Positions 1 through 64,000 of a stretch of DNA of 64,000 bases are shown one piece after another. The position numbers and the translations under genes are program-made. The DNA comes from Moniliella sp. 'wahieum' (lineage: Eukaryota > Basidiomycota > Moniliellomycetes > Moniliellales > Moniliellaceae): contig RSEE01000118.1 of the NCBI GenBank assembly GCA_003971905.1, positions 1 through 64,000 of the forward strand, written 5' to 3'. Positions within the stretch are counted from its first letter, which is position 1. Every line of letters begins with the position of its first letter. The notes beneath the pieces were generated by a model that saw only the letters and a program-made list of their open reading frames with translations, did no database searches and had not been told where the DNA came from.

Positions 1-200
1 CCCACCCTAACCTAATCCTAGGGGAGGGCGAGGGTAGATAGCGAGCTACCCGAAGGGGACAGAGTTATGCCGAGGCGATAGCTCGCTATAAAATCGTCCG
101 CTCTATGCAGCATATGCCCTCCGTTTTTCGATTGGACCACCCGTTCAAAAGTTACACCCCCCCATCCCTAACCCTACCCAACCCGACCCACCCCATCCGT
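1..200. repeat. Degenerate telomere-like C-rich tracts
   Basis: Short imperfect CCCTAA-like runs occur at about 1-20 and again at about 160-200 (ccctaaccctaccc and neighbours). They are diverged and are not a clean telomere array. Together with the repeat-rich block that follows they suggest a subtelomeric or interstitial telomeric position. Other explanations are simple C-rich sequence. Confidence 0.35.
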
Positions 201-450
201 CGTATCTCAGCCGTGCACGGTCCGTTCGACCTCAGATTTCACACACCCAGTCCAGAGGGTGCCCTTCCATACGTCTTCCCCTTCCAATTGCCATTTGTGT
301 GCCGGCGAAGCGCCTAAGCCGAGGAGCGCAACATGCCGAACGTCAGCTCAGTCGTCGGCTGACCGCATGCCCTGCTTGAAGTAACTAGTAAGTCCCCACT
401 ATTGCCTCCTTGCTCATCGCTGACTGTCCTGTGTGAAGATATGATGTGCC

Positions 451-684
451 TTGTGGGATGTACGTGTCCCTATCTACTACGTTGCGAAACCGCAGCCTAG
501 GGAACGGGCTAGGCAATTATGGCGGGGCAAGAAGGTTTGTACGACGACGATGCACCCTCGACAATGCGAGTGGTGCTCCCGCTTCGGGCATGCGGCAGCG
601 GTCTGCCAACAAGTGGCGACCGGGGGCAAGAAGTGCGGCCTGTGCCGCATCCCCGGCACCAACGCGACCAATGCCAAGACCTGA
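451..684 (+). pseudogene. Retroelement ORF1/gag-like fragment with CCHC zinc knuckle
   Basis: A 77-codon open frame carries a perfect C-x2-C-x4-H-x4-C zinc knuckle at 565-606 (CEWCSRFGHAAAVC), followed by a second CxxC (CGLC). CCHC knuckles are typical of the nucleic-acid-binding ORF of retrotransposons. The DNA just upstream (about 480-520) matches segments at about 10,034 and 15,118, which lie upstream of the two reverse transcriptase copies, so this is the 5' part of another copy of the same element. Its own RT is not recognisable downstream. The fragment is broken after 684. Confidence 0.55.
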
Positions 685-699
685 TTGATGCGTCGATCA

Positions 700-2400
700 G
701 GGCGATTGCTCGCAAGACAGGGATGCCCCTGAGGAAGTCGAATGCAGCGCAGAAGACGTCGTGGCGAACGGGTCGGAGCGAATCGGAGTGGCAGCGCCGG
801 CTGCCGCTTTGGATGTGTCCCGGACAAGCGCGCATGGTTCATCTGGAAAGAAAACTTGGTCGTGTTTACTCCTCCCCCTCCGAGTTGGAGGGGGAGCCTT
901 TTGGAGGCGGTCAAGACGCCAGCGAGGCCCGCGACTGGGGCGATCGTGGTCATGGGGCGTCAATTGGGCCGGTACGCCGGTCGACGCGGAGGGCAGCGCT
1001 CAATGCTGTCTTCGTGCGCAGGGCTGCCGTTGCGGAGGCGGCCTTGGTCCCCTTGCCTGGTGGATCCGACGATGGGTTGGAGTCGGGCAAAGAAGGAGGG
1101 GACGGAGTGGGAAGCGAGGGGGGTGGATCGGAGGGCGAGGAGGCCGGCAGCGAGGGCGAGACGGCCAGCTCGGGGCGGGGGCCTGCTCGAGGCGGCCTCT
1201 GGTCCATCCCCCCCCCGTCTGACCCCTGGCGAAGCTCCTTTCCAGGGCAAGGAAAACAGTGCCATGTTCACCAACGTCGCCTGGGGCACCATGCTAGCGG
1301 GGATGCCCTTGTGGAACATCACATACGAGTCAATATCAATAGGCGCCGACCAACGCGACCCTCGATGTTATTGTCTCGCCACTGTCCCTCGCCGGCCTAT
1401 CTACCTGCAACCCGCCATGAAACGGTTTGCCACTGCGTAGGAGCGACTCTGGCATGAAAGTGGTGGCAAGTGGCCGCTGCAGCCCTTTTATGAGTCCCCA
1501 TCGGCCCTCATACCGCCCTGGCCCAGCTCTCGCAACTGAGTGCCGATGACTATGCCACGAATCGGCAGTGGTTGGACGAACGGCTCTCCCCAGCCCTGGC
1601 GACTCTAGACGATCTCAAGAAGGTCGATCAAAACCACAATCTCTGCCAAAGTGGCTGCCCTGGCTCGACTGTATTGGTACGTTCGATGACCCGTCCATCC
1701 GTTGGGATGCTCTTCTTCCTTCCTGGCACCCCGCCGCGGTAACAGGTGCGACGAAAGGGGGTGAAAGGAGAGAAACAGCGCGAGGAGGAAGACTTGCTAA
1801 CCCGCACATCTCTCAGCAGGAGCAGATGGGCACCATCCCAACTTCACAACTGCATAAGATGATGCACTCTCTTCTTTGCCCGATACACTGTTGATCTCAA
1901 TACCTCAACTCCCGTATTGGTCAGCACGCGACGGGGGAGCGGGGACCACAACGTGTTACAACAACTGGAATGATACGGAGAACCCACTGGCGCATCTGGC
2001 GGCCAAGAACGTACGTATACGATGATGATCTTTTCAGGGTCGTGGCGCAGCCTCACTAGAAAAAGAACCGGAGGGGATGATATACTTACTGGATTCGCTT
2101 TGCCTTAACAGTTTGACCAAGCTTCGCAAGATGCCGAGCATTGGACGGCCAAGCTGTTTGTCGCCATGGAAGGCACTGCCCACCCCCCAAAGCAGCAGCT
2201 CCCTTGAATAATAGAGCTACCTTTGGCTGGAACACTATGCATGGCTCAGTGTTGACTAGCACCTCCGTGCTTCATCCCTTGCCGCCTCATCTTCCTTTGC
2301 TCCAGCTACGAATGTTCCTCTTGACTGGGATACCCGGGTGTGGCAAGGCTGCCGTCGGCACTGTTCGCGTAGGCCTGTCTCGGCCCTGCTGCCCCACATT
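700..2400. other. Decayed repeat sequence without recognisable gene
   Basis: Long overlapping open frames occur on both strands at 700-1450, but they are rich in Gly/Arg/Glu or Pro/Ser, as expected from G+C-rich sequence, and show no family motif. The stretch follows the zinc-knuckle fragment and is probably the degraded body of the same retroelement. Nothing at 1450-2400 can be assigned. Confidence 0.4.
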
Positions 2401-2409
2401 GTGATGGCG

Positions 2410-2461
2410 GTACGTTACCCACGTTCTCTTGTACTGTCCAAATTACTGACAACAATAGCAG
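2410..2461 (+). repeat. Intron-like cassette, type I
   Basis: A 52-nt segment with donor GTACGT, ACTGAC branch-like motif and CAG end. The upstream flank (ttgtgatggcg) resembles the flank of the cassette at 6,740. Confidence 0.5.
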
Positions 2462-2699
2462 CTCAAACACCGCACCAAGGAACCTGCCTGGATCAATACC
2501 CCTTTTCCAGGCATACGAGCGTACGCGGTGGCAATGGAGGCACTGCCCCACTTGACGATGGGCAGCTACTGTGGCAAAGAAAGTACCCGCTCCACTCCCC
2601 CTTCGGTGGGGTCTGCTCGGACGATCCTGATTGCCATTTGGCCGGGCAGGGACGTGCGAAGGCGGTGTCGGACCTGCATCCGGGTCTTTAGCGGCCGGG

Positions 2700-4360
2700 C
2701 GCCGCCCCTACGGGATAGCCAGCTGCTTCTGGGCAACACGGCGGACGCCTTTAACGCCGTCTGCAGCGCTTCTGGCTGCAGTGCGGGTCTGGAGCGGCTG
2801 CTGCTCGTGCGAAAGGGAGAGACTAGGTTGGTAGTTTTTTGGCCGCAACGAGAGATGTTAGGCGACACACAGCGAGCACCCGACGAACAACAACAATCGA
2901 CCGCCTCGGCGCTCGGCCCTCGCGGAGTCCGAGGAGCAGCTCGCAGGGCAACGCCATGGACATGGCCTCGACGCGAAGCAGCTGCAGAGCATGGTGCTTG
3001 GCGGGACAACGGCCAAGGGGGTAGCCCAATGGCTGCTGCGGCGGGGACAACGGGGACGACGGCGGTGGAGGCATGAGTGGGGGACGAGACGCGAGGGGAG
3101 GCAGGATGCAGCACCAAAAGGCGCGCTGCGTGTCGGATGGGCGGGTCGGTAAACAAGGCGCCGCTTGCGTGGTTCGCTGTGCTGCCGAGCGTGGCAAACG
3201 CCTACTGCTGTCCCCAAGAATCCGCAGCGCAGGTTGGTTCGTGGCCAGGTCCGGCCGGTAAGGACGGGCCAACCAAGGAGGGGGTACATGGGGCGCGCAG
3301 CCGCGCGCGGCGAGGGTCCAGTCGCGGGAGTGTGGTGCCGATATGGGTGCGGGTGTCCCCCCGGCACCGCGCTGGGCCGCTCTGTTTCGCGGCGAGGGTT
3401 GCGTCGTCGCGTGGTGGCCGCCGCGTCGGTTGGCGCGCCCACGCAGTTGCAATTCATCCACATTGGCTGCGGCCACCACCTACAACCCTAGCACCGCACT
3501 GAATTTCATCTCGTCGCGTCTGCGCGGCTTTTGCTTCTACGCCACCACCAGCACTGTGGGGCCGCTGCTGCAGCTCGCGTCCTAGCTTTTCTCTCGCTGT
3601 ACATCAAGCCGGATGCGTGCTCATGAGAGGTGGCGTCCCTTGCTTCCGCTTCTTGCTGCCCATCGGTATCCATGCAGCGCTCGATACCAGTGCACGGCTG
3701 GGACGAAGGCCTAGGCGATGGTCCGCAGCAGCAGCATGCCGAGCAGGACACGCTGTTCCTTCACCCGCCCACCTCGAGTCGTCGGTACAACGAACCGGGC
3801 CTTGCCTGCAAACGTGAATCGTGTTCTTCCCGAATCGGCCGCTTCTGCTCAAAGGGCAGGCGACACGATGCATAGCGGGATGCAAATCAACCTGAAGATG
3901 GCCCACCCATGGGGTCCTGACAACTGGATTCTGCGTGGGGTGGCAACGAGGGCGGCAGCAGGGATAGCCCGCTCCCCTTTTCTGGTCAGCAACATGCCTC
4001 GTGCACACCTCTCAGAGCCACAGCGCCCCAACCAAACCGCAACACCACTCCCCGATGATTCCTTTCCTGGTACTTTCCGCCCTGCCATTTGCGTTGCTTC
4101 CCACCTGGGCCAACGGCGGCGCGCCAGAACTTGACCTCACTCCCCGATGGAGCGCCGACAGCCCGCTTGTATCGGTTTTAGTTGTCTCCCCAAATCGGCC
4201 GTGCTCGGGCTCCCAAGAGCAACCATTTGCTACAAACCGGCTTGGTGGCAACTGGCGTGCCCAGGAGAAGTGGACCATTACTCCTGGCATGGGTATGAGC
4301 TTTACCTTTGCAACGCGGGTGCCAACAATGACGACATTCCGGTATTTTTGCCAGCAGCTG
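2700..4360. repeat. Decayed repeat unit, copy A
   Basis: Segments here match the two better preserved units. The text around 3,610 (gccggatgcgtgctca) recurs at about 7,444 and 13,482, and the text around 3,866-3,915 (gcgggatgcaaatcaacctg) recurs at 7,556 and 13,596. Similarity is patchy, and no open frame keeps a recognisable domain. Copy boundaries were judged by eye. Confidence 0.55.
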
Positions 4361-4364
4361 CACT

Positions 4365-4738
4365 GGTAAGGTTGGGTTGGATATGGGGCCCTCCATTGCT
4401 GTGAGGCTGCTCGTCCCACTGCTTCCTCCATCGACGAACGAAGCTGGGCTCTTATCGCTCATGTCCTCCATGACCAAGACGGGTTACGCTTCCATCAAGG
4501 TACACTGCGACGCGGCGTGGCATCTCGTCGTTTGCTTCTGTTGCGTTTACATCCGCAAAAGCCTGTCGCACCGCCGCCTTCCTTTCGACCTTACGGCCAT
4601 GCGGAATTGCTAGACCTGCGAATCCTTTTTACGCTGTCTTGCACGGCGTTGGTACCGCTATACCCAGTATGTGTTTCTCTGGTACGAAAGTACCCATGCC
4701 TTGCTCTACTGTGATATACTGACCAGTGCACTAAACAG
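4365..4738 (+). pseudogene. RT downstream segment, copy A, ending in type II intron-like cassette
   Basis: The sequence from about 4,365 aligns with 12,150-12,510, just downstream of the intact-looking RT, and with 16,167-16,480. Shared words include ccattgctgtgaggctgctcg and ttacgctgtcttgcacg. In all three copies one frame gives related peptides such as PPPSFRPYGHAE here and PPPSFFPYCHAE at 16.4 kb. The final part (4,682-4,738) is an intron-like cassette with GTACGA, ATACTGACC and CAG. Confidence 0.55.
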
Positions 4739-5215
4739 GTCCAAATTTATCTTGCCGGAAACGAATAGCCGATGAAAACAAGAAAGAAAGTCATCACCCC
4801 GCCATCTGCAGAGGTATCGCCTGCGCACCAGATTCATCACCCTGCCAGGCAACGACAACTTCGGGTGGTGGGGGGGGGCTGCCAGGTCCTGCCGCCCTAC
4901 GTGGACCGGGGGCGTTTCCAATGAACACAATGGGCACGTTTTGCAAGAGAGCTTGGGGTCTATTATAAAGACGTGGATCGAACCATCGCCAGCGCATACC
5001 GCGACGTTGTGTCGATGAAGGAGACGCGCAACCGGAGATGGCCTCGGCTTGAGGGATGGGGGGCAGCATAGTGGTGTGAGACCAACAGAAGGAGGAGCTG
5101 TGCTACTATGGTCACCCCTCAGGATGTACCTAGTCGCGCTGCACACTTCTCTCGGTGATTACCCATCCAGGATGGGCCCAGTTCGCCAACTTTGTTGGTG
5201 TGGATGCCGATGCTT

Positions 5216-5279
5216 GTACGTGGTCCATCTTCTTCTGTTGTGGCCCAAGTTGCTGACAGTTCTCATCGATCAAGCGCAG
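5216..5279 (+). repeat. Intron-like cassette, type I
   Basis: GTACGT, TTGCTGAC and CAG over 64 nt. The flank tttgttggtgtggatgcc is shared with the cassette at 12,978. Confidence 0.5.
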
Positions 5280-5369
5280 CACTGGAGGCAATAGGATCAG
5301 ACGCGTCATGCAGCCCTCCAACTTTTCACGTCAACGCCCCTCACCCAGTTGTTCAAAGCACCAATTGGG

Positions 5370-5860
5370 GGTATGCCGATACGGCACTTCCCTGTTGACC
5401 ATCGGCGCTGCACCACCAGCCAAGGCAAGGAATGCTTCACACCCCCGCAGGTTGTGCCTTAATGGAAGGCCCCCAGGTTGCCAACGAGGAGCACGTGCTG
5501 TTCGATGCTGTTCTGTTATGCTGGGCCATTCCGGACGCAGAAAAACGGGTGCTGGGGGCGAGCGGCCACCGCGGGCTGCCATCCGCACAGTCACAGCACT
5601 TCGAAAAAAGATGGGGGTCGGCGGCGACAGGCTTGTCTGCTGCCAGAGAGCGCGTTTGTTGACCGAGCAGGCCGCCCCAGCCGCAGTTCTCTGGCTTCAC
5701 CCGTGCACGAGACCAGGCTCGTCGTGGCCATGCGGGGGGATGATGGGCGCCGCATCTCGAAGCCCTGAAGAGGATGCAGATGGTGTGGTTAGCGTCAGTG
5801 AACCTCGCTCTCGATTGAATATGGATAATTGATGCGACGCTTGACTCGCCGCGCTTGCCG
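5370..5860. repeat. Repeat segment shared with 7.74-8.06 kb and 13.74-14.06 kb
   Basis: The end of this segment (cctgaagaggatgcagatgg, then the ctctcgattga tract) recurs with few changes at about 7,960-8,050 and 13,980-14,060. Here it directly follows the type I cassette at 5,216, so the intervening ~700 bp present at 13.04-13.74 kb are missing from this copy. Confidence 0.6.
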
Positions 5861-6700
5861 ATCGGCTGGGCTGTCGACCACCCCCGAACCGGGGCCGTGT
5901 CGGAGCGAAATCTCAGCGTCGCATCTTCTGTCTTCCACTCCCTGATCATTCGCCACTCCCTCATCATTCACATTTCCTCCTTCCTCCTCCCCCCACCATC
6001 GGCCCCCCGGTGCTGCTGGGCCAGGTACCCACACGGCGAGCTCCTGGTACGGCTCTTGCGTCATCCCCTTGTGCATGCAAAGATAGCGGCTGTCATCGCG
6101 ACAGCCGTCGTTGGAGCAGCGGCCCAATTAGTCGCTCGAATTGTCTCGTTCTACCTGTCCCGCAACAATCACTGTCCCAGCCAGCGCATGTGTACCGCAG
6201 GTCCTAACCAAGAGAAGCAAGGCGGCGGGTATGCCATCCCCTCAATCTGGTCTGGCTTAATGGCCTCCGGACCATTTTGTCCCAAGTGGATCTAAGCTGT
6301 CTTGCTCGTGCTTGCTCGTGCGTTACGTGCACATCTAAGGCACATCATCTTGGGGAACTCGTTGCTGGCATTGCATCCGGGAGACCCAAACATGTCCATC
6401 TATTCATTGCGACTGCCCGACATATATCGCAGCGATCCCGCCACACAGACGCCTCTGAACCCCAGCGCCCAAGGAACATCATTCGCCATCAAACGGCCTG
6501 GCGACTGCAATGTTGGAGACTGGTTCCGCTATTCTTCCAGTGCGGCGGCGCAGCTTCATGAGGCCCTGGTACTGTTTTCGTGCAGTGTTGTACACCTTGT
6601 CCATGCCCTACAAATGTGGCGCGATGTCGCCGCCGTTCCCAACGATAGGATTAGCTGCTGTCGCTATGGGCGGTATCTCTGAAACTCTTGGTGCGCACAT
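5861..6700. other. Unassigned spacer within repeat block
   Basis: I found no match to the neighbouring modules and no open frame with a recognisable domain. Confidence 0.3.
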
Positions 6701-6739
6701 GCGTTTCGACGAAGCTTGCTGGCCCAGATTGTGACGATG

Positions 6740-6798
6740 GTACGTTGCCCCGCTCTATTGTACTCTCTTGTGGTGCGAGTTGCTGACAACCGACGCAG
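6740..6798 (+). repeat. Intron-like cassette, type I
   Basis: GTACGT, TTGCTGAC and CAG over 59 nt. It opens the better preserved unit that runs to about 9,030. Confidence 0.5.
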
Positions 6799-7637
6799 AC
6801 CGAACACAGTGCCAGCAGCAATTGGGACGAACGTGCTTGCGCAAAGAAACTGGCTGTATCAATGCCTCTCAGCCAGAGCATGCGACGCGTACGCGGTGAA
6901 AGTGCAGGCACTGTTCCGCTTGACGCCGCCCTCGCTAGGCAAGTGCGCGCACTGCTCTCCCCTTTGTTGTACGGAAGGCGTGGGTTGGGGTTTGGACAGC
7001 AAGGGACGTGCGAAACCAGTATCCTTCGCGCTCCACCCGCCCGCTTCAGCAGCTGTGCGCCAGACCTGCGTGGCAGCGAGCTGTGTCTGGCCAACACGGC
7101 GGGCACCTTGCCGCCGTCGGCAACGCTCCCTGCTGCAGTGCAAGTCTACAGGGCTGCTACGGCGGCAGCGGACAGCCGAGCAGCCCCGCAAGCAGCAGCA
7201 ATCGACTGCCTCTCCGCGAGACGCGCAGAAAGGGCTGTTCCCGTCGTGGGGTTAATGTTAAACGTGCGTTTGCCGCCGCGCTTGGCGCGCAGAAGCTCCT
7301 CCACATTGGCCGCGGCCACACCGTCCAAGCCCCCCCCCGATTCTGGCCTGGCTGCGTTTAGGACCGCTTTGCCTCTCCACGACCAACCCGCTGGGACTCT
7401 GCTATGGCTCATGTCCTTGCTTCCTTGTCGCGCTGCGCACCAAGCCGGATGCGTGCTCACGGGAGCCCACCCCTCGGCTCCGCTTTTTGCCGTCCATCCT
7501 TGTCGATGCAGTGCCTGAACTGGCATCGAGAGCGCGGTTGCGTTACTGAGCTCGACATGATGCGCAGCGGTGGAATGCAAATCAACCTGGAGGCGACCCA
7601 CCCATGGGATGCCGTATCTTTGATGGTGGTGATTCCT

Positions 7638-7700
7638 GTACGTGTCCATCTCCTTCTGCTGAAACCCAAGTTGCTGACGTTTCACCTTAGCTGGACGCAG
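7638..7700 (+). repeat. Intron-like cassette, type I
   Basis: Flank ggtggtgattcct, then GTACGT, TTGCTGAC and TAG or CAG. It is paired with the shorter cassette at 13,668 in the duplicate unit. Confidence 0.55.
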
Positions 7701-8535
7701 CACCAGAAGCAATATGTGCTCACACAAGCAACCATTAACTCGTCACGTCCACGTCCCCCCAGCCAGTTGGGCAAGGTGCCAATACAGGGAATATTGGCAA
7801 AGGCAGGGCACGCCTTCCGCCCCTGCAGATGCGCCGGCAGCGAAGGCCTCTACGACTGGCGAAGAGCAGAAGCTGCTCGCTGCTGCTGCGTTGGGGAATG
7901 GGCGCGTAGAACAGGTCCGGGGGGGGGGCGTGGCTGCTCTTCATTACCCTCATTGGACCCCTGAAGAGGATGGAGACGGGGTGGGTAGTGTCAATGAGCC
8001 TCACTCTCGATTGGATACTGATCGTGGATGTGACTGCCTCGCTGGACGCGTTTGTTGATCAGGTGAACTGGCGGCCACCACTTAACCCGAGCTATGCCAA
8101 AGTGAATCCTCCACCTCGTCCCTTTTGTTCGCCTCTCGCAGCAGGGCTGTCGCCCCATTGCGCTTCCCTTTGTTCTCCCCTCCCGAAGTCACGCCCCCCA
8201 CGCCTCCGCTGCCCGCACAGACCGGCCAGGTCCTCACCCAGTATGGCTGGGTGTTCCTTAATATGGAACCCGCATTGATCCCCACCCGAAACTGATCGAA
8301 AATGCGTCGAACTCTCGGCCTGGTCCCAGCAGCAGCCCCAAGCGCTTCCCCAACTCACTCCCGGTGCTGGCCGTAATGACCTCCACGACGCACAAGCCGT
8401 TCCGCACAGCGAACGCATTGCTCACCTCAAGCTTGCTGCCGCCGACCGTCAGCGCCATTCATACTAAAGACGAAAACAATTATCCGCACGACCCTACTCA
8501 ATACCAGGGCCATGATTCGCTCTACTGCTTTACAT

Positions 8536-8598
8536 GTACGGCGACGACCCCATCCACACTTCCTCTGGTATGATATACTGACCGACGCGCTTGTGCAG
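8536..8598 (+). repeat. Intron-like cassette, type II
   Basis: GTACGG, ATACTGACC and CAG over 63 nt. It is nearly identical to the cassette at 14,544, which starts GTACGA. Confidence 0.55.
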
Positions 8599-9233
8599 GC
8601 CGAAACGTACAGGCACGGGAATACAGACGGAGATGGATAATCAAGAATGTCCGAGAACTAGGGCAAGGACATGGATCAAATCAGTGCCCGCTTCTCATTT
8701 ATGTGGAAGATGTTAGTGGTTCCTTTGGAAGCTGCCAAGTCATATGCTTCCAGGCTCCGCCTCGTCTTAGGGGCCACTATCCTACTGCTGCATATTAGAG
8801 CACTCTCTCCTCTCCCAGATGGGAATCAAGTCCAAGGGAGAGTGGGGCAGATTGTGCGCGGCTGGACATTTCGTCGCAGAAGGCGATCGAGGCAAAGGGC
8901 CCGAACAAGAAAAGGTTCCAAAACGCAGCGTACAAAATGTGCAAACGCAAGTGCCAAGAGCCTGGACTTCTGCATTGGGGATTGTATCACCTGACTGATA
9001 CCCTTGCGAGTCAAGAATGTGGACCAAACCACTCGCTACCCCTACCTAAATGGCCTCCTGTTGCCCCACCGATTGTTCATTTTGCGGCTCGTGCTTGCAG
9101 CAACCCCTCCGCCATCTGTTTCGCTCGAGGAGGAAAAACGGATCTGGCACGGACCAAATTCCCCTGGGTAGGTGAGCAGCAATGGCACCAGGCAACTCAT
9201 CCGGGGCGACGATAGGGGCAATGTGGTCGGTCA

Positions 9234-9990
9234 ATGATAGGATCAAGTTGGCATCCCGATGCCCGTCGCTTTGGGCAGATCAGTCTTGCTCTCTCCTCTT
9301 GGCTTACCTCCACAGGCCAACGCAACACCATGGGCAGCGAGACGAACGTATGGGTGGACCAGGTGATCGGCAGCCAACGAGATTGCCCCTCATCCTGGCA
9401 AAAGGAAAAGAAGACGGTTTTGCTCGCCCACCAGTATACGAAGCTGCTGCCTCCTGTGACTATATCGCTCGGCCCCTGGCTGATCGAGAAAGCAGAAGCG
9501 CTCGATCCCAGCTGGAGGGCGGTGGTGCCCTCAAATCCAACGTTCACATTTCCTGGCCACGGGGTCATGACTGGGTTGCGGGACATTCCGGCCACGATAG
9601 TAGAGCCCGAGCCATCAAGAACCCGCAGCGAGTCGGGCGCTCCTACTGTCGCCGCACTAAGATCGCGATGGCAAACGCAGGTGCTCCAAAGAGCCCATCC
9701 ATATCCAACGGCCTAACCCCTTCGTCCTTGGGAGGCAAGACACGCGACCCCTTTCTACGTTGTATTTGCCATCCGCTCGCCGCCGTCCTGAGGCACACGC
9801 GCTGTCTAAGGAGATTAACACCTTGTTCGACATAGAGGCCAAAGCAAAGAACCAACGTACAATCCTTGTGCAACGAGTGCGTAGCTCTGTTCCCTTGGTC
9901 TTCGCTGTGGGTGACTACACCTGTGGTTACACTTCCGCTATGCAAGCTAAGGTATACGGGTCACCCCATCCAAACGCGCTGCCCCTGTAA
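9234..9990 (+). pseudogene. Coherent coding stretch upstream of zinc-knuckle remnant
   Basis: A 160-codon frame (9,234-9,716) continues, after a frame change, into a 76-codon frame (9,760-9,990). Both have balanced amino-acid composition (for example GSETNVWVDQVIGSQ and VFAVGDYTCGYTSAMQ), unlike the Arg/Pro-rich shadow frames nearby. It lies immediately before the decayed zinc-knuckle segment at 10,034 and the RT, which is where ORF1 of a non-LTR element would be. I recognise no domain, so the retroelement assignment rests on position. Confidence 0.4.
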
Positions 9991-10019
9991 GTCATGCATT
10001 CAGGTGCTTTGCTTGATTT

Positions 10020-10300
10020 CTCTGCCGTCCATGTTGCAAACCCACAGCCTAGGAGCCGGACTAGGTATTTGCGGTCCTTGGGCTGCCCAAGAATGCAAGA
10101 CGAGCAAGATGTGTATTCACAGAACGTTGTGGATCGTGTGCGCTACTTTGGCTACGAATGTGTCCAAGGCACTCTTGAATGGAGATGGAGCGGGCAATAC
10201 AAAACTTGTTCCTTCTCCACGTTTCCACCGCCACCTTCCCCGCCTTGCCCGCCGTCTGGAGGTCGTGGCGAATCATGTGGCCCCCTTCCGTGCTGCGCGT
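10020..10300 (+). pseudogene. Decayed zinc-knuckle region, copy 2
   Basis: Starts with gttgcaaacccacagcctagg, matching about 480 and 15,118. The frame reads LGCPRMQDEQDVYSQ and then a YFGYECVQ stretch that aligns with the knuckle of the first copy, but the Cys/His ligands are largely lost. It is followed directly by the RT-bearing region. Confidence 0.5.
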
Positions 10301-10489
10301 GAACTAGGCCGGTGGGAACTAGCGTAACACCAACAGCTCAGGCGCGCACGCGCTACGCCAGGCAGTCGGTGCCGGCTGTGCCCAGCCCAATCAGGCAGCC
10401 GAAGCGGACCACCGGCAGTTCCGATTCGGATCCATTCGAGTGGTGGAGTGCGCTGTGCCCTCGCCGCCGGGCAGCACAATGGTGCGGCG

Positions 10490-12486
10490 TCGGTTCAAAG
10501 AGGCGGCCGGTCGATTGGGAAGAGCGTATTTAGATCATCCCGACGATGACGCCGTGTTCAACCTGCTTGCCCTGCCGAAGGCGGGCTTGCGGGGGGGCTC
10601 TTCGGCCGACGTTTGTGCCACCCTCAAGGCGTATCCGGAGGTGGCTTGGCCGCCAGCTATGGAGAAGGGCTCTGCAGAGCGCCAGCGTTCGATGATTTGA
10701 CCGTGCACATCGCCAGGTCAAAGAGGGCATGTGGGGGCGTGCGGCGCGTACGCTGCGTCCCCAGGATGCGGCGGTGGGGTTTGGTCCGGAAACGGTCGAG
10801 GCCGCGTGCGAAGTACCCTTCAGGCCCGAACAACCCGCTGGCTGGTTTGGTGGTTCGGCAAATGTCGGAGCGGGCCCGCCTGGTTTAACAGGCGACACCG
10901 CAGCGGCAGACGCCGGTGAGCCCCCAATGGTTTTGGAGTTGGCTGATAAGGACATCTATCGCGCGGCAAGCAGCTTCTCCCGGGACGTGGGGGGAGGCGC
11001 GGGCGGATAGTCGGTACCTTTTCTCCAGCTGGCTCTAAAGCAAGATGACTTTAGAGCGGCTCTCCAAGTCGTGGGTGTGCCATGTTTCATGGGACGTGCC
11101 CGGGTGCTCAGCTGTTGTGCACCAGTAGGTTGACGGCGCTTGCGAAACCTGACGGTAGAGTGAGACCGATCGCCTGTGGTGAGTTACTTTACCGCGTAAT
11201 GGCCAAGGCACTTCTTCATTTGGATGTGGTTACTCCTCTGCTCCACTCGCAGTTGGGCGTCAAGTCCAAGGGCGGGTGGAGCCGACTGTGCGGCTCATGG
11301 ATCGTTTGGTGAGCGGGCAAGAGAGGGGCCCGGCTTGGGCCAAGTTCAACTATGTGCTGTCGTTGGACTTTAAAAATGCGTTCAAGTCGATCGACCGGGC
11401 GCGGTGGCCCAAGCGGTGAGTGACTATTCGCCCGAGCTCCTTTCTTTCTTTCGTTGGGCTTATGGGAAGCACACCCAGTTGGTGTTGAGTGGTCCAGGCG
11501 GCTTTGGAACCCTCCTGAGCCAGCAGGGAGTGAGACAGGGCAACCCCTTTGGGCCCTTCTTCTCTGTCGGCATCCGCAGTATGCTGGAGCAGGCGCAGCG
11601 CACGTTGGGCGACGATGGGCTGGTGGTGTCCTATTTGGATGACACTTGTGTATTGTCGCGCAATGCCAATGCGCTGCAGCTGGTCTCGCGTGTTATGGCG
11701 CAGAGCAAGACGGGGCTGGAACTCAACCTGAGCAAGACGAAGACTGTCTCGACGCAGAGGTTGCGTCTGGAGGGCGGCACCTTCCTCGGCTCGTGCATGG
11801 GTCCCAGGACAGCTCGGCTCGCTTTTCTGCAGGCAAAGGTGGAGGCTCAGGCGGCGCTTTACCCCACCTTGCAAGGGATGCCGCTGAAGGACCGCTTGCT
11901 CTTGTTGCGCGTGGCTCTGCAGCAGAACCTGTGGCACCTGCTCCACTCGATGCGGACAGACGACCTGGCGGACCAGCTCCACCAGATTGACGAGCAGCTC
12001 TGGCGCGAGGTGAAGGCAATCGGGGGAGCGGATCCGAGCAAGGAGGACGGTCAGAAATGGCACAGGGTTCTTTTCTTCTTGCCAGCCCGTATGGGTGGCT
12101 TAGGCGTTCGGGCGCCAACAGTGGTGGCATTCCGGTTGGTTCTATCCACAGTTACTGGTGAAGTCCGATTGGATATGTTGCCTTCCATTGCAGTGAGACT
12201 GCTCGTACCCCTGATGAGACTGGGCTCACATCGCTCCTGTCCCCCAGGGTGGCGCCGTGGCCAAGATGGAATCGACGCTGTGATCAAGGCACACCTTGAC
12301 GCGATGTGGCATATCGTCGGTCCGCTTCTGTTACATCCGGCACATCTCTCGCGCCCCCACCTGCCTTGCCGCCCTACCACCACGCCGGATTGCCAGACGT
12401 GCCAATCCATTTTCACACTATCATGCTCGATGTACCGACTATCTGTTCATCAGGTACGAAGTCACCCAAGCCTTGCCGTGGTGTAA
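10490..12486 (+). pseudogene. Non-LTR-type retrotransposon reverse transcriptase (broken)
   Basis: Frames in order give an N-terminal segment with LALPKAGLRGG (about 10,565), then GRAARTLRPQDA, then GRVRPIACGE (11,153-11,182), LSLDFKNAF (about 11,360), GVRQGNP (11,527-11,547) and the catalytic YLDD (11,632-11,643). A thumb-like region follows with LARMGGLGV-type spacing (PARMGGLGVRA near 12,090). These are the conserved blocks of non-LTR reverse transcriptases of the VRPIA-GE type. The 360-codon frame 11,404-12,486 is open, but the N-terminal half needs several frame changes and a stop separates it from the LDFKNAF block. I saw no RNase H, integrase or LTR. It is probably inactive, although assembly indels could account for some breaks. 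Confidence 0.85.
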
Positions 12487-12510
12487 TGTACTGGCCAGTG
12501 CGTTAGACAG
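12454..12510 (+). repeat. Intron-like cassette, type II
   Basis: GTACGA, GTACTGGCC (branch-like motif changed by one base) and CAG over 57 nt. It lies at the very end of the RT frame, so if the intron is real the RT frame would splice on into the sequence at 12,511. Confidence 0.5.
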
Positions 12511-13140
12511 GTGCGAATATGCTGGACGGTGGAGAATAGCCGATGGAAAAGCAAGTGATCGCCCCGCTCTCTCCAGAGGTATCGCCTCCGCATCAGGTTA
12601 AACACCCCGCCAGGCAACGACAACCTTGGATGGTGGCGGCCCGTCCCAACGTTAACCGGAGGCGCTGCGCGCTGCAGATGAAAACAACCGACAAGCACTG
12701 CAAGAACCTGAGGTGCAAGATAAAGGCATGGATCGAGTCATTGCCAGCTTCTGCCGCAATGTGGTGCAGGAATCAGGGAACGCGCATCTACAGATCGCCT
12801 CGCTCAAGCCCGCGGAATGAGGGTCAGACATGAGAGTGTACGGCCAACAGGATGAAAAGCAGGTGCCACTAGTGGTTGTCCTTCGTGAAGTGCTCAGCCG
12901 CGGTGCCCGCCTCTCCTTGGGCTTACCTACCGACCCATGATGGGCCCAGCGCTCCCACTATGTTGGTGGAGATACCTGTACGTTGTTCATATCCTTCTGC
13001 GGTGGCCCAGATTGCTGACATTTCGCATTGTCCAGACGCAGTCGGAGCGCCCGCATTCGTGTAGCCCTTGCCACATCAACGTCCCTCAGCCGCCGAGCAA
13101 AGCGCCCAAGGAGAGAGTACCTCCGCTGCGCCCTTTGGCC
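12511..13140. repeat. Segment shared with 4.74-5.34 kb
   Basis: The text gccaggcaacgacaacc occurs at about 12,610 and 4,845, offset 7.76 kb, with patchy similarity on both sides through the type I cassette at 12,978. No recognisable domain. Confidence 0.6.
12978..13041 (+). repeat. Intron-like cassette, type I
   Basis: GTACGT, ATTGCTGAC and CAG over 64 nt. Its flanks match those of the cassette at 5,216. Confidence 0.5.
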
Positions 13141-13667
13141 ATAGGCAGCACCATTGGCAAAGGCAAGGCACGCTTCGCCCTCACCCGTGGCTGCAACAAC
13201 CGCGCCAGATTGCAGCGGCGCAAGCAAACCGAGCAGCCTCGCGAGCAAACGCAACCGACTGCCTCTGCACGAGACGCGCAGAAAGGGCTGCTCCCGCCGC
13301 GGGGTTGACGTTTAACGTGCGTTTGCCGCCGTGGTTGGCGTGCAGAAGTTCCTCCACATTGCCGTGGCCACCCCGTCCAAGCCCCCCTCCCCGATTCTAG
13401 CCTGGCTGCGTTTGGGACCGCTTTGCCTCTCCACCAGCAACACGCTGGGGTTCTATACGTCTCATGTCCTTGCTGTCTAGCCGGATGCGTGCTCACGGGG
13501 AGGCACGCCCCTCACCTCCGCTTTTTGCTGCCCATCATTGTCGGTGCAGTACCCGAATTGGCCTTGAGAGCGCGGCTGCGTTACCGAGGTCGACACGATG
13601 CGCAGTGGTGGAATGCAAATCAGGCGGCCCACCATGGAGTACCGCAACTTCGATGGTGGTGATGCCT

Positions 13668-13710
13668 GTACGTGTCCACCCTTGTGCTGGAACGCTGACT
13701 TTTCCATTAG
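13668..13710 (+). repeat. Intron-like cassette, type I (short)
   Basis: Only 43 nt: GTACGT, CGCTGAC, TAG. About 20 nt in the middle of the 7,638 partner are missing, yet the donor, branch and acceptor words are kept. Confidence 0.5.
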
Positions 13711-14543
13711 CTGGACTCAACTTCAGAGGCATTGTACGTGCACTCAAGCAGCCCTTAACTCGTCGCGTCCACGTTCCCCCAGCCAGTTGCCCCAGGCGCC
13801 AATGCAGGGAATATTGGCAAAGGCAGGGCACGCTTCCGGCTCCCTGCGGATGCGCCAGCAGGGAAGGCCTCTACGGCTGGCGAAGAGCAGATCCTGCTCG
13901 ATGCTGCTATGTTGTGGGACGGGCGCATAGAGCAGGTCCAGGGTACGTGCGGCTGCTCTTCATCCCCCTCGCTGGACCCCTGAAGAGGATGGAGACCGGG
14001 TTGATGAGCCTCACTCTCGATTGGATACTAGCCATGGATGTGACTGTCTCAGTGGACGCGCTTTTGGTCAGGTGGACTGGCGACCACCACCTAACCCGAG
14101 CTGTGCCAAAGTGAATCCTCCACCTCGCCTCTTTTGCTCGCCACTCGCGGCAGGGCTGTGGCCTGATGCGCCTCCCTTTGTTCTCCCTTCCCCAACTCGC
14201 GGCCCTCACGCCTCCGCTGCCCCGCACATACCGGCCAGCTCCCCCCTTCCCGGAGTGGGGGTGTCCTACAACATGGAAACCGCATTGGTCCCCACCCAAG
14301 ACTTATCGAATGAGTCGAACGTCTGGCCTGGTTCCAGCAGCAGGCCCAAGCTCTTCTTAGACACACTCCCGTCGCAGACCGCAAAGACTCTACGATGCTT
14401 AATCCCTTTCACACGGCGAACGCTTTTCTCACCTCAAGCTTGTTGCCACCGACCGTCAGCGCCGTTCATACTAAAGCCAAAAACGATCATCCGCACGGCC
14501 CTACTCAATACCGGGGTCATGATTCTCTCTACTGGTTTTACAT

Positions 14544-14607
14544 GTACGACGACGATCCCCACCCACACTTCCTCCAGTATGATATACTGACCGACGCGCT
14601 TGTGCAG
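14544..14607 (+). repeat. Intron-like cassette, type II
   Basis: GTACGA, ATACTGACC and CAG over 64 nt, partner of 8,536. Confidence 0.55.
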
Positions 14608-15099
14608 GCCGGAACGTACAGGCACGGGTATGCAGACGGAGATGGGTGATCAAGAGTGTCCGAGCACTACGGCAAGGACATTGGTCAAACCAGTGCCCGC
14701 TTTTCATTTACGTGGGAAATGTTAGTGGTTCGGGATCGCTGTACACTTGGCCATCACTCGACATGATGACGCTGTGGAAGCTGCCCAGTCATATGCTTCC
14801 CAAGCTCCGTCTCGCCTTGGAGCCAATATCCTTCTACTGCATATCCGAGTACCCTCCCCCTCTACTCCCAGATGGGAATCAAGTCCAAGGGAGAGTGGGG
14901 CAGATTGTGCGGGCTGGGCACTTCGTTACAGAAGGCAATCGAGGCGAAGGGCCTGAGTGAACAAGAAAAGGTTCCAATGTGTAACGTGGATCGACTTCAA
15001 AACACAGCGTGCAAGAGTGCAAGCGCAACGTGCCAAGATATAAGGATCACCTCATTCCAAACGCACTACCACGGTATGACATGGATCAAGTGGCTTTTG

Positions 15100-16482
15100 C
15101 TTGATTTCCCTGCCGATCACGTTGCAAAACCACAGCCTAGGTGCCGAACTAGGCATTCGCGGTGCTTTGGCTGCCCTAGAATCCAAGACGAGCAAGATGT
15201 GTATCCGCAGAACGTTCTGGACTGCGTGCGCTCCTTTGGCTACGAATGTGTCCAAGGCACTCTTGAATGGAGATGGGGCGGGAAATGGAAAACGTATTCC
15301 CTTCTCCACCTTTCACCGCCACCTTCCGCCTTGCCCGCTGCCTGGAAGTCATGGCAAAATGTGGCTCCTGCCGTGATGCGCGTGAACGAGGTCGATGAGA
15401 ACGAACGTAGCACCAACAGCTCAGGCGCGCACGCGCTACGCCATAGTCGGTGTCGGTGCGGCGGTCTCAGTCCAATCTGGCTTCCGGCGGCCGAAATTCA
15501 GATCCATTCAAGTGGTGGAGTGCACTGCGCCCTCGCCGCCGGGTAGCACGATGGTGCCGCGTCCATTCAAACACACCGCGGGTCGCTTAGGAATTGCCTA
15601 CCTAGATCATCTCGACGGCCACGATGTGTTTAACTTGCTTGTTCAGTTCTCAAAGGGGGCTTGCAGGGAGGCTCCTCGCTTGGTGTTTTCACCTCCCTCA
15701 GGGCTGATCCGGAGGTGACCTGACCTCCAGCTATGGGGAAGGACTCTGCAGATCGTGCGCATTCCGATTGTTTCGCCCGTGCGCATCTCCAGGTCAAACA
15801 GGCATGCTAGGGCGGGCGGTTCGTACGCTGCGTCCCCAGGACGCGACGGTGGGGTTGCGGCCCAGGCGGCTTTGTACATTCTTGCACGGGTTGCCGCTGC
15901 AGGACCGCCTGCTTTGTTGCGGGTCGCTCTGCAGCCAAACTTCGGCATCCGCTCGGTTCAATGAGGACGGAGGATCTAGCGGACCAGCTCCACCAGATTG
16001 ACGAGCAGCTCTGGCGCGAGGTGAAGGCAATCCGGGGGACGGATCCGAGGGATGAGGACGGTCAAAAGTGGGACAGGGATCTTTTCTCCCTGCCAGCCCG
16101 TATAGGTGGCTTAGATTTCGGATATCAACAGTGGTGGCATTCCCGTTAGTTCTATCCGCAGCTACTGGCAAGGTGGGGTAGGGTATGGTGCCTTCCACTG
16201 CAGTGGGACTGCTTGTACCCATGATGAGACTGGGCTCATATCGTTCCTGTCCCACGTGGTGTGTGCGGCCAAGACATGATTGGCGCTGCCACCAAGGCAC
16301 ACCGTGAAGCGGGGTGTGTGGCATCTTTTCGGTCCGTTTTTGTTGCGTTTACATCCGACACGCCTATCTCGCCCCCGCCCTCATTCTTCCCTTACTGTCA
16401 CGCCGAGGTGCCAGGCGTGCAAATGCCTTTTCACACTGTCATGCACGATGTACCCACTATTCGATCCTCCATCAAGTCGCCG
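15100..16482 (+). pseudogene. Second RT element copy with internal deletion
   Basis: It aligns with 10,020-10,790 (anchors gttgcaaaaccacagcctagg and the gtggtggagtgc tract, offset about 5.08 kb) and then jumps to the equivalent of 11,845-12,450 (anchor gaccagctccaccagattgacg at 15,982 against 11,971, offset about 4.01 kb). About 1.05 kb carrying the VRPIA, GVRQG and YLDD blocks is therefore missing. Similarity stops at about 16,482, the point where the type II cassette begins in the other copies. Confidence 0.7.
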
Positions 16483-16929
16483 GCGGCGGGCAATGAATGC
16501 ATGACCACCACACCCTACAACGATACGGCTGGCTTCTCAGACCCACGCGCTTGACCTGGACAGACCCCATGCGATGCTGGTACTACCACCGTGCTGACCG
16601 CGCGCGTGCGCCTTCCATTTGTGTTCTTGTATAGGCTCGCTTCTCCTGTCTCCTCTCCACGGCCGACGCCGCTTCGACCTGCCTCCACTCGGTACCAGTG
16701 CATGGCTCGGCCTGGCCCATCGCATGGGCTTCCATTTTTAAATGAGGCGGAGATTGTGAGACGGCGGTGGTTCATGATGATGCATATGCATGATGCATGA
16801 TGCACTAAATTTGAAAGTGGAATGTTGCCTGCCAAGTAAATCCCCCGTGTGTTGCTGCCCCTCGGGCTGCCTTCTTGTCCCCCTCCACCCCATCCCGCGC
16901 CTCGCCTCGCCCATGCCCAGAGGCTGGCG
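16483..16929. other. Boundary between repeat block and gene space
   Basis: No repeat match and no gene found. It contains a short tgcatgatgcatgatgca run at about 16,783-16,803 and must hold the promoter of the downstream kinase gene. Confidence 0.35.
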
Positions 16930-18188
16930 ATGAGTTCCTTCCAGGTCGGAGGCCACGCCAATGTCGTAATCCTGCTCCGGATCACCAGCCCCCGCCCTCT
17001 GCCCCACCTCCATTGCGCCTCTGCCCGCCAGTGGCGACCCCGCCGAGCCGGCCGAACAAGTGGCCGCCGTCTGGGCCGGCCCGCATTGCCAGCGCCGCCT
17101 GCTGAAGCGGACGACCTGGGGCGAGGTTTCGTTCTACGCTGCGTGTCGCAGTCTCGCAGGGGGAGATGCGCCGGCGGCGGAGCATGCGGCCGAGCTCCAG
17201 CTGCCGCAGGCGGCTGTGCCCCCTGCCACGCGCGCCGCGATCGCTGCCTTTGTCGAGCTGCAGCCTTGCTTCTATGGTGCCTATCCTCTCTTTCCCTCCC
17301 CCGCCTATCCTTCTCCCCAAGACGCGGATGTTCGAAATGCCATCCGCCTTTTAGCGCGCACTTCCATGGCCGCCTCTGACCCTGAGATGCACAGCTGGAG
17401 CATGGTCTTGAGCAACGTGGTGGCCGGCATGCAATGGCCCCACACCATCGACATTAAACTGGGCCACATTCTCTTTGACGACCGACCTGGCCGGACCAAG
17501 GAGGAGAAGATCAAGCGGATGCAAGCTGCTTCCGCCAGCACCACGTCTTCAACTCATGGGGTTCGTCTGACGGGCTTCCAGCATTGGCTCACGCCTCCGC
17601 CTCAGCCTGGACCAGATGGCCGGCCAAAGTCGCAAGACCGCCAGGAACGTGTTCTTCATTCGGTCGGCAAGAGCTTTGGCAAAAAAGTGGACCATGCGGG
17701 ATTTGCCGTGGGACTGCGAATGTTCCTTGGCTGCGCGTCGGCAGAGGACGAGGCTCACTTTAGCTCGGTTACCCAGTCTGGCTCCACGGGGGGCGCCTGG
17801 CCTTCTGACCGCATCCCTGGTTGGATTATGCTTTGCTCTTGGAGCGATCCATTCTGCCTTCGCTGAACCAGATGGTACGGGTGGTATCGGGGGTTGAAAT
17901 ACGGTTTCGCGGATCCAGTTACTTCTTGCCTACGAGAGCGACCCCGTCCTCCTCCACCGTTGGGCCACGGATCAGCTGCAATGGCCGCGGCGCATGTGGA
18001 CCGGCCCTCCCATCTCGACCTGCCGCCTGATTGACTTTGCCCACTCTTACTTTGTCCTAGGCCACGGGCCCGACCAAGGCCTCCTCGCCGGCCTCCGCAC
18101 CCTCATCACCACCCTCGATACCTTTCTGGCCCACCTACGCACTTCAGGAGCCGACTTGCCCCCTCCGTCAACTGACCCAGGGCGCTGA
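16930..18188 (+). CDS. Inositol polyphosphate multikinase (IPK2/ARG82 family), frameshifted
   Basis: Inositol polyphosphate kinases phosphorylate IP3/IP4, giving precursors of higher inositol phosphates for nuclear signalling. The family signature P-x3-D-x-K-x-G is present as PHTIDIKLG at 17,438-17,464, followed by HILFDD and GVRLTGFQ, which are classic for this family. The C-terminal catalytic IDF motif is present as LIDFAHS at 18,027-18,047, followed by the usual GPDQGLLAGL. The N-terminus reads MSSFQVGGHANV, matching the family's usual substrate-lobe start, which supports the ATG at 16,930. The pieces lie in at least four frames, so several single-base breaks must be bridged. The span corresponds to about 420 codons, normal for the family. 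It is the first recognisable host gene after the repeat block. Confidence 0.88.
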
Positions 18189-19018
18189 TATCGCTCAGTA
18201 CCCCTTGGCACCACTCCATCCCCGTTTGCAAACCTGAGGGCGCTCGATGCGCTTGGGCCCTCGTCTTGGTGCCCGCACAATCACGTGTCACGACCGCACT
18301 AATGACACCTGTGCCCTCCACGCCGTTAGATCTCGCATAGCCCAATTCTTGCCCTCCGATTGAGCTGTGGATATGGGTTCTATACCTTGCTCAGACAATG
18401 AGGCTCGTGCATGATGATGCCAGGCCTGCTTGAGCCCCTCGCCCTCTCCCTCTCCCAATCAGTGAACCGAATGTCCTTGTCAACCCGGGAGGCTACAAGC
18501 GCAAGATCCGCGCTCTGGCGCACCAGCGCCAGCATTGAGTCCATAGTGATCAGAACCTTGTTGTGCTGGGCCAGAGTGGTCCGGTCCTAGCAAGGTGTCC
18601 CTATCTCGTGCTCGACCTCTGACCAGGGCAATCACCATGCTTCACCGAGGACCCAAAGCGGGACGATAAGTGCGCAGCGCAGGCTGCGCTCCGTACGCCC
18701 TCAAGTGGAGCGTGCGACTCTTTCGATCCACAAGCACAACTTCTATCCCATCCTAGTGAGGTGGCTTTGTTGCTACCTATTGTGCCAGGTCGCTCTCAGA
18801 TGGATGGAAAGGCCTGCCATACCGGGACCAGCTGATGGCATTCTTTTTTGTCACGATGTCGTTTTCGTCCAGTCCATCTTTTTCAGTAACAACATGGGTT
18901 TGTTCGCGGAACAGGGAAGCTCGGTGCGTTCCATCAGGAAAAGAAACCGCAACGGGTGGAATGGCAAGGGGAGGCGGTCAGCCGCAGCAAAAGGTTCAGC
19001 AAGGGCAAGGAAGGCGGT
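18189..19018. other. Intergenic region between convergent genes
   Basis: Space between the 3' ends of the kinase (+) and SFT2 (-). Open frames here show no conserved motif. I see nothing assignable apart from pyrimidine-rich tracts near 18,430-18,460. Confidence 0.4.
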
Positions 19019-19918
19019 TCAAATGACTTTGGAGACAATCGCCTTGAAAAAGTTGCGCGCACCGGGAATGTAGGACAGAGCATACCAAAGGTAGCAGAGG
19101 TACAGCACGATGCAAAAGATGAGGGCCAAAAAGCCAATATTGAGCACAAACGCCGAGACCCAGACCATGACAAAGGCGCCGATCATCAGTCCGGTGGCGA
19201 CAATACGGACGGGTTTGAACATGAGCTTCAGTTGGCGGACAAACTGCACCACAACCGGGTTAGGTTAGCATTCCCACACCACCCCATTCGCACCACCCAT
19301 GGTCAGTCATTACATACCCCAATCAAGAACCCAGTTCCAACCAGCGAAATCAGCACGCCGATTGAGTAGAGAATAGCAAAGGCCGCATGGCTGCCCGTGA
19401 TGAGGAGAATGGTACCGAGCAAGGAAAGGACAAACCCACCGAACACACTGAAGGAAGGAAACGTGGAGCAGGGTCAGTAGAGAGTGACAAAGAGGGACGC
19501 ACGCATTCCGCCGGGATACGAACCAGCAAACAAAGCCCATTATCCTCTGCTGGCGGGTCAGGTCAATGCCCCAGCGCTTGAACTCGGAGTTTTCGCCTGT
19601 CAGCTCGCCGCGTGCATAGGACAAGCTTTCGCTGTCGACATTGATCCACTTTGAGCCGGAGCCGCCTCCAACAGCGGCGCCTTTGGACTTGGAGGAGGAG
19701 AACAAGCCGCCGCCGCCACTGGTGCTGCTGGGCGGATCGGAGGGGGTGCTGCGGAACGGGTTGGCCCAGGACGAGGCGCTGGGCTGAGGCTCGGTGCTGG
19801 GAGTGGCAAGGGACTGGTTGGAGGAGACGCGGGTGAAGGGGTTGGACCAGATGCTGGCGTCGTCCTTGTCGAGGCTGGTGGTGGACTGGCCCTTGGACGT
19901 CGACCACCAGGAAGACAT
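19019..19918 (-). CDS. SFT2: SFT2-family vesicle transport membrane protein
   Basis: SFT2 is a Golgi four-helix membrane protein that helps fusion of endosome-derived transport vesicles with the Golgi. The N-terminal cytosolic part starts [11 protein letters not shown] at 19,918 and is Ser/Pro rich with two NPF motifs. The membrane core follows in three exons: [17 protein letters not shown], then [15 protein letters not shown] with [19 protein letters not shown], then [17 protein letters not shown] and a last helix ending in [17 protein letters not shown], the family's diagnostic end. Introns lie at about 19,448-19,519 and 19,244-19,317, both with GTAT donors, CTGAC or CTAAC branch sites and CAG acceptors. 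The frame at the first junction needs one extra base. It is transcribed divergently from SNU13. Confidence 0.92.
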
Positions 19919-20353
19919 GGGGGGCGGGGCGGGGTGGGGCGGTGGGGCAGAGCAGCGGGCGGGCTGGGATGGGCGGCGTGCGTTCTCTGGGGCTGCGCGC
20001 TGGGCTGCCAAGCGCAGTCGGCGTCTCCTGCGCGCCGCTGGCCACGGGCAGGGCGCACGTCACGCGTCGCGTGTCACCCATCCGCCGCCCGTCGCCCACC
20101 CCGAACACATTCCACTCCACCGTCGGACCAGGCAGGCAGGCCTGAGGCGCCCTTGCTGATGATTCCGGCCGGCTTGGCCGCCGTCGTCGTGTTCCGCCCC
20201 GCATCCTATTCCGCCTTCGGCCCCGTGTGTTTCCTTTTTTTTTTGTTGTGCGAGCCCACGCACCACCACCGCCCGCGTCTCCTGCGCTGCCCTCGACCCG
20301 TGATCCTCGGCCGTGAGGTCCTTCGCAGTTCGCCCGCCTCTTCTCTCTTCGCC
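19919..20353. promoter_or_regulatory. Shared divergent promoter region SFT2 / SNU13
   Basis: About 435 bp separate the two start codons, so both promoters must lie here. A T-tract (about 20,236-20,246) is the only notable element. No TATA box was recognised. Confidence 0.5.
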
Positions 20354-20797
20354 ATGTCCTCCATCAGCCCCAAGGCCTTCCCCTTGGCCGACGCCACGCT
20401 CACCAACCAGATCCTCGACCTGGTGCAGCAGGCGTCGCACTACAAGCAGCTCAAGAAGGGCGCCAACGAGGCGACCAAGACGCTCAACCGTGGCATTTGC
20501 GAGTTCATCGTCATGGCTGCCGACACGGAGCCGATTGAGATTGTGCTCTCGCTCCCGCTCCTGTGCGAGGACAAGAACGTGCCCTACGTCTTTGTCCCGT
20601 CCAAGACGGCCCTGGCCGCGCCTGCAACGTCTCGCGCCCTGTCATTGCCGCTTCGGTCACCACCAATGAGGCGCGCGAACTGCAGAGCCAGATTCAAACC
20701 ATCAAGCTTGCTGTACGTTGGCCTTACTTCTGCTCTGCGCTGTCGCAGGATATGATACTGACTTTTGGTTTTCTAGATTGAGCGCCTGCTCATTTAA
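20354..20797 (+). CDS. SNU13: SNU13 (15.5K), L7Ae-family U4 snRNP / box C/D snoRNP protein
   Basis: SNU13 binds the kink-turn of U4 snRNA and of box C/D snoRNAs, nucleating both the spliceosomal tri-snRNP and rRNA methylation particles. The protein begins [16 protein letters not shown] and contains the RNA-binding block [13 protein letters not shown] and the conserved [15 protein letters not shown]. After a one-base loss at about 20,614 (ctggccgc where ctgggccgc is expected) the frame resumes with [12 protein letters not shown]. An intron at 20,713-20,776 (GTACGT, ATACTGAC, TAG, phase 0) precedes a last exon of six codons and a stop, IERLLI, the family's usual end. Total length is about 127 residues, as expected. 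Confidence 0.97.
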
Positions 20798-21653
20798 CAA
20801 GATGCTTGATTCCAACTGAGCTCATCGACGGATGGACCGTGGCAGCAGCGTTGGTATGTGCCGCGATGTACACATCCAACAGATGAATTGAATGAGGGTG
20901 TATCTGCTCCAGCCTGCCTTTGGGTGAGAAGACCAGCTCGGTGTTGGTAGTGCGATGATGTTGGCAGAGTGGGGCTGACAAGGAAAGGGGAGCGCGACAG
21001 GCCGTCACCTCCCCATCTCTCCGTGGTCAGACTAGGCATAGCACGTGCGGGGTGCGAGGATGGACAGGTTGAACAGACAGGACGGCTGAGCGAGCGGAGC
21101 GACGTTGTGCGCATGTGAATGCCGTTGGTCTGGGGTGGTTCCTGCTATACAAATGGGTGTCGTACCGGCTGGTGGCAGACAGCATGACCCATCCTGAGGC
21201 GTGAGGGCGTGGAAGCGGCAAGGTGAGATGGGGAGAGAGGAGGATCGGTGGGAGGCATCGTGAGGACAGAGACCCGGGGGTGAGTGGGTGAGATCTGAGA
21301 CTGGTTGCTGCGGGGCGTCGGCAGTAGGCAGCAGTCGACCGACCGACGCCGGAAGCAGGCCAGCCGGTGACGCGGTGACCGGTGACGGTGACAGGTGAGA
21401 TGTGACATGTGACGCGTGACGGGTGATTGAGTGATCGCCCTACAGACAGCCACAATGGGAGCACCTAGGCGTGGCGGGGGGGCAGTGTGTGGCGGCAACG
21501 CGTGGCAGTGCAGCGTCCCGCAGCACCAGCGGCTAAAGTGGATCCAGCCTGCACGCAGGCCAGGCTTGGCCGACACAGGCCCAACCCTTCTTGGCGCGGG
21601 GGGGCCCGGGGGTAGTGTTCCCTCTGCCACCTCCGCCAGCCAGCCGCTCAGCC
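20798..21653. other. Intergenic region with GTGAC-rich cluster
   Basis: No gene found. At 21,360-21,435 the sequence is dense in GTGA(C) words (ggtgacgcggtgaccggtga and following). This region must contain the SNU13 3' end and the promoter of the ATPase. Confidence 0.4.
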
Positions 21654-23626
21654 ATGCTCCTTCTCCGAACGGCCCCCCTCGTGTCGTGGTGCGCTCCGGC
21701 GTGCCTGCCCGGCGTGTCGTGCGCTTGCTCGCCCCGCCACCCGTCAGCCGAGCGGATGCTGCAGCGCAGCCTTGCCACCTCGTCCGTGTCGCTGCAGGAG
21801 ACGCCCTCGCCGTCGCACCGCCCGTCGCGCCCGCCGCCGCCGCCCGGATGGGAGCGTCCCCATGCGGGCCGGCCCGAGGGGGCTCTCAAGACCTTCTTCA
21901 ATAGCTCCGGCTTTGAGACGGCGGCCGGCGCCAGTGTTGGCGTGCTGCTCTTGGGTATCGCCGCGCTCTGGTACAACGAATGGTACAAGGCGCGTGTGCT
22001 GTCCAAGATGTCCAAGGCTTTTGATGGTACGTCGTGTAGCAATCTCAGTGATCCCCCCCCCCCCCAATCCACTAACCAAAGAACTGCGATACAGGTGGCT
22101 ACGACCCCATCCTCACTCTGTCCGAGGCAACCGAAGGCGACGACCCGTCTCGTTTGCCTGTCAGCCCTGCGCGTCCGGAGCAAGAGCTAGTAGACTCCAT
22201 TGTCCGTGGCCAGGAGGAGGGTCGATACTTTTTGTTCATGGGTCCCAAGGGCAGCGGGAAGAGTTCCATGTTTATCAAGGCCATGGCCGATACCAAAGCG
22301 GATGGGGCGGCGTACTTTGAAGCGCACCATGACCTAACGGTCGTCTGGATCGCTTTAGTGAGGCGATCAACTTCAGCATGAACCGGGATTACCTCGGATC
22401 GCTTCTCGGTTTGGGAGACCCCTCGGGAACAACGACGATGCAAGCGCTGGAACGGGCACTGCACAAGCTCGAGCAAGCCTTGATCATTCGCCGTGAGAAG
22501 GAGCACCGGCCCGTGGTAATTGTCATGTCGGCCGCTCACTTGCTCGCGGCAGAGGAGGAGGGACGGTCGATGTTACGCTGCTTCCAGCAGCGAGCCGAGC
22601 GTTGGGCAAGCACAGGTACTGCACGTTTGTGTTCCTGAGTGACAACTATAGCTGCTACAAGGCACTGCGTCGGACCGGGGTGCGGATGGATACTGTCACG
22701 GTGCGTGACCTGACCGTCTCCATCGCTCAACATGCTGCGCAACATGCGCCAGGTTTACTATGGGGATGGCGACAGCCTTCCAGTGAACGAGTTGGACGAG
22801 GTGTACCGCCTGACAGGCGGTCGTCTGTCCATCCTTAATGCCGTGGCTCGGGGCAAGACATGCTCAGTGCTGCGCGTCACCTGATCGAAGATGAGAAACA
22901 ATGGGTCTTGTCTTTTACTGGGATCATTGAAGACCATGATGACGATGTGATGGACGAGCAAAAGTATTCAACGTGCAGCTGGCTTCTGGTGGTACGCCCC
23001 CCCCCTTCCCCGCCCTCTTCCAATGGAAACTGACACCGGGCCTGGCTCAGTTTGTAGAGTTGGCCAAGCGCTACCGTCAACTTGAACAGGCGTCTTCGAC
23101 GGAACTGGTAGAGGAAGAGAGAGACGTGGCGCTGGAGGAAGAGGCGCCCCATCCGCCGGGCATGGATGAGAATGAGGAGCACCAGGATCCTGGCTCCGAC
23201 TCGCCCATTCCACCCGGGAAGGAAGTGAAGTCAAGGAAGAAGATGGGCCGGAGGTGCCCAACCCTGAGATCGCTTGGGGCGATGTGCGGCAGATCATGAC
23301 GCGGCCGGACTACATTGAGAATCTGGACCATCTCAACGTCATCCACATTGACCGTGCGCACCATGTGACGGCCAACTCGGTGCCGCTCTTGCATGCATTT
23401 ATCTCGGTGCTGGAGGGAGAGGAGGACTTTGAAAGTCGACTCGTCAGTCATGGACCGTGTTAGTGCCATTGAGTCGCTTGGCCGCACGCGCGAACTGGTC
23501 TGGAAAGAGCAGGGCGACAAGGGCAAGTTCCTCATCAGGTCTGACGCCCGCGGTCGCGAGGTCGAATCTTGGACCCTGCTCGGCGGCGACGAGCGACTGG
23601 GGCGGGAGGAGGAGGAGGAGGCGTAG
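21654..23626 (+). CDS. Mitochondrial membrane-anchored P-loop (AAA-type) ATPase, fungal family
   Basis: The N-terminus is Arg-rich without acids (MLLLRTAPLVSWC...), as in a mitochondrial presequence, and is followed by one membrane segment (GASVGVLLLGIAALWY). The ATPase part has a Walker A (GPKGSGKSS, near 22,250) and a Walker B-like stretch (PVVIVMSAAHLLAAEEEG). Conserved downstream blocks include RAERWASTG with TFVFLSDN, VYRLTGGRLSILN, and FTGIIEDHDDDVMDEQK. The C-terminal part ends with SLGRTRELVWKEQ. This order matches a fungal family of AAA proteins with a C-terminal winged-helix domain whose function is not well defined. Introns are at 22,027-22,094 and 22,992-23,050, both in register. 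At least four frameshifts interrupt the frame. Confidence 0.8.
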
Positions 23627-24330
23627 GCCAAGGCCCAGACGTCCGCAGGGTTGCGCTGCATCGACATATTATCCTCCCGCCCCGTTGGAGGGACGATAGC
23701 GCTGCCGCGTGCAGTGGGGTGCTGGTGGGCGTTGAAGCGCCTGCGCTGCATCCGTCCGGACCCGCAAGGGGCCACCAAAATGCAAAACGTTCCCAAAGAC
23801 TTGTTCAGAATGCAAGGCGTGTTTCCAAAATGCAAGACGGTTGTTCCGCACGACAGACGAAGGGCAAACACGGAGGGGGTCGCAGATGCCGGACTGGGGT
23901 GGAGTGTGTGCAGCGCAAGCGCAAGGGGCGGGAAGGAGCAGATAATGAACCCAGACGCGTTCTTCAAGCTTCAAGAAGGAGAGAGATAAGGAAGACACAG
24001 GCCTCACTTGCGATCGGAGACAGCAGTCGGAACCAATGGGCTCGGCGGGGCAGTGCGAGGCACACATGGCGTCTGAAAGTTGCAGATGCGCTGCGCACTG
24101 CTCCGCTGTGCGAGGTGGCGTTTACAGACTGAGTACTCCTCCATATCGGAGCACCCAGGGGGCCTCCGCCTCAGCGCGCTTCACAGGCGCTGACGTCACG
24201 CGCCCTCCCGCCTCGTGCACATCGCCCCTTGCTCCACCTCCCTCTCGGCCATCTCCCTCTCATCTCCATCTCCATCCCCCCTCCCTCGCCATCCCCTCTC
24301 CATCCCCTCCCTCTCCCCTCCCCTCGTCTC
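23627..24330. other. Intergenic region upstream of muskelin
   Basis: No gene recognised. The word aatgcaa-acg occurs three times between 23,778 and 23,842. A pyrimidine-rich stretch (about 24,215-24,330) directly precedes the muskelin start and is typical of fungal 5' leader DNA. Confidence 0.4.
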
Positions 24331-27300
24331 ATGGCCACGGCCAGCAGCGTGGCCGCTGCGCCGACTCATGCGCTTCCCTATCGCATCGGCGCACACAGCG
24401 GCTGGAGGGCCCTACCATCCCAGCCGCATCCTCCACCACGCCCCAACGACCAGAACTCGCGCTGGAGCGTCACTGCTGGTCCACGCAAGGCCTCGGCCCG
24501 CTCCATGCCGGCGGCTGCGGCTGCGCCTGTGGCCGCCGCTGCCTCAGCCACTGCCTCGACCGGCGACAGCGGGTCTCCGACACGACCACTGCCTTCCTCA
24601 TCATCCACCTCTCGGCCCCCGCCGTGGTCACCAATGTCGTGTTTGGCAAATACATGCGCGCCCATCCATGCAACCTATCCGACTTCAAGATCTATGCGCT
24701 GCCGCTCGCCTCGCCCGCCGCCGCCGCTTCTGTCCACTCCTCCGCTGCGCCCACCGCAACGCGCCCTGGGTCCGCATTCTGCGCGACGGTTTGCGCAACG
24801 ACCCGGCATGAGACGTTTTCCGTGCGCTGGACCGACGCGTCGGGCACCCCTTTGCTACGCAGCACCTCATGCTCGTCCCGCTTGCTACGCATCAACCAAA
24901 CTACCACTGCACTGTATGGCACTTTGCCGTCGAGGGATGCGACGACCCATCTATCGTTCATCCTGTCCTCGCTGCATGGGAGGACCATACTAACGACATG
25001 GCATTACGTCTCGCCGCCAAGCATCTTCGTCTCCAAGGCCACCTAACTGCCTTTGACACACTCCTGCGCTCATCTTCCCTTGCTCCCACCCGCCCCCCAT
25101 CCGTTTGAACACCCCATTGTTTCTCGTCTCTTTTCTTCCCTAGTACTGGAAGGCGACTTTGAGGCCGCCGAAGCCAACTTGGAGCGGGCGCTTATGGCGA
25201 CGCGCCTTTGCCGCACCCCCTCTAACCTGGCCCGGTATCGATCCCCCTGGCACCACCCCTTTTTGAGCAAGCAGCAAACAAGGCAATGCCACAGGTCACC
25301 TGGACCGAGTCGGTCCCGCATGACCCCGAACGCGTATCAACCTCCCTGGCCAACTGTACCACCATCGGCCCCACCTGGCGATCAGGCATGCGACGGCATT
25401 GGACCCAGCCAAGAAAATCCTTTACCTCCACGGCGGGTACGATGGTGAGCGTGATCTTGCCGATTTCTGGAAGTACGATTTGGTCAAGCGCGAGTGGGAA
25501 TTGGTGACGTGCAACACTGCGCAAGCACCCGAGGTCCAAGCTGTGCCTGGTATGGGCTGCAGCCCGTGGTAGACCTGCGCAACCCCGTGTCTTCCTCATC
25601 CCGGGACCTACCTTTGGCCCAAGTGCAAGAAGAGGACACGCAATGACGTTCGACTCTCGCTCGGGCATGATGTACCTGTTAGGGCGGTACCTAGATGTTT
25701 CCCAGGATATGTTGATGCTGTCCAACTCTACCACTGCAACCGATGCACGCGCGGAGATTAGGGGGGACCGGACCGAACATTTCCTCGACCGGCTTCACGA
25801 GAGCATTGAGGATCCCGGTGCGTCTCGGATGACACCCATGGACGGAAATGATTACCGATCGGACCTTTGGGGGTACAACACTCGCACGGTCGTTGGACCT
25901 GCTATTCGTCTGATCTCGAGGCTGATGGCGGACCACCTCTCGTTTCTGACCACCAGATTGCCGTCGATGAGGAAGGCCAGATGTTGTACGTGTTTGGAGG
26001 CCATATCGTTGGCCACTATCGCTCGACGCGTGGCCATTCCCGCAAGGCCGATGGCCCATGGCTCGGCCTCTGGGAGTACGACCTGGTCGCTCGTCAATGG
26101 CGTCGCCTTAAAATCTGGGTTGCCCCCCCGCGCAGGACACCCTTCTTCTCTCTCCCCGCACAGGCCACTTCAATGTGCCTGACCATGGTGCTAGCCTCTG
26201 GGTCGTGGGGTGGCATGCGTGGGACGCTAGCCTGTGATGATGTATGGACGTATGATTTGCAAACGGGCTCGGCGAACCGGGTGCAGACTTTACCAGACCC
26301 ATCTCTAGGACCTGAAGCAGGCATCCAGTGATGGGTGCCACGCCAAGGGCCGCCTTGGACTTGGCCCAGGGAAACTGTTGCTCTTGACGGGCAAGCACCC
26401 CCCGTACGGCTCGTGGTATTACGGGCCGACCGCAAACGAGTTTGGGTTCTTGACCTTGCTTCGCGTACTTGGACGCGAATCTGTCAGGCAGCGTGCAGTT
26501 CCCCTCCTTCCAAAGACAGCAAAGGAATAACTACGTTCGCCGACGAATTGGCCACGACTTTACCTGGCGGTGCAATTCGGGTCAACGAAGAGTCCAGGCC
26601 CATTCCAGGCGTGTCCTTGTTTTGAGGGATGGAATATGCGCTCTTTGGCTCGGCCCCAAACAATCTTTTCAGCATTTCGGATGGGCACGATGCCCACTCA
26701 AACGACGATTGCCGACGAGCAGGAACCACGCCGAACGGCGACAGAAATGAAGTGATGTGGAGGAGAGGATTATGGTTTTGGCTTGGGCCCCTTATTGCCT
26801 CCGCTGCCCTCGGCGCAGGTGACACCTTCATTGGGGAGCCACCGCCGCACCTGCTTCCACTATGCCTCCCCGCTTTTCCCAAGCATGGCTTACGTTTCCC
26901 GCCCTGATGGCGGGGAACTCGGTGGTGTTTGGAGGGCAGAGCCAAGTTGGCAAGCAGGGCGAGCGCTGGGGCGACACTTGGCACACACTCACCTCTCTCC
27001 ACCTCCCCGTTGCAGAGATGCTTCGGCAAGCCCGCTTTTTGGTTCGGCAACATAAGTTTAAGGAGTTGCTTCGCTACTTTTCTCCATCGCCTTACCATGC
27101 GACGCAGGTGGCACTCAATATCTCAACTCGGCGGTTGCGGATATGGTGGATTACCAGTCAGTTCACGATACGACCATCTTGCGCACCTGAGCGCACTTCT
27201 CTTGTCCCCCCCCACTCCTCTTTCCCCACCCGGACGCGAGGCTGAATCGTCCTGCAGTAGTGAGGCTGCAGACGACGAGCCACTTTCCATTTCGCAAACC

Positions 27301-27642
27301 CTTTCTTCGACGGAAGTCCTGCCTGATGACCACGTGGACCCGTCGGGCGCCGTTCGCGTACCCGCAGTTGTACCGTTAAAGAGCAGTGAATGCTTTTCAC
27401 AGCGCATGCGCCTGTTTGAGTCGCTCATGCGCTTTTTCCCTCCTGAGGCGACGGAACCGGCGCAAGACTTGACGCTCGTCGTGGCTCGTCTCGGACTGAA
27501 AGAGCGTAGGCGGCGGTATATATCCTCTATCGCTGTGCTCCATCTTGTCATTATCCATATCCAGCCCTGCAATGGATGCATGCATTGGTCCCTTTGGTTG
27601 CTAGTTTTGTTGGTCTGGTTCATCTCAACGACGGGATGTTAA
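24331..27642 (+). CDS. Muskelin-like kelch-repeat protein (CTLH/GID E3 ligase associated)
   Basis: Muskelin is an adaptor or substrate receptor of the CTLH/GID ubiquitin ligase in animals; fungal orthologues exist. The start MATASSVAAAPTHALPYRI and the block RPNDQNSRWS match the muskelin N-terminal discoidin-like domain, followed by VVTNVVFGKYMRAHPCNLSD. The LisH/CTLH-like region gives FEHPIVSRLF then LEGDFEAAEANLERA. Kelch blades include ILYLHGGYDGERDLADFW, FDSRSGMMYLLGRYLD and DHQIAVDEEGQMLYVFGG. The C-terminal muskelin block is present as FLVRQHKFKELLRYF and, before the end, QRMRLFESLMRFFPPE. All are in collinear order over frames broken by many single-base shifts, and no intron is needed. 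The stop is uncertain because the last frame may run past the true end (about 27,500-27,642). Confidence 0.92.
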
Positions 27643-27925
27643 GTTCGTAGGACGTGCCATGAGCATGACGATCGTCTGTCGACTCTTCAGAGATGCAGGA
27701 CAGGTTCCTTTTTCGCGGGCCAGCGGTGACTGTCCGAACAGCAACCGTACGCCGACAGCGCCCGCACACGTGCATGCATCCCGGGACGTCAATACGAGGA
27801 GAGCTATAAAAAGAAAAGGGCCAGCAAGCCCTGGGCCACATGAGTGGGATGGCAGTGCAATAGATCATTGCGATTGCGCTTAGATCGGGGGTGTCGAGCA
27901 AGTGTCGTAAGGGGTAACGGGTTGT

Positions 27926-28687
<762 letters not shown>

Positions 28688-31409
28688 GGTGGATGCAAAG
28701 AGGGGGAGTAGAGAAGGAGGTGATGATGGGGGAAGAGTTGTCGGCTGATGTGGCCAGAGCGAGAAGCCCTTTTAATGGGTTGCGCTTGGGGCGAGCATGG
28801 GCGGTCCGTGCGGTGTGCTGCGATGCCCCCACGGAGGACACCGTGTAACGAGACGAGGGGGAACACAAGCGCGGTGCCGTCCCCGGGCCGGGCGGACAGC
28901 CGGACAGAAGGCAGAGCGGCAGTGTGCCTGTCGGCGGGGGCTGCCGCAGGGACACTGCTCGTGTGCGGCCAAACTGTTTGTTCCGCCAGCGCCGCCACTG
29001 GCGCCGTGCGTGCAAGCAGCCCACTTTGCATGGCCCCTTGCCTGGCGCATGCAGCTCAAATTAACTGTGCCCAGAAGAACCAGCCAGGCAAGCGTCAAGG
29101 CAAGCGCCAGCAAGCACCCCCGCCCAACCCTACCGCTGGGCGGCTGGGGGAGAACAGCAGAATTTATGCGTCGTTACGTTCAGGTGAGCCCGGCTGGAGG
29201 TTACCAGCATGCGTCGGCCAACGTCAGCTTACTTAGGCCTGCGCCCTCCACTCCCACCAACGTCCAACGCTCAAACACCGCCTATCCGTCGAGGGGCGGC
29301 GGCTTGTACGTGTAGCTTAGGTTGAACTGTCAAGCACAGAGGGCATGTGCTCCTACAACGCATCCTCCGCGCTGAGCTCAGCTGCCAATTGAGGGAATGG
29401 GGCGTTCCGAGGTTCGGTTTATGCTCAGCACCAACACCCCAGTACAACGAAGTTCAACCGCCAGTCGGGTTTCCAGAATCGACCCCATACATCATCGACA
29501 TCACGTATCGTTTCATCGTTGCCCGCAATTGCTGGTGCAGACTCCATATAATCGCCCGTAAAAAGATATAGTTATCTTCTCTGCCACTCCCGAAAGCGAT
29601 GTGTAAAAGGTGAGCAGCCCTCTATGCCTTCTTCCCCACTCGTACTTATCGACCAGATGCTTTCCAGTAGAGAGTGTCATTTTGCCCTCCAGCCGTAAAG
29701 CCATCGTTTTCTGCGTGGGTCCAACCGTCACGCATGCGTTCTTTTAGCTTCCGTGTCAGTCTCTTTGCCCTGCACCACCTTTTCCGTCCCAGCTGGACGG
29801 CCCCACCGAGCTGGCCAACAAGAGTGCGCGGCATGCTAGGAATAACATAGTAGAGGAGGAATTACTAGTCATGTGGACAGTGTCTTCGATTGGTTGTGAT
29901 ATGTTGTCGCGCGTCTCCATAACGGAGATGGAGATGGGGGGGAGGACAAGGATCATATTCATCGAATGGAAAGGAAGCGAGGTATGTATGCCTCTCGGAG
30001 AAGAAGAGAGATATGCGAGCTAAATCGCATGGGGGGAAAGAGGGAGCACAATCCAAAGGGGGAAAACAGGTACAGAACAACTCAAGGGGGCCAGACAACT
30101 TGGTGACAAAGAACGTGATCAAGTGAGTCTGATCCCGACACTCCCCACATCCCCAGTTCGTTTTGCACAACATATCAAACACAGACCAACAGCGACTCGC
30201 TCGAGTGCTTTTTAAGACCCGCAACTTCAGCAACGCAAAAGCTTGCCTTCGGGGGGGGGGGGTGCACAACCTTTTGATGGTCAAGAAAGGCGATGAGTAC
30301 AATGCGCCCTCGCTACGGTCACTTCGAGTCTCTCGTCGTCATATGCCGTTCGGCCTCCCTGCAACGCGCCCGTCCCTTTCCATGCCGTAAGAAACGCTTG
30401 GTAATCTCCTCGACTTACTTCGGACGAAGAGACACCACGGGAGAGCATGTTGATGAAGTGTTGCGGCTTCTTCAAGGGAGCCCCTTCCCCTTATTCCCAG
30501 CCATTCCGGCACGGGGACGTCTCACCACAACATCCACAGGATGGACTTTCCCCTCTCCCTTAATGGTCGAAGTGAGCATTTTCCATTTCAGAGGGGTGGT
30601 ATCCCATCCACACTAGCGGGAAAATGAATGTCTCCGCTGCCGACGACATCGCAGCACAGGACGCCACCCTTTGTTGTGTGGCCCGTTTCTTCCATGCGCT
30701 GTACCCCGATAACCATATGTTTCCTGGGCACATGACATGCGACCTAGTTCGCCATCTCCACTGCTGGGGGGGTGAGACCTGAAAGGGGAAAGATTCAAAT
30801 GCTCACTATCGAATGTCCAATGCTGCATCTCTTATCCTTTTTTGCATATATTATCCCTTCGCTCTCCCATTTCCCTTAAATTTTTTCCTCTTGTTCCCTA
30901 TGCCTGATGCCACTTGTTTCCTTCCGCGAACGATCACGCCATCCTCCCCGTCTCGAGCTTCATCTTAGGTGCCCTCGCTCAGCCCCGACTGCTCCCATCT
31001 GGTCGGGCGTGGAGACGTGGCCGGACGGGAGACGCAGTGGCACAAGCGCGTGGCCGCAACGTGACGGGAGTGAGAAGAGTGACGCGTTAGCCGTTAAAGA
31101 CCCGCATGTTGGCCTGTGCTAACTGTGCCCTAGCTTAGCTAACCCTGCTACACCTTGTGGTGAAATCTGCCGCAGACGATGGATGGCCACCGGTGACTGC
31201 CGTTAAATTACTCACAGATCACACATTTCGTATGCGTCACCGGTTAGGGAAGCGGGTCAGGATGTGGCACGAGGCAGTGTTGCGAGAAGTCGCTCAAGTA
31301 CTTTATGCCGGCCATCTTTGGGCTCTGCTTGGATGGAGTAGAGTAGTCGAGTGGGCGAGTGCCTCTCGTTAAGGCAACGGTTTCTTCCTCTGCCGCCACC
31401 GCAGGCAAG
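28688..31409. other. Long gene-free interval between TPI and RAD16
   Basis: 2.7 kb between two divergent genes with no convincing open frame on either strand. Notable items are a poly-G run at about 30,250-30,262 and several scattered A/T-richer stretches (29,540-29,600, 30,830-30,900). It presumably carries both promoters. An unrecognised non-coding RNA or a small gene cannot be excluded. Confidence 0.4.
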
Positions 31410-34400
31410 ATGTCGTCCAACGCCAGTGCGCCAAGCCGCTCCGCTCGCCGCGGCGCCGTGGTCGGTACGCCGTCCTCTCCCCGCTCCCCGTCCACTCACC
31501 GTCCGCCACGTCCACCGTCCGCGACGAGCCCACGCTTCCTCCTCCACCGCCTCCACGCCGGAGCCGGCTCCCTACACCCCATTCCTCATCCCTCATGGCC
31601 GCCGCTCAATCCTGCACCCCAAGCGGGACTGGATCAAACCGGCGTCGTGCCCTTGATCGTCCGTCCAGCCAGTCTTCTCTCCGTCGCGCGGTTTCGGCCG
31701 CGCTCTACCTCTGCTGCCACGTGACGTTGGTGGCAAGTGGCGCTTCATACGCGTCCCTCCCCTCCACTCCTAAGTCAAGCCATTTTTCCCTTCCCATATC
31801 ACATCTGTTCGCCACGGCCTCCCCTTCATCCAACAGGATATGGAGCAGGAGTTGATGCAACCGGTCTGGCCGAGTCGAGCGGAATAGTTGGCGCGACAAT
31901 TGAAGAGGATCATGGTGGCGTTGACGGTCCGCTGGAGCAAGACACAGGCCGCCTTCCGTCGCTCAAAGCAAAACCAAGCCCGTCACTTCGGACGATCCAA
32001 TGGAGTCCTCATCTTCTGTGGCCCCGACCCAATCCACCGCAGCCGACCGTGCCATTGGCGAGAATAACGGAAAAGGCAAAGCCAAGGCCCCAAACCCCAC
32101 CCGATCCCGATCTCGTTCCCGGTCTCGTTCCCATCCCCCGATCTCGTTCGCGATCCCAATCCATACCGAAGGAGGGCAAGCGCAAGTACACGTCTGAGAG
32201 CGGTGGCGAGTTGGGTCCGTCTCTTCCCAGCCTTGCGCAGCCATGCCAGCCAGTCATCCAAGCGGCTCAAGATCGATGGTGACGGTCCAGCGGGTGGGCG
32301 AGGAAGGGGAGGAGGAGAGCGAAGTTCAGGTTGATGGGGGGGGCAGCAACGTACCTGTCCAAGACGAGGCGGCCAGTGCCGATCAACCGTCCACCATGCC
32401 TGATCCGAGTCGTGGTGGTGGCGATGTGCCCGAGGCTCCGTTAGCGCGTGGCTCAATGGCCGAGGACATTCGCTATGAGACGGCGATCCAACGGCGGAGA
32501 CGGGAACATGAGCGCCCCAGCAACGATACTCGGTCCCGGTACGCCCCAGATGCGGCAACGATTGTTACCGTATCACCCAGAGTTGAAGAACATTTGGAAG
32601 GACCTGGCCCAGTCTCCGGTTCGAAAGGCTGAGCAAGCCGAGGAGCCACCAGACATGACCATCAATTGCTCCCCTTCCAGCTGGAAGGCATCAACTGGCT
32701 CATCAAGCAGGAAAAGTCCATGTGCGGTGGCATTCTGGCGGATGAGATGGGCATGGGCAAGACTATCCAGATGATTGGGCTCTTCATGCCAGACTACCAC
32801 GAGAAGAAAGGTCCGGCGTTGGTTGTTGCGCCGACGGTGGCGATTATACAATGGCGCAACGAAATCAACAAGTACACGCCTGATGAATGTCCTTCTTTGG
32901 CACGGCCTCAACCGGGAGAGGGATGCCGACGAATTCAAGAACTACGATGTGGTGTTGACCTCGTATCAGACCATGGAGCGGTCGTTCAGCAAACAAGTGA
33001 AAGGATGGCGGCGCAAGGGGCCTGTTCTTTGAGCCCAGCCCCTCCACAGCACCCATTGGCATCGGATCGTGCTGGACGAGCCCACAATATCAAGGAGCGG
33101 TCTACCAACATGGCCAAGGCCGCCTTCCAGCTCGTCGGCGATTACCGGTGGTGTCTCTCGGGCACGCCTTTGCAAAACCGGGTGGGAGAACTCTATTCGA
33201 TGGTCCGTTCATGGGGGCCGATCCGTATGCGTTCTACTTTTGCCTGCATTGCAAATGCAAGTCGCTACATTGGTCATTTAGTAACAAGCGCTGGTGCGAT
33301 CAATGTCGCCATCCGCCCATGACGCATACCGCCTTCTGGAACAGTGAAATCCTCAAGCCCATTCACGCGGTGTATCGACGCTGGTGAAGGGCGGGACGCA
33401 TTTCGGCGCTTGCACTCGCTCTTAGAGCACATTATGCTCCGTCGAACCAAGCTGGAACGGGCGGATGATATGGGCCTGCCCCCGCACAGTCTTGGTCCGA
33501 CGGGACCAATTCAACGAGGAGGAGGAAGACCTGTACGAGAGCTTGTACAGGGACACCACTCGTCGGTTCTCCACCTACCTCAACCAGGGCACCGTACTGA
33601 ACAACTACAGCAACATTTTACCCTTCTGACCCGCATGCGCCAGATGGCCAATCACCCCGACTTGGTGCTCCGGTCCCAGACCGGAATGCAGCAGCATCTG
33701 CTCGCCTACGATGTGGAGCAAAACAACCGAGTGTGCAGGATCTGTATGGACGTGGCAGAGGACCCGATCCTGTCCAAATGCCGGCACGTTTTTTGCCGCC
33801 TTTGCATTTCAGAATATCTTGAGATGGAACCGGGATCTCATGCGCATGCCCACGACTGCCCCTACTGCCATGCGACGATTGTGATTAATCTGGAGCAGGA
33901 AGCGCTAGCGCCCCCCCGTGGGTACGACGCTGCTCGCCAAGGCATCCTCTCTCGTCTCAGCATGGAGCAGTGGCGTTCTTCGACCAAGATTGAAGCGCTG
34001 GTGGAAGAGCTCCTCTCGCTCCGTCGGGAGGATTCGACAATCAAGTCGCTGGTGTTTAGTCAGTTTACCAATTTTTTGGATCTGATAGCGTTCCGTCTCC
34101 AACGTCTTGGCTTTTCGCTCTGTCGGTTGGAGGGTTCGATGACCCCTGAGGCCCGGGATAACCATCAGCACTTCCAGGCCAACACCCACACTACGGTGCT
34201 CCTGCTTTCTCTCAAGGCAGGCGGTGTGGCGCTTAATTTGGTCGAAGCAAGTCGGGTGTATCTTATGGACGTGAGTAGACAGTTTCCTGCCCCTTCTTTT
34301 ATCGCGTTATTCATGTAGAGACTGACCCAGTTTTTTGTTGTTGGCTTGCTTGCACTAGCCGTGGTGGAACCCGTCGGTTGAGACGCAGGCTATGGACCGC

Positions 34401-34586
34401 ATCCATCGTATCGGCCAACATCGACCAATTGTGGTCAAGCGGCTGATCATTGAAAACTCGATTGAGAGCCGCATCATCGAATTGCAAAACAAGAAGAGCG
34501 CCATGATCGAGGCTGCAATTGGCAAAGACGACAGTGCAATGGGACGCCTAAGTGTGGCGGACTTGCGCTTCCTGTTTACTCTGTGA
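31410..34586 (+). CDS. RAD16: RAD16-type SWI2/SNF2 helicase with RING finger (global genome nucleotide excision repair)
   Basis: Rad16 with Rad7 recognises damage in silent chromatin; it is both a DNA translocase and a ubiquitin ligase component. The N-terminal ~400 residues are Ser/Arg/Asp rich. The helicase begins with [15 protein letters not shown] (about 32,670), Walker A DEMGMGKT, and a DEAH box at about 33,070-33,090 that reads DEAHNIK only if one G is restored. [31 protein letters not shown] and a C3HC4 RING at 33,734-33,868 (CRICMD to CPYC) follow, inserted between the helicase lobes as in Rad16. The second lobe has [25 protein letters not shown] and [11 protein letters not shown]. 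An intron at 34,271-34,358 (GTGAGT, CTGAC, TAG) precedes PWWNPSVE and MDRIHRIGQ. The end, [10 protein letters not shown], is typical. Confidence 0.97.
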
Positions 34587-35905
34587 CACGTTCTCGTTTT
34601 TCCCTACTGTTGTTTGTTATTGAATACTGGTTTTCCCTTGGTCGCATCCATCCTCCTCTCTCCCCTTCTCTCTACGATGGCATGGACAAGACTCGATGAT
34701 GGATTTTTTTTGTTGACTGACGTTGACGGAAGGTCAACTCCACTGGGAGCGAATCATGGCATATGTATTTGGTTCTGAAGTCTCAGGTTTGATTTTTTTG
34801 CGTAGAAGGATAGCTTCTACGAGCGAAATACTTCTACGAGCGCCTTTCCGTCATTGACAGGGTGGGTGAGCGGAGGGGGGTTGGATAACCTGATGGGGGC
34901 GGTGCGCTGATGGATGAAGAGGGGGGGGAACTTATTGTTGCCAGACACCTTCATCGGGTTCACACTATTATAGCGGGGCTGGCCTGATAATGCGACCGAC
35001 AACTGCGCGCCCAGGGGCTATCTATGAGATCTAAGATGTACCTTTTTGAAATCTGATATGTGGCCGTGTGAGAGGTGGGTAACTAGGACAGCCACTAGTC
35101 ACTAGTGACGTCGTGAAGCGAGTGACCAGGTGAGTGACTGGTGATTAATTGGCGACGCTAGGGAAACAAGAAGCGGAAGCTTGAAGAAAATATCTTCCCA
35201 TTGCGTTCCTGAAGCTTGAAAGCAGATGGGGCTACCCACGCGCGTGCTAGATCCATCTCTGGGCGTGGTGGCGTTACCGGGGTTACCGATTACCATCAGG
35301 AAAACAGCGATGGGCGCCAAACCAAAAGCCAGGCGAGGGAAGTTGCATGGGCATGGGCATGGGCATGGCCATGGTCATGCGACTGAGTGTTGCAAGTGGG
35401 TTGCGCTGGCCCCTGCTGCCCCATCTTCGAGACGTCTTCGCCTGGCCAAAGTGGTGCGGTGACTGGCAGCGGCTTCCAGCTCAAGTGGTCAAGTGCCGCC
35501 CAAAACGCGCCGCTGGCTTGCCGGCACCGGTGTTGCCAATTTCAAATTTGTGCCGGGGGAGTGGGGCCAGCCTGGCCGACACTGCGCTGGGCGGCCGGCG
35601 CCGAAGGAGGCAGCAGCGCTGTGCTCTCCCGCCGTAGCTTCCGGCCGGCAGCACCCGGCACAGAGGCAGTGTGTGGCGCTGGTCACTGTGATCTGAGCCT
35701 GGTGCCAGCACCAAGTGAGACTGGGTTGTGTTATGTGGATGGGTGGGTGGGGTGTGTATGTACGATGGGATGGGGGCCGTTTGGAGCCGACGCTGGCCTC
35801 GAGCTGTCCTTGTGAGCCGCCTGTGCCTCCCTAGCACATATCCCCCCTCCCCCCCACCCACCCACTCCACCCGTTGCCCCACCACCACCATCTGCACCGG
35901 CACCC
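34587..35905. other. Intergenic region with short repeats
   Basis: No gene. It holds an actagtcactagtgac / gtgac-rich cluster (35,090-35,150), an AAGCTTGAA motif pair (35,176 and 35,211), and a GGGCAT hexamer repeat (35,346-35,380) that creates spurious His-Gly and Met-Gly frames. Confidence 0.45.
35346..35380. repeat. (GGGCAT)n short tandem repeat
   Basis: Four to five near-perfect hexamers (gcatgggcatgggcatgggc), decaying into ccatggtcatg. Confidence 0.8.
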
Positions 35906-37108
35906 ATGTCTTCCTTCCAGCACACCCACACCCACACCCACCCCGCCCCCACGTCGTCATCATTGGCGGGGCATCATTGGCGCGTCGATCCTGTACTTAC
36001 CGCCAAGCACCCCTACCGTCCGCCGGGAGCAAGGTGACCTTGGTCGAAGCCAGTTCGGAGCTGGCAGCTGCAGCCAGTGGCCGGTCTGGCGGGTTCTTGG
36101 CACGCGATTGGCACGGCTTTTCCACCACCTCATCCCTGGCGCGGTTGAGCTACCAGCTGCACCGCGACTTGGCCGACGAACTGCAAGGCGCAGAACGATG
36201 GGGCTATCGCGACGTGGAGACGCTGCAGGTCAACATTGACACCTCCAAGCATCGCTCCAAATGTCCGCGTGAGCTTACCTGGATCGACCCTAAATCGTCA
36301 CCTCGACCAAACACATGGGTGGCACCGGCTCCACCGCCCAGGTGATGCCCAAAGCCCTGGTGGAGTATATGGTGGAAGAAGCGTGTCGCCAGCCAGGGGT
36401 GCAATGCTACTGAGCACCAAGGCCACCAGCATCCTTCTCTCTGAGGAAGATGCGATTAAGGGCATTGTGCTCGAGACGTACGACCCGACGTACAAACCGC
36501 GGTCCCCTCGAGCTGGCGTGCGACCGCGTTGTGGTCGCTGCCGGTCCTTGGACCGGGGAGCTGTTTAAGAACATGATTCAGCCCACCATCTTGCTCTACC
36601 ACAGTAAAGTCGCGCGGAAGGGAAGGACGTGGGCGGGTCGAGGGGCATTCGATCGTGTTGCGCAGCACAAGGCCGACGACGGCGCATTGCCTCTTTACCG
36701 ACATGCGCTTTGGCGACACGGGCATTGTTGCTCGTGGGCCCGAGATTTACGCTCGCGCGGATGGCACGGTGTACATTTGCGGCGGGTCAGACAATGAGCC
36801 GCTTCCGGCGTTGGCGGACGACATTGGATACGAGCCACGCCAAACCAAGCGGCTCATGGAACAATCCGCATCATTGCCGCCGACAGTTTGGGGGATGGCG
36901 CGGTGCTGGAGGCGCAACATGCCTGCTATCTTCCTGCCGGCGCATTCCGAGGCCCGTTGATTGATGGGTTGCCGGAGCGTGGACTATACATTGCTGCCGG
37001 TCATACCTGCTGGGGCATCACCCTCGGCCCAGGAACAGGCAAGGTCATGGCCGAACTCATCTCGAAGGCAAGGCGCACAGTGCCGAGATTGGCGGCCTGC
37101 GGGCCTAG
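35906..37108 (+). CDS. FAD-dependent oxidoreductase (DAO / TDA3-like)
   Basis: The protein starts MSSFQHTHTHTH, then the FAD-binding Rossmann motif HVVIIGGGIIGAS, legible once one G is restored at about 35,970. VTLVEASSELAAAASGRSGGFLA follows, resembling Tda3 and related D-amino-acid-oxidase-fold proteins, where a KAGGFL-like block follows the dinucleotide site; then DWHGFS and LARLSYQLHRDLADEL. Later blocks are LACDRVVVAAGPWTGELF and, near the end, the second FAD contact GLYIAAGHTCWGITLGPGTGKVMAELI. The frame closes with AHSAEIGGLRA and TAG at 37,106. About 400 codons is normal for this family. Substrate unknown; yeast Tda3 has been linked to endosome-Golgi recycling, but that is family knowledge only. 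Confidence 0.8.
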
Positions 37109-39049
37109 TGATGCCGCCAAGCTATGCAGAGCGGGTCTCTGCCGTACAAGGGATTGTTGTGGAGGACTACAACAGAGTTAGCTTTAAGTTTCCACTGACT
37201 GGATCATGTCACAATGGCCGCCCTCCATATAAGCGGGCTGGGTGTCCACATGATATAAATTCAGATCCACAGAATCTTGTCAGGCAGTGTTGCGCGTTGG
37301 CCACATCGAACTAGCCGCTGTCACATGGCCCTCACTGAGTACTGACTGTTGAGACCTGGAGAGACTGATTACAGCACAGAGGGGAATGAAGTATCCAGCG
37401 GAAGTGGCATGGTTCGTGGAGAGAAGACACAAGGGGGAAGTGAACACTGGAGCGCAAGAAAGGGGCAGAAGCGAAGACAAGGCCTATAGTGGCCTCGTGC
37501 CAGCGCCGCCGAGGTTCCTCCTATAATAAGGAAAGCTGTAATGATCTCCACATATCGCAGTACCGCAGCAGAGAACGCCTTTTGTCTTACCGCAACGCAC
37601 GCCTTTTACCCGGGTATACCGTCTTCTTCCGCCTCCGTTCTCGCCTCTTCACAACATACTCCTCAGATTCGTTCCACCTCTGCGGCAAGGGACCAAAGTA
37701 GCGATAGAAGCGGTTGGACAAAACACCACATATCTCATGTGACGAGTGACTGTTGGATGTGCTTGACGAGGAGAACGGCTCTTGTTCTCTCTGGTATTGG
37801 TGTCTCGTTCGCGTCTGCATCCACATTCCCCTCCGGGCCTGTGCCCCAAGAGCACGTGTGCTCGCGAAGAAATGAAAACAAGACGATAACACCCTTTTTT
37901 ATCTCCCCACAGAGGGCCAGAGAGTGCGAATGGCATGCGTGCATCGGATGGTGTCGAGGCTGCAGCCGGCCGCAGGCGGCGTGGTACAGCATGTGATGAG
38001 CATGGTATCGGCCGAGTATTCTAGAGCTGGAGCCGTGCATTACAGAGGTGGTGCGCGTACCCGCAGCGGACAAGAAATACAAGGCTCCACAGGGACAGCG
38101 CTACCTACTGGCTGCGGAGAGGAGCGGATGGCTGTGTGAGTGGGATGACTCACTGCGGGCGGGGGCGTCGCATGGGGCGCAGTCCACCAACCCCCACAGT
38201 GGCTGAGGCCGTCGGGCATCGAGCATCCCAGCCCAGCCCAGCGCCTGTGTGTCCAGCAGCCGGCACACATCTGTCACACCCGCCCCACTTGGCCTGTCTG
38301 TCCCCCGTCCCCCGTCGTCCGTCCACCCCCGTTTGGGTTCGCTGCGGGCACCGGAATGGGCAACGGCAGTGCAATGGCCGTGGCCAGCACAGCGGCCATG
38401 CAGCGCAGAGCCCGCCGACGCATGCCTTGGCACCAGCACATCGTGTCCGTTCGTCTCTGCCGCAGCCTGCCGCTCTCGCGTGCTTTTGTGTGCGGAGTCG
38501 CAGCGACGGAGGCGGGCTGGCGGTGGGTGCTGCGTGCTGCTGCCAGATGGGCGCGTGGAGGTGAGGGTGGGCGGGCGCATGGCAGGCGCCTGCCCTGATC
38601 TGGTCTCAGAGCTGACCCGATCAGACCAGAGTCTCCGATCGCAGCCGCTGAAACCGGCGCTCAGGCCCCCAGCACCCAGCACCCAGAGCAGCACGCGCAA
38701 TGGCAGGGGGTGCGAGCCATGGATGGGCACTGGGGGAGGTGCTGTCGAGGAGCGCGGGTGCTGCGGCGCGTGTGCGCTGGTGAGCACGAGGCGCGTCGGG
38801 TGCCGCCCCTCTCGTCTGCCGAGCACACCCGTGCCCGCCCGTCGCAGCAGCCGCGCCAGCAGCCCAGGCACCCTACCCCTCTGCGGCTGCCGTTGGTGTC
38901 CGCAGCGTTTTCGCTGCGCCAAAAGTTTCACTCGCCTCGCCACGAACCGCTGCCCTGCCCGCTTCTCTTGCGCGTCGCGCTGGATAGCCGCCCCAGCCAT
39001 CCACCCCCAGCCCAGCGCCACCGCCTCCCTGCTGTCTCCGCCCCACGCC
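37109..39049. other. Intergenic region upstream of Zn2Cys6 factor
   Basis: 1.9 kb without a recognisable gene. A/T-richer DNA occurs at 37,240-37,640. Long open frames at 38,136-39,050 on both strands are Arg/Pro/Ser-rich shadows. The last ~300 bp are C-rich and grade into the start of the transcription factor gene, so the true start could lie further left. Confidence 0.35.
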
Positions 39050-42000
39050 ATGCCGTCGCCCCCCCTGCGCCCGCACCACCCCACCCCCACCCGCATCCGC
39101 ATCGTCTGCTCCCCCCCCCACCCGCCTCTGCCCCCCCCCCCGCCAGCGGCCACGACGACCACCCGCCACCACAGCCGCACCGCCATGCCCATCCTCGGCC
39201 CCAGCCCGCTGCCAGCGTTCCCGCGGCACCGCCCCCCGCCTCGGCAGCCACCGCCTCCTCTTCGTCCCTCGCCACCCCCGCGCTTGCGCCCGCCCAGCGC
39301 ATCGCGCTACAGCCGCAACGTGAGCCATGTCGGCGGCGCAAGACGAAATGTGATCGGATCCGGCCGTGTGCGTCGTGTGTGCTGCGCAGCACCACCGAAT
39401 TCTGCTACCTACCCGGACCGACCGCATCTGGCGGGTGCAAGCACTGCCGCTGCTGCCTCCACCTCGGCGCCGCAGCCACGTGCGGACGCTAGTGCGTCTC
39501 GCTCCCGCAAGCGCAAAGAACCCCTGCCGCAGGGCTATGCGCTCGACTCTCTCTCCGATATATCTGCCGCCTTGACCGGTGCGACGACGCGCGGTGCTTC
39601 GCTGGACGTCGATGCGGTTCGTGCCCAGCTGGAAGGGGTGCGGAGTACTCTGCATCGACTCGACTCGTTGCTTCAGTGGTGGAGCAACGGGATCGGGCCA
39701 AAGCGGCCCACCACCTCGATCCCAATCACGATCCCGACCACGAAAGTGATCCGGACGATCCTCTGCCCTCCCATGTGCGCGCGAGCAAAGAAGCATTGAC
39801 CAAGGATATATTTTACGATGTGGTTCGTATGGCGCGCGAGTCGCTGCATGTGGCGGCGGCTATGCAGCCTCCGACGGGCGAGATGGACATGGACGCCCCC
39901 ATGATGGTTCTCCGTTCGTCCCAGCAACCCACGCTGTTTTGACTCGGGCAGCTACCTCCCCCCCGAGGCCAACACGTTTCCCAATGTTCAAGGCGCCGTG
40001 TCGCCGGTTACGGGGTTTACCTCGGCTCCCACCGCCCGGCCGCCGCATCGGACGGGGAGGCCCGGCTCGGTGCGTCTCCTGCGCATCCCCCCGGTTTTGC
40101 CATGTGCTTGGAAAATGCAGACATGTGCGCGATGATGCGGGAGCGTTCGGTGACCTGGGCCGAGTTGGCCGATGTGCTACCGCCCTTGAGTGACTTTGAG
40201 CGGCGTTTGACGCGTACCGCCGGTGGATGGTGCGGTGGGGTTCATCCCGATGGGCGACCTGATGCGGGTGTGGCGTCACTTTGCCTATCCGCCCCAAGTC
40301 GAGTAAGCGGGATGCTGGTGCGGTCCCGCGTTCGGCGGTGGCGCTGTGTCTCTTGATCCTTGCCCTGGTTGGTATCTGATTCCGCCCGGGAGCGAGGTGG
40401 GGCCGTTTTCTGTGCCTCTGAAGGTCCAGCATCCCCGTCTCTACGCCCTGGCAATGGACTCTGCGATGGCCACTCTTCCTCTGCCTTTGCGCCCTTGGCG
40501 CGCCGACGGGGCAACACATGGTCCCGCGCTCAGGAGATCTCCTTCACGCGTGTGCTTGCCGACTTGCTGGCTGCCATGTACGCTTCGCTTCTGGTGCGCG
40601 TGACCTGCTGTGGAAAAAGTGGCGCCGGCTGCCGGCGTGGACAAGCGATCCATCTGTTTGACGAAAATCACGTTCGTGGCGCCACCTGACCGATATGCAG
40701 AAAGAGTTCCGTCGTCGTGCAGCGCACAAACTCGTGTTTATCGATCGTTGGGAGGCACTCCTGTTCCAGCGCGACTGGTCCGTCACACCAGCCTTGTTCA
40801 ATGTGCAACCGCCTGGTTGTGCAGGAGGACGCGTTTGACCCTGACACGGGGCTCTCTCTCTGAGCAATTTCTCCCCCCCAAGTCGGAATCCGATGCGTCG
40901 TCCGAAAGCGCGTGGGGTACCTTGTCTATACGGATGTGCTGGTTCAGCTCAGTCTACATTTGCGGTACGTTTTTACTTTTTATCCTCCTCCTCCTCCTCC
41001 TCCTCCTCCTCCTCCTCCTCCTCCTCCCCTCCTCCTCCTCCTCCTCCTGTCGTCGTTTCGAGGACTGAAGGCTAACATGCTTTGGATAGTGTGCTGCCCA
41101 CGTTACCACGCCAGGAAGCGGCGGAAAAACGCGGGCGTTGGACGCGTTGATTGCATATCTGTTTGAAGAGTATCTGGCGGCGGTAGGCTGTCTCAGGACA
41201 ACTGCTCGATTGGCGTCCGCCGCCCCCTCCAACAACGAATCTTCCTGGGCCCGAGCCCAGGAGGCGGAGAACGACTCTATCCGTGCGCTCAATGACCCGG
41301 TCCGGCTGGGCTTCATTGCCCATACGTGGTCCAATGCGTATACGCTGCGATCGATGCTGGCGCGTCCTTGGCTCGACGACCCGAATGCGCCGGAGGACCT
41401 ACGGGTTTGCGGCGCTGGTGCACGCGCGCAAAGTGCTCGAGATCATCCCGTTTGTTCGGCGATTACCAAGATCCGCGCATCTGCCGCATGCGGTATGGAA
41501 CCCCGATAACCTTTTGAGCGCGTCGATGATTTGCCGTGCCGTTTCTCTCGCCGAATGCGATGGCTCGGCGGCGCCAGGCTCGGCGAGCAGTTGGGGGCGC
41601 ACCGTGGCCTTCAGGGGTTTGGACTGGTTTGCATCCAAGATCTTTGACACGCTGCAATTTTGAAGAGCTGGGCTCGCAGGGCAATCGTTCGGCGCAGGTG
41701 TGCCAGTTACTGCTGCATGGACTATGCAACCAACGCAAGGAGCTACGGCAACGGTACCTCTCTTCGCGTCTGGGGCGGGCGCGTCTGGAGCGCATTGCGC
41801 CCGGTCGTCCCCCGGCCTCAGGCGCGGGCGAACCATCCCACTCGTCATCGCGTCCCTCGTCGCGCCCCGCGCGGGCCTAGCTCCAGCTCGCCCGAGGCGG
41901 ACGAGCAGGACCTAGAGCCAGTTTGGTCGCCGATCCGGTCGTTGCGCTGTTCAAACTTTCCAGCCGATTGATATTTCGGGCGGGCGGGGGCGGCGGGAGG

Positions 42001-42955
42001 AAACCCACTCTGTCGCCGCCAGCGACGTCGACGCAGCGTACCAGTCCGCAAGAGACGGCGGATCGCCACATGCCTCATCGTCGACCAAGGCCCCCTCGCC
42101 CCGTTCGGAGCGTGTGCTGCGAACGGGAGCACGATGTGGACCTTGCCCGCGCGGGCTGGTGGATCGTCCGAGACCGCCAGGGTCCCCGAAGTAGCCGAGA
42201 GACCGGATGCGTCGACTTGACCGCATCGGGTGCGACCGAGACGAGCATCCTTCGCTTGCCTCCCTCTACCCCCCACCCGCCCAACCCGTTCGACCCCGCT
42301 GCCGATGGGATCTGCTGTCGAGTGCGACGGCCGCGTGCGCAGGCGATGCTGGCGTACCCGTTTGGAGCAGTGGCGTAGCGCCGGCTCGGTCGAGTATGGG
42401 CCGTGGCTCAACGCCTCAGGCTCCACGCCCAGTTCGGCCCGACCCCCCGGCACGGCCTGGCCGCCGTTCGGAATGGAGGGGGCGAGCTGGCCGACGGGCT
42501 GGCCAAGGACGCACCTGGCATGGCGGGGGGCAGCGTGGTGCTCCCGCCCCGACCTGTGGTTGCAGGCCGCGCTGGGCATCCCAGCCGAAGCCATGGTCTC
42601 CTCTCATCTCGGCGCCGGCAGCGCCACTGCCGGTGCCCGCCGCGTCAGCGACCCGTTCCGCCTGGGCTGCGGCCTGTTTCAGCGTCGACTGCGTGGCCGG
42701 GGGCGGGGAGAGGGCACGCCTGGCTGGGTTCGCTGCTTCTGCTTCCGCTTCTGCTTCTGCTGCTGCTTCTGCTGGGCCGCTCGACGCGGGGCTGTCGCCG
42801 CTGCCGCGCCTGCCGGACTACCTGACTGGCATGCCTGTGGCGCCGCCTGGCCCGGAGCGGACGCGGACCGGGAGGCGACGCCGCCCACGCCGTCGCGCTC
42901 GTCGCTCAACGACCTGCTCGCCTCGCTCACGTCGCACTGGAGAGCAAGGGTGTGA
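39050..42955 (+). CDS. Zn2Cys6 (Gal4-type) fungal transcription factor, frameshifted
   Basis: The DNA-binding module reads PCRRRKTKCDRIRPCASC and then CYLPG, the Zn(2)-Cys(6) pattern, at about 39,325-39,410. The first of the six Cys positions appears as Arg (REPC). A basic, Ser/Ala-rich linker follows (SRSRKRKEPLPQGY), then a short predicted helical stretch (VRAQLEGVRSTLHRLDSLL) in the usual dimerisation place. The remainder is a typical all-helical fungal regulator middle region: SDFERRLTRT, FRRRAAHKLVFIDRWEALL, ALIAYLFEEYLAAV, IRALNDPVRLGFIAHTWSN. An intron at 40,965-41,089 (GTACGT, CTAAC, TAG) contains a TCC microsatellite. The C-terminus has LNDLLASLTSHW before TGA. The start is uncertain: MPSPPL at 39,050 needs a frame change within C-runs, and 39,186 is an alternative. 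Target genes unknown. Confidence 0.75.
40983..41048. repeat. (TCC)n microsatellite inside an intron
   Basis: About 22 trinucleotide units with one interruption, between the donor at 40,965 and the branch site near 41,072. It forms the intron's polypyrimidine tract. Confidence 0.95.
42731..42773. repeat. (TTCTGC)n-like repeat in coding sequence
   Basis: Imperfect hexamer repeat (tgcttctgcttccgcttctg) inside the transcription factor C-terminal region. Depending on frame it encodes Ala-Ser or Cys-Phe repeats; the Ala-Ser reading (FAASASASASAAASA) is the more plausible. Confidence 0.7.
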
Positions 42956-43359
42956 GCGGGGAGGGGGGGCACTAGTCACTACTCTGCATGTCGAGCAAAG
43001 CAAAGAAGCAGGCGGTTTTGAAGTATAGCATGTCCATATTTTAGTAGAGTACTGTCTGGGTGCGTGTCCGCAGGTCACGTGCCCACCTGTGATCGGCCAC
43101 CAGGCCCCGACGCCGCCCCGCCGGGACACTGCGCCCGTGCCGCGCCCCAGCCGGCGCCGCTGTGCCCCGCAAGACGGCAGCACACGCACACGGCGGCGGG
43201 GGGCAGTGTGGCGGGGCGGTGTGTGGGATGGCCGGGTGCCTGGGCTTAGCTTTGGCCGCGTGGGGTTGCCCCCGCCGCTCCCACTCGGCCCCGCGTTGTG
43301 TCTGCCCGCGGCGGCTGCTCGCCACCACCACCACCACCCCACCACCACCATCACCCGCC
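42956..43359. other. Promoter-containing spacer between transcription factor and SEC3
   Basis: About 400 bp. Contains an actagtcacta word at 42,972. G+C-rich with no TATA recognised; CCA repeats directly precede the SEC3 ATG. Confidence 0.4.
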
Positions 43360-46300
43360 ATGCGCGCCGCACTCGCTGCGGCCGTCGCCGCCGCCCTCCC
43401 CTCCCACCGCCCCATCGCCCATGTCGCCGGCCGAGACGACCACAACAAGCCCGCGTCCTCCTCCTCGCCCAGGCCCTCCCTGGCGGTGAGCACGAGCAGG
43501 AGCAGGAGCAGGCGCCCGCCGACCCATGGGTCCTTCTCAAGGCCAAGAAGCACCACGGCGCCTACACCGTTGGCGCACCTGCCTCCCTCGCAACGCTTGT
43601 GGCTGTCGAGCACGAGTCGGTTCGTGCCTGCTCCCCCCCCCCCGCTCTCCCGCTCGTGCTGCTCCCGCTGACTCGTCCCGATGCACCGCCTCTCGCCCTG
43701 CCTAGCCCACCGCCTTCCTCCTCATCTTTGATACGAACCAGAGCACGCTCGGCTGGTCCGCCGACGATCCAGGCGAGGCAGAGACGTTTGTTGCTGCGCT
43801 GGCCGAGTGTGTGCTGGGCGCTGATCTCCTCCGCCTTCGCCTACGTCCGTGCCTGCATCCAGCAGCAACCCGCCGCACTTTAACCCTGCGCTGGAACGTG
43901 CACCCCATGATAGTCCCTCGTCCGATGCGCCCTCGGCCTCGACAGTCGTCACTGAGCCCGACGCTGCGCCGCCCGCGCGCACCAAACCTTCTTCCTCCCG
44001 TCCTGCCCCCCCGCCCTCGCCGCCTGACCCAGACAGCGAGTGGGCCGAGCCCTTAGACTCGGCGCGTGCCTTCCCGTCACCCCCCTCGCTCTCGTTCGGC
44101 CGTGGAGCCCCTCCCCACCTCCCCTCTGGCCCTGTGGACACCGACGACCGACGCCGACCACGGCGCGCGTCGTCCGTGCTCGCTGCGCCCGAGCAGCCAG
44201 AGCAGCAGCCCGCTCCCTCCCGCTCCGCCACGCTGCCGCCGCCGAAAAAGCTTGCGTCATCGCCTCGCTCTCCCACCCGAGGGAAAAGGAAAGCAAAGAA
44301 AGAAAAGGTGCAGGAAGAGGATGCGGCCACGCCTCGTCCTCGACCTTCTCTGCATCAATCTGATGCGCGCCGCTCTGAGCGCAGCACCTCGGCTGCTCTT
44401 GCCCAGAGCCGCCGCGCACGACGAGCCGCCGGGGTTTTCCGTTGAGGATGGGCTGCAGCCCCCCGACCCACCTCCCTTTGTTCGGGCGGCAGAATGGGCC
44501 GAGGAGGAAGAAGAGGCAGATGCCGTGTCGGAAGTGAATGCTACACTCCGCGTGGCCGAAGAACAACAGCGCCTGCCGCCGCGTCCGCTGGCCGCACTCT
44601 TCGCGACCAACGTGGGTCAAGGCCCGATCGAAACCCATGCCAGTGGGAAACGCAAGCGGCGGAGGAACCCAAAACGATTCGATCCACGCGTGTTTGAGCA
44701 AACGTTGTTACAAGGCACCCTACGCCACGCTCGATGCAGCAGTCAAAGCTGTTCAGAGCAAAGCGAAGGCCAAGTCAGCCCGTGCTCGACGAGTCAAAAT
44801 GCAGGGCGCAGCCGCTCGCGCCGCTCCGGTTCAGCCCGCGCCACAGACAGAGGAGGAGGACGAAGCTGCGTGGGCAGAAGCGGAGCAGCTCCTGTCCACG
44901 ATTGGCTATGGCCTCAGTGCCTCGACTGAGGAGCGGGGTACGGTGCGGGGGGCGATGTGATTGGGGCCACGTTGCAGGCCGAGCTGGCCGCGGCCGAGGG
45001 GGGGTTTCGAGTGGGCTTGCTGGCACCGTTGGCGGTACGTCCCGCCAGCCTTGGCGTGCGATGCGACCTCCTGCGCCTCAGCCTGCCACGATGCAAGGCC
45101 GCATCCTCTCCCATCTCCGGCGGCTGGGCGGGTGGGAGGAGGAGACGGAAGCAGAAGGACCCACCTGGGCCCTCGTCGCAAGAGAAGAGAGGAGCAGAGT
45201 ATGGGATTTTCGACTCGAGAGAGGTAGACGAGCTGCTGGATGGGGTGGAGGAGGCCTTGTTCCACCTCGAGCATTTGGGCGGGATGCTGGATTCGGCGCA
45301 GGATGGCATGCTGGCTGCCGCACCGGATGTCGTGGCGATTCGCAAAAAGCGGCACGGCGAACAACTGGCAGCGTCGAATGCGCAAGCGCTCGCGCGGGAA
45401 CTGGACCATTTCCTCACCCAAGCCGACGACTGGTCGCTCCCACCTCGGCGTGCCCCGGCTCAGAGTCGACTTGGCTCGCGCGTCGTGTCCCTTGGCACCT
45501 ACGCTCCCCGGCCTGAGCCTGACGTTCGCACCCGGCGCAGTATGGATGTTTCGCGCCTGCATGCGCGCAAGAGCATGGACGTGGGTCGGATGGATGCGCG
45601 GCGGAACATGGATGGAAACCGGAGGGACGCGCGGCGCAGTATGGACGTTGGTCGATTTGCGCTGCGGCGCAGCATGGATGTGGGCCGGATGGACACGCGA
45701 CGGAGCATGGACGTTGTTCGCCCCAGTCTGCGTCCGAGCAAGAGTGTGGATGCTGATCTATGGGACTCGGACCCTCGCCGCGGCGTATCTGGGGACGATG
45801 ATGCAAAGGGAGTCAGGGGGCCAATGCCTCTTCGCTGGACTCTCGCCGACGCCAAAGCATGGACGTTGCTCCCCTTTTCCCTCCTGCCCGCGCGCTCTCG
45901 AGCTTGAGCGGGCGTGTGCCTGCCGCGCAGGCCCATGGTTCATCCCGGTCGGGCGGAGCGGCTGCAATGGAGACGCTTCTCTCCACCCCTTGACAGCACA
46001 GGGTGACCATGTGGCTACGTTGGAGGCGGCCGCAACGGAAGTGTACAAGCGCTACTTGACCTCGTCGGACCCCGAGCACTTGAGACGGCAGCCCGGTTTG
46101 CGGCCAAGTTCCTCACCTTTACTCAGCAGATGCGCGGTGGCCGTGTCGAGGCCTACCACGGCCTCGGTTTCCCCCTCTGCATCCTCCCCTTCCTTGGCCG
46201 CGACGCAACCAGGCCCGCCTCAAGGGTTGGCCTTGGCCAAGTCGATCGAGACGGCGCTGGAGCAGTATTGCGGCCTGGTCTTGTTTGTCCGGGAGATGGC

Positions 46301-47750
46301 GCCCGACAGCTACGAGGCACTGAGGGACGAATACGTTGTGGCGGTACGGGTGCATGTTACAATGCTTCGCAATGGTCGCTCCCCCCTGGTACTGGTTTGG
46401 CCCCTTCTCCTTCCTCGCCTGCCCTTTTGTCTGCTGGCTCGCAGGGCGCCTCGGTAGCAGCGGCGGTCCGATTGATGCATTCGGTCGCTGGTCTGATGGC
46501 GTCCCAGCACAGTTTTGTGGTGGACTTTCTGCATCTGTCCTCGGTCCCAATCACGTTTGCCAACTACCTTCAACTTGAGCCCGAGCTGGTTGCGCAGGCG
46601 ACCGAGCTGGGGTATGGGCCTCGACTTGCGCGGCCCGACGTGGCCCGAACGGGTGCTGGACCAAATCTTTGCGCCTGCGGTGCAGGCTGTGGAGGAACGG
46701 GTGCAACAGGAACGGATGCATGGCTTGGCGCCCATTGCGCTTCTTGCTGGGCTCGAATCTGCCTTGGCCGCCTCGCCTCGCGCCAATGCACCTCCTCAGG
46801 ACGGGATGGAATACGCGCGCGCGCGATTGGCGCCCCTGTGGACCACCTTGGTGGCCGACATGGACCAACTGGTGCAGCATGAGGCCGGGCTGTTGCGCCA
46901 ATCGTTGGAGGACGCGCCTTCTCTGTCCCAAGCCGTGGGAGAGGGAGAGGAGAAAGGCGGGTTGGGACGCAGGTTGACGCCTCCGGCGGCCGTCAGTACC
47001 GGCACCTGTGGTGAGCCACGAAACGTACGTCTTGCCCTGTGCGACGCGGGTGCCAGGGTGGTTTGTCCAAGCGGATGCGCAGGTGCGTCTTGCGTTGCGG
47101 GTGGTGAGTGCGCCCGTGGCGCAACCCAAGAGCACCCAAGCGCGCCTGGACGCGGCAGTGGCCAAGTTGGCAAGGTGGCACTGAGTCTGATCGCGGCGCG
47201 GGCTGGGGACGCGAGACGGTTTGCGCGCCAGGCACCGAAAGAACTGTACGCGGACCTGGTCCGGATCGTCAATCTGGACGCCATGTTGCAGGCGACGGGG
47301 CGGGCGCGGGCAAGTTGGCCAGCCGGGCGTTGGACGAGCTGGCAAGCCAGACGGGCGGCACTGCAGGCGGCGGTAGCGGGCTACGCCCATGCCCTTCTCC
47401 ATGCGCCCTGGGGCCAACTGGGCGCGTTTGTGGCCCAGGTGGAGCAAGTGCCGGGCGATCCGCTACGGCGACCAGGCACCCAACCCCACGACTGGCTCGC
47501 GCTCGTCGAGGCTTACTCGGCAGACAACGTGGTGGCGCTGGTGCGATCGCTCAGTCGGCAAGTCGGCTTGCACTTCCACCTCTCTCTCCCGAGAGCCAGG
47601 GCCAGGGCCAAGCAGCCAGCGCGCGAGGTGCGCAGCTGGCCTGGACAGCGATCCAACGCAGAATGGTAGCCGATGTCGAGCGCTTCCGCTCCCTCGCCCT
47701 CGCCGTCTTTCGCTCCGACCCGTGGGATGGCATTGGATGTGCTGGCCTGG
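43360..47750 (+). CDS. SEC3: Exocyst complex subunit SEC3 (EXOC1)
   Basis: Sec3 tethers secretory vesicles at plasma-membrane PIP2 sites. N-terminal region: PWVLLKAKKHHGAY, SLATLVAVEHES and LGWSADDPGEAETFVAALAE match the Sec3 PIP2-binding PH-like domain. The middle is a long Pro/Ser/Arg linker, then QLLSTIGYGLSAS, FDSREVDELLDGVEEALFHL and RHGEQLAASNAQALARELDH, which correspond to the coiled-coil and start of the helical core. The linker has an 11-residue tandem repeat. The core continues with VLFVREMAPDSYEALRDEY, SQHSFVVDFLHLSSVPITF and HGLAPIALLAGLES, and ends with GAFVAQVEQV, SADNVVALVRSLSRQVGLHF and AWTAIQRRMVADVERF. The many frame breaks leave the exact stop undecided (about 47,670-47,900). 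No intron was identified. About 1,450 codons, consistent with fungal Sec3. Confidence 0.85.
45533..45763 (+). repeat. 33-bp tandem repeat encoding RRSMDVGRMDA
   Basis: Six in-frame 33-bp units start at 45,533, 45,566, 45,599, 45,632, 45,665 and 45,698, with a degenerate seventh to 45,763. They encode RRSMDVSRLHA, RKSMDVGRMDA, RRNMDGNRRDA, RRSMDVGRFAL, RRSMDVGRMDT and RRSMDVVRPSL. A single further SMDV occurs near 45,860. The repeat lies in the SEC3 linker; its constant RRxSMDV core resembles a basophilic kinase site (R-R-x-S or RRS). Confidence 0.95.
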
Positions 47751-48081
47751 TCGGTGGACGGGTCGTCGGTCGCGTCCTGCTTCCAGACCGCTCGCCCGTC
47801 GGCACGGGAGGGACGGGAGCTGAGCCTGAGGTTGAGGCGGAGGCGGCCCTGGGGCCTGGGGCGGGCAGGGCAGAAGGGCAGGGTAATGTTTTAGCGCTCC
47901 AAAACTCGGATCCATCAGTTACTTCGGATAGGTGGGTGGACGCGTCTTTCCTTGCCCTTTTCCTCGCTCTTAGTACTATACGATACGATACGATCCTATC
48001 CTCAGGCCTCACCACACTCTCTCGACGTCCAGCTCAACTTGTAGGGTGTTCTATTGTTGAGGCGCAGGCGGGCGTGGTTGT

Positions 48082-48084
<3 letters not shown>

Positions 48085-48138
<54 letters not shown>
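48085..48138. repeat. (GA)n microsatellite
   Basis: About 25 dinucleotides with two interruptions. It explains the spurious Arg-Glu and Leu-Ser frames here. Confidence 0.95.
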
Positions 48139-48141
<3 letters not shown>

Positions 48142-48635
48142 TGGATGGTATGAAGGTGGATGGGTGAGGTGCGCGTTCTGGGCTCGGAGAGGAGTGACTA
48201 GTAGTGACATTGAAGTGGGACAAGTGACGCGAGTAGTAGTAGCATCTTCATTGAAGGCAGCACCAGTGCTGCCTACGGCATGTTACTGCCGAAAGGCAAG
48301 GACTGTAGACGAAGAGACTGGGGCGGCAGATGGACACTCCAGAACGAAGCAATAGTACTACCAATATCACTACTAGCACTGGTGGTACAGTACCTGCCGC
48401 CCCAGCCCCAGCCACCAGACGGACACTTCGCACCTCCTCAGCTTCCCTCAGTCTGCCTCGCCTTTGCCCGTGCCGTGTGCACCTGAATGAGAGCGACGGA
48501 TGAGTGGTGGGCAGCCAGCCGGACTGCTCAACCAGCACCGCAATCCCATGATTGTCTTCTGCGTCATTGCATTGCGACTATGATGTTAGTGGATCTCTTG
48601 CGAGGATTGCGAACTGAGCACACGCACCGCTCTCG

Positions 48636-48684
48636 GATCATCTCATCTCATCTCATCTCATCTTCGCATCATCTCATCTCTCAT
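48636..48684. repeat. (TCTCA)n pentamer repeat
   Basis: Four perfect tctca units, then an interrupted continuation (tcttcgcatcatctcatctctc). Confidence 0.85.
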
Positions 48685-49187
48685 TCATTCCATGGGTCTC
48701 ATATCATTTTCGATGCCTTCTTCTTGGACTGACCTCGTTTCGGCTGCGACCAACGTATGTTTTGTCGCGTCTTTCCCCGCCCATTGTTTCTTTGGCTCTG
48801 TTGCTGCGTCTTGGTTGTCGTTCGCGCGGTTCGTTGACGTGAAACTAGTGATCACTTGATCGCGCGTCGATTCATGTCTAATGTATGCCTAGTATTGGAA
48901 CACGCCCCACCTTGATCTGGGAATTAACGTCTCTGTTACTGCTCCTAATAGCCGGCTACTGAATCCCATGGGAACCAGCTGGCCCCTACCAGTGCGCGCT
49001 GGGATGCAAAGCAGAGGTTAAGCGAGGCAGGGGAGGAGGCAGATGAACATGGATTGGTAGCCCACAGCACTGATTAAGTAGATGTTGGGGGAAGAATGCT
49101 ACAAGGAAACAGCGTCTGCTGTCATGTGTGTGGGAAAGGGGGGGGGGTTGGAAGGGAAAAACAATGCGGGGGGAGGGGCAATTTTGG

Positions 49188-51052
49188 TTAAGAGCGCTTG
49201 GTCAGCAGCTCAGCCTTCTTGATCTGCTCGGCCGTTTCGGCATGAAGACGCTTCTTGTAGCCCTCAATGTCCATGTTCTCCTCCTTGGTCAAGTTGACAA
49301 TCCGACCGTCGCGCACTTCCCAAATGTCCTTGGCCACTGCCTTGAGCAGGCGGAAATCGTGCGAGACAATCACCACGCCGCCCCGAACTCATTGATAGCT
49401 TGCGCCAGCGCATCAATCGAGGTCATGTCCAAGTGGTTCGTTGGCTCGTCGAGAAGGATAATGTGGGGGGACTCCATGGCCAACTGGGAGAACACCACCC
49501 GGTCCGCAGCCCGTCGGACAGCGTGCGAATTTCCGAGGTTTGGTGCGACCCCGTCAGGCCAAATCGACCAATCTGGCCGCGCCAGAACTGGACGTCCTTG
49601 TTAGGGAACTTGAGCGAATACTTGGATTCCATATAGTCGAGCGGACTCTTGTCGTACGGCAACTGGTCCGCCGAGTGCTGCGAGTACTTGGCCAGCTTGA
49701 TGGATGGGTGGCGGTTGACTGTACCCTCGACCGGGTTCACGCGCCAGTCATGAGGTTGAGCAGGGTTGACTTGCCCGTACCGTTGGCCCGACAATCGCCA
49801 CGCGCGAATCCATGTCAACAGCGAGCTCGAGGCCCTTGTACAGGTAGTCCTCCTTCTTGCCCGGTACGAGAAGGCCACGTCGGAAAACGCAATGTTGGGC
49901 GGCGGCAAGCGTGCCACATCCTCAAAGTTGAACCGCAGCTTCTTGGGCTCGCGCACGGGCTGAACCATCCAGCACTCCATCTTGTCGATGATCTTTTGCT
50001 TCGACTGAGCTTGCTTGACCAAGTTGGCGTATGTACCGGCCGAGGCAATGAACCGCTTGATCTTGGCAATCTCCTCTTGCTGCTTGTAGTACGCCTTCAT
50101 CTGGTTCACCTCATTCTCTTTCTTCACCCGGACGTAGGTAGAGTAGTTACCACCATAGTAGACTAGTTTCCTTGTCCGTCGTCAGGTCAATAATGTTGGT
50201 GCACACCTCGTCCATAAAGTCGGCCGAGTGGGAGGTGAGGACGAGAATGTTGGGGTACTTGGCCAGGTAGGCCTCGAGCCACACGACGCTACCCAGGTCC
50301 AAGTGGTTCGTCGGCTCGTCCAACAGAAGCATGTGGGGCTTGATAAACAGGGCACGAGCGAGCGAGACACGCATGCGCCAACCGCCAGACAAGTCCTTGG
50401 TCGGTTTCTTCATCGACTGCACAGTAAACCCGAGACCGTGGAGAATGGAGGAAGCCTTGGCCTCAAACGTAGATGGGTCGAGCGCATCCAGTTCCTCGTA
50501 CATTGCCTCAATCAACAACTCGTCCACATCGTCGGACGCCGACACATCTTCAATCCGCTTCTCCAGCTTGTCCACTTTTTTTGGCCGACGCAATGCAGTA
50601 CTCGAGCGCATTCATCTCTGACGGCTCCACCTCGCCCTGGACCAGGTGGATATCAATGTGCTCTGGGATCTCCACGTCGCGCCCATTGATCGCCTCCAGC
50701 AACGTCGTCTTGCCCGAGCCATTCTCACCCAACAGGCCGTAGCGCTGGCCATAGTTGAGCGTGATCGAGGCGCCGTCGAGCAAGAGGGGCCGTGGAACGA
50801 CATGGTAAAGTTGTCAATGTGCACGTCGCGCGACTGCTTGTCCGAAGTAAGAACACCGGACGCGTTGCGGTCGGTAGCCAGCTCCAACTTCTTCATTTCG
50901 TCCGTCGCGCCGTCGACGCCGTCGGCCGAGGTGGCATCGGTGCTCTTGGAGGCCTTGGAGGCCTTGGACTTGGACGTCTTGGACGAGCTGGCGTCCTTGG
51001 GGTTCTTGGCGGCCTTCTCCGCCTGACGCTTTGCCTTGGATGCAGACACCAT
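49188..51052 (-). CDS. ARB1: ARB1 / ABCF2-type ABC ATPase for ribosome biogenesis
   Basis: Arb1 is a soluble twin-cassette ABC protein that shuttles with pre-ribosomes. Start [16 protein letters not shown] at 51,052, a Lys/Ser-rich extension, then cassette 1: [17 protein letters not shown] (about 50,700-50,750), signature LSGGWRMR (about 50,380) and Walker [13 protein letters not shown] (about 50,300). The inter-cassette helical linker contains [18 protein letters not shown] and [19 protein letters not shown], the hallmark of ARB1. Cassette 2 gives [34 protein letters not shown], a signature read as LSDG(L/Q)RT and a Walker B about 49,430-49,470, then [14 protein letters not shown]. End ELLTKRS and TAA. 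Frame breaks separate at least five pieces. About 620 codons, as expected. No intron seen. Confidence 0.97.
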
Positions 51053-52229
51053 GCTGGGTAACAAAGGGCCGAGGTGGTGGGGGGAGGCGGTGCGCGAGGC
51101 CCAGGATTCGGGCCACGGACAAGTCGCCTAAAAAGCGGCGGTCCGTGCTGGTATTCGTTTGAGCGCAAAAAATTTCGGGCACCCGCCCGCAGACGGGCAG
51201 TGTGCGGGGCAGGCCTACGTAATCGAGCGTCATCGATCCTCGCGGAGCGCAATCGGCGCGGGGCGGCTGATCAATCGATCATTACGGTGGTGATCGATGG
51301 TCGATGATTCCGATGATTAATTATTCATCGCGTTCTTCGGCGCCCCTGTGCGGGGGGCGAAACGCGCTGGGCACCGCACACAGCGCACCTGGGGGGGGCG
51401 GAAGAGCAGGGGGCCGCCACTCCTTGCACCGAAGCCCCAGGGGAGCAGTGGGGGCGTGAAGGAGTGGCGGTCGGTGCAACGCCGCTCGGTGCTTCTGTGG
51501 CGATGCGTGATTTTGGTTGCGCCAGCACACGGCATCATCTATGTCCCATGCATGATTCGGATGCGTTCCGATTCGGGATGCTCGCACCACACACCATGCA
51601 TCATGCATCATCGATCATCCATCAACGTCATCAACATTCAAACTATCACCTGTCACTCACATGTCGCATGTCACTGTCATGCATCAATCGTTCTTCCGCC
51701 TCACCACCAACCGCACGGTTCTCTCTCCACCCCCCTTACCATTCGTCGGCCCTCCTCCTCTGCTGGCCTTTCCGAGCTGCTCCTCTCCACTCTGGGCCTT
51801 CGGAGGGCAGATCACTGTTGATGAGGCCAAAAGCACGGTGGAATTAAGGATAACAGACAATGAAGCACGGGCACAGGATGCAGGCCACCATCCAGACCCC
51901 ACATGCCAACGAGAGTACCTCCTCTCGCCAGCGAGCAATGAAGGGAAGTACTACGGAGTTCTACGGGGTGGAGTGCGCGCAGTCGCCATAGTGGCTTCAC
52001 TCATAGCCTCACTAAATTATGTATCAGTGACTAGTAGTTCTTAGTGGTGCCTGAGCCTGAGGCAAGATATGAGTGGAGAGGAACTGGGGGACGAATGGTT
52101 CAATGCAGAGTCCACGACAAACACGTCGATCCGAAACAAAACTCGTGGTGAGAGCAATGGCCCATGGCCCATGGCTCATGGCTCATGGCTCATGGCAAGG
52201 GGACGACGAGGGGGCCGCTGGAGTGCGTA
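51053..52229. other. Intergenic region upstream of ARB1
   Basis: No gene. Contains gatcgat/atcgat-rich DNA (51,228-51,330), a catcatgcatcat cluster (51,590-51,625), a gtgactagtagtt word (52,026) and a 7-bp repeat at 52,156-52,196. The ARB1 promoter should lie in the right flank of the start at 51,052. Confidence 0.4.
52156..52196. repeat. 7-bp tandem repeat ATGGCYC
   Basis: About five and a half copies of atggccc/atggctc. Confidence 0.9.
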
Positions 52230-55200
52230 TCAGGGAAGGGGAGACGGAGGGTGGTGGATGGGGAGAGCGAGCGGTGTTGGGCTGTTGGTGGGCCGCTTAG
52301 CGGGGCAGGGGATGCGTGGGCCCGTTGGCCTGCGGCGAGGGGTCGGGGAAGTGGGGGAGACCGGGGAAGTGGTGGTGTAGAAACCGTCGTAATGGGTGGG
52401 GGGCGAAGTCTGAGCCTGAGCCTGCGCCTGCGTCGGATGCCAGTGAGAGGGAACTTGATCGGGGAGGGCGGGCAGGCTGTCGTCGCTGGCATGACAGGAA
52501 GGAGTCAGCAGGGCGACCGTCTCCTTGTGAAACGATTTCTGGGAAGAGGGCGACGCCAATGGTGATGGGGATAATGGCCATGGCGGTGGGGAGGGGGAGG
52601 GGGAGGGGGATGCCGATCGTCGAGGAGGAGGCAGTGGGTGTTGTGGCATGTCATGCACTGCTGTGGGCTGGGGGAGCGGGTGAGGTGGCGCGTGATCAGG
52701 CATTGGTAAGGAGTGGCTAGACAAAGCGGGGGAGAGGGAACAGGGGGGGACGGTTGAGGTGCGCTCCAGAGACGTTTCCACCCGCGACGTTGGTGTTGGG
52801 AGGAAGGGAATGGGCCATGGATCGGAGGCAGTTCCTGGCGTCCATCGAGGTCGTACAAGTTGAGTTTGGTCAAGGCTGCTTTGCCGGTAAGCTGTTGGAA
52901 GGGGGGGTAGGGCGGTTTGCCCTGGGCGGCCAAGGCGAGTGCTCGTGCTTCCATTGCACGGGCAGTGCGAACCCTGCGCCTGGCCTCGGCCTCGAGCCCG
53001 CGCATCAACTGCGCATGCACCACCACCTCGGTCTTTTTGGTCTTGTTGCCCCCAAGCCATATCAGCAGCCCTGCCAACGCATTGGACGTGAGGGAGGACG
53101 AGATGATCATGGCGGTCAGGACGGTGGAACGGTGGTGGTACTCAATCCCCCACGTCACACCACACAGGGCCGCTTGCAACAAGGTGTGCAAATCGGACAG
53201 GATCACGATCGCAATCGCTCGCTTGGCACTGAACGCGCGGTGGGTCTCCGTCTCATGGTAGCGGTAGTAGTTGTGCGCGGCACGGAACTTTCTCTGCTGA
53301 TACACCAGCTCACTCTCCTCAGCGAGCGAAAGCAACGCTGGCTCGGCATCCGCCGGCACCGCATACGCCACCCGGCTCTCAGGGCCGTCCAGCAGGAACG
53401 CAGCCCCAAGCTCCAGCGCGGGTCTGTGCCCCCCACCGAGGTGTTGGGATGGGCCACGACCGTCGCCAGGAGCGGGGTGATGGTGGTGTTGGTGTTGGAG
53501 AAATGAGAATCAAGTCGCTCCCCAGTGCTCTCCTCGGGGCCGCAGGCCGCACTCGAAACCACGGAACCGGTGGCCGAATTTCAGGAGCTCGGTACTCGGA
53601 CCGGGACCGGACCAGCACATGCACACGCTGCCCATTGGACGTGGGGACAACCACCCGGACTGGCAGGACTGGCGGGACTAGCGGGACTAGCAGGACTAGC
53701 GGGACTGGTGGCCCGAAGGAAGAAAAGACGCAGTGTCGCTGGTAACAGGGCGTTGTGATGCAGGTCGAACAGGTAGTTGGGTCCCAGGCGTGTGGGCCTC
53801 TTCCACCAAAGAACGCAAGGGGTCTGCGGCTCCCGAAGGCCGGGTCTGCGGGCCCATGAAACCAGAGGACGAAGTGGGGTACTGGGCCAGGGCGCCGGCA
53901 TTCAATGCGTCATCGGGCAGGATGACGGTCACTGGCCGATCTCCTTGAGCCGTACGAGCAGTGGGTGGGATTTGATGCTGTGAGGATGGGGTGGCGACGA
54001 GGAGTGGCTGGGGACGGTGTGACCCAACGGACGAGGGCGATGGGAGGCTCGGAGAATCCGCGAGAGGAGGGCGAACGTGGAGCGGGGTGCGGGCGCAGCC
54101 AGATCGACAGTTTCTCTTTCTCTTTGCTGCTGCACTCCAACCGAGGGATCCAAGGAAATCGACAGGCCACCCCCGGTCCGAGTCTGGGAAGGGTGGACAC
54201 TCCCGACGTCACCATGCCAAATTCGGTAGGTGTGAGCGCAGAAGCAGTAGGTGTCGTCGCACTGCGCTGGGTCACTGCGACCGCCACGCGGCTGCTTCCT
54301 CCGCCACCTGTATCTCTGCCTGGGCTGTTGTCGCATGACGGACGCGATCGTGGATTCCCGCGTGGGCCTGCGCCTGCTTTTTGCGAGCGCGGCGTTGTTG
54401 AGGCGTGAGCGATTCATTGCTCTTTATTTTCTGCAGGGGAAGAGCTCATCCTGAGCTTCTTGGTCCGCTTCTGCTGGAGGCAGATGGCGACGCCGGTTGG
54501 TATCGTATAAACGGTAGGCATACGAGCGGGGCAGATCATTAGGGTCCTGTAGGGGAGTAAGCCCAGCTGTTTGCGCCGACGAAGCACGGAGGCGGTACCG
54601 AGTGATGCGGAACATGCGATACGAGTCACGGGCACGTGAGGGGGCTAAGGGAAGCCCGTCAGGTTAAACAAAACACACAGGATCTTGTCGCACCGCTCAA
54701 TCCAAAGCCGCCGATGGGGAGGGTTCCACCAGTGTACAATCAAGAGGAAAATGGCAATCCCCCATGATGCGATGAGCAGCCCATAGAGGACCATTAAGAA
54801 GCCCATGGCTGCATAGTGGAATCAGTATAGTCAGGAAGAGTGGGAAAAAGAGTCAACTCTCACTTGAAAAGGAAGGAATGCAATGAGGGAGTGCATGGCA
54901 GTGGGGGGAAACGTACGTGTTTTCAAATATCTTCCAAAGCCAAGCAGCCCGCGCCGAAAACGTTCACGCGGTTGCATAAGGCGCGAAATGGTCGCTTCAA
55001 CTGCTGCGTCTTCCTCTTCCTGTTCTTGCGCGGTTAACTGTGCCTGGTCGCTGAGGTCGCCCCGAGAACCCGCCCCATCTTTGTCTAGCTGCGGCATTTG
55101 TGCCTGCAGAACATTAGCGGGATCCGGAAGTGGAGAATGGCGAGAGTTCAGAGTAGGGTGATGGATATCGGCTCCCAAGTCAAGAGAGACGTTATTGGGG

Positions 55201-55931
55201 TCTCCGTCCTCGTGGTACGCCACCGAGTCATAAGTGTTCGCAGTGACCCCGAGGGGATCGTGGCGGGGAACGGAAATGGTGTGTTCGGGCATGGCGTTCA
55301 GAGCAGAAGGGCCTGTTGGGTGGGGGACTGCTCTACTAGCCCCAGCGGAACTCGACTGGCTTGTCCGGTGTCCCAGAAGCGACCCTCTCCTCGGGCGGCT
55401 GATAAAAAGGGGACAAGGGAGCCGAGTCGATCCCGGCGGCTTGCTAACGAGGTCCGACGTGAACTGGGGATGGCAGGACTGGCAATCGCAGTACTGTTGA
55501 GCTGGTGGTGGGAACCCCACTCCTCTGCTGTATCCTTTTTCACCGAGGATGGAGGGCGGGGGCAAGGTCGTTCCAAGAGGGGATCGGGGGCGGGTGAAAG
55601 GAGGGGCCAAAAAGGACACCTTGGATGTTGCTCCAGGTGTTCATCGTCGCATACGCAGGATCCACAACGTCCCACACATCCGCCTCTTGAGCACGCTCGG
55701 CCTCGGCATTGGCCGCGGCTTCGGCACGGGTCTCGACGGTGGTAAACTGGCCGCGAGGGGGTGGAACGATGGCGTTGTTGAATGGGAGGCGGGGCGAGTG
55801 GTGGAGGTGGATGCGTGCTTGGCAGGCGTAAAGGGCAAGGGGCGCGGAGGCGCAGAAACGGAGGGTGGGGGCAGCGCCGTGTCGCCATCCGCCTGCGCCG
55901 GACGCGGCAGCGGGCGCGGTGGGCGTGCCAT
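52230..55931 (-). CDS. Fungal multi-pass integral membrane protein of unknown function
   Basis: Start MARPPRPLPRPAQADGD at 55,931, then a long hydrophilic Pro/Ser-rich N-terminal region. An intron at 54,809-54,916 (GTACGT, CTGAC, CAG) joins RYLKT to PMGFLMVLYGLLIASWG, the first membrane segments. The conserved RRLWIERCDKILCVLFNLTGF and ALAPSR-ARDSYRMFRI blocks follow; one C is missing at about 54,650. A variable loop contains a Ser-Pro-Ala repeat. The second membrane part has FRAAHNYYRYHETETHRAF, IVILSDLHTLLQAALCGVTWG and AGLLIWLGGNKTKKTEVV. The tail is Pro/Ser/His rich to 52,230. This block order recalls a fungal-only membrane family (DUF2434-like, from memory). Function unknown. Many frame breaks; exons in the loop region are uncertain. 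Confidence 0.78.
53658..53710 (-). repeat. 9-bp tandem repeat encoding Ser-Pro-Ala
   Basis: About six 9-bp units (consensus actagcggg) encode SPASPASPASPAS on the minus strand in the loop of the membrane protein. Confidence 0.9.
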
Positions 55932-56924
55932 CTACGATGTGAATGGCGTATTAACACCACAGCACAGCAGAGGGCGAGGCTGTCTGCCCGGGCGTGCTGG
56001 GTGGTGGGCAATCAGAGCGGGGTGACGGAGACGCAGCGAGAGAGCCTGAGAGGTGGACGGGCGAAGACGATGGGAGAAGAGCCAGCAACGATGGCAACCA
56101 ATGATATATCCGGGCGCTGGCATTACCGCCTCATTGCAGTCCACCGCGGTGCACAGGTGGCACTGTCCTTTGGGGGCACTGGGCCAGTGTGGTCTTGGCC
56201 GGAGTCTGGCGTACGAAGCCTACTGCGGGGTGTCAAGCTTCAAGCTTTTCAAGCTTCAAGATCCGCGGCGCACCGCCCTCAGAGCCAGCCACACCACCAG
56301 GGGGGTGGGACAGAGGAGAGGCGTGCTGGACTCGGCTGGTTGCTCGCAGCTCGCACCTCTGGGGCTCTGCCGCAGCTTCTGCCGCTCGTTGTGTCCTTGC
56401 GCCCAGCGCACCCACGCATCGCTGCCTGCGCAGCGCCAAACTAACAACGCACACCTGCGCCACAAATAAAAAATGCACTCTCGTGAAGATCTTTTATTCC
56501 TCCCCGCGATTCTACGTTGGTTCTGGTCCGGCGCGGCTATAAGACGGCCGGCTTCCCATTGATAACGCGGCCCCTCGTAGCTCTACCCATACACACACAG
56601 TAAGGAACACTACTCATCCCATTACGCGGGTATGGGCGGCATGCCCACAGTGAAAAGCAAGAGGGCGAGAAGAGGGCAAGAAAGGATTCAAAAGAGGCAG
56701 CTAAAGAATGGAAGTTGTGTTGGTTCTGAAGAGAGGCACAGGAGCCTATGAGAAGGGTAGGGCCTTGTAGAGCCGATGGTACTGAGGTGCAGAGGGAGAG
56801 TCCAGGCGGATAAGAGGGGTGATGCCTATCCCGCAGGATGGCGTGATTGGGGGGGGCATTGCTCCAAAACAACGAAAGTTGAAGGTCAAGCCGTTGTGCA
56901 ACGTTCCACGTTAACCGTTAACCG
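55932..56924. other. Intergenic region between membrane protein and FOX2
   Basis: No gene. Contains the palindromic AAGCTTCAAGCTTTTCAAGC cluster (56,238-56,262) and a triple ttaaccg repeat at 56,911-56,927 that overlaps the FOX2 stop codon. Confidence 0.45.
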
Positions 56925-59727
56925 TTAAGCAAGCGTAGCCGCCGCATGCGACAGCACCACCTTGCCTGTCTCCTTGATCTTGGCCAGAAATGTGACCTGC
57001 TTGCCCTCCTTCCACGCTGGGTCACCACCGTCTCGCCCGGGAAGACGGTCGAGGCAAAGCGGACCTTGACCGAAACAATGGGCCCATAAGTATCCACAAT
57101 CGCCTTGGTCGCCGGCAAAGGTGCAGAGGCCATGCAGGATCGGGCGGGAGAAGCCGCCGACCTTGGCAAAGTCGGGATCAATGTGCAGTGGGTTAAAGTC
57201 CCGCTCACCGGTACAACAGTACAGCGCTGCCTGGTCCACGTTCGTCTTCTGTTCCACCACCGCATCCGGCGCCGCGCAGGGGCGTGTTGACCCGCGCTTG
57301 CCTCGCCCCGGTCCTTGCCCGTCTTCTTGCCGCCAAACCCGCCCGCGCCGCGGATAAACACAGTAGACTGGTTCTCAAACAACAAGTCGCCCGATTCCTT
57401 TCATACGTCTTGGTCACGTCGTCACCGCGGCCGCCTTGCCCTTGTCCAGCACCTCGAGCAGCGCCGGCTTGATGACCAATGTACCGGCCACGGGGATCTC
57501 CTTGTAAATCTTCAGGTACTGTTCCCCGTGCAGCAACATCATTGGGCTAAAGTTGGGCAGCCAGTCGAGCGGTGGAAGAGGAGGCGCTAAACTGAGGAAT
57601 GACGCCAAACGTGGGCAAGGCCTGGAAGTCATCCGCTTGCTCAAACGTATACTTCCGCTCGGTCGCCTTGGCGCCCACGCCAAGGTTGTAGAGAATGACA
57701 TCCTTCTCGTCGTACGTGTACTCGGACGACTCGGTCGGTTGCTTCTTCGCCTCCCGGACCAACTCTGGGTCTTCAGGATCAATCGACGACGCCTCGCCCG
57801 CCTCCTCTACTTCCTCCACCTCGTCCCCTCACCATCCAAGTTGGCCATAATGTCGCCCAGTGCTCCTGGGTATCGGCGGGCCAATTGGCACGCTCGGGGT
57901 CAAAGTCAAAGATGCGCGTGATGCGCGCAGCCACCTTCTCCGGGGTCAGGGGCGTTTGGTGACTAAAGGCAACCCCACCAGCACGCTCCCAGCGTACCGC
58001 CGCCACCCAACCGCCCGACACCTCAACAGACCCTTGGTCACGTCTTCATTGTCCTCCGATGCCAGGTAAAACCACCAGCGGCGCAACATAGTCTGGCTTG
58101 AACGCATCCACCCTCTCCTGTGGCCAAACGGTCGCCGTCATAGCCGTCCCAGCGTTCGGGGCAATCGTGTTGGCCAAAATGTTGTACTTGGCGCCTTCAA
58201 TGGATAGGGTTTGAGTCAAGCCCAAAATGGCCGCCTTAGCCGTCGAGTAGTTGGCTTGACCAAAGTTGCCGTACAGCCCAACAGAAGAGGTGGTGTTAAT
58301 GATGCGGCCGTACTTTTGCTGGAGGAAGATGGGCCAGGCCGCCTTGCAGATGGAGTAGGTGCCGCGCAAGTGCACTGCAAGCACTGCCTTCCACTCGTCG
58401 TCCGTCATCGAGGCAAAGGACTTGTCGCGTAGAATACCTGCATTGTTGATGACTACATGCAGTCCGCCAAACGCCTTGACTGCCGCCTCGACAATCTTGG
58501 TGCCTTCCTCCACCGAGCCAATCGCCGGTGCGGCCTTCCCCCGGCCTTTTGAATCGCCTCTACTACCTCGGCCACATTCTTTTCGGAAAGTCATTGACCA
58601 CCACATTGGCCCCCGCCTTGCCAAACAAGAGCGCATACGCCTTGCCTAGTCCAGCGCCAGCGCCCGTGACGAGCACCGTCTTGCCATCAAATCGCACCTC
58701 GCCCCCCTGTTCATTGGCAGGGGCCTTCTTGGAGCGCTCAAGATGCTCCAGATGGTTGGCATCCGTAATGGCGGTCGGGTACTCCACGTCGCCATCAAAG
58801 TCAAGAATGTCATCAATCTTGGCCTTAATGGCGGCAGGGGTAAAGGTCGCGTCGGCGCGGAACACGTGGCCCTTGGTACGTTGGCGGCGCAGGCCCGCAT
58901 TGAAGCCTGCGCCCGACTCGATCAGCTGCCCTGTCACCTCCGAGTTGGCTGCACTGACCAGGTAGGCCACCAGTGGCGCCACATACTCCGGCTGCAGTTT
59001 CTCCAGAATCTCCGGCGGCATCACCGTTGCCGTCATCTGTGACGCGGCAATGGGAGCAATCGTGTTGACGAGAATGTTGTACTTGGCGCCCTCGATCGAC
59101 AGGGTGCGCGAAAAGCCGTAGAGTCCCAACTTGGCGGCACTGTAGTTGGCCTGGCCAAAGTTGCCGTAGATACCAGCGGCAGAAGAGATGTTGATGATGC
59201 GACCGTACTGGAGCAAGAACGAGGACACAAGTCAGAGACGGCAACAGGTGATCGAAGGAGAGGAAGGAAAACGAGAAGCAACAAACCTTTTGCTTGCGCA
59301 TGTAGGGCCAGGCAGCATGCGCACAGGTGTAGGATCCGGTCACATGCACGGCAATGACCGCATCAAACTCAGCGTCAGTCATCGACTTGAACGACTTGTC
59401 GCGCAGAATGCCGGCATTGTTGATGACAATGTCAATGCGGCCCCATGTGTCGACGGCCTGCTTACCAGCTTGTCGCCCTCAATGTTGGAGTTGTAGTTTG
59501 GCAATCGCTTCGCCACCGGCAGCCTTGATCTGGGCCACAACCACGTCGGCGGCCTTCTTGCTCTTGTCTTCGACAGCGGGGCCGAGGTCGTTGACGACGA
59601 CCTTGGCGCCGCGTGGCTGGCCAAGGACGGCGTAGGCCTTGCCGATGCCGTTGCCGGCGCCGGATGATGGAGCCATCTCGTTCTTGAAGGAGATGGAGCC
59701 GTTCTCGAGCTCGGGGAAGTGGGACAT
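56925..59727 (-). CDS. FOX2: Multifunctional beta-oxidation enzyme (FOX2 / MFE-2: dual (3R)-dehydrogenase plus enoyl-CoA hydratase 2)
   Basis: Carries out the second and third steps of peroxisomal beta-oxidation. Domain A (58,930-59,727) starts [11 protein letters not shown], with [22 protein letters not shown] and the active site [15 protein letters not shown]. Domain B (about 58,010-58,700) has [16 protein letters not shown] and a second [15 protein letters not shown]. Both keep the SDR Y-x3-K. The C-terminal hydratase-2 domain has [24 protein letters not shown] and [16 protein letters not shown] with [10 protein letters not shown]. An intron at 59,208-59,286 (GTTTGT, CTGAC, CAG) splits domain A. 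There is no SCP2 domain, as usual in fungi. The end reads SHAAATLA and stop, without an SKL-type PTS1. Several frame breaks. About 900 codons, normal. Confidence 0.97.
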
Positions 59728-60418
59728 GCTGGCGATGGTGGCAAGCAACGGGGGCGAGGAAGGCGAGGCGGCCGACGTTAAAAGGCGGGGAAGTGCGGGG
59801 GGGGGCGGTGAAAGCACGGCCAGAAGCCAGTACCTGGGGCGGTGCCTGCTGTGGGGGCCGGCTAATAAGGCAGCGTTAATGACGCGCTAACTGCGACGTG
59901 GGGGCGATGGGTGACTGGTGACATGCATGCTGCACCTGTACTGCGTATAATACCTGCATCGACTGCGTCTGTGCGTCGGTCGGCGTTGGGTGAATGGGCG
60001 AGGCAGGCCTAGCGCTTTGCCTTTTGCCCCACCAACAGGAGGGTCGGGTGTAAGCACGGACATACCTTGGTACACAACTGGGGTGTTATACCTGCTCTGC
60101 CCGCGCCGGGTTGGCTCTTGCGGCTGGAAGAAGCTTGGAGCTTGAAGCTTGAAGGCTCGGTGTGGCTCGGGCGGCGTTAGGCCTTTAAAACGCCCAGTGC
60201 ATCACTATACGCGCCAAGCGCCCCCGGCTTGCCCTCCAGCACTCCTATTGAAGGTCTATTCCACAGATCGCCTGCGTCCTCGGGCTGTGTGGAGAAAATA
60301 TATCAACAGTCTAATGTCCGCCACAGCGAACAGGAGACCCGGCCTAGGCGACCCAACTTCCATCACCGTTACGCACGTGGTCATCCCGTTCGTGTCCATC
60401 AACGTATCTTTCTCTTTC
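59728..60418. promoter_or_regulatory. FOX2 upstream region
   Basis: 690 bp containing the FOX2 promoter and the 3' flank of the hydrolase gene. It includes gaagcttggagcttgaagcttga (60,129-60,151) and a gtgactggtgac word (59,909). No TATA recognised. Confidence 0.4.
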
Positions 60419-61547
60419 TCATGCCTCGTCCCCATCGGCAAGCCACTTGGCTAGGACTGAGCCCAGGACTTGTTGTCTGGCTGTCCCACCAAAAGTGGCC
60501 AAAGTCAAGGCCAACGAGCGGGTGGACGAGGAAGGTAGCCTGGGGCAAAGCGGCGCGCAGCCATTCTGCCGCGACGGGTAGTAACGATCTTGTCCGCGTC
60601 GCCCTGCAAGGTGGCGATGGGCAGCTGGGCCGGCAAGCGAGCCAAGAGCGGGCACTGGTCGGCGCCAGTGACAATGAGATGGAACTGAGCTGCGACCACT
60701 TCGCGAGGCCGGTCGACCGACAGTGTATCCTTCACGCGCGTGTCAAAGAACGCTTGGTTGGCTGGATTGGCCAGCCAACTGGCGCATACGCCTTCTCCAA
60801 CAGCCACCGTGCCGCGCGTTCCTGTCCTCTTGGGGTCCGGACTTTCGCTCACTATTTCGCCCATCTTGGCCGGGTCCATGTCGGTGCCTGGGAACCGGGG
60901 CATGGTGGCAGCCAGAATGACCTTGTGGATTTCCACCCCTTCAATCACCAGAGGCAGGGACAACTGTCCCTTGTCCTTGGCTGCGTCTGGTTCGGCAGCC
61001 AGGTTACGGGTGATGATGTGCTGGACAGTGTAGCCACCCATGGACCAGCCCAGGAGCGAGCAGCGCTGAATCTGGAGATGGTGCAGCACGTCGAGTGCGT
61101 CCTGCGCCATCTGATCAGCACGCAGTTGCTCTGGCTTAAAGCCGGGAGGAAAGACAGATTCGCCCATGCCGCGGTTGTCCATCACAATCACCGGGCGAAC
61201 GGGCGCATGGTCTTCCTCGCCATTGACGACGAGCAGCTGGGGGAACGGGTCCCAATCTGTCATTAGGCAGGAGAGACCTGTAATCTGGGAACACAAAAGA
61301 AGCGCATCAGTCAGTCGATCCGTTTGTGCAATTGGAAACCTTCGGGGGAGGGCAGCGCCTCAATTTGTTGTGACGGCGGGGGCCATGCGTTTAGCTGGCC
61401 AGGAATGAAACGCACCACGAGCAACGGCACGCCCTTGGCCGAGGGAGCAAAGATGCGGTAGGCAAGTTTGGCACCATCGCGTCCGACCACTGTCCCTTTG
61501 TTGAAGGGGATAGAGGCCAAAGGACCGGATGTAGGGATGAATGGCAT
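60419..61547 (-). CDS. Alpha/beta-hydrolase fold enzyme
   Basis: Start MPFIPTSGPLASIPFNKG at 61,547. An intron at 61,285-61,339 (GTTTCC, CTGAC, CAG, 55 bp) precedes ITGLSCLMTDWDPF. Then RPVIVMDNRGMGES (oxyanion/turn region), the nucleophile elbow CSLLGWSMGGYTVQ (G-x-S-x-G), HKVILAATMPRFPGTDMDP, and a late strand PIATLQGDADKIV carrying the likely catalytic Asp. The catalytic His is probably in LDFGHFWWD. The end KWLADGDEA and stop at 60,419 is supported by its match to the end of the paralogue (FLADEERARL). Substrate not predictable: esterase, lactonase or epoxide hydrolase-like activities are all possible. It is the first of two tandem paralogues in the same orientation. Confidence 0.87.
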
Positions 61548-63502
61548 GGTGGTGTGTTGTGCGCAACAGAGTCAGAGGAAGCGAGGTGGAAAAGCTAGGG
61601 GAGAAAGCAATGAGGACTTTTCTATACGCACAGCCAAAGGGGGGTGTTTGGTATATATAGGTAGCAGACAGCGTCCACAGACGCTCAGCTTGGCGCTTAA
61701 CGTTTAACGTTGACGCTTATTTTGTTGGCACGCATCGCAGTTCGATATTGGCCCAGAGAGCGATCCGAGAGCTAAGAGAGGGGATCGACAGAGAAGACAT
61801 TTGTTGGGAATGGAGCTAGAATGGAGGGGATTCGCTTATCAGCGAGGGTATGCAATCTGGCCAATCACTCTGACTCGGGTCGTCGGGCACCACTAGCACA
61901 ACGAAGAGGTGATGCAGGTGATGACGATGATGCAGATGGTCGATGTCGATGATGAGATCGATGACAAGGCGAACCGGCGTTGTGGACCCTTTTTTAACAC
62001 GTGGCGCCCACGTGCGGTGCTACCGGTAGCTAACCGGCCCGACGACGGACCTATGGGCGGCGAGGCTGCTGGCTGACATGTGGCAGGCGCTCCCACGCTC
62101 TGACAGCGTTGGAACATGGTGTGGCGGGCTCAGCGCTCAGTCTGAGTAGTCAGTGTGCTCGCATACTGTGCATTATGTCATAGGCGCTCAGGCCTGTCTG
62201 AGATCTGACACCCTATTCCTGAGGGGCAGAGCGCGTCTTCTGACATGCATGATATGCCCCGACAACTGACACACCACACACCACAGCAACCTGCCGTGGC
62301 CATACCAGGCCATACCTGCTCGGCATGCCGAATTCAATCGACCCCGCTGTGCCTGACCCTTCTGACGGCTCAGGCTGAGCGCGGGCTGCTGAGTACTGAG
62401 TTGAGTATACTGAGTGCTGAGTCTCAGCCTGTTGCTCCATGGAATCCAAGCTAGCAGTCTCCTGCCATTAAAGTTTGAACGCACAGTAGACCGCGGTAGT
62501 CGGCAAGGAATCATTCAATCGTACCGGAAGTGTGGGGGTCAGATCTCAGAGCAGGAACAGCGGGGCTGCGAAGGCGGTGTTTTGTATACGAGCCATGTAG
62601 TCGCTTGGGGCCTGAGGTCCAGAGGCCTTCAGAGTGTAATGAGGCTTAAAGCTTAAGGTGAAAGCAGGGTAGCCGTCACTTGCTCATGCGGGAATAAGGG
62701 GCCACATAGCATAACCCTTTTGGTCTGGTTCGGGGCATGTGGGGGATGGGCGATGGCGCTGCGGCTCCGATGGGCTGCCTTGAAGCTTGAAGCTTGAGTT
62801 GAGTACTGAAAGTATTGTGGGGGGTACTTTCATACTCCTGTCTTGATCGATCGTCTATCGCCCCTCCTTCTCGCCCTCGCAGTTACTGAAGCTCATGAAG
62901 AATCCCAGGCATCGGGTTATACTTGTCATTACTACCACTGTGTTTGCCCGCAAAGAGAACATGTCTTTTTCGAAGCCACTAACTAGTAACTACACGTGGT
63001 GAAGTATACTGGTGTGACATGTGACATGTGAGCCTTGGTCGCTTCCATGGACCGTACGGGAACCGCCACCACATCCGCGGATGGCTCGTGTGTTTTGGCC
63101 AGAGGTCCTTCAGTGCCCCCTCAGAGCTTATAGGAGTTCCGTTGTTTTCTCGCTTCTGGTTGCCTTGTTCCGCAGCCTGGCAGCGACTGGCTGCTGGTAG
63201 ACGTTACTGGTTGGCCTGGCTTACACCACCACCACCACACCACCACTAGTGGTATTGCATCACCCTCGAGGACCATCCGACTCCCAATCTCCACACATAT
63301 ACCCTGATGGCAAGAGTTCGAAGGTTGAATACATTCAATGCGCTGAATTTTCCCTTCCTCATATTACCGGCCTTGCCACTGTTCACTCACGTGCATGTGC
63401 CAATATGATCCATTGCCCCCAACGAGGCTCCAAGGGCACGCCCAGCGTCCCACCGCTTCCGACACGGGCGGGTTGGTGCGGTGGACGTGCCTCCTGTTTC
63501 CC
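61548..63502. other. Intergenic region between the two hydrolase paralogues
   Basis: 1.95 kb without a gene. Contains ctgag-rich DNA (62,395-62,435), gcttaaagctta (62,645), an AAGCTTGAAGCTTGA motif (62,783) and gtgacatgtgacatgtga (63,014). Confidence 0.4.
61651..61658 (-). promoter_or_regulatory. TATA-like element of hydrolase gene
   Basis: TATATATA about 105 bp upstream of the hydrolase ATG, on its coding strand. Position fits a fungal core promoter; not otherwise tested. Confidence 0.4.
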
Positions 63503-64000
63503 TTACAGCCGAGCCCGTTCCTCGTCGGCCAAGAACGGCCGAGGACACGAGCCCAGTCGGGCCGTGTGCGGCTGGTCGAACCAAAAGTGGCCAAAGTCGA
63601 GGTGCTGGTGCGGGTGGAGGAGCTGCTTTGCGTGCGGGAGGGCGGAGCGAAGCAACTCGCCTCCGATCGGGTGCACCATGCGGTCTTGCTCGCCGTGGAC
63701 AATGGCAACGGGCAGCGCGGCGGGCAAGCTGGCGAGGAGCGGAGCCTGGTCGTCGCCGGAGAGGATGGCGTTGAGTTGGGCCGTGATGACACGTTGTGGC
63801 CGTTTGCCCTGGAGGCTATCGGCAAGCCGCGTCCAGCACGGCTTGGTTCGCAGGTTGGGCAAGCCAGCTGGGTGCGTACTGCAGTTCCAGCAAGTAACGC
63901 GCGGCGCGTGCGCGTGCCGTGTCCTTGTCCGGGCTGGTACGCAGCAGTTTGGCCATCTTGCCCGGGTCCATGTCCGTACCCACGGCCCTGGGCATGGTGG
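63503..64000 (-). CDS. Second alpha/beta-hydrolase, C-terminal part (runs off window)
   Basis: The right edge encodes MPRAVGTDMDPGKMAKL, which aligns with MPRFPGTDMDPAKMGEI of the neighbouring hydrolase. Then come SWLAQPANQAVLD, PLLASLPAALPVAIVHGEQD (catalytic Asp strand), HLDFGHFWFDQP (likely catalytic His) and the end FLADEERARL. At least one frame break lies near 63,850. The nucleophile elbow and N-terminus lie beyond the window. Confidence 0.82.
   Translation of the reverse strand, partial: PPCPGPWVRTWTRARWPNCCVPARTRTRHAHAPRVTCWNCSTHPAGLPNLRTKPCWTRLADSLQGKRPQRVITAQLNAILSGDDQAPLLASLPAALPVAIVHGEQDRMVHPIGGELLRSALPHAKQLLHPHQHLDFGHFWFDQPHTARLGSCPRPFLADEERARL

Follow-up and report, generated by a model that had tools for sequence, protein, structure and literature searches.

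The ten intron-like cassettes in a repeat block at the start of a contig of Moniliella sp. 'wahieum' are probably (at roughly 0.6, judged from sequence) genuine spliceosomal introns, now mostly relics, that lie in the non-coding part of a retroelement-bearing chromosome-end repeat copied as DNA. A retroelement that copies via RNA should shed its introns, and once a repeat is dead its splice signals should decay no slower than any other sequence; more than 100 copies in five families make up a natural experiment on the retention of splice words. Near the cassettes, splice words are among the best-kept short words, if not the sole ones, and the codons are without detected selection. In a genome that holds many copies of graded age, selection for the splicing of chromosome-end RNA becomes testable.

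The window, i.e., the whole stretch of 64,000 nucleotides that was analysed, opens with the block. A preliminary description of this DNA had reported ten cassettes of 43-64 nt there, and both the observation and the lengths are confirmed; each coordinate that it gave is the exact start of a GTACG donor (10/10). The CTGAC branch word that it ascribed to all ten is present in nine; at 12,454 the word is CTGGC, with the branch A lost, and this cassette is therefore probably a dead intron. The block and its cassettes, all on the + strand, are:

200..16460, + strand, repeat block at the contig start, one copy of the contig-end repeat
2410..2458, + strand, cassette Ic copy 1, 49 nt, GTACG..CTGAC..TAG
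4682..4738, + strand, cassette IIb copy 1, 57 nt, exact scan match
5216..5279, + strand, cassette Ib copy 1, 64 nt up to the first YAG, with an AAG at 59 nt
6740..6798, + strand, cassette Ic copy 2, 59 nt, exact scan match
7638..7690, + strand, cassette Ia copy 1, 53 nt, exact scan match
8536..8598, + strand, cassette IIa copy 1, 63 nt, exact scan match
12454..12510, + strand, cassette IIb copy 2, 57 nt, branch word CTGGC, missed by the exact scan
12978..13035, + strand, cassette Ib copy 2, 58 nt, exact scan match
13668..13710, + strand, cassette Ia copy 2, 43 nt, shortened interior, exact scan match
14544..14607, + strand, cassette IIa copy 2, 64 nt, exact scan match

The exact pattern GTACG..CTGAC..YAG, scanned over 201-16,460, is found nine times on the + strand (the ten cassettes without 12,454) and zero times on the - strand; 0.14 matches are expected (sd 0.37, maximum 2; Markov-1 null, 200 resamplings).

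These words are also those of the host's own introns, as had been proposed: the signature GTACGTN{20,45}TACTGACN{6,20}CAG has 233 matches genome-wide, some of which are these repeats and some one donor counted with two acceptors, vs 10 for the same pattern read backwards. In the rest of the window, GTACG..CTGAC..YAG occurs twice on the + strand (null 0.47). The match at 20,713-20,776 is the SNU13 intron: joining the exons across it gives a C-terminus that matches Snu13 structures (E 1.7e-6); the match at 22,992-23,050 lies inside a predicted gene, one exon of which has no Pfam match. A GT donor, a CTRAY branch and an AG acceptor at host-like spacing are found in the cassettes, except at 12,454, which is without the branch A.

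The cassettes fall into five families: Ia (7638/13668), Ib (5216/12978), Ic (2410/6740), IIa (8536/14544) and IIb (4682/12454). Profile comparison, made on sets that contained mixed Ia and Ib rows, joins IIa to IIb and Ib to Ic, with some flank in common, and Ia and Ib match each other within the window; because of these links, the ten cassettes can be traced to about two ancestral introns. Clean sets, assigned later by best match, hold 146 rows; the window supplies 10, and the other 136 are non-window copies (Ia 23, Ib 24, Ic 29, IIa 30, IIb 30). Four further fetched loci served in the repeat-copy comparison, the conserved-word check and the motif scan, and stand outside the clean sets and the divergence, intactness, singleton-change, spacing, sister-pair and N/S counts. 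Loci L086-L105 are short, 146-202 bases each, which leaves fewer rows in the flank columns, and tests over copies are not independent, since there are only about two ancestral introns and the copies are related.

The preserved splice signals that the preliminary description had remarked on are borne out overall, with an excess of conservation over the surroundings that is not found in IIa alone. With window rows excluded, divergence in four families is lower at the splice words than in interior and flanks by a factor of 2.6-7; for splice words, interior and flank, in that order, it is.028/.173/.208 in Ia,.075/.241/.268 in IIb,.078/.217/.269 in Ic and.082/.214/.263 in Ib, with.112/.164/.209 in IIa. 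In a combined, context-corrected mask test none of 20,000 random placements attains this level; IIa taken alone is not significant, with a placement percentile of 0.18-0.20 and 40 of 349 placements reaching it in the intact-site test. Where they recur in the block outside the cassettes, the splice-word 5-mers have median divergences of 0.36-0.87 of the local rate (2 to 8 sites per set), vs about 0.19 inside the cassettes. GT, CTRAY and AG are all intact in 100 of the 136 copies (null 39.7, maximum 79 in 20,000 draws), and of the ten changes at the R of CTRAY, eight replace G with A and so retain the purine. AG is found between branch and acceptor in 8/136 rows vs 75/136 for a zone of equal size on the upstream side of the branch, counts that go back to only five ancestral sequences.

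Branch-to-acceptor spacing is no steadier per nucleotide than donor-to-branch spacing (0.94 vs 0.87 off-mode rows per 100 nt). Ranked by conservation among 7,081 positions without local correction, donors and branch words come no higher than the top 0.5-19%; the donor hexamer of Ia copy 1 (7638..7690) is among the block's most conserved. Other short words, e.g., GCCGATG near IIb, are equally conserved though they are not splice signals; GCCGATG was considered as a start codon and dropped, the frame that follows having an N/S of about 1.

The constraint looks old, because recent sister pairs display none at splice words: in 22 such pairs, changes there (5/263) keep the same pace as in the rest (22/984 and 118/6095), with 5 changes seen and 5.2 expected, under wide uncertainty. 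It is carried mainly by older changes. Splice signals that outlasted their surroundings over much of the repeats' past suggest that splicing of an RNA from them once mattered, and in present copies the signals are probably relics. In the history proposed here, the repeat would have spread from one chromosome end to another as DNA that carried introns along with flanks, and the reverse transcriptase described below would belong with the intron region to one element. Active elements would have produced RNA whose non-coding part was spliced, selection on active lineages would have retained donor, branch point and acceptor, and recent copies would now decay neutrally. More tentatively, and with less than even odds, a chromosome-end non-coding RNA may have been under selection for splicing itself, rather than for a surrounding protein; it could be the RNA of a telomere-oriented retroelement or a host subtelomeric RNA that needed recognition by the spliceosome for its life cycle or silencing.

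Should the host rather than the element keep the signals, the cassettes would be functional, weakly spliced introns of a subtelomeric lncRNA that recruit silencing factors. Splice signals kept amid surroundings without detected coding selection would suit such an RNA, as would singleton changes that are somewhat fewer at splice words (0.35 per site vs 0.55 and 0.58, P 0.01); the neutral pace in recent sister pairs, few as the changes are, argues against it, and the explanation is rather unlikely. Its precedent is Schizosaccharomyces pombe, where the portion of the source used here describes cryptic introns in silencing lncRNAs and also in the Tf2 retrotransposon (PMC7229227). The two cases are alike in having splice signals in RNA that is non-coding or, here, putatively so; the S. 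pombe introns are established by genetics, whereas the cassettes are known from sequence conservation alone.

Host-type introns with flanks on both sides would be explained if a protein-coding gene family with ordinary introns had decayed and been amplified at chromosome ends, its exons free of constraint before today's copies formed. In that case constraint on the splice words should have eased along with that on the exons, yet the words stayed conserved while coding selection was not detected among shared, older changes (mean N/S 0.98), and five open frames that cross cassettes, drawn from every family except IIb, have no Pfam match, so this origin is improbable. Much the same tests bear on a coding role for the cassettes, in which each splice word would encode part of a conserved protein motif. 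Each of the five families can be read through as a plausible peptide, with those of IIa and IIb, and of Ia and Ib, alike by eye, and IIa-IIb divergence in cassette columns is lowest at the second and highest at the third codon position (first 0.366, second 0.318, third 0.423), although significance is not established. Against this, coding selection was not detected in the sense frames of cassettes plus flanks (N/S 0.66-1.43), N/S is about 1 in all frames, IIa vs IIb has no third-position excess over cassette plus flanks (P 0.56) and most indels are not multiples of three; the idea is rejected as very improbable. A P-loop-like stretch at 2,327, with look-alikes in two other copies, was dropped as an NTPase gene; one open frame tested there has no Pfam match.

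Two features may connect the repeat to retroelements:

11374..12486, + strand, open frame with a reverse transcriptase core, in the same repeat block, RVT_1 match
565..681, + strand, zinc-knuckle motif CX2CX4HX4C from the motif scan, weak (Pfam zf-CCHC_4 only E 0.093)

The RVT_1 match (E 8e-6, 26.1 bits) is below the Pfam curated cut-off of 29.6. The core appears to be under some coding selection, unlike the surroundings of the cassettes: in-frame N/S is 0.52 at 11,401-11,640, 0.39 at 11,501-11,740 and 0.69 over 11,374-12,150, values that are not unique to it, since 2,901-3,140 has 0.47 (coverage 3, one stop). The motif scan finds YLDD and RQGNPF in the core, which we take to mark it as LINE-like, and the knuckle is presumably of the kind found in LINE ORF1; the C3 copy has a second zinc knuckle intact. 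Adjacency in a mosaic block would tie the reverse transcriptase to the intron region. Penelope-like elements, some of them telomere-associated, can disperse intron-containing genes, for which unspliced sense or antisense templates are discussed as a reason, and one copy has an intron within its frame, as given in the part of the source drawn on (PMC3846280). By comparison, the present repeat has a weak RVT_1 match that looks LINE-like, and no coding selection was detected in the DNA around its introns.

Nearly all assignable repeat matches (152/154) are sense-inward and no more than 35 kb from a contig end, and the reverse transcriptase core has its 5' side facing the contig end. C3 starts with CCCTAA repeats; telomere repeats are clear only there, most other ends not being read to their tips. 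Repeat similarity stops at different places in different contigs; that of the block's last unit stops at 16,460, which aligns to a point 12 nt short of the IIb donor in the 12.4 kb unit. MoTeR/FoTeR, fungal telomeric non-LTR retrotransposons, are placed by the sections consulted at chromosome ends with the 5' end toward the terminus, MoTeRs inserting into telomere repeat tracts (PMC12857005); the main text of that paper nowhere uses the word "intron" (0 occurrences). The present repeat resembles them as a reverse transcriptase repeat at chromosome ends with its 5' side outward, and differs in carrying intron-like cassettes; contact with telomere repeats is seen only at the C3 start.

Copying of the cassettes together with their flanks as DNA holds wherever checked. 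The earlier interpretation finds support as to host splice words, co-copying and preserved signals, but not as to self-spread. Introners are families of closely similar introns, a likeness that the cassettes share; unlike introners, they were not seen inserted at unrelated sites where flanks were checked. That introner-like elements spread by themselves is hardly credible, despite short introns closely similar in many places, given flank homology wherever checked and 24 of 25 exact type I core matches within 35 kb of a contig end; one-mismatch matches of that core also occur in the interior. A joined-flank query for an intron-less Ia junction gave 18 matches, 0 of which cross the junction without the intron. 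In the Ib search, 10 of 35 matches extend little beyond the cassette: three of these fall at Ia places, where a separate search matches the flanks too, two more also match in that search (one of them, at C3, collinear with the window), two are preceded by IIb at a distance of about 520 bases, and three are truncated or rearranged repeat copies. Independent insertion had been considered for type I cassettes with sparse flanks at C21, C119 and C199 and was rejected, the sequence there being of this truncated or rearranged kind. A 61-nt gap in two copies (window 2,293-2,353) has neither a GT start nor an AG end and is taken as a deletion.

The ten intron-like cassettes lie in a block at about 200-16,460, in which self-comparison shows several repeated units with partial deletions. 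The block is taken as subtelomeric because another contig of the assembly, C3, starts with CCCTAA repeats and is 87% identical to 4,279-15,039 along a collinear 10.9 kb. The window covers the opening 64 kb of contig C118 (181,970 bases), in an assembly of 69.5 Mb in 223 contigs; genes are compact and introns short, as would fit a fungus. Immediately inward of the block, an open frame at 16970-17866 encodes a domain that Pfam assigns to inositol polyphosphate kinases (IPK, E 1.8e-15), and at positions 1-200 of the contig, CCCTAA-like degenerate stretches adjoin a GC-rich element, as they do at the start of C3. The preliminary description read the cassettes as introns of a retroelement or decayed gene family copied as DNA, or as introner-like elements; the observation is confirmed, with all ten donors in place, and the interpretation is partly supported. 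Judged from sequence, the cassettes are putative spliced introns of five families.

Cassette families: donor starts on the sense strand of the window, and copies with every splice site intact in the window-free set
Ia, donors at 7638 and 13668: 21 of 23 copies
Ib, donors at 5216 and 12978: 16 of 24 copies
Ic, donors at 2410 and 6740: 20 of 29 copies
IIa, donors at 8536 and 14544: 18 of 30 copies
IIb, donors at 4682 and 12454: 25 of 30 copies

The splice words (donor, branch word and acceptor) are well kept, though they are not alone in this, since without local correction they rank only in the top 0.5-19% of 7,081 positions. Against the window as reference, the ten cassettes have a mean mismatch of 0.058 at GTACG, CTGAC and AG; the interior has 0.168 and the flanks 0.167. 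Of 483 alignments, 359 entered this count once duplicates and those exceeding 98.5% identity had been removed. This reference favours sites intact in the window, and the test was therefore repeated without window rows on 136 copies of the five families. The proposed excess conservation over the surroundings persists: after correction for context, the five families jointly show a value reached in 0 of 20,000 random placements, and four of them singly stand at placement percentiles of 0.042 or less, with IIa alone at 0.20. Every splice site is intact in 100 of the 136 copies, against a null of 39.7 (sd 9.4, maximum 79 in 20,000 draws), and the same words outside cassettes, on both strands, are more diverged, albeit in small sets. 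Acceptors are more variable than donors (8 and 12 changes among the 136 copies versus 4 and 4), and at the tolerant branch-word position eight of ten changes are G to A. Among well-covered positions, the Ia donor hexamer heads the list, and GCCGATG and the Ia acceptor follow closely. The motif GCCGATG (4768-4774 and 12539-12545) lies about 30 nt past the IIb acceptor and is kept like the best splice words in about 30 copies; coding selection was not detected in the frame from its ATG.

The constraint is mainly old, as sister pairs and shared changes indicate. In 22 sister pairs of <6% divergence the splice words change like the rest (0.019 vs 0.022 and 0.019), and at 6-15% divergence (18 pairs) slightly more slowly (0.061 vs 0.082 and 0.087, P 0.12), window rows being included in both sets. 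Per site, splice words have 0.30 shared changes, the interior 0.67 and the flanks 0.75 (P 9e-6); singletons number 0.35, 0.55 and 0.58 (P 0.01), all by Poisson tests that ignore relatedness. In the simplest account, selection would have acted on active lineages, whose copies then decayed neutrally; weak selection on the splice words may nonetheless continue today, the changes to judge from being few.

A coding reading of the cassettes is disfavoured: in the surrounding sense frames the N/S ratio, a measure of coding selection, is 0.66-1.43 for all changes and averages 0.98 (range 0.46-2.27) for shared changes only, and most of the many indels have lengths not divisible by three. Of six listed windows with N/S <0.55, all but the one at 2,901-3,140 fall in 10,901-11,740. 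An open frame with a reverse transcriptase core contains two windows, within 11,401-11,740, that show in-frame ratios of 0.52 and 0.39, no stops and a coverage of about 5; over 11,374-12,150 the ratio of this frame is 0.69. Together with the core's match to the reverse transcriptase family (Pfam RVT_1, E 8e-6, under the curated cut-off) and a zinc-knuckle motif toward the telomere side (weak Pfam match, E 0.093), these low ratios indicate a retroelement in the block, probably LINE-type. From adjacency and common orientation we infer that the introns are part of its transcript. At 2327-2347, one frame encodes a P-loop-like peptide, GIPGCGK, with look-alikes in two other copies.

Co-duplication with the flanks as DNA is supported, and independent, introner-like spread of the cassettes is not, as repeat flanks accompany them at every place checked and none of at least 18 matches to the joined flanks of Ia, the family so queried, crosses the junction without a cassette. 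Cassette-plus-flank queries gave at least 31, 37, 38, 35 and 34 matches, lower bounds since only the best candidates are scored. Although 10 of 35 rows in the Ib search span little more than the cassette, all ten sit in repeat copies, judging from the other searches and fetched stretches. The searches yielded 175 rows, with overlapping families and the window's own rows included; setting aside 17 on contigs <40 kb and four on contigs of unknown length, 152 of 154 lie ≤35 kb from a contig end with the sense inward, the two others being on one contig, C54. Exact matches to the type I core CCCAAGTTGCTGACA number 25, one on C54 and the other 24 ≤35 kb from a contig end; with one mismatch there are 36, some at contig-interior places (backward control, 2). 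Telomeric non-LTR elements of fungi share this chromosome-end place and orientation, Penelope-like elements can disperse introns, and in fission yeast cryptic introns of non-coding RNAs take part in silencing; a limited search of open-access literature, which proves little, turned up no chromosome-end non-LTR repeat described as carrying conserved introns in non-coding DNA.

Chance is a very unlikely origin of the signature matches, even counted as five families from about two ancestors, because the exact signature occurs nine times on the sense strand of the block and never on the other (resampled null 0.14); CTGAC, ascribed to all ten cassettes, is exact in nine, with CTGGC at 12,454. The splice words are indeed those of host introns: the SNU13 intron, whose exon junction is spanned by a protein match, bears the same signature, which has 233 matches genome-wide, some of them in these repeats and some single donors counted with two acceptors, versus 10 for the reversed pattern. 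Among the intron matches listed are near-identical pairs on different contigs (e.g., C4/C16, C8/C23, C14/C19), such as the assembly of two haplotypes or homeologous sets side by side would give. In SNU13 (20354-20820) one base is apparently missing in a conserved stretch; its L7Ae domain match and C-terminal piece lie, by eye, in different frames, which suggests assembly indel errors; errors of this kind may also account for some of the frameshifts apparent elsewhere in the window.
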